IMG/VR virus record: IMGVR_UViG_3300042991_000155
Coordinates: 1-21,678 of that record
Length of the DNA stretch: 21,678 nucleotides
Source of the DNA: a virus
Direction: 5' to 3' (one strand)
Below, piece after piece: positions 1 through 21,678 of the stretch. A program made the position numbers and the translations under genes. The notes beneath the pieces were generated by a model. That model ran no database searches. It was not told where the DNA came from and worked only from the letters and a program-made list of their open reading frames with translations. Position 1 is the first letter of the stretch. Every line of letters starts with the position of its first letter.

Positions 1-1
1 T

Positions 2-337
2 CAATCGGCGCGTGATGTTGCTATGCTTGAAAAACAACGCTTGCTCGATGAAGTTTACTCAGCCGAAATCAAATCCCGCATGGCTGAAATCGAAGCCGAG
101 TTTGCAGGCAAGACCGAAGCGGTAAATGAAAACATTGCCGCACTTGAAGCCGAAATCAAACAGGCTATCATTGCACATGGCGCAAGCGTCAAAGGTTCTG
201 TGTTTCATGCGGTCTTTGCCAAAGGTCGCATTTCGTGGGATACAAAATCTCTCGAAGGTTATGCAACCGCTCATCCTGAATTGCTTACGTTCCGCAAAGA
301 AGGTGAGCCGTCCGTCAGTATCCGTGTTGCAAAATAG
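2..337 (+). CDS. Gam-like protein, 5'-partial at window edge
   Basis: The reading frame is already open at base 2 (codons CAA TCG GCG CGT) and runs through the first ATG at 23, which has no ribosome binding site. The true start therefore probably lies outside the window. The N-terminal half of the visible part is a charged helical coiled coil rich in Glu, Ala and Lys. A compact C-terminal part follows, with motifs HGASVKG, KGRISWDTK and FRKEGEPSVSIR. This layout resembles the C-terminal region of small phage Gam-like (host-nuclease inhibitor type) proteins, which protect linear DNA ends by binding them. That assignment is pattern recognition and not a search result. The stop at 335-337 lies just before the first attC core at 345, so the gene is either the last part of an earlier cassette or a native phage gene next to the array. 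Confidence 0.55.
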   Translation, partial: QSARDVAMLEKQRLLDEVYSAEIKSRMAEIEAEFAGKTEAVNENIAALEAEIKQAIIAHGASVKGSVFHAVFAKGRISWDTKSLEGYATAHPELLTFRKEGEPSVSIRVAK

Positions 338-344
338 GCACGGG

Positions 345-434
345 GTCTAACACCGCGTGCACCTGACGCGGGTGGGCGGTGGTCACAATCGGACAGGTTA
401 TGACCACCCGCGCAGGTAACGCAATCCGTTGGGT
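345..434 (+). repeat. attC site 1
   Basis: R'' is GTCTAAC (345-351) and R' is GTTGGGT (428-434). The arms ACCTG-A-CGCGGGTGG and CCACCCGCG-CAGGT pair with one unpaired A, and GCGT pairs with ACGC next to the cores. Bases 355-430 are identical to 1583-1658 in attC 5. Confidence 0.9.
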
Positions 435-464
435 TGACTATTTGCAAGAAGAAAGGAGTTTGAA

Positions 465-722
465 ATGGATTACTTTGATAAACATATCAAGCAACTGAAA
501 CGAGAAGCCGCCTTTTGCGAGAAGCATGGGCATACCATCGGTAAGGTTAACCGAGTACATGGCGCAAATGTTCAGTATAAATGCGCCAAGTGTGGTCACG
601 AAATTTGGTATCTGCAAGACGAGCCGCTTGTGTCAATGAAGCCGCAACCCAACACAGCGTTCAGCGGACGCTTCGCCACGTGGCTCTTCGGAAAATTATC
701 TGGTTCTGGCTCGCGCCGCTAA
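465..722 (+). CDS. Cassette 1: small zinc-ribbon-like protein, unknown function
   Basis: An 85-aa protein starting 31 bases after R' of attC 1, with a strong AAAGGAG ribosome binding site seven bases before the ATG. The first 60 residues are charged and contain a possible metal site: CEKHGH near residue 18, and CAKCGHE near residue 39. The C..H / C..C spacing suggests a zinc ribbon, but no family is recognised. From about residue 61 the protein is encoded by attC 2, and the frame runs through almost the whole palindrome to stop at 720-722. This tail (starting QPNTAFSG) is therefore probably not a conserved domain. Small zinc-binding proteins are common in phage accessory regions and in integron cassettes, and nothing here identifies a target. 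Confidence 0.75.
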   Translation: MDYFDKHIKQLKREAAFCEKHGHTIGKVNRVHGANVQYKCAKCGHEIWYLQDEPLVSMKPQPNTAFSGRFATWLFGKLSGSGSRR

Positions 723-737
723 CGCAAGCCGTTAGCC
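647..737 (+). repeat. attC site 2
   Basis: R'' is ACCCAAC (647-653) and R' is GTTAGCC (731-737). The arms GCGTTCAGCGG and CCGCTAACGC pair near the cores. R'' is the exact reverse complement of GTTGGGT at the start of cassette 1, and the match extends to 9 bases (GTTGGGTTG). Confidence 0.88.
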
Positions 738-763
738 TGCTTACTTGCAGGCGGAGGTATCAA

Positions 764-964
764 ATGAAAATGGTGTTCAAAGTAAAAATTCATCTCAAAG
801 ACCGCTCGCACAATATTTATAATGTGGTTGCTAAAGATGATATTGAAGCACGCACAAAAGCCGAAACGATGGAAGTTCAGTCTTTCAATGAACTTACAAA
901 TGCTCCTTATCCTGGAACGGCTTATTGTGAAACTGAATTTGTCTGCGAAATAGACGCAGGCTAA
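764..964 (+). CDS. Cassette 2: small hypothetical protein
   Basis: A 66-aa protein. ATG 764 is chosen because GGAGG at 753-757 sits six bases upstream. The frame is open back to 581, but that extension overlaps attC 2 and the previous gene. The protein begins MKMVFKVKIHLKD and has alternating hydrophobic and charged residues, followed by a predicted helix (DDIEARTKAETM). The pattern suggests a small alpha/beta fold. No family is recognised. The TAA stop lies inside the R'' core (GGC TAA C) of attC 3, so the cassette end supplies the stop codon. It has no visible promoter of its own and would depend on transcription through the array. Confidence 0.72.
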   Translation: MKMVFKVKIHLKDRSHNIYNVVAKDDIEARTKAETMEVQSFNELTNAPYPGTAYCETEFVCEIDAG

Positions 965-1086
965 CAAAGCGTGCACTGGACGGTGGGGATTCTGTGGCAT
1001 TTTCAGCAGTTTCCTCGCCCGAAGTTTTATCCACTTTACTGGCATTCTCTACCCCTCCCCACCGCCAGTAACGCAATCCGTTGGGC
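959..1086 (+). repeat. attC site 3
   Basis: R'' is GGCTAAC (959-965) and R' is GTTGGGC (1080-1086). The arms GACGGTGGGG and CCCCACCGCC flank a long variable loop. R'' matches the start of cassette 2 (GTTAGCCTGC, 10 bases). The left half is clearly related to the left half of truncated attC 11, sharing TGGGGATTCTG. Confidence 0.88.
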
Positions 1087-1113
1087 GGCTCTCGCTCAAC
1101 AAAGGAGAATCGC

Positions 1114-1341
1114 ATGAAACTGAATAAGAAAATCGAAGAATTATTTGATGAGTATTTGTCAACTTTGGATGATACCGACAAAGATCAAACCTATGATACC
1201 GATAGAGGAATTGCCCGCACTGGTATTCGTGGCTTTCAGGAATGGCTTGCTCAACAGAAACGCCGCCCAACAAAGCGTGCAGTTGACGTGGGGCGGGCTA
1301 GCGAAATTAAGGGCGAAGGTAATACCGCCCCACGTAACTAA
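1114..1341 (+). CDS. Cassette 3: small acidic hypothetical protein
   Basis: A 75-aa protein. ATG 1114 has AAAGGAG at 1101-1107, six bases upstream; an open extension to 1081 has no such support. The N-terminal 50 residues are charged and helical (KLNKKIEELFDEYLS, then a run of Asp and Thr, then GIRGFQEWLAQQ). From about residue 51 the sequence is encoded by attC 4, which explains the basic, low-complexity end containing TKRAVDVG. The cassette is 270 bases long, close to the practical minimum. No family is recognised, and only the N-terminal part is likely to be functional. Confidence 0.7.
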   Translation: MKLNKKIEELFDEYLSTLDDTDKDQTYDTDRGIARTGIRGFQEWLAQQKRRPTKRAVDVGRASEIKGEGNTAPRN

Positions 1342-1356
1342 CGCAAACCGTTAGCC
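1265..1356 (+). repeat. attC site 4
   Basis: R'' is GCCCAAC (1265-1271) and R' is GTTAGCC (1350-1356). The arms AGTT-G-ACGTGGGGCGG and CCGCCCCACGT-AACT form a nearly perfect 15-bp stem with one bulged G. R'' matches the start of cassette 3 (GTTGGGCGGC, 10 bases). Confidence 0.9.
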
Positions 1357-1395
1357 CGCTCTGGCTGTTCAAATGAGCAACAAAGGAAAATAGTC

Positions 1396-1578
1396 ATGTC
1401 TCAAAACGCAAGTGTAGTATTCGAGTTAGCGATGGACGCTGAATTCGTAGATGGTAATTTGGCGGAAGCAATCACCCTGTACGAAGCTGCCGCGCAGTTG
1501 TACATTGAGCAGGGATCACCCGCAGACGCGGAGGTCTGTCAGCACATGGCAGAAATCGTAAACGAGAAAGCGGGCTAA
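1396..1578 (+). CDS. Cassette 4: small helical, TPR-like hypothetical protein
   Basis: A 60-aa acidic protein. The ATG follows an AAAGGA ribosome binding site at 1382-1387. The sequence reads as two amphipathic helices (NLAEAITLYEAAAQLYIEQG, then PADAEVCQHMAEIV). The pattern resembles one tetratricopeptide-like helical hairpin, which would suggest protein binding, but this is only an impression. The TAA stop lies inside the R'' core of attC 5 (GGC TAA C), as in cassette 2. A seven-codon ORF (1373-1393, MSNKGK) just upstream ends before the start and is probably chance. Confidence 0.7.
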   Translation: MSQNASVVFELAMDAEFVDGNLAEAITLYEAAAQLYIEQGSPADAEVCQHMAEIVNEKAG

Positions 1579-1662
1579 CAAAGCGTGCACCTGACGCGGG
1601 TGGGCGGTGGTCACAATCGGACAGGTTATGACCACCCGCGCAGGTAACGCAATCCGTTAGAA
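1573..1662 (+). repeat. attC site 5
   Basis: R'' is GGCTAAC (1573-1579) and R' is GTTAGAA (1656-1662). Bases 1583-1658 are identical to 355-430 of attC 1, a 76-bp exact repeat. R'' matches the start of cassette 4 (GTTAGCCCGCT, 11 bases). Confidence 0.9.
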
Positions 1663-1671
1663 GGCTAAAAC

Positions 1672-2433
1672 ATGTTCACTTTGCACAACGGCGATTGTCT
1701 CGAATACATGAAGTCCCTGCATCCCAAATCGGTTGATGTGTCATTCACTTCGCCCCCTTACAACAGGAAGCGAAACGATAAATATAAGAATTACACCGAT
1801 CAGGTTGAAGATTATTATGGTTGGATGTGTGATGTCATTGATGAATTACTGCGAGTTACAAAGCGTCATGTGTTTTTCAATATTCAGGCTAATTACTACA
1901 ATCGCCAAGATGTCTATAAAATCATTGGCAAATATTCTGAAAAGATTGTGGAGATTGTTATTTGGGAGAAAGATAACCCAATGCCTGCAAGCGGTCTGAA
2001 TATCACAAACGCGGTTGAATACTTTATAGTTTTAGGTGATGAGCCTTTGCGCTCAAACAGAACGTACACCAAAAATGCTATACATTCATCCGTCAATTCA
2101 AAAATGGGTAAAATCCATAAAGCAGTAATGCATCAAGATATTGCAGATTACTTTATATCTACATTCACAAAAGAAGGTGAAAGCGTTTTAGATTGTTTCT
2201 TAGGTCTTGGCACAACTGGTATTGCTTGCGTGAAATTCAATCGAGATTTTCAAGGAAGCGAAAAGGATGTTGAGTATTTTTCCATAGCCGAGAAGCGCAT
2301 ACAAGAAGCAGTCTTATCGCAAGGGTTCTTTACGCCTTCTAACAAAAGCGTGAACCCGACAAAGGGGAGTCTGCCGACATCCCAAGCAGAGTCCACGCCT
2401 CAAACTTTATTCAATTTAGAAGGCTTGTCCTAG
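1672..2433 (+). CDS. Cassette 5: DNA amino-methyltransferase (N4-cytosine or N6-adenine), orphan
   Basis: A 253-aa protein that should transfer a methyl group from S-adenosylmethionine to an exocyclic amino group in DNA. The catalytic motif IV TSPPY is at residues 26-30, followed by N31. The cofactor motif I, DCFLGLGTTGIA, is at residues 174-185. Motif IV before motif I is the beta-class order. SPPY often marks N4-cytosine enzymes, but N6-adenine enzymes with this motif exist, so the base cannot be fixed. No restriction endonuclease lies beside it, so it is an orphan, as is common in phages. The ribosome binding site (AAGG, 1661-1664) overlaps R' of attC 5, and the start lies only 16 bases after the recombination point. 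The last 31 or so residues, beyond the catalytic domain, are encoded by attC 6. Confidence 0.93.
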   Translation: MFTLHNGDCLEYMKSLHPKSVDVSFTSPPYNRKRNDKYKNYTDQVEDYYGWMCDVIDELLRVTKRHVFFNIQANYYNRQDVYKIIGKYSEKIVEIVIWEKDNPMPASGLNITNAVEYFIVLGDEPLRSNRTYTKNAIHSSVNSKMGKIHKAVMHQDIADYFISTFTKEGESVLDCFLGLGTTGIACVKFNRDFQGSEKDVEYFSIAEKRIQEAVLSQGFFTPSNKSVNPTKGSLPTSQAESTPQTLFNLEGLS

Positions 2434-2467
2434 CCCGCCCCTTTGCGGGTTACGCAAGCCGTTGGGC
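2337..2467 (+). repeat. attC site 6
   Basis: R'' is TTCTAAC (2337-2343) and R' is GTTGGGC (2461-2467). The arms AACCCG-ACAAAGGGG and CCCCTTTG-CGGGTT pair near the cores. R'' matches the start of cassette 5 (GTTAGAAGGC, 10 bases). The left arm lies inside the methyltransferase gene. Confidence 0.87.
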
Positions 2468-2491
2468 GCTTCGTGGCGCAAGGAAAAACGC

Positions 2492-2890
2492 ATGAACATA
2501 AACGATATTACTGAAATACTAAAAACTACCCCACGCATGGGAGCAGAAAAAGACGAACCAGAAGGAACACGATTTATCAAAATAAGCGATTCTCTTGCAA
2601 ACAAAATTGTACGAGAATTAGAGTCATGGATTGAAGGCTCTACTTGGGAATTGCCAGAAGGATGGCACGATGAACCTACGCCAAAATTGATAGGCGAGAA
2701 TATTGCAAAAATAAATGAAATCCGTAATAGGTTGGACGAGATGGGAATTGACGCTCATTTGACCCAAGTTTTTTACAGCGTTTATAAAACTTTTGCAATA
2801 TTCAAAACGTCCAGTAATCGAGAAGGGAAAATTATATTGCACAATGGTAAATGGGAATTACTCTGGAAAGATGAGTCTGACCCACTATAA
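2492..2890 (+). CDS. Cassette 6: hypothetical protein
   Basis: A 132-aa soluble protein. ATG 2492 has AAGGA at 2480-2484 upstream; the open extension to 2462 overlaps attC 6. It contains FIKISDSLANKIVRELE, a helix of a type often seen in small uncharacterised phage proteins. A conserved-looking WELPEGWHDEP segment follows, then a long helix (GENIAKINEIRNRLDEMG) and a strand-rich end (IILHNGKWELLWKD). No catalytic motif is visible. The stop (2888-2890) lies just before R'' of attC 7, so nothing in the protein comes from the attC site. It is the largest cassette protein with no assigned function, and a coherent fold makes it a likely real gene. Confidence 0.8.
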   Translation: MNINDITEILKTTPRMGAEKDEPEGTRFIKISDSLANKIVRELESWIEGSTWELPEGWHDEPTPKLIGENIAKINEIRNRLDEMGIDAHLTQVFYSVYKTFAIFKTSSNREGKIILHNGKWELLWKDESDPL

Positions 2891-2893
2891 CGC

Positions 2894-2985
2894 GCCCAAC
2901 AAAGCGTGCACCTGACGCGGCTACTGTGTAGCCGTTCAGAAGTGCGCGGCAGAAACCGCCGCGCAGGTAACGCAAACCGTTCGGC
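2894..2985 (+). repeat. attC site 7
   Basis: R'' is GCCCAAC (2894-2900) and R' is GTTCGGC (2979-2985). The arms ACCTG-A-CGCGGC and GCCGCG-CAGGT pair with an unpaired A. A second hairpin (GGCTAC / GTAGCC) lies in the loop. R'' matches the start of cassette 6 (GTTGGGCGC, 9 bases). Confidence 0.9.
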
Positions 2986-3000
2986 GTAAAGGAGCAAACG

Positions 3001-3234
3001 ATGATAATAAATGAACCATCTCGCATGTATGCCGCGCTTCGTTGCATTGAAAGCGAACTCGAAAAAGAGAAGCCTTCCATAGCGACTATTCGCGCAATCA
3101 TTCTTGAGTCAGGGCGTGAATTACGCCCAACAAAGTATGCACTTGACGGGGGCTACGCCCCTGTCAGCCTGCATGTTTTGCAAACAAAATCCCGCAAGGC
3201 GAAGGCTCGGCGCGGATACCGCCCCCGCAAGTAA
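3001..3234 (+). CDS. Cassette 7: very small hypothetical protein with attC-encoded tail
   Basis: A 77-aa protein. The ATG has a strong AAAGGAG site at 2988-2994, six bases upstream. Only the first 41 or so residues are cassette-specific: a helical segment (MYAALRCIESELEKEK) and a second helix (IATIRAIILESGREL). From about residue 42 the protein is encoded by attC 8 and becomes very basic (KSRKAKARRGYRPRK). The entire cassette is about 263 bases. No family is recognised. The strong ribosome binding site argues for translation, but the functional part must be tiny. Confidence 0.62.
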   Translation: MIINEPSRMYAALRCIESELEKEKPSIATIRAIILESGRELRPTKYALDGGYAPVSLHVLQTKSRKAKARRGYRPRK

Positions 3235-3248
3235 TACAGCCGTTAGAA
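3125..3248 (+). repeat. attC site 8
   Basis: R'' is GCCCAAC (3125-3131) and R' is GTTAGAA (3242-3248). The arms are GTAT-GC-ACTTG-A-CGGGGG and CCCCCG-CAAGT-A-ATAC. Most sites pair GCGT with ACGC here, while this one pairs GTAT with ATAC, a compensated change. R'' matches the start of cassette 7 with one mismatch (GTTCGGCGTAA). Confidence 0.88.
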
Positions 3249-3270
3249 AGCAGGGCTAGAGGTGTCGCTA

Positions 3271-4062
3271 ATGAAGTTACTTGATCTATATTGTTCCGCA
3301 GGTGGCGCAGGTTATGGTTTTAGTTTGTTGGGTTTTGATGTAGTAGGCGTGGACATCAAGCCTCAACCACATTATCCATTTGCCTTTCACCAGGCGGATG
3401 CCCTCGAATTTCTAGCGGCTCATGGAAGCGAGTTTGATTACATTCATGCAAGCCCACCATGTCAGGCACACTCTGCAATGACAAAAGGCAGGTGGCAAGA
3501 TAGGGTAAATAATCATCCACAACTTATCGAGCCAACAAGAGAATTACTTTTGAAACTTGGGAAGCCATTTGATATTGAGAATGTCCCTGGTGCGCCGCTT
3601 ATAAATCCAATTATGCTTTGTGGCACTATGTTCAATCTCACCACAAAACACGGTTCACAGTTGCGCCGTCATCGTTACTTTGAAACAAACTGGCAGGTTG
3701 GCTTAGTGCCTCCATGTAACCACAATAAAGGTTCTGCCATTGGTGTTTATGGTGGCGGTCAACATCCTGGGCGCAGAAACATTCCAGCAACAATTGGAGT
3801 ATATGGTCACGCAGGCGGTTCTAGCAATCGAGATAATCTTTTGCAATTTGGTACACAGGATCGTCGTGACGCAATGGAAATACAATGGATGTCAGGCAAT
3901 GAATTATCCCAGGCAATCCCACCTGCTTACACAAAGTTTTTAGGTGAAAGGTGGCTTGCAAATACCGCCCTGCTTTCTAACACAGCGTGGAGCGGACTCG
4001 TTGAAAGCGGTCGCACTTTGCCCGCCGAAGTTGTGAAAGTTGAATTGTCTGAGCCAGCGTAA
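3271..4062 (+). CDS. Cassette 8: C5-cytosine DNA methyltransferase, orphan
   Basis: A 263-aa protein that should methylate carbon 5 of cytosine in DNA using S-adenosylmethionine. Motif I, DLYCSAGGAGYG, is at residues 5-16 (the usual form is DLFCGAGG). Motif IV, ASPPCQ, is at 60-65 with catalytic Cys64. Motif VI, ENV, is at 103-105. Motif VIII, QLRRHR, is at 130-135, and a motif X-like AIPPAYTKFLGE is at about 215-226. It is short for the family and has a small target-recognition region (about 140-195), as in other phage-borne enzymes. ATG 3271 is preferred over GTG 3262 because AGAGG (3258-3262) lies eight bases before it and overlaps the GTG. No endonuclease partner is present. The last 28 or so residues are encoded by attC 9 and are probably dispensable. 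Confidence 0.94.
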   Translation: MKLLDLYCSAGGAGYGFSLLGFDVVGVDIKPQPHYPFAFHQADALEFLAAHGSEFDYIHASPPCQAHSAMTKGRWQDRVNNHPQLIEPTRELLLKLGKPFDIENVPGAPLINPIMLCGTMFNLTTKHGSQLRRHRYFETNWQVGLVPPCNHNKGSAIGVYGGGQHPGRRNIPATIGVYGHAGGSSNRDNLLQFGTQDRRDAMEIQWMSGNELSQAIPPAYTKFLGERWLANTALLSNTAWSGLVESGRTLPAEVVKVELSEPA

Positions 4063-4086
4063 AGCCGCTCACGCAAACCGTTAGGC
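3975..4086 (+). repeat. attC site 9
   Basis: R'' is TTCTAAC (3975-3981) and R' is GTTAGGC (4080-4086). The arms GCGTG-G-AGCGG and CCGCT-CACGC pair near the cores. The two ends of cassette 8 match over 15 bases (GTTAGAAAGCAGGGC), the longest such match in the array. Confidence 0.9.
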
Positions 4087-4110
4087 GGACACGCCCTTGA
4101 AAGAGGTAAA

Positions 4111-4344
4111 ATGCACAAAAATGAAATTTCGCTAATGGAAAGTCTTGCACAAGCTACTTTGAATGTGGCTGAAAATGAGAAGTGGTCTGCAACTGATGTC
4201 ACCCGCATGTTGGCTAATATGGCAATGAAAGCCGCCCAACACCTGCGTGCAGTGGATGGGCTTTACTGTCAGCATTGCGGAGAACTCTTGTCCAGCCATC
4301 TAGTCACCGAACGGGTCGGTCATTGCCACCACACCAACCACTAA
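4111..4344 (+). CDS. Cassette 9: small hypothetical protein with Cys/His-rich tail
   Basis: A 77-aa protein with AGAGG upstream of the ATG. The first 41 residues are two helices (ISLMESLAQATLNVAEN, then ATDVTRMLANMAMKAA). From about residue 42 the frame enters attC 10 and encodes LYCQHCGELL followed by GHCHH. These residues resemble a zinc-binding site (C..C then C.H), but since they come from the attC palindrome the likeness may be accidental. No family is recognised. The cassette is only about 273 bases long. Confidence 0.65.
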   Translation: MHKNEISLMESLAQATLNVAENEKWSATDVTRMLANMAMKAAQHLRAVDGLYCQHCGELLSSHLVTERVGHCHHTNH

Positions 4345-4359
4345 CGCAAACCGTTGTGC
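4234..4359 (+). repeat. attC site 10
   Basis: R'' is GCCCAAC (4234-4240) and R' is GTTGTGC (4353-4359). The arms GCGTGCAGTGGATGG and CCAACCACTAACGC pair imperfectly. The ends of cassette 9 match with one mismatch in nine bases. The spacer after R'' (ACCTGCGTGC) is longer than in the other sites. Confidence 0.82.
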
Positions 4360-4397
4360 GTTTCCTTGCTCAACACAATATCTAAAGGAGAAATATC

Positions 4398-4589
4398 ATG
4401 GCAAAACAATTTTTACTCGCATCAGATATACAAGAGAACGACCTATCATTTGAACAGGTCGTGAAGCCAGTAATGGCGTGGTTAGCAAAAAATAAACATC
4501 CACACATGAGTATCATCATTGATTCTACTCGCGCCGAGTTGGTCGAAGGCGTTGAGTGCGTAGCAACAGATGAGTTCGTGCAAGATTAG
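4398..4589 (+). CDS. Cassette 10: small hypothetical protein
   Basis: A 63-aa protein with AAAGGAG (4384-4390) seven bases before the ATG. The pattern is a helix (SFEQVVKPVMAWLAKN), a hydrophobic strand (HMSIIIDSTRAELVEG) and a second strand (VECVATDEFVQD), which suggests a compact alpha/beta protein. No family is recognised. It stops at 4587-4589, a few bases before R'' of the last attC. It is the last cassette before the terminator, and therefore probably the oldest if the array grew from an attI site to the left. Confidence 0.72.
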   Translation: MAKQFLLASDIQENDLSFEQVVKPVMAWLAKNKHPHMSIIIDSTRAELVEGVECVATDEFVQD

Positions 4590-4594
4590 CACAC

Positions 4595-4695
4595 GCCCAA
4601 CAAAGCGTGCACCTGACGCTGGGGATTCTGCGGCAATCTCAAGCAGTTTTCTACGCCTTTTCCTTTTCCCAGTTGGACGGCTTCGCCGTCCCAGC
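4595..4695 (+). repeat. attC site 11, right half lost
   Basis: R'' GCCCAAC (4595-4601) and the left arm GCGTGCACCTGACGC are intact and related to attC 3 and 7. The expected right arm (CAGGTAACGC, then an R' starting GTT) is absent. After CCCAG (4668-4672) the sequence changes to a GGACGGC hairpin and the phage terminator. The CCCAGC at 4690-4695 could partly pair with the left GCTGGG. The exact breakpoint is uncertain. Confidence 0.72.
4675..4691. other. Small GC-rich stem-loop at array/phage junction
   Basis: GGACGGC and GCCGTCC form a perfect 7-bp stem with a TTC loop. No T-run follows directly. It lies immediately left of the strong terminator and may be part of it, or a remnant of the truncated attC 11. 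Confidence 0.6.
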
Positions 4696-4730
4696 AAAAC
4701 AGGACTGACCGCGTGGTCAGTCCTGTTTTT
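4696..4730. terminator. Strong bidirectional rho-independent terminator
   Basis: AAAACAGGACTGACC and GGTCAGTCCTGTTTT form a 15-bp stem around a GCGT loop. A T-run follows on the plus strand, and on the minus strand the A-rich left arm acts as the T-run. It sits between the convergent cassette array and structural operon, so it can end both transcripts. Confidence 0.92.
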
Positions 4731-4833
4731 GTTCAATCACATTTAGTGACGAGAGCGCGGATATTCTCTGCCTCTCGTTCCGGCTTGCGTTTTGCTCCCA
4801 ACTTTTTTTATCGTCATTGTTTTTTGCTTTCAT
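4717..4833 (-). CDS. Very small charged protein at end of structural operon
   Basis: A 38-aa ORF beginning MKAKNNDDKKSWEQ. Its ATG (4831-4833) overlaps the TGA of the upstream gene as ATGA, which supports translational coupling. The protein is hydrophilic, with no membrane segment, so it is not an obvious holin. Its TGA (4717-4719) lies inside the right arm of the terminator stem. The length is close to chance, and the only support is the coupled start and the lack of any other gene here. Confidence 0.4.
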   Translation of the reverse strand: MKAKNNDDKKSWEQNASRNERQRISALSSLNVIEQKQD

Positions 4834-5093
4834 AAATTCACCCAATTCTCTAAGAATACTGGTGGTGTTGGAAACACCACATCATCAGGGTTGACAAAAT
4901 CCTGCGGGATGTCTTTGAGAGCCTGAATATAATCAAGTCCAGCCTCGCGCTCGATGTCTGTTAGTGTGTTGCTAGTTAATACCCATCCAACATTGAGCAA
5001 TATTTTATTTCTGGTCGCCTTAATTATTTGCCATTTCTCGTCCGCCGTGTGCACATAGTTTGCAATGTTGGAAAAAAGCAATTGAACCTGCAT
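4830..5093 (-). CDS. Phage tail assembly chaperone-like (APC-type) protein
   Basis: An 87-aa protein. The start at 5093 is chosen because its ATG overlaps the stop of the tail-tip gene as TAATG; an upstream in-frame ATG at 5120 would lie inside that gene. It contains KWQIIKATRNKILLNVGW, then YIQALKDIPQDF and DDVVFPTPP. This pattern (W..IK..RN.LL, then Y..AL.DIP, then a Pro-rich VVFP) is typical of small proteins found directly after tail-fibre genes. These are annotated as tail assembly chaperones and are thought to help fibres fold or attach. The position directly after the large receptor-binding gene agrees. Confidence 0.7.
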   Translation of the reverse strand: MQVQLLFSNIANYVHTADEKWQIIKATRNKILLNVGWVLTSNTLTDIEREAGLDYIQALKDIPQDFVNPDDVVFPTPPVFLENWVNL

Positions 5094-8000
5094 TACGGCA
5101 CCTCGTAAAAAATGTTCCACGCTATGTAATCACCGGCCGCCACTGTGACCGCTGGTACGGTGCCGAAATTATTACCTACAGTTACAGCACCAGCAAACTG
5201 GATTTTCCCAGTATTTGCAAAATACGCCTGTATGTCATAGGTTACATTTACGCTAGCATCATAATATAGGCACGTCCCGCATATCTGAAATAGAGATGCG
5301 CCAATTCCGACTACAGGCACAGTCACGGCAATGGCATTTCCAGGCGTCCCTGCTGATGTCGCAGTCATCACTCCCTGAAACATGACTATTTTTCCAAGCT
5401 GAAAATATTTTGAATATCCGATTGTTTTTGTTATTGTTGCTGATTGTGTCCAAACGGGTGTAAAAGCTGCCCATGTAAACTGTGCAACTAAATCCGTTTT
5501 TAGTTGTGCCATTGTCCTGGCAACCCACGCGCTCGCCTTGCCTTGCAGGATACTATCATTGACTACTGCGGGCAATTCGTCGCCCGTATTATTTCCTGAT
5601 AGATTAGACCCTGTGACTGGACCCACAATGGCTAAACTTTTATCATTTCCAAACGTAGCCGCAAGCGACTCTGTTTCAGATCCATTTGGGGTTGTATAAA
5701 TTTCAACTCGTGTTCCAGCCGCAGTGGGTGTGAAATTTTCATTTGCTACTAGCCTGACCTCTGCAACAGTGGATGACCAATCTGTCCCTACTCCATCCAC
5801 GGCGGGAATAGTTTGCTCTGCCCCTCTCGCATTCACGCGGCCTAGCATTTGATTTATTTTGACGTTGGTAGCGGAGAGCCATGTTCCATCTTGCGTCAGA
5901 AATGTCACAGATGGCGACCGCGCAGAGTTTACAGAATAAACCCTATATGCAGGACTGTCTGTTTCGTCTCCTCCAAGGTTGACTTTGTTTTTCCCTCCCC
6001 AGGAAAGTCTGCTTAAAATCGTACCTATATTGAGCGATTTCAACAATTTGAAATAAGCGAAGTCGGTATCACCTCCGAATGCTCCTCCGTCATTGAACTG
6101 GATCTCCGTGTCAGCCCCTGCCGGAGTTCCCCCGCTCATAGTTTCTATCTTGTCGCGTATGGCGTTTTTCGTTGCAGGCTCAAGGCTTTCGTCCCATGCT
6201 ATTGCATCGTAAGCCTCATCAAGAATTATTGGATTGCTTGAAAATGTCTTAACACCTGCGATTGTTTGATCGCCAGTGAGAGAAACAAAGATCGCATTCA
6301 GTAAAGTTTTTATGCTACCCCACAAAATCTTTCCCAACTTTCCAGTAGTGTTCTCCCAAAAAGGTATTTCGTCATCATCTGTAAGCGTAGCCACCGGCGC
6401 ACCATGAATTGCCGCGCCCATATCAAATGAAGAGTTGCTTGAATTTTCAAGATGGTCAGCCAGTGCCTCAAAACTATTGATGTACTCTCCGATCTTTCCT
6501 AATGGTTTATCGCCCGCATTTGCAAAAATACCCCCAGCAAATATATTTCCATACAAATTGTTATGGTCATAAGTGACTGCATAAACATCTCCATCCAGTC
6601 CGGTTTCTAGTTTTGAAAACGTCTCACCATCCCAGCGGACTATCCTGCCTACACTGGTTAGATCTCCTATTGCAGGAAACGATCCGCCGATAATTAAATC
6701 CGCACCGACAACTTTCATCGAATACGGATAGCGAATATAAATTCCGTCCAAAGGAATTCCGCCACCGACACTTGAAAATTCATGAGTGACTATATTCCAT
6801 CTAGCAATACCCTGTGTGTTTGCAACTTCATCCACATTGCCAATAATTCCACCAAAGTACAAATACCCATTGTACATAGCCAGTGAGAATATTCGTCCGC
6901 TATACCCACCAGTCAAAGGATTTATGATTACTCTCGTCCAAACATTACTGGCAATGTCATATTTATATAAACTTGATCCATAGGGTCCGATACCAGAATC
7001 AATTGGGAATATCCCGCCGAGATATAAAATCCCGTTGTCAATCACTACGCTTGTTACATCTCTAATTCCTTCCGTAAAATAGCCGAAAGGCGGAGCGTAA
7101 TTAGTCCATGACCCACCTGCGAATTTTGAAACACTGGAATATTGAGTTGCCCATAAAGTAGTTCCGTCAAGCGCCATGCCAGCAACAGCATTACCAAGCC
7201 CCCCATCCATATCATCGAACGTATCTGTCCCTTCCCCCAATACAGTCACGTAAGCCACGGAAACGCCATTTGCGTCTGTGAAATCACCGCCGATATAAAT
7301 TGCAGAACCTAACGGAACTATCGATCTAACCCTCCCGTTCATTCCGGTCCCGATGGCAGACCACGTGCCTGTTTTTATATCGTACGCTGCAATATTATTT
7401 GCAGACACATTGGCTATCTCTGTGAATAATCCGCCTACGTACAAAATACCGCTATCACTAACCGCCATCGACTGGACTACAGTTCCCTGCACATCACCAA
7501 TCGCCGCCCAAAACCTAGTCTCTAGCAGTCCCGCGTCGTGGGCTGTTGTCCATTCGTTCTTCAGCCATTCTACGTCCTGGGTAAGGCGTAACTCATTATC
7601 AAGCAACAGGGAGTTTAGTTCTACTACTACGTTGCTATACTGTGACCCGTCAAAGTCGCATTGTATGCCGAGGATGCGGTAACTAGTTTCAACGCCCATC
7701 ACGTCCAACATGATACGGTCGCCCATGATGTAATCTTCAAATACACGCGGACCCACGCCGTCATATATTTTGACAGTAATTCCTTTTTGCGGGTCTTTGG
7801 AGTTTGCGAGTATCGCTGCGCCATAAGTGGAGGCACTTGTAGATGTCTGCGCTAATCTCGCGTCTAATAATTTCTCACGGCGGCGGCGGTTGGTGATGGA
7901 TGTATTATCAGTAACGGTAAGATTACCCGCCTTGTACGCTACACGGTAAGCATTGTGTATATCGTCCCCGCGCTCGTCGCTACCAACCTCAACGCAATTG

Positions 8001-8659
8001 ACGCCAACGCGAAAATAAACAGTCTCGCTTTTGTCTGTGCCGAGTCCGTTTTTATAAGCAGATAGAACAAATGTTCCTGCTGAATAATTTATGTCAAAAT
8101 CAATTCCAGTTTTTGCAAATTTACGCAATACGTCAAGCACAGTCATACCAACGTTGAAAGAATAATCCTCGCTGTCTGTCCATGATACTGCGCTACTGTC
8201 AACGGTTGCGCTAAAGTCATATGTGAGCACAGTCAGCCCGCCACGTGCTTTTGCTTCGTCAATCAGTGTTTTTAGGATGTACGCTTTTGTTACATTAGTA
8301 AACGTGCGGGTTGTTTCTGTGCTCCCATTATCCCAGACAATAGCGTCTTCCAACAGTGCCAACGCGCCACGGCCTGACAGTGATACCCACCGCCCGCCGC
8401 CCTCACTCATATCAGCCTGATTTAGTTTGATATTGTCGATGAAAAATCCGTTGCGAGATGATCCGCGATAATACGACATTGCAAACTGTCCGCTCGTTAC
8501 ATCGGCGGCCGCTGCGCTATCAAGCGGGATAGATAACAGCCCGCTGCCTGGCTCATTGATTACATAGTACAGGTGAGACTTATCAGTCGGTAAGATATTT
8601 TTTTGCGTGGTTAAGTCTGTGTCAAATAATCGCCATTCGCTGCTGTCTGTGGTTGCCAT
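5093..8659 (-). CDS. Large tail-tip/receptor-binding protein with beta-propeller
   Basis: A 1188-aa protein that probably forms the tail tip and contacts the host surface. Residues 1 to about 380 look like the N-terminal region of siphovirus Gp37-type tail proteins encoded after Dit. From about 383 to 735 there are repeated strands with the pattern YVGGLFTE...AAYDI.TGTWSAIGTGMNG, and again YIGGDFTD, YLGGIFP, YFGGIIGN and IIGGSFP. This is a kelch-like beta-propeller. From about 740 onward there are fibre features: SLTGDQTIAGVKTFSSNP, and a linker (PAGADTEIQFNDGGAFGG) common in environmental phage fibres. The C-terminal 150 or so residues form a strand-rich tip domain (WAAFTPVWTQSATITK, then GKIVMFQGVM). 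The host receptor cannot be predicted. Confidence 0.85.
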   Translation of the reverse strand: MATTDSSEWRLFDTDLTTQKNILPTDKSHLYYVINEPGSGLLSIPLDSAAAADVTSGQFAMSYYRGSSRNGFFIDNIKLNQADMSEGGGRWVSLSGRGALALLEDAIVWDNGSTETTRTFTNVTKAYILKTLIDEAKARGGLTVLTYDFSATVDSSAVSWTDSEDYSFNVGMTVLDVLRKFAKTGIDFDINYSAGTFVLSAYKNGLGTDKSETVYFRVGVNCVEVGSDERGDDIHNAYRVAYKAGNLTVTDNTSITNRRRREKLLDARLAQTSTSASTYGAAILANSKDPQKGITVKIYDGVGPRVFEDYIMGDRIMLDVMGVETSYRILGIQCDFDGSQYSNVVVELNSLLLDNELRLTQDVEWLKNEWTTAHDAGLLETRFWAAIGDVQGTVVQSMAVSDSGILYVGGLFTEIANVSANNIAAYDIKTGTWSAIGTGMNGRVRSIVPLGSAIYIGGDFTDANGVSVAYVTVLGEGTDTFDDMDGGLGNAVAGMALDGTTLWATQYSSVSKFAGGSWTNYAPPFGYFTEGIRDVTSVVIDNGILYLGGIFPIDSGIGPYGSSLYKYDIASNVWTRVIINPLTGGYSGRIFSLAMYNGYLYFGGIIGNVDEVANTQGIARWNIVTHEFSSVGGGIPLDGIYIRYPYSMKVVGADLIIGGSFPAIGDLTSVGRIVRWDGETFSKLETGLDGDVYAVTYDHNNLYGNIFAGGIFANAGDKPLGKIGEYINSFEALADHLENSSNSSFDMGAAIHGAPVATLTDDDEIPFWENTTGKLGKILWGSIKTLLNAIFVSLTGDQTIAGVKTFSSNPIILDEAYDAIAWDESLEPATKNAIRDKIETMSGGTPAGADTEIQFNDGGAFGGDTDFAYFKLLKSLNIGTILSRLSWGGKNKVNLGGDETDSPAYRVYSVNSARSPSVTFLTQDGTWLSATNVKINQMLGRVNARGAEQTIPAVDGVGTDWSSTVAEVRLVANENFTPTAAGTRVEIYTTPNGSETESLAATFGNDKSLAIVGPVTGSNLSGNNTGDELPAVVNDSILQGKASAWVARTMAQLKTDLVAQFTWAAFTPVWTQSATITKTIGYSKYFQLGKIVMFQGVMTATSAGTPGNAIAVTVPVVGIGASLFQICGTCLYYDASVNVTYDIQAYFANTGKIQFAGAVTVGNNFGTVPAVTVAAGDYIAWNIFYEVP

Positions 8660-8668
8660 GTTTATCCT

Positions 8669-9448
8669 TTATAAATAAGGGGCGTAAAAACTAACACGAA
8701 CCGTCCCTGTTGTATGCGTCGCGTCTGCAATTGACAGGGTATTTGCGCCGGTGTCAAATACCATCAGCGCGGGCAATCCGCTATGGGTGACGTTACCGAT
8801 TACGTTTGTTCCTAAATCGTTTGTCGCTACATACTGCCCGTTGATGGTTGATATTGTCACAACTCGCGGGCTTGCAATCGTGCCGGTGTAAGTCAGTGTG
8901 CAGCCGTTAGTGGAATTAGTTATTGTCGTATTAGACAACGGCCCAGTGAGCGTAATCGTTGCGTCGCGTTCCTCGATTGTGCCAGGGTTCGTTACTATCA
9001 TTGCTTTAGGGTTGGCATCTATTGTGGTCGTGTTGTCTGCAATGGCAGTGCTAAGACGCCAGAAAGGTGATGTCATAATAAATTCTACAGTCACGCGGGC
9101 GAGTTTGTCAGATAACCGCTCGGCGTCTATTGCACCATCTACGGAAGCAAGCGCATTTCTAACTGTGGAATCTTCCATTGTCATTGCTAAAGTTTGCTGG
9201 GTACGCACTGAAAACAATTTCCGCATAGTATCAAGTGCGGTTTCCAACGCGGCTGCTGATGCGGTAACTACGACAATTCCAAGCGTGATTTTTCTTTGGT
9301 CGTAATATTTCTGTACAAACAAAGTTCCATGACGGTACGGCAATAAAATATTATCACCGCGCCGATCCGCCATGTCTAAATAGTCATTGACCAATGTAAC
9401 GCGGCCAAAACTTGTTAATGCCGTTCCTCCATAAGTCCAAGTCGTCAT
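8669..9448 (-). CDS. Distal tail protein (Dit-like)
   Basis: A 259-aa protein. In siphoviruses, Dit forms the hexameric hub joining tail tube and tip. The N-terminal part (WTYGGTALTSFGRVTLV, then ITLGIVVVTAS) has the strand pattern of Dit N-terminal domains. A helix follows (AALETALDTMRKLFSV), and then a strand-rich galectin-like C-terminal half with many Thr, Ile and Val. Its start overlaps the tape-measure stop as ATGA. The position, between tape measure and tail-tip genes, is the standard Dit position. The assignment rests on position and pattern together. Confidence 0.78.
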   Translation of the reverse strand: MTTWTYGGTALTSFGRVTLVNDYLDMADRRGDNILLPYRHGTLFVQKYYDQRKITLGIVVVTASAAALETALDTMRKLFSVRTQQTLAMTMEDSTVRNALASVDGAIDAERLSDKLARVTVEFIMTSPFWRLSTAIADNTTTIDANPKAMIVTNPGTIEERDATITLTGPLSNTTITNSTNGCTLTYTGTIASPRVVTISTINGQYVATNDLGTNVIGNVTHSGLPALMVFDTGANTLSIADATHTTGTVRVSFYAPYL

Positions 9449-11481
9449 GCTGCCGCTCCTGTGTAAGCTATTTTTTTCATAGCCGCTATAATTGACGCCT
9501 CGGCCGTTTCCTTTTTTGGATTATTGACAATAATATTATAAACCGCTCCACCTGCCGCCGCCTGTCCTTTTGGCGTAATTGTCACACGTTCACCGCCGGA
9601 CGCTGTATCACCGTTACCCATGCGGAATCCTTCATTGCCGTATGCCATTGGGATTAGAAAATCGCCGCCGGTTGCGTGTTCGCGTTCGTCTGGTGATTTT
9701 CCGCCTGTTGTGCCTGTGGGGGCTTTGTACGGCGTGCCCGTTGACGTGCTGGGGTATTTTATAGTTGCATAAGCAGACGCGGTAATTTTAGCTTTCGCGG
9801 CCAGTAGTGCTTGATTGTCTGTCTCACGTTGTGTATATAATGATACCTGTGCAATTGCGGCCGCTTCGTTATTTGACGCGGTTATAGATGAGGCGGATGT
9901 TACCGCGTCTTGCAGGCGTAGGGTTTCCGCGTCAACTTTACGTTGCTCGGTTAGTACGTTCTCACTTTGTAAAATCCCTTCGATGGTAGCGTCTGCAACT
10001 TCTCGGCGGCGGTTGGCTTCGTCAATATCGGCCTGTGTTTTTATGCCGGTCTTTACCGCGTATTCATCAATCGCTTTCTGTTCACTGTCAAGCAATCCGC
10101 CCGCTGATACACCGACAAGTATCATGTCGTAAATCATATTATTTGCGGCTTCGTGCCAAGAGGCTTGTAGTTTATCAATGCCCTCTTGTGCTATATCCAC
10201 GTCACCAAGTTTTGTTAATGCCTCTTCGCTGTTTCTTCCGTATTCCTTTACTGCATCAGCGTACTCTCTTTCTTTGTCTATTTTGTTTTGAGTTGCTTCA
10301 TTATGGCTTTCCGAGTAAGAAACTTGATCTTCTGCAATCGTGCGGGACATACTTTCCATGTCCTGATTGGATTGTGATACCGCGTCAAGCGCGTCTTGAT
10401 AATCTTTCAGCGCGTCTTTTGCGCCTTGCACGGCTTCTTTTTGTGCGTCGATTGCGGAAGCCGCCGCCGCCGCGGCCACTGCTGCTTCGTCTTGTGCTGC
10501 TGAGTTTTTATCTTGTGCAACAGTATTTTCCTCTACTGTCGTTGTGTTTTTTCCAAAGTAAGTATTATATAAAATAGCTAAAGGATTTATCTTTAAGTAA
10601 AGTTCTTTTATTTTTTCTAATCCAGATGCAACTTTTGGATTAGTTTTTGAAAAATTATCCCATGCTATTTCTGCCTGTTTTGCGTTAGATGTCCATACAC
10701 TTATTGAGTCGGTTAGGTTATCAAATAAATTTGTAACAGGCTCTATTGTTGCCTCACCAAACGCCATACTCAAACCTAACTTTGTATCCGTAAGGTTATC
10801 AAGGCTTACTTGATAAGCATCTGATTTCTGTATTCCTTTTTCAGTCATTATCAAATTTTCATCAATAGCATTTGACATTGACCGAATACCATTGCCGCCT
10901 TTTATTAATAATTTCTCAAGTTCTGGTCCAGCTTTGCTTCCAAATTTATCAATTGCAAACTGTGTACGCTCCACACCAGCGGGAAGAGATAAATAAGTAT
11001 CTGATAATCTTGCAAGGCTTTCAATGTTTGGCTCTATGCCGTCTTTTTGCGCGTTTTTGAAACCCATTTTTAATGCGTCGTAACTAATACGCACGTCATC
11101 GGAAATTTGAATTAATCTACTCGTTTCCTCGGCGGACGCGCCAAGCGAGCGTGACATATTTTTTACTTCCTCAGCGTAGTTTACAAACTCCTGACCTGTG
11201 GCATTCCACACCTGCCCCGCGATCCGCGCCGCGTCTGCTACCATCATATAGGCCGAGCGTAAATCAGTAATAGACATAGTTGACTTCTTTACTGCATCGA
11301 CTTGTCCAGTCACCGCGCTTTTTGAGTTTGTAACTGCTTTGTTATAGGCAGCCTGAGACACACCGGCTTTATCAAGCCGATGCGCCAAGATGTCCATTTG
11401 TTCCTGTACTTTCTTGGCGTCGGCTATAAAGTCGGTAGCGTCACCTTCTATGGGTATTTGAATGGGTTCTGTTACTGACAT
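9445..11481 (-). CDS. Tail tape measure protein
   Basis: A 678-aa protein that fixes tail length and lines the tube during assembly. It has a helical N-terminal region (ADAKKVQEQMDILAHRLDKA), then long helical stretches and an Ala/Gln/Asp/Glu-rich coiled-coil section in the middle (roughly residues 320-520). The end is flexible and Gly-rich (ATGGDFLIPMAYGNEGFRMG), a pattern typical of tape-measure C-termini. By the usual rule of about 0.15 nm per residue, the tail would be about 100 nm long. It starts inside the end of the chaperone frameshift frame, so the two genes are coupled. GAGG lies four bases before the ATG. Confidence 0.87.
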   Translation of the reverse strand: MSVTEPIQIPIEGDATDFIADAKKVQEQMDILAHRLDKAGVSQAAYNKAVTNSKSAVTGQVDAVKKSTMSITDLRSAYMMVADAARIAGQVWNATGQEFVNYAEEVKNMSRSLGASAEETSRLIQISDDVRISYDALKMGFKNAQKDGIEPNIESLARLSDTYLSLPAGVERTQFAIDKFGSKAGPELEKLLIKGGNGIRSMSNAIDENLIMTEKGIQKSDAYQVSLDNLTDTKLGLSMAFGEATIEPVTNLFDNLTDSISVWTSNAKQAEIAWDNFSKTNPKVASGLEKIKELYLKINPLAILYNTYFGKNTTTVEENTVAQDKNSAAQDEAAVAAAAAASAIDAQKEAVQGAKDALKDYQDALDAVSQSNQDMESMSRTIAEDQVSYSESHNEATQNKIDKEREYADAVKEYGRNSEEALTKLGDVDIAQEGIDKLQASWHEAANNMIYDMILVGVSAGGLLDSEQKAIDEYAVKTGIKTQADIDEANRRREVADATIEGILQSENVLTEQRKVDAETLRLQDAVTSASSITASNNEAAAIAQVSLYTQRETDNQALLAAKAKITASAYATIKYPSTSTGTPYKAPTGTTGGKSPDEREHATGGDFLIPMAYGNEGFRMGNGDTASGGERVTITPKGQAAAGGAVYNIIVNNPKKETAEASIIAAMKKIAYTGAAA

Positions 11482-11738
11482 AATACCTCGGCTTCATTAA
11501 GTAGTTTCTCCATAGCGGGGTTTTTTTGCGCCCATTCTGACCATGCTTTACTTTCGGCGCGGGAGTGATATGCAATTGCTATGTTTTCAGACAGTATCAT
11601 TCGGCGAAGTTCTCCATAGTAAAACTGTCGGCGGCCAGTAATTGCCTCAATCCCGAATCGGTCAATTTTTTGTAGTGTGTCTATTTCGCGGGAATATCCG
11701 TCGCCTCTACAATGTCCGAGGGCGTCGGATTTAACACG
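11472..11738 (-). CDS. Tail assembly chaperone, -1 frameshift extension (gpT-like)
   Basis: This open frame has no start codon of its own. It follows the upstream chaperone in the -1 frame and is open for 88 codons from the slippery site to a TAA at 11472-11474, which overlaps the tape-measure start. Translated, it begins RVKSDALGHCRG and continues with DRFGIEAITGRRQFYYGELR, then a helical end with AWSEWAQKNPAMEKLL. With residues 1-110 of the first protein it would give a fusion of about 198 aa, like lambda gpG-gpT. Without it, about 190 bases between chaperone and tape measure would be unexplained. The fusion is inferred from frame, position and slippery sequence. Confidence 0.82.
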   Translation of the reverse strand, partial: RVKSDALGHCRGDGYSREIDTLQKIDRFGIEAITGRRQFYYGELRRMILSENIAIAYHSRAESKAWSEWAQKNPAMEKLLNEAEVLCQ

Positions 11739-12067
11739 TTTGGGATTTCAATTTCTCCAAGGTACACATTAAAAATATTCTTATAAATCCAGCTTATCAA
11801 ATCATGTGTATCTTTACGCGGAGAAGCGGGGAAGTTGTCAATTGACAAATTATCTGGCATGTTTTCAAGTTCCCATTTTTCCACACACGCAAAAACGCCA
11901 GGGAGTTGCAGGTTGTCATAAGCTGATAAAAACGCCCTGCCCTCGGCGTCTGTCTTTGGCTTATCAATACCGATCTCTACCGCTTGCGCTTGTGGGATGG
12001 TAAGAGGGTCGGCGATTGTCACCGACCCTTTGAATCTTTCTATGGGGCTAATTATTACTTTTGACAT
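11681..12067 (-). CDS. Tail assembly chaperone (gpG-like), 128 aa
   Basis: In siphoviruses the chaperone coats the tape measure so that the tube can form around it. This 128-aa acidic protein lies in the expected place, between tail-tube genes and the tape measure. It begins MSKVIISPIERFKGSV, has a helical centre (FACVEKWELENM), and ends in a helix (HDLISWIYKNIFNVYLG) and a loose tail. The canonical heptamer CCCAAAC at codons 108-110 allows a -1 shift into a longer product. The sequence alone would not identify it; the gene order and frameshift signal do. Confidence 0.83.
   Translation of the reverse strand: MSKVIISPIERFKGSVTIADPLTIPQAQAVEIGIDKPKTDAEGRAFLSAYDNLQLPGVFACVEKWELENMPDNLSIDNFPASPRKDTHDLISWIYKNIFNVYLGEIEIPNVLNPTPSDIVEATDIPAK
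11715..11744 (-). promoter_or_regulatory. -1 ribosomal frameshift signal (CCCAAAC plus hairpin)
   Basis: On the minus strand C CCA AAC (11744-11738) is in the chaperone frame, codons Pro109 and Asn110, and fits the X XXY YYZ rule exactly. After an 8-base spacer, TCCGA and TCGGA (11729-11725 and 11719-11715) can form a 5-bp hairpin with a 5-base loop. A competing stem, CGCCCTC with GAGGCG (11702-11707), could extend it or form a pseudoknot. Confidence 0.82.
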
Positions 12068-12104
12068 TTCATTATTCTTTCTGCCTGATACACAGGCTTA
12101 TAGT

Positions 12105-12596
12105 TTATGCGACTGTGATAGCGGTTGTGCCCCAGTCTGGGGAAGTTCCGCCGCCGACATGAGCCAATTTACAGGAGTAAGTACCCGCGGCTGGGTCAAC
12201 GGTGTAATCGGTGACAATAATCGAATTATCAGCACCAAAAACGGGGTCGCCTGTTGCCCAATAATTTTGTATGCCGAAATAGATACCAAAAGCGCGTGGG
12301 GTAAGTCCACCATTCAACGGTTCAAGCACTGTGTGAGAGCCTGATAAAGCGGCAACTGCACCGCTGCCACTTGCAGCCGTTGCGTCGGTATTATCAAACG
12401 GGCCGGTAATAGTTACGGCAATATTGCCTTGCCCCGCCAACATTCCTTTTACGGCCTCTTGCAAACTTGATACGTCCACCTCGTCGTAGGTGATACCAAT
12501 TGACCCGTAAGATTGAATCGGGATGTCACGAAGCACGCCGCCCGAATCTTCGATCTGCATTTTTGTAAAACGTCCTACTGTTCTGCCTGTTGCCAT
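12105..12596 (-). CDS. Tail tube-like structural protein 2
   Basis: A 163-aa strand-rich protein that starts MATGRTVGRFTKMQIED and includes ITYDEVDVSSLQEAVKG and NIAVTITGPFDNTDA. The composition, length and position (just before the chaperones) fit a major tail tube protein that polymerises into the tail shaft. The upstream neighbour has a similar start and shares GPFDNT/GLFDNT-like and GDPVF/NDPAF-like segments, so the two may be paralogs. A ribosome binding site, GGAGATTACT, precedes the ATG. Which of the two forms the tube cannot be decided from sequence. Confidence 0.68.
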   Translation of the reverse strand: MATGRTVGRFTKMQIEDSGGVLRDIPIQSYGSIGITYDEVDVSSLQEAVKGMLAGQGNIAVTITGPFDNTDATAASGSGAVAALSGSHTVLEPLNGGLTPRAFGIYFGIQNYWATGDPVFGADNSIIVTDYTVDPAAGTYSCKLAHVGGGTSPDWGTTAITVA

Positions 12597-12608
12597 AGTA
12601 ATCTCCTA

Positions 12609-13385
12609 TTAGTTACCTCTGACAAAAGCCAGAGTGTACGTGATGGATGTCGCCAAAGTGAAGGCGGTTTGAAAACGAATAAATTGACCAACGGTTGCAT
12701 CTTTTGCAAGCACCACTATTCCACTAACACCACCGCCGACACAGTTTATAGTTCCAGATGAAAGCAGGTCACTAAAGGAAGCATTAAGGTTTGTGGTAGT
12801 GGAGTGTTGCACCTTTATTGCACCTGTCATATTTCCAGTACCAGCGGCTGCCGTGACGTGATAAACCATATAACCACCTGCTGCGGTTGTGCCCGCTAAT
12901 TGGTCAAGGCCGATTGCTGTATTCGCTGCGGTTTCAGCGCGTAACGAGTGGAGCAACACACCCCACGGCCGCGCATAATTCAGATTACCCGCCGCACCTG
13001 ATGTGTTTGCAAATCCAGCAGTAACGGTTACAGGGTTGTCGCTGGGGCCTGTCTCATATCCTGTCTGTAAAAATTGACCATTAAAAGCGGGGTCATTGTC
13101 GGCGGGGATTCCATCAAAACCAGCGGCAATTGTGACTGTTCGTTTTACGCCCGCGCCGCTCATCAAGGCATGTATGCCGCTTGTTGCGGTGTTATCAAAT
13201 AAACCCTGCAATGTTCCCATTCCAACAGTAGCATTGCCTGGCCATGTGCTTTTTACGTCAAGGCAAATCGCGTCATCAATGCCCTCTTCAAATGTGCAGG
13301 ACAACGGCCCAAACGAACGGGAATAACAGGCCATTTCGCGCCCGTCAATGTAGATGCGGTAATTCTTGAGTACAGTCCTAGCCAT
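12609..13385 (-). CDS. Tail tube-like structural protein 1 with C-terminal extension
   Basis: A 258-aa protein. The N-terminal 140 or so residues (MARTVLKNYRIYIDGREMA, then EEGIDDAICLDVKSTWPG, GLFDNTATSG and GQFLQTGYETG) look like a tail-tube fold. The rest is strand-rich (PWGVLLHSLRAETAANTAIG, GGYMVYHVTAAAGTG, ending TYTLAFVRGN) and resembles an added decoration or sugar-binding beta domain. Such added domains are often displayed on the outside of tails. The order neck protein, tube, tube, chaperone agrees with a siphovirus tail. The function of the extension is inferred from pattern only. Confidence 0.66.
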   Translation of the reverse strand: MARTVLKNYRIYIDGREMACYSRSFGPLSCTFEEGIDDAICLDVKSTWPGNATVGMGTLQGLFDNTATSGIHALMSGAGVKRTVTIAAGFDGIPADNDPAFNGQFLQTGYETGPSDNPVTVTAGFANTSGAAGNLNYARPWGVLLHSLRAETAANTAIGLDQLAGTTAAGGYMVYHVTAAAGTGNMTGAIKVQHSTTTNLNASFSDLLSSGTINCVGGGVSGIVVLAKDATVGQFIRFQTAFTLATSITYTLAFVRGN

Positions 13386-13587
13386 GTTTTACCTTCTTTT
13401 TTGTGGCTTCAATAAAAATAGGAAGTGAGTCTGCAAGTTCCGTGACTTCAACTACATCTTTAATAAATTCAAAAGCCCAATCATGTGCAATCCAATCTGC
13501 GGCGGTTTCAGTGTCAACATCTACGATCTGCCCCGCCTCCAATCGTCCGCTTTCAGTCTGTACCGCGTGTGTTAGTTTTACGATCAT
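13378..13587 (-). CDS. Small structural-operon protein, unknown
   Basis: A 69-aa protein overlapping both neighbours: ATGA with the gene before it and eight bases with the tail-tube gene after it. It has a strand-rich start (MIVKLTHAVQTESGRLEAGQ, then IVDVDTETAADWIAHDWA) followed by a helical, basic end (FIEATKKKVKHG). This small domain (strand, turn with AG..VDV, then AADWI) is often seen in phage head-tail regions without a known role. The tight coupling argues that it is real. Confidence 0.7.
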   Translation of the reverse strand: MIVKLTHAVQTESGRLEAGQIVDVDTETAADWIAHDWAFEFIKDVVEVTELADSLPIFIEATKKKVKHG

Positions 13588-14045
13588 CTGTTTACAATCT
13601 CCATAAAGTTAATGTCAAAGAAGCAACCGAAAAACACGTTACGAACCTGTCCTGATTGCGGGGCTTGTATTTCACCAAAACGGCTGATTGAAATTGATAC
13701 AACAGACGCGGCGTAATTATTCATTTTTCCAATTTCGCTGTAAATCAAATCTACATTAGCCGCCATTGAAGCGTAGTTTGAAGCCATTGTATTCGCAGCG
13801 ATTGAAACTCTATGAAGATAGATGTATCTTAACGTTCGCGTTACATCGAATTGTCCAGCAATGCCGATCATTTTAATTTGTGGGTCTGTCTGCATAGACG
13901 CGAACCACTCATCAGGATGCGGAAAGAATATCGGACAGTCGGTATCTTTTACGACTTTCGGAATACCTGAAACATCTTTGAAAGTAACGCCTGTTACAAC
14001 AAGGTTGCTTATTGCGGTTGCTAATGCGGCTGTATTAGGAGCCAT
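13584..14045 (-). CDS. Putative neck/tail completion protein
   Basis: A 153-aa protein of mixed strands and helices, starting MAPNTAALATAISNLVV and containing CPIFFPHPDEWFASM and VTRTLRYIYLHRVSI. It lies between the head-tail connector and the tail-tube genes, where siphoviruses usually encode a tail terminator or neck completion protein. The length is right for that family, but the sequence does not identify it firmly. The start follows the connector stop by two bases, and the stop overlaps the next start as ATGA. Confidence 0.6.
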   Translation of the reverse strand: MAPNTAALATAISNLVVTGVTFKDVSGIPKVVKDTDCPIFFPHPDEWFASMQTDPQIKMIGIAGQFDVTRTLRYIYLHRVSIAANTMASNYASMAANVDLIYSEIGKMNNYAASVVSISISRFGEIQAPQSGQVRNVFFGCFFDINFMEIVNR

Positions 14046-14047
14046 AC

Positions 14048-14557
14048 TTATCTATCCCAATTCTGGAATCTATCATCAAACGCATCACGCTGAAATATTG
14101 GGTATGTGGCGGCACCCTTATTGTTAGTATCACGAAAACCGATGTCACCTGTTGAAGTTTCACCCGCTCGGCTTGCACCTAATGCACCAAGACCACTTGC
14201 AAACATTTCAACCCATGACAAAATCGCACGTCTTACCCCTGCCATTGGTGAATCACCGCGCTGTAATGCGGCGTCTGTGTAATAACGGCCTGCCGAGTTT
14301 GCGGCGTGCGCCAAATCTGTTACGGCCTCAATAATGTACGATTTTATCGCTAACACTGCGTCGGCTTGTGTGATAGGGATAAGAAAACCTTGCGCAGCAA
14401 GCGCAGTATTCATAATAGCGGATACTTGGTCAATCCAGCCTTCAACCTGTGCAAGCGTCGGGATTGTCGCGGTAGTGTATGTGCCTGTAGTTGTGTACAG
14501 GTCGGTTAGTGCTGCGACATCTGCCGCCGATCCGTAAGAGTTTGTACCTGTTGCCAT
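14048..14557 (-). CDS. Head-tail connector/adaptor protein
   Basis: A 169-aa, mostly helical protein: MATGTNSYGSAADVAALTDL, then QVEGWIDQVSAIMNTALAAQG, then AVLAIKSYIIEAVTDLAHAA, and a Gly-rich, polar end. Short helical proteins with this N-terminal pattern (ASAADVAAL, then a helix with VE.WID) are the gp6/gp36-type connectors that sit under the portal. The position after the capsid genes and before the tail genes fits. The role as a ring at the head-tail interface is inferred. Confidence 0.68.
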   Translation of the reverse strand: MATGTNSYGSAADVAALTDLYTTTGTYTTATIPTLAQVEGWIDQVSAIMNTALAAQGFLIPITQADAVLAIKSYIIEAVTDLAHAANSAGRYYTDAALQRGDSPMAGVRRAILSWVEMFASGLGALGASRAGETSTGDIGFRDTNNKGAATYPIFQRDAFDDRFQNWDR

Positions 14558-14561
14558 AGTT

Positions 14562-14951
14562 TTATTTCAGCGAATAACTCGCTGCCAGTGTACCTGTAGG
14601 TGTTCCGTCGTTTGCTGTTCCGCCTTGCGTGAACATAATATAAGCAATGCCGCGAACATCTAAAGTAATGTACCCATTACGACTTGCAGTAAGCGCAAAG
14701 TTTGACGACGTGACGGTCTTTGCGCCAGCGGCCGCGCTCCACTCTGCAAACGGGTGGGTTGTACCTGTCGCTGATTGCAGAGTGGATGGGATGAGCGTCA
14801 AGCCGGTTTCATCGCCTTTTATATAGGTAAAGAACAGGGTCAGGAATTCATATCCACCAGTTGCAATAACTTTACCAATAAGCGTCTGCGCTGTTTTACT
14901 GATGACTGTCGATGCTTGCAGTGTCTCACTTACGGGGGCGTTTTGGCTCAT
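14562..14951 (-). CDS. Strand-rich structural protein, unknown
   Basis: A 129-aa protein. ATG 14951 is chosen because GGAAGG lies a few bases upstream; the open extension to 14987 overlaps further into the preceding gene. It is rich in Thr, Ser, Gly and Ala (LQASTVISKTAQTLIGKVIA, then ALTASRNGYITLDVRGIAYI) and probably folds as a beta sandwich. It could be a second decoration protein or a head-fibre component. It overlaps the upstream small gene by 26 bases. Confidence 0.68.
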   Translation of the reverse strand: MSQNAPVSETLQASTVISKTAQTLIGKVIATGGYEFLTLFFTYIKGDETGLTLIPSTLQSATGTTHPFAEWSAAAGAKTVTSSNFALTASRNGYITLDVRGIAYIMFTQGGTANDGTPTGTLAASYSLK

Positions 14952-15132
14952 TCTGCACCTTCCTTTCCGGCTCTGGAATCGGCGCAACTTCCGACAAAAT
15001 TTCTAAAGCTGGGTGTCGCTGCGCTTCGGTTTCGTTTTCTTCTGGCACTTGTCGCGCTTCGGATTTTATAAATTCCAACCCAAAAGCAACCAGTGTTTTA
15101 TAACGATATGTTTCTTTTACTTTTGCTTGCAT
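14926..15132 (-). CDS. Small charged protein downstream of major capsid, unknown
   Basis: A 68-aa protein with GGAG upstream of the ATG. The N-terminal part (MQAKVKETYRYKTLVAFGLE) has strand character. The rest is Pro/Glu/Arg-rich and probably disordered (PIPEPERKVQNEPKRPRK). Small proteins at this point after the capsid gene are common in phages and rarely characterised. Its end overlaps the next gene, which suggests coupling. Confidence 0.62.
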   Translation of the reverse strand: MQAKVKETYRYKTLVAFGLEFIKSEARQVPEENETEAQRHPALEILSEVAPIPEPERKVQNEPKRPRK

Positions 15133-15145
15133 TTATTACTCCAAA

Positions 15146-15169
15146 GGGGTGGGCTGTTACACCCGCCCC
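15146..15169 (-). terminator. GC-rich hairpin after major capsid gene (possible attenuator)
   Basis: GGGGCGGG and CCCACCCC on the minus strand form an 8-bp stem with one G-T pair around an 8-base loop. Only three T residues follow, so full termination is unlikely. It could lower expression of downstream genes or protect the 3' end of capsid mRNA. Confidence 0.5.
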
Positions 15170-15214
15170 AATTACTTAGGCAATCGTAAACTGGTGACTA
15201 CCTGAAACATCCTC

Positions 15215-16117
15215 TTAGGTGTTACCCAAATGAGCAAGCCGCCAATTCCCATAATAGAAATTGTATGAGCCGAAGAATTTGAAGTAGTAAGTACCACCTT
15301 CAACGGTCTCAGGGTCAAACCAAGCGGTTTGAAGTGAGGGTTGTTCGCGCATCACAATCAAAATTGGTTTGATCTGCATTGAGGAAGCGACCAAAGACCA
15401 TGCGGTTGAATCGAATTGTTCAGACACTACATAGCGGGTCTGGCCTGCATATGGGTTATTCTCGCGGTTGGCAGTGTCATAAGCAAACGGGTTATTACAA
15501 ATTTGAGCTGCGACGCGCTCCAATTCAGGAGACACAACAAGCAGGTCATAATTGTAGCCAGCGTATTCGCCTTGATCGTTGCGGAATTTGCGAGAAGCCA
15601 CGCGGACGGTTTCAAAGTTATCAAGCGAGAGAGGCAAGGCACTAACATTGTCCTGTCCGGTCTGATACTCAGCTCCCTTGTCAATATGAGCGGCATTGTA
15701 AAACGAAAGGCCGTCATAGCCCGCACCGTAATTAGTCACGGCGTCACCATCATTCAACGCCTTGAACGCGCTGTTGCTGATGTGGAGTGGGAAGTTTACG
15801 CCAGCGGCACGGCTTTTCTGTTCGAGTGTTCCGGTTTGGTCATCGCGTGCGGCTGTGTAAGACAGGCCAACAGTGACTTCAAAATCCTTCGGCTTGACCT
15901 GCAAGGTCTTTTCGATGAATGAGCGTTTCTGAGTGCGGCCTTTGCTTTCAACAGGCATAGGGGATTCTCCCAAATCTACCAAGTCGATTGAGCGGGCGTC
16001 CATCGGCAACATTTTAGCGATGGATTCCCATGGCTTGACAGCGGGCATTGGGGCGGTAAGGAAGCCAGTCTTGGCGGCTACCAGTAAATGCTGGGGTACG
16101 TTTCCTGAAATTGTCAT
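15215..16117 (-). CDS. Major capsid protein (Mu gpT-like)
   Basis: A 300-aa protein forming the head shell. Features typical of the Mu gpT-like group are the early acidic region, the central segment YDGLSFYNAAHID, then PLSLDNFETVRVASRKFRND and YDLLVVSPELERVAAQI. A region with VVSEQFDSTAWSLVA and KPILIVMREQPSLQ follows, and a YYFKFFGSYNFYYGNWR ending. Its size agrees with gpT (about 305 aa). A GGAGA ribosome binding site lies upstream. It follows the decoration and protease genes, in the order usual for Mu-type head modules. A hairpin follows the stop. Confidence 0.9.
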   Translation of the reverse strand: MTISGNVPQHLLVAAKTGFLTAPMPAVKPWESIAKMLPMDARSIDLVDLGESPMPVESKGRTQKRSFIEKTLQVKPKDFEVTVGLSYTAARDDQTGTLEQKSRAAGVNFPLHISNSAFKALNDGDAVTNYGAGYDGLSFYNAAHIDKGAEYQTGQDNVSALPLSLDNFETVRVASRKFRNDQGEYAGYNYDLLVVSPELERVAAQICNNPFAYDTANRENNPYAGQTRYVVSEQFDSTAWSLVASSMQIKPILIVMREQPSLQTAWFDPETVEGGTYYFKFFGSYNFYYGNWRLAHLGNT

Positions 16118-16132
16118 TGTTTATTTCTCCTA

Positions 16133-16591
16133 TTACGCGCCAGCGCAAATGGTGGGGGATGAGATTTGAACGTAGCAATAACCATCAAGTACACGGTGAA
16201 GTTTTCCGAGCATGGGGTTATCTGCGGCGGTTGCTGAAAGGGTCGCGCTATCGCTCATATAAACGGTATCACCCAAATCTGCGTCGGTAAACACAGCGGA
16301 TTTAAAGCCTACGATGGTAGGCCATACCCAAAGTTTAGCTTTGTTGTCAACTTCGGTATCAGTCGTCTTAACTGCAATGGGACCTTCTGCGGCGATGCCA
16401 GCAAAAATATCAGTGGCCGCCACAACTGTAGCGTCAACGAAGCCGCGCAAGTAAACGGTATCTTCGGATTGGTCAATAATCATCGGCTGCCCTTTGTAGA
16501 TGGTTTGGGCGGCTGAATTGTCGAGTGTAAATTCCTCGGTGAATTCCTGTCCCAAAATGCGGACAGGGGCATTAGCGGTAAGGTCTGCCAT
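16133..16591 (-). CDS. Putative head decoration (cement) protein
   Basis: A 152-aa strand-rich protein between protease and major capsid genes. The pattern IYKGQPMIIDQSED, then FAGIAAEGPI, then GDTVYMSDSATLSATAADN, and GKLHRVLDGYCYVQI is typical of small capsid cement proteins. These bind the outside of the shell to stabilise it. Its ATG overlaps the protease stop as TAATG, so the two are coupled. A decoration role is inferred from fold pattern and position. Confidence 0.72.
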   Translation of the reverse strand: MADLTANAPVRILGQEFTEEFTLDNSAAQTIYKGQPMIIDQSEDTVYLRGFVDATVVAATDIFAGIAAEGPIAVKTTDTEVDNKAKLWVWPTIVGFKSAVFTDADLGDTVYMSDSATLSATAADNPMLGKLHRVLDGYCYVQISSPTICAGA

Positions 16592-17622
16592 TATTTATTC
16601 TCCTTCACAAATTCGGTCAAGTCGTAATCAGACGCCAATCCAATCTCAGGGTTGACGCTAAAGAAACTTTCAGGGGTCTTGCCTGCCTCAATCCATTTAT
16701 TCATAAATGATTTGAATTCAGCAGGGAAAGGCTGTTTGCTTTTGTGCGAGGCACTCTTGCCGTGTTCCTGAAAATCAACAAGTTTTGCTTCCATAATTTT
16801 ACCGACAAAATCCATAACTTTTTCGGCGTCATTGAATGAAAGCAGGTCGGCGGTAATATCTTCTGCTTTCATAGACAGGGCAATAACTCCGCCCGTAATT
16901 TTTGCAGAAAATTCCGCTACCTTCGATTTCAACTGCTCGGCTTTGAGCAATTCGGCGGCGCGTTCTACTGCCAGCCGTTCGAGTTCTGCAATCGCTTCGG
17001 GCGACTTCATTAACTCAGCCACGCTTAATTCTGTACCCATATTCTGTTGCTCCTGTTTGGGTTGTGGGTTGGCTTTATTATCAGCCTTGAATAATGCGAC
17101 AAACTCTTTACCGAGTTCACGCAATGAATCCATTGTAAATTCACTAGCCATTTCAATCTCCTGTAATTCTTCGGATAGCTCAATCGGGCGTAACATCATG
17201 CGCCCTTTACGGTCGCGGCTTGCAGGGTAGTTTGTCATTGATCCACCCAATATAACTTTTTCGGTGGTGTCAACAGTTGGCGAAAAGAAGCGACGCACAT
17301 TCCCTTTGATTAAGTCTGTTCCCGCCTGTGTCCAGTTTGCGCCGAAGCGGATAATGTTTCTATTCGTATCCAGCGTTAATTCGGTAATCCAGCCCGCGCC
17401 GCCTTTATGATCGTGCCCGTCAAGGTCGATGGGGAGGCCGACAATTTCGCCGCTGTCTGTCTTTGTGCTTTCGAGAATATCTTTTGTGTTGGCGATGTAC
17501 TCCGCCAATTCAGCAGGCTTGAATTCAACCTTGCGCCCGCGCATGTCAGTAAACACACCCGCCGACATGCCATCAAATGACGGCAATCCTGTACCTAATT
17601 CAACAAATAGAAAATCTTCCAT
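16591..17622 (-). CDS. Head maturation protease/scaffold (Mu gpI-like)
   Basis: A 343-aa protein. The N-terminal 160 or so residues contain LPIDLDGHDHKGGAGWI (His70 and His72 before a GGAGW turn), a signature of Mu gpI-type proteases, and later RFFSPTVD and GGSMTNYPA. The C-terminal half is helical and Glu/Lys/Ala-rich (AELMKSPEAIAELERLAVER), as expected for a scaffold. In Mu, the gene makes both the protease and, from an internal start, the scaffold. A Met following GGAG-like sequence near GTELSVAELM (about residue 195) could be a similar internal start here. ATG 17622 is preferred to GTG 17628 because GAGG lies five bases before it. Confidence 0.86.
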   Translation of the reverse strand: MEDFLFVELGTGLPSFDGMSAGVFTDMRGRKVEFKPAELAEYIANTKDILESTKTDSGEIVGLPIDLDGHDHKGGAGWITELTLDTNRNIIRFGANWTQAGTDLIKGNVRRFFSPTVDTTEKVILGGSMTNYPASRDRKGRMMLRPIELSEELQEIEMASEFTMDSLRELGKEFVALFKADNKANPQPKQEQQNMGTELSVAELMKSPEAIAELERLAVERAAELLKAEQLKSKVAEFSAKITGGVIALSMKAEDITADLLSFNDAEKVMDFVGKIMEAKLVDFQEHGKSASHKSKQPFPAEFKSFMNKWIEAGKTPESFFSVNPEIGLASDYDLTEFVKENK

Positions 17623-17628
17623 TATCAC

Positions 17629-17752
17629 CTCAATAAAACAAAATCGGCCTGCAATCCCGTTAGAGATTACAAGCCGTTTATGTGCCTGCCTTACGCGCCG
17701 ACTGCAAAAGCCTTCAACGCGAGCTATTTATTTTTTTACATTCTACCACAAC
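17629..17752. other. Largest gap in the structural operon, no gene seen
   Basis: The 124 bases between the 64-aa gene and the protease gene contain no plausible ORF. A weak inverted repeat (TGTAATC / GATTGCA) is present. No clear promoter hexamer pair or terminator could be recognised. Confidence 0.5.
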
Positions 17753-17947
17753 TTACGGCGTATATGGAAATCGCTCTGTTATTGTCTCACTTCCAAGTGG
17801 CTCGTGTGTTTCGTGTTCCGTGCCGAGTAGGGATTCAATCGCTTTACGCTGTGCAATAATTGACGCTCTTTGCATAGTGATACCCTTCTCTTGCTCAATC
17901 AATAAAGCTCGGAGGCGTACCCAATATTGCAATTCCTGTGATGTCAT
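17753..17947 (-). CDS. Small helical protein, unknown
   Basis: A 64-aa protein whose ATG overlaps the stop of the upstream gene as ATGA. It is one long helix (ELQYWVRLRALLIEQEKG, then MQRASIIAQRKAIESLLG) followed by a polar tail ending ERFPYTP. It could be a small head assembly factor. No family is recognised. It is the last gene before the 124-base gap preceding the protease gene. Confidence 0.65.
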   Translation of the reverse strand: MTSQELQYWVRLRALLIEQEKGITMQRASIIAQRKAIESLLGTEHETHEPLGSETITERFPYTP

Positions 17948-18450
17948 TTGTTTCCTTTTGTTTTCAGGTAATTATTTACGGCTGCTATTGCGCTTCTTAT
18001 GCCGCCTTTCATATTATCCAAGATAACTTTTGTTTGCTTGCGCCAGTTGGCTTTTTGCGGCATTCGCGCTTGTCCTTTATTGTCTCTTGTCCAATACGCG
18101 CCTTCCTCTGGGTTTATGATTGTGTAATTCCAATCTGTAACAGCGACATAATCCCATGCCGCATGAACTTTTCCAGTACGGTCGTATTTGTTTAACTTAA
18201 CACCGCCTTGACCATCACTCTCCCATATGCCAGTAGCAAAGAAAAATCTTATCTGCTTCTTAGACCAAACATAACCTGCCTGCTTTCCACTAACGTATTT
18301 ATATGAGTCAGAATGCTTTAATCCATGCGATTCATTCCCTATCACGTATTCGGTAAACGCTTTAAGCGCAACTTTTACAGTTCCGCGCGGGATGTCGGAA
18401 AGAAACTTTTGTAATTCCTTAACGCCACGAATTTTAAATGATATGTTCAT
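17944..18450 (-). CDS. Mu gpG / HK97 gp10-like morphogenesis protein
   Basis: A 168-aa basic protein. The start MNISFKIRGVKELQKFL, then PRGTVKVALKAFTEYVIG, is the pattern of the gp10/gpG family (G..EL...L). These act in head or neck-tail joining. The centre contains YVWSKKQIRFFFATG and GAYWTRDNKGQARMP. In Mu the gpG gene also lies just after gpF. Here it follows the gpF-like gene with an ATGA overlap, which supports the Mu comparison. The exact role is unknown. Confidence 0.7.
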   Translation of the reverse strand: MNISFKIRGVKELQKFLSDIPRGTVKVALKAFTEYVIGNESHGLKHSDSYKYVSGKQAGYVWSKKQIRFFFATGIWESDGQGGVKLNKYDRTGKVHAAWDYVAVTDWNYTIINPEEGAYWTRDNKGQARMPQKANWRKQTKVILDNMKGGIRSAIAAVNNYLKTKGNK

Positions 18451-19082
18451 ATCGTGAATAAATTCCCGTTGTCGTCACGCAAGAAATGATTACATCTATA
18501 TCCATGACATTTAAAATCTCGATTGGGCGGTATCGCATTATGAGATACCCACCAACTAGCCTTATGTCGTTTGCCTTTGTACTTTGCACAATCCGAGCAT
18601 GTGAACGCGCCGTCGTCACCGTCAAAGGTCAGCATCTTTGAGCCTGCCGCCATTGTTTTTACATTGGCATAAATCCCGTCAAGGGTTGCGGCGTAACCAT
18701 CTGCAATCGAGAAGGCTTCTTTTGTGTAAGTCGCGTTCCAATCCTCTTTAGCGTCTGGGTCGTTTTTCAAAAGGCGTAATCTATTTGCGGTATTGTCCAG
18801 GTAACCGAGTTCCGCATTTTGTGAAGTTGCTACGATTGACGCAGCATCCTCATCTAGCGGTAATTTTCCGCCGCCATCCAACCAAGCCAAATCGCCTGTC
18901 ACCACATAGGCGGTTGACATTGCGCGTTTGGCGGGTAACTTGAATTCGTTTACGCTTTTATTCGTTGTCATATATTCCCAAACCGCATCGTAAATACTAG
19001 CCCAATACTCACCGCGAATTTTTGAATATTCGCCGAGCGTTAGTTCTAAAACCTTGCGGGCTTGTTCGAGATTGAATTCCAT
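18447..19082 (-). CDS. Minor head protein (Mu gpF / SPP1 gp7-like)
   Basis: A 211-aa protein that probably joins the portal to the capsid interior during head assembly. The first 150 residues are helical. The C-terminus has the family's metal-binding-like pattern: Cys162 and Cys165 in TCSDCAKYKGKRH, then PPNRDFKC with Cys192, and RCNHF with Cys197. It is short compared with many gpF-like proteins (often 250-400 aa), so the N-terminal domain may be reduced. Its ATG overlaps the portal stop as TAATG, and its stop overlaps the next start as ATGA. The position directly after the portal is standard. Confidence 0.82.
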   Translation of the reverse strand: MEFNLEQARKVLELTLGEYSKIRGEYWASIYDAVWEYMTTNKSVNEFKLPAKRAMSTAYVVTGDLAWLDGGGKLPLDEDAASIVATSQNAELGYLDNTANRLRLLKNDPDAKEDWNATYTKEAFSIADGYAATLDGIYANVKTMAAGSKMLTFDGDDGAFTCSDCAKYKGKRHKASWWVSHNAIPPNRDFKCHGYRCNHFLRDDNGNLFTI

Positions 19083-20530
19083 TATCTTCCTTTCATTTCT
19101 ACATGGCGGCGATTATAGAATTTGAGTGATTGTTCAATCGCTTCTTTTGTGGCAGTAGCGTCCTCTGCCATAGGGTCGGCGTCAACTTCCAGAGCGGGCA
19201 ATTTTTCTTTTGGTGTTTCCTCTGCATCTGGTAACGCCTGAGACAAAAAGCCCGAACGTTTGCGGATTGCTTTCAAGTCATCCTCACCAAGCGGTAAGAT
19301 ACCATTCATCTGCTGTAAGAACACGCCCATTTCACCGAGCGCAATACTCTTTTCAATGTGACTAAATCTAATCTTCGGGCGGGCGGTAAGTTTTGGGAAC
19401 GCCGTCTTATTCCACTCGTAAAGTTTACGCCCCACCTGTTGATCGTATTGCGATGCGAATCCGTCAAGCATAGCGTTATAGGTAAACACACCCATTGAGG
19501 AACTATCATCAGCGGCCGCAAATGACCCTGTTCCCGTCATTGTATTTAGTGCAATAAACTGCATCATGTAGACAGATAGTGACAAAATAGAGTAGTGTTT
19601 TATCGCGTCAAGAATAATACTGCCAGCGGTGAATGAAACATCTTTTACCTGTCCATCCATGCCGAAAGGCCACAGGGCATAATTACCTTCCTGCGCTGTA
19701 AGGATTGCCCGCGCCGCATCTCTAACATTTGTTTTATCCTGTATCGTAAGGTCGCCCGCGACTGTGCGGTTTACGTTGAGATACCCTGCCGCGTGCTCTG
19801 CCCCAATACCAAAAACAACCTCAAGCCCATATCGTAACCGCTCAAGCCGCCATACTGCCTGCAAGGGCGTATTACCTTCGGGGTTGTTTGGGTCGCCGAA
19901 TGTCAGATGAAGCAAGTCAGACAAAGGGAGAGTGATAGGTTGGTTAGGGTAATCCTGTTGTTTGAATGCTGTTGCGCGTTTATCTTTATTAAACTCCCAT
20001 CCGTAAAACGTTGATACGTCACGCATTGCAAGCCGCCGAATCCCTGTCAGGCCGTCATCAGCTTCACTTCGCCATTCATCAGGCGAACCATTAGCGGAGG
20101 CGGGCGGTGTCCAATTCGGATCACGCTTTGACGGGACAATAGACATAATCGAAAATCCGTCAAATGGGGTACGACTAACCATCGTTTCGCAGAATTTAGA
20201 AAAACCACCCTCCATGTTTTCAAAGTCTGAATAGATAAAATCCTGATAGCGTTTATCATCGTCTGTTGGGTCGTCTGGTAAATCTACAACAGGCGAGATG
20301 TAGCGTGACCAACTTGTGAATGCGTTTGATACCATCCGTATTTCAGGCATAGAGTTTCTAAGCCTTGCGTACAATGGCGCAACCTGCGGCCAGTACAGCG
20401 CGGAGTTATACGCCTCAGATACAAAACCACTAAATTCTTTAAGCCCGCTTGTGCCGGATTCAAAGAATTTTATACCGATAGGTTGTTTTTTTTCCTCGTC
20501 TGCCAAGTTTACTATTTTACGTTTTCGCAT
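19082..20530 (-). CDS. Portal protein
   Basis: A 482-aa protein that should form the dodecameric ring through which DNA enters the head. The order terminase, portal, minor head protein supports this, and the length is normal. Visible features include an N-terminal arm, PLYARLRNSMPEIRMVSNAF, then LPLSDLLHLTFGDPNNPEG (the conserved strand followed by a turn), NTPLQAVWRLERLRYGLE, and a helical stem with HYSILSLSVYMMQFIALNT. The acidic end (EVDADPMAEDATATKEAIEQ) is probably flexible. It resembles the Mu gp29-like portals, which agrees with the other Mu-type head genes. The start follows the terminase stop by a few bases. Confidence 0.87.
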   Translation of the reverse strand: MRKRKIVNLADEEKKQPIGIKFFESGTSGLKEFSGFVSEAYNSALYWPQVAPLYARLRNSMPEIRMVSNAFTSWSRYISPVVDLPDDPTDDDKRYQDFIYSDFENMEGGFSKFCETMVSRTPFDGFSIMSIVPSKRDPNWTPPASANGSPDEWRSEADDGLTGIRRLAMRDVSTFYGWEFNKDKRATAFKQQDYPNQPITLPLSDLLHLTFGDPNNPEGNTPLQAVWRLERLRYGLEVVFGIGAEHAAGYLNVNRTVAGDLTIQDKTNVRDAARAILTAQEGNYALWPFGMDGQVKDVSFTAGSIILDAIKHYSILSLSVYMMQFIALNTMTGTGSFAAADDSSSMGVFTYNAMLDGFASQYDQQVGRKLYEWNKTAFPKLTARPKIRFSHIEKSIALGEMGVFLQQMNGILPLGEDDLKAIRKRSGFLSQALPDAEETPKEKLPALEVDADPMAEDATATKEAIEQSLKFYNRRHVEMKGR

Positions 20531-20533
20531 GTT

Positions 20534-21678
20534 CTAACTCCATTTGTTTATGTAGTTTTCAATCTTACCTATTCCAGAATCCCAATTTAACTTTGAAGCA
20601 TCATAAAAATTACACATCATTACCGCTTCGCCAATATCAGGACTGCGGCCAATACGCGCTTTTATCTCCTGCTTATCCTCAACTTTTACGCCCGCGCTTG
20701 ATACCTCATAACGTGCCGAGCATAAATCAGCAAGTAATTCAGTGTCAGGCGGTAGGGCTATATCATCGCCGCTGTTTGGGTCAAGCGCATCTCTCATTCT
20801 CCAATACATTTCAGCGCGCTTATTTCTCATCTTTAGTTTTCCGCTTTTATCGCGGTATTCGCTACCCTCGGCGGGATTAAGTGGGATTACATTGTCGTAT
20901 ATTACTTTTAGATGGTCATAAGCGGATGAGCCAATACCGCTAACGTCAATGTTAATATAACCTGGCTTCTCATCCCCTATTTCAAGCCGTGCAAACTCCG
21001 CCATTATAGCACCGTCTTTTACAACAACACCTTCCCACGTCTTAACGTAATCAAACCAGTTATCATAACGCTTTGACAATGCGGTCTTATCACGCCCGCC
21101 GCGTGACGGGTCAATACCAACGGCGGTTAATGGTGTGGTCGGCTTCTCGCGTTCAACCCATCGCCTTTGTGCAAGCCGCACCCACTCAGTAGGGATAATC
21201 TGAAATGGATTAGCGATTGCGGACGCTCTAAAATCACCGTTAAGTAATTGACTGCGAAGCGGTTCAGGTAGTGATTGCAATACTGATTTATAACGCCCGT
21301 CTTGTGAATAAAAAGGATTATCGTCAAGCCGAGCCGGTATAAATGTTCGTGAGCGTGGGTGTAATGTCTCACCTTTATACTCAAAAGGCGTGCCGTCTTT
21401 CGCTTCAACTTCGCACCCGTCTTGCACTACATACCAACGCAATTCTCCAGCCTTTGCAGGGTGTGCGTGGTCGGGGTCAAGCCATGCGCCCCATCGTTTT
21501 ATAATCCAGTTGCCAGCTTCATCTGTGGGGGGGTTGCCTGTTGCAATCACGCGGACGCGCTGCCCGCTATCAGTTGTGCGATTCCATCCGCAAATAAATT
21601 CATACTGTGATTCTGTGAATTCTGGTAATTCATCAAATGCTTTCAAGTCGTGCGGGCGTCCTTGCCAATCTTTTTTAC
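20534..21678 (-). CDS. Terminase large subunit, 5'-partial at window edge
   Basis: The frame stays open beyond the TTG at 21644-21646 to the window end, and the visible upstream codons read KKDWQGRPHD. The gene is therefore cut by the window edge, and the Walker A motif lies outside. Visible are Walker B (LKAFDELPEF), the coupling motif (VIATGNPP, 33-40 from the TTG) and a RuvC-like nuclease domain. Its acidic residues are in GIDPSRGGRDKTA (Asp179), INIDVSG (Asp234) and SPDIGEA (Asp337). The protein packages DNA into the head through ATP hydrolysis and cuts the concatemer. About 380 residues are visible of a likely 500-600. It is the first gene of the structural operon in this window. Confidence 0.92.
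   Translation of the reverse strand, partial: KKDWQGRPHDLKAFDELPEFTESQYEFICGWNRTTDSGQRVRVIATGNPPTDEAGNWIIKRWGAWLDPDHAHPAKAGELRWYVVQDGCEVEAKDGTPFEYKGETLHPRSRTFIPARLDDNPFYSQDGRYKSVLQSLPEPLRSQLLNGDFRASAIANPFQIIPTEWVRLAQRRWVEREKPTTPLTAVGIDPSRGGRDKTALSKRYDNWFDYVKTWEGVVVKDGAIMAEFARLEIGDEKPGYINIDVSGIGSSAYDHLKVIYDNVIPLNPAEGSEYRDKSGKLKMRNKRAEMYWRMRDALDPNSGDDIALPPDTELLADLCSARYEVSSAGVKVEDKQEIKARIGRSPDIGEAVMMCNFYDASKLNWDSGIGKIENYINKWS

Follow-up and report, generated by a model that had tools for sequence, protein, structure and literature searches.

The window analysed here (IMG/VR record IMGVR_UViG_3300042991_000155) is a linear stretch of 21,678 bases which lacks end repeats and is therefore probably a fragment. 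Between its positions 345 and 4695, the left half of attC (R''/L'') occurs eleven times and the right half (L'/R') ten times, all in one orientation; they make up ten complete attC sites and one attC cut short at 4695, with ten single-ORF cassettes (428–4695). An earlier note had described an integron-type array that converges on a phage head and tail operon; the description holds, and a terminator-like inverted repeat lies between the two units (Table 1). The G+C contents on the two sides of the junction are equal (46.3% and 46.2%).

The ORF which precedes the array has no Pfam or PHROG match. It is 33–38% identical to the products of G002:25064-25615 and G031:4434-4730, and in G002 the homologous gene lies two genes before RecT. 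For this reason the ORF (23–337), which was considered as a possible cassette, is probably a phage gene. Since both homologues are found in phage contigs, the array appears to be placed between phage genes.

Table 1. Features of the 21,678-base window, with the basis of each assignment.
Feature	Position	Strand	Content or basis
Left ORF	2..337, ATG at 23	+	open at contig edge; phage-type gene 5' of array
attC 1	345..435	+	alignment, R2
attC 2	647..738	+	alignment, R2
attC 3	959..1087	+	alignment, R2
attC 4	1265..1357	+	alignment, R2
attC 5	1573..1663	+	alignment, R2; 97% identity to attC 1 over 87 nt
attC 6	2337..2468	+	alignment, R2
attC 7	2894..2986	+	alignment, R2
attC 8	3125..3249	+	alignment, R2
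attC 9	3975..4087	+	alignment, R2
attC 10	4234..4360	+	alignment, R2
attC 11, truncated (no L', no R')	4595..4695	+	homologous attC; R2 E 1e-8 (4595-4719)
Cassette 1	428..730	+	ORF 465-722, 85 aa, weak zinc-ribbon match
Cassette 2	731..1079	+	ORF 764-964, 66 aa
Cassette 3	1080..1349	+	ORF 1114-1341, 75 aa; G021 has a homologue, likewise as a cassette ORF
Cassette 4	1350..1655	+	ORF 1396-1578, 60 aa
Cassette 5	1656..2460	+	ORF 1672-2433, N6/N4 DNA methyltransferase; PF01555 E 1e-27, phrog_67 E 7e-48
Cassette 6	2461..2978	+	ORF 2492-2890, 132 aa
Cassette 7	2979..3241	+	ORF 3001-3234, 77 aa
Cassette 8	3242..4079	+	ORF 3262/3271-4062, C5-cytosine methyltransferase-like; phrog_363 E 3e-34
Cassette 9	4080..4352	+	ORF 4111-4344, 77 aa
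Cassette 10	4353..4695	+	ORF 4398-4589, 63 aa; matches PHROG families without assigned function
Inverted repeat, 15 bp perfect, A/T flanks	4696..4729	.	bidirectional terminator-like; equivalent in G013
Tail protein, Sipho_Gp37-like N-terminus, kelch/propeller repeats	5093..8659	-	domain match, homologues
Distal tail protein Dit	8669..9448	-	phrog_33 E 4e-20
Tape-measure-like protein	9445..11481	-	position, homologues
Major tail protein-like	12105..12596	-	phrog_10528
Major head protein (MCP)	15215..16117	-	phrog_371 E 1e-24; 54% to G021
Head maturation protease-like	16591..17628	-	phrog_328 weak; 42% to G021
Portal protein, Mu type	19082..20530	-	PF06074; 63% to G021
Terminase large subunit, cut by contig end	20534..21646	-	phrog_2 E 5e-22

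attC sites and cassettes

The spacing of R'', L'', L' and R' is fixed in the alignment of the ten complete sites. Their inner stem is paired in 98% of the cells, and both sides have changed in 8 of its 12 pairs. The whole named structure is 91% paired, a value which drops to 26–35% when the partner is slid by 1–3 columns. Seven of the ten bottom strands (z −1.2 to −4.4) fold better than their own shuffles, and the remaining three do not; folding energy by itself is a weaker argument for attC than pairing and covariation.

Two attC models were used: R1, derived from the window sites, and R2, derived only from 69 matches in chromosomal loci of Anaerolineae-class genomes (set A3). Searched over the 21.7 kb, R2 recovers the truncated site as well as all ten complete ones (E 2e-28 to 1e-11), a test which is not fully independent because the training sites of R2 had been gathered with R1. 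R2 has no match in the 21.7 kb outside these eleven places, and an Rfam scan of the window returns nothing above gathering scores. The structure and the R2 matches thus bear out the count of ten complete and one truncated attC-like site and of ten single-gene cassettes, and, as judged from sequence, the sites are confirmed as genuine integron recombination sites. The truncated site is 87–91% identical to intact attC (Rctr41k 9305-9405, L045, G026), in alignments that all end at 4695; L045 stands for an Anaerolineae array, besides Virus Rctr41k and G026. Five of the ten complete sites measure 91–93 nt, and chromosomal Anaerolineae attC are nearly all about 130 nt long.

The array has the traits that define a CALIN: at least two attC with the R''-L''/L'-R' architecture and a covarying stem, about one ORF per cassette, a shared orientation and the recombination point G|TT. 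A TIGR02249 search of the window fragment, the left flank of which lies beyond the contig, detects no intI; with no integron integrase on the fragment, the array is here a CALIN.

Nearly all cassettes carry a ribosome-binding site and one small ORF. Apart from the two methyltransferase genes, no cassette has an informative family match, and PADLOC matches the methyltransferases and nothing else; the ORF of cassette 8 also matches PF00145 weakly, under the cut-off. The two DNA methyltransferases probably guard phage DNA from host restriction, and the remaining small proteins are probably of an anti-host type.

The median cassette spacing is 308 bp in the window, 350 bp in the phage arrays and 785 bp in chromosomal arrays, and the per-array medians of phages and chromosomes hardly overlap (Mann-Whitney p 4e-7). 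The phage contigs were chosen by a short-attC pattern and the window otherwise; the difference of about 40 nt between attC is smaller than the 400-bp gap in spacing, so this selection does not explain the compact cassettes. Nor do missed sites explain the larger chromosomal spacing, since searching the chromosomal loci again with R2 adds hardly any.

In an integron, whatever lies 3' of G|TT is already part of the following cassette; a match is expected between the start and end of a single cassette, and need not occur within a single attC. The start and end of the same cassette are perfectly complementary over 9–15 bp in seven of the ten window cassettes (15 bp in cassette 8); in the remaining three a single early mismatch interrupts the run. 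The complementarity between the two halves of one attC is a run of 3–5 bp (permutation 0/100,000). Among all phage arrays, an own-end run of at least 8 bp occurs in 97 of 123 cassettes, compared to 15 of 151 same-site pairs, and chromosomal arrays behave alike. This pattern is the footprint to be expected if cassettes move in circular form, with the cut at G|TT.

Related phages and their integrases

A scan of IMG/VR with an attC pattern gave 31 contigs, and a second pattern 14 more, which stand outside the later analysis. R1 confirms attC in all 31 contigs and in Virus Rctr41k. Seven contigs with arrays or sites are circularly closed (G005, G016, G017, G021, G024, G027 and G030, with a single attC in G024), and their end repeats of 99–127 bp correspond to the word size of the assembler. 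Phage hallmark genes are confirmed in two of them, G021 and G016, so that arrays are found on one molecule with terminase, portal, capsid and tail genes in the window and in these two closed contigs.

G021 shares portal, capsid and protease with the window and also encodes a terminase, an endolysin, RecT, an exonuclease and a primase/helicase. Its array of 11 sites separates the late operon from the recombination and replication module, and G021 thus provides the single circular contig with array, terminase and replication genes that the earlier note had said should be looked for. The same position of the array in a related phage, also asked for there, is found in G013, in which the last attC is followed by a bidirectional terminator and a convergent tail operon, as in the window. 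In G016 the array is 3' of the tail end and convergent, with about 4 kb between them, and in Rctr41k, G012, G015 and G026 it is 5' of the terminase.

The portal relatives G337 and G338 (61%) have no attC of the window type, which indicates that the array is accessory. Back-translated patterns of the capsid and tape-measure proteins revealed no close relatives in IMG/VR; the capsid relative G021 came to light only once IMG/VR had been scanned with the attC pattern. Two contigs with such attC were rejected as phages: G032:C95 (41.8 kb, Anaerolineae, same attC) has no gene in common with the phage set and appears to be chromosomal, and G034:C358 (L187) is a MAG contig with no clear phage structural gene. 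The IntI of the latter is 77% identical to that of Rctr41k and is co-directed with an attC.

Related phages differ in cassette content, and some cassettes are shared. A cassette of Rctr41k recurs as a single one in G003, at 98% identity over 254 nt and with other flanks. G005 and G021 have a gene body in common (90% over 221 nt) which extends exactly from R' to R'' and has different attC in the two; this suggests attC replacement. Intact stems, shared cassettes and differing content are signs of past movement and say nothing on movement now.

TIGR02249 gives no tyrosine-recombinase match whatever in six of the seven closed genomes, and matches in 14 of 14 control genomes. IntI is encoded directly 5' of a same-type array in Rctr41k (383 bits), G020 (428 bits) and G028 (405 bits); in these three the catalytic residues and the IntI-specific insert, read by eye, are kept. 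The IntI of G026, directly before the array, scores 204 bits, below the TIGR02249 cut-off, and forms a long branch in the tree, and G008 has an IntI fragment. This tree does not point to a single origin of phage IntI: the label needs two changes, and deep support is weak. The usual arrangement in integrons is an intI divergent from the array. This is the case in 9 of 9 Anaerolineae-class loci in which both were located, and the phage intI runs in the same direction as the array in 4 of 4 (Rctr41k, G020, G028 and G026).

Chromosomes were sampled as 298 genomes from the class of one Anaerolineae MAG. IntI scores above the cut-off in 73 of them and this attC type occurs in 84. At the DNA level the window shares attC with these genomes and no cassette body. 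Since its portal has no relative in the 298 genomes, the Anaerolineae bacterium that we infer as host of the phage is a putative one.

Comparison with known integrons

Qi et al. 2023 (PMC9892861) surveyed 10,705 GenBank phages, partial genomes excluded, and found integrons or CALINs in 21 phages; five of six attC tested from virulent phages recombine with IntI1, and illegitimate capture was suggested for some of the CALINs. The kind of element is therefore already known. The earlier note had called phage-borne arrays rare: rare they are, and they had been published. The CALINs of that study, e.g., that of Tetrasphaera phage TJE1, resemble the window in being integrase-less phage attC arrays in one direction with methyltransferase cassettes. 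The window differs by belonging to uncultured phages, by its Anaerolineae-type attC and by the position of its array at the end of the tail operon, and the text of the study never mentions Chloroflexota.

Virus Rctr41k (KX853513.1, from a DAMO enrichment) has the same attC type, including one attC 87% identical to window site 11, and like the window a methyltransferase gene in its array. Unlike the window, it has an intI (4680-5678, annotated only as xerD, integrase-like), an array 5' of the terminase and different structural genes. It is named in no paper of the open-licence literature searched. Besides Rctr41k itself, a tblastn search of INPHARED with its IntI finds mainly Vibrio, Shewanella, Acinetobacter and P1-type records.

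The chromosomal integrons of Anaerolineae (Chloroflexota) have the attC consensus and the cassette-end complementarity of the window, but their intI is divergent and both their attC and their cassette spacing are longer, as described above. The reversed integrons of Treponema (PMC3607928) are chromosomal and from another phylum, and the reversed feature is found here in other phages, not in the window. What seems new is a widespread group of uncultured phages with Anaerolineae-type attC and cassettes about half the chromosomal size, as well as the ~91-nt form of attC and, in other phages, an intI co-directed with the array.

Origin and meaning of the array

The array is probably a CALIN in a tailed-phage genome, placed between an early-type gene and the far end of the tail operon, and its cassettes would have been moved by an IntI of the cell. 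The IntI present in an infected cell would excise and insert cassettes through the folded single-stranded bottom strands of attC; its likeliest source would be the chromosomal integron of an Anaerolineae host or a co-infecting phage that bears intI. The truncated site 11 and the terminator would set the right edge of the array, and read-through into the tail operon would be blocked. The proposal of the earlier note that the phage gathers accessory genes by integron recombination is borne out only as a footprint of cassette movement, as the window fragment has no intI. The phage could instead recombine cassettes in cis through a complete integron of its own, whose intI and attI would lie past the left contig end. 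The window is a linear 21.7-kb fragment with room for this, and four phages have IntI directly before a same-type array. It is nevertheless an unlikely arrangement here, as an early-type phage gene, and not attI or intI, directly precedes the array, and as the nearest array-bearing structural relatives, the closed G021 and G016 and the fragment G013, have no TIGR02249 match.

A passive cargo, which entered once by illegitimate means and is now immobile and without effect, would fit with the truncated last site, with the fragment devoid of intI and with the illegitimate capture suggested in PMC9892861. The ten intact stems, the open ORFs with ribosome-binding sites, the content that varies among related phages and the near-identical cassette in distant phages, which points to past movement, make it rather improbable. 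Such sites are abundant in Anaerolineae chromosomes and the contig is a fragment, so the operon might be the end of a prophage beside a host CALIN, as the earlier note had allowed. The same junction in G013, the closed phage genomes with arrays (G021 in particular), the phage-type left gene, the equal G+C, the cassettes of about half the chromosomal size and the short form of half of the attC all argue for the phage location and leave this very little likelihood. Less credible still is an assembly chimera at 4660–4700, the other case foreseen there: the truncated site lies exactly at the junction, but a complete inverted-repeat terminator follows it and G013 has the same order of array, terminator and convergent tail operon.

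Having preferred a phage CALIN that depends on an IntI of the cell, we put forward a broader reading with less than even confidence: phages of Anaerolineae and their relatives may keep integron lineages of their own suited to small genomes, and those without intI may borrow IntI in trans, thus pooling anti-host cassettes. The co-directed intI, the short form of attC and the cassettes of about half the chromosomal length would be small-genome adaptations in such lineages.

Integrons have been studied almost wholly as bacterial means of gene capture, in many cases of resistance genes. Should phages carry arrays as a matter of routine, some of them with the recombinase, they would spread cassettes among cells and anti-defence genes could be swapped fast. 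The borders of the array would also mark, base by base, small phage genes of unknown role which act as interchangeable accessory modules, and the genes so delimited make up a list of candidate anti-host proteins.

Integron integrases in Virus Rctr41k and a Chloroflexota contig

The gene labelled 'xerD, integrase-like' in the record of Virus Rctr41k (KX853513.1) scores 383 bits against the TIGR02249 profile, which identifies it as an integron integrase. It is followed by six attC sites, and this intI-plus-attC array is apparently new to the literature. An IntI sharing 77% identity with that of Rctr41k is co-directed with an attC at L187, on a MAG contig where no clear phage genes were found; L187 may be a mobile island or a degraded prophage.

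Coordinates of the features discussed
Feature	Sequence	Position
Integron integrase	L007 (KX853513.1)	4680-5678
IntI + attC, Chloroflexota MAG contig	L187 (G034:C358)	11573-12592
Common cassette gene	G005	27124-27344
Common cassette gene	G021	39333-39552
Single cassette (L054)	G003	20392-20645
attC 1	window	344-430
attC 5	window	1572-1658

Cassette genes and their attC sites

The phage contigs G005 and G021 carry the same cassette gene, with 90% DNA identity that spans precisely R' to R''. The attC sites that follow it differ, as though the site had been swapped while the gene stayed. In the window, attC 1 and attC 5 share 97% identity across 87 nt, loop included, despite having different genes.

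Cassettes and sites away from the main arrays

The single cassette of phage contig G003 is near-identical to one from Rctr41k and is not preceded by an attC; it is possibly a one-cassette insertion outside any array. Four phage contigs (G022, G027, G005 and G006) have lone attC sites or small second clusters on the opposite strand, a long way from the main array. This hints that a phage genome may offer several points of insertion.
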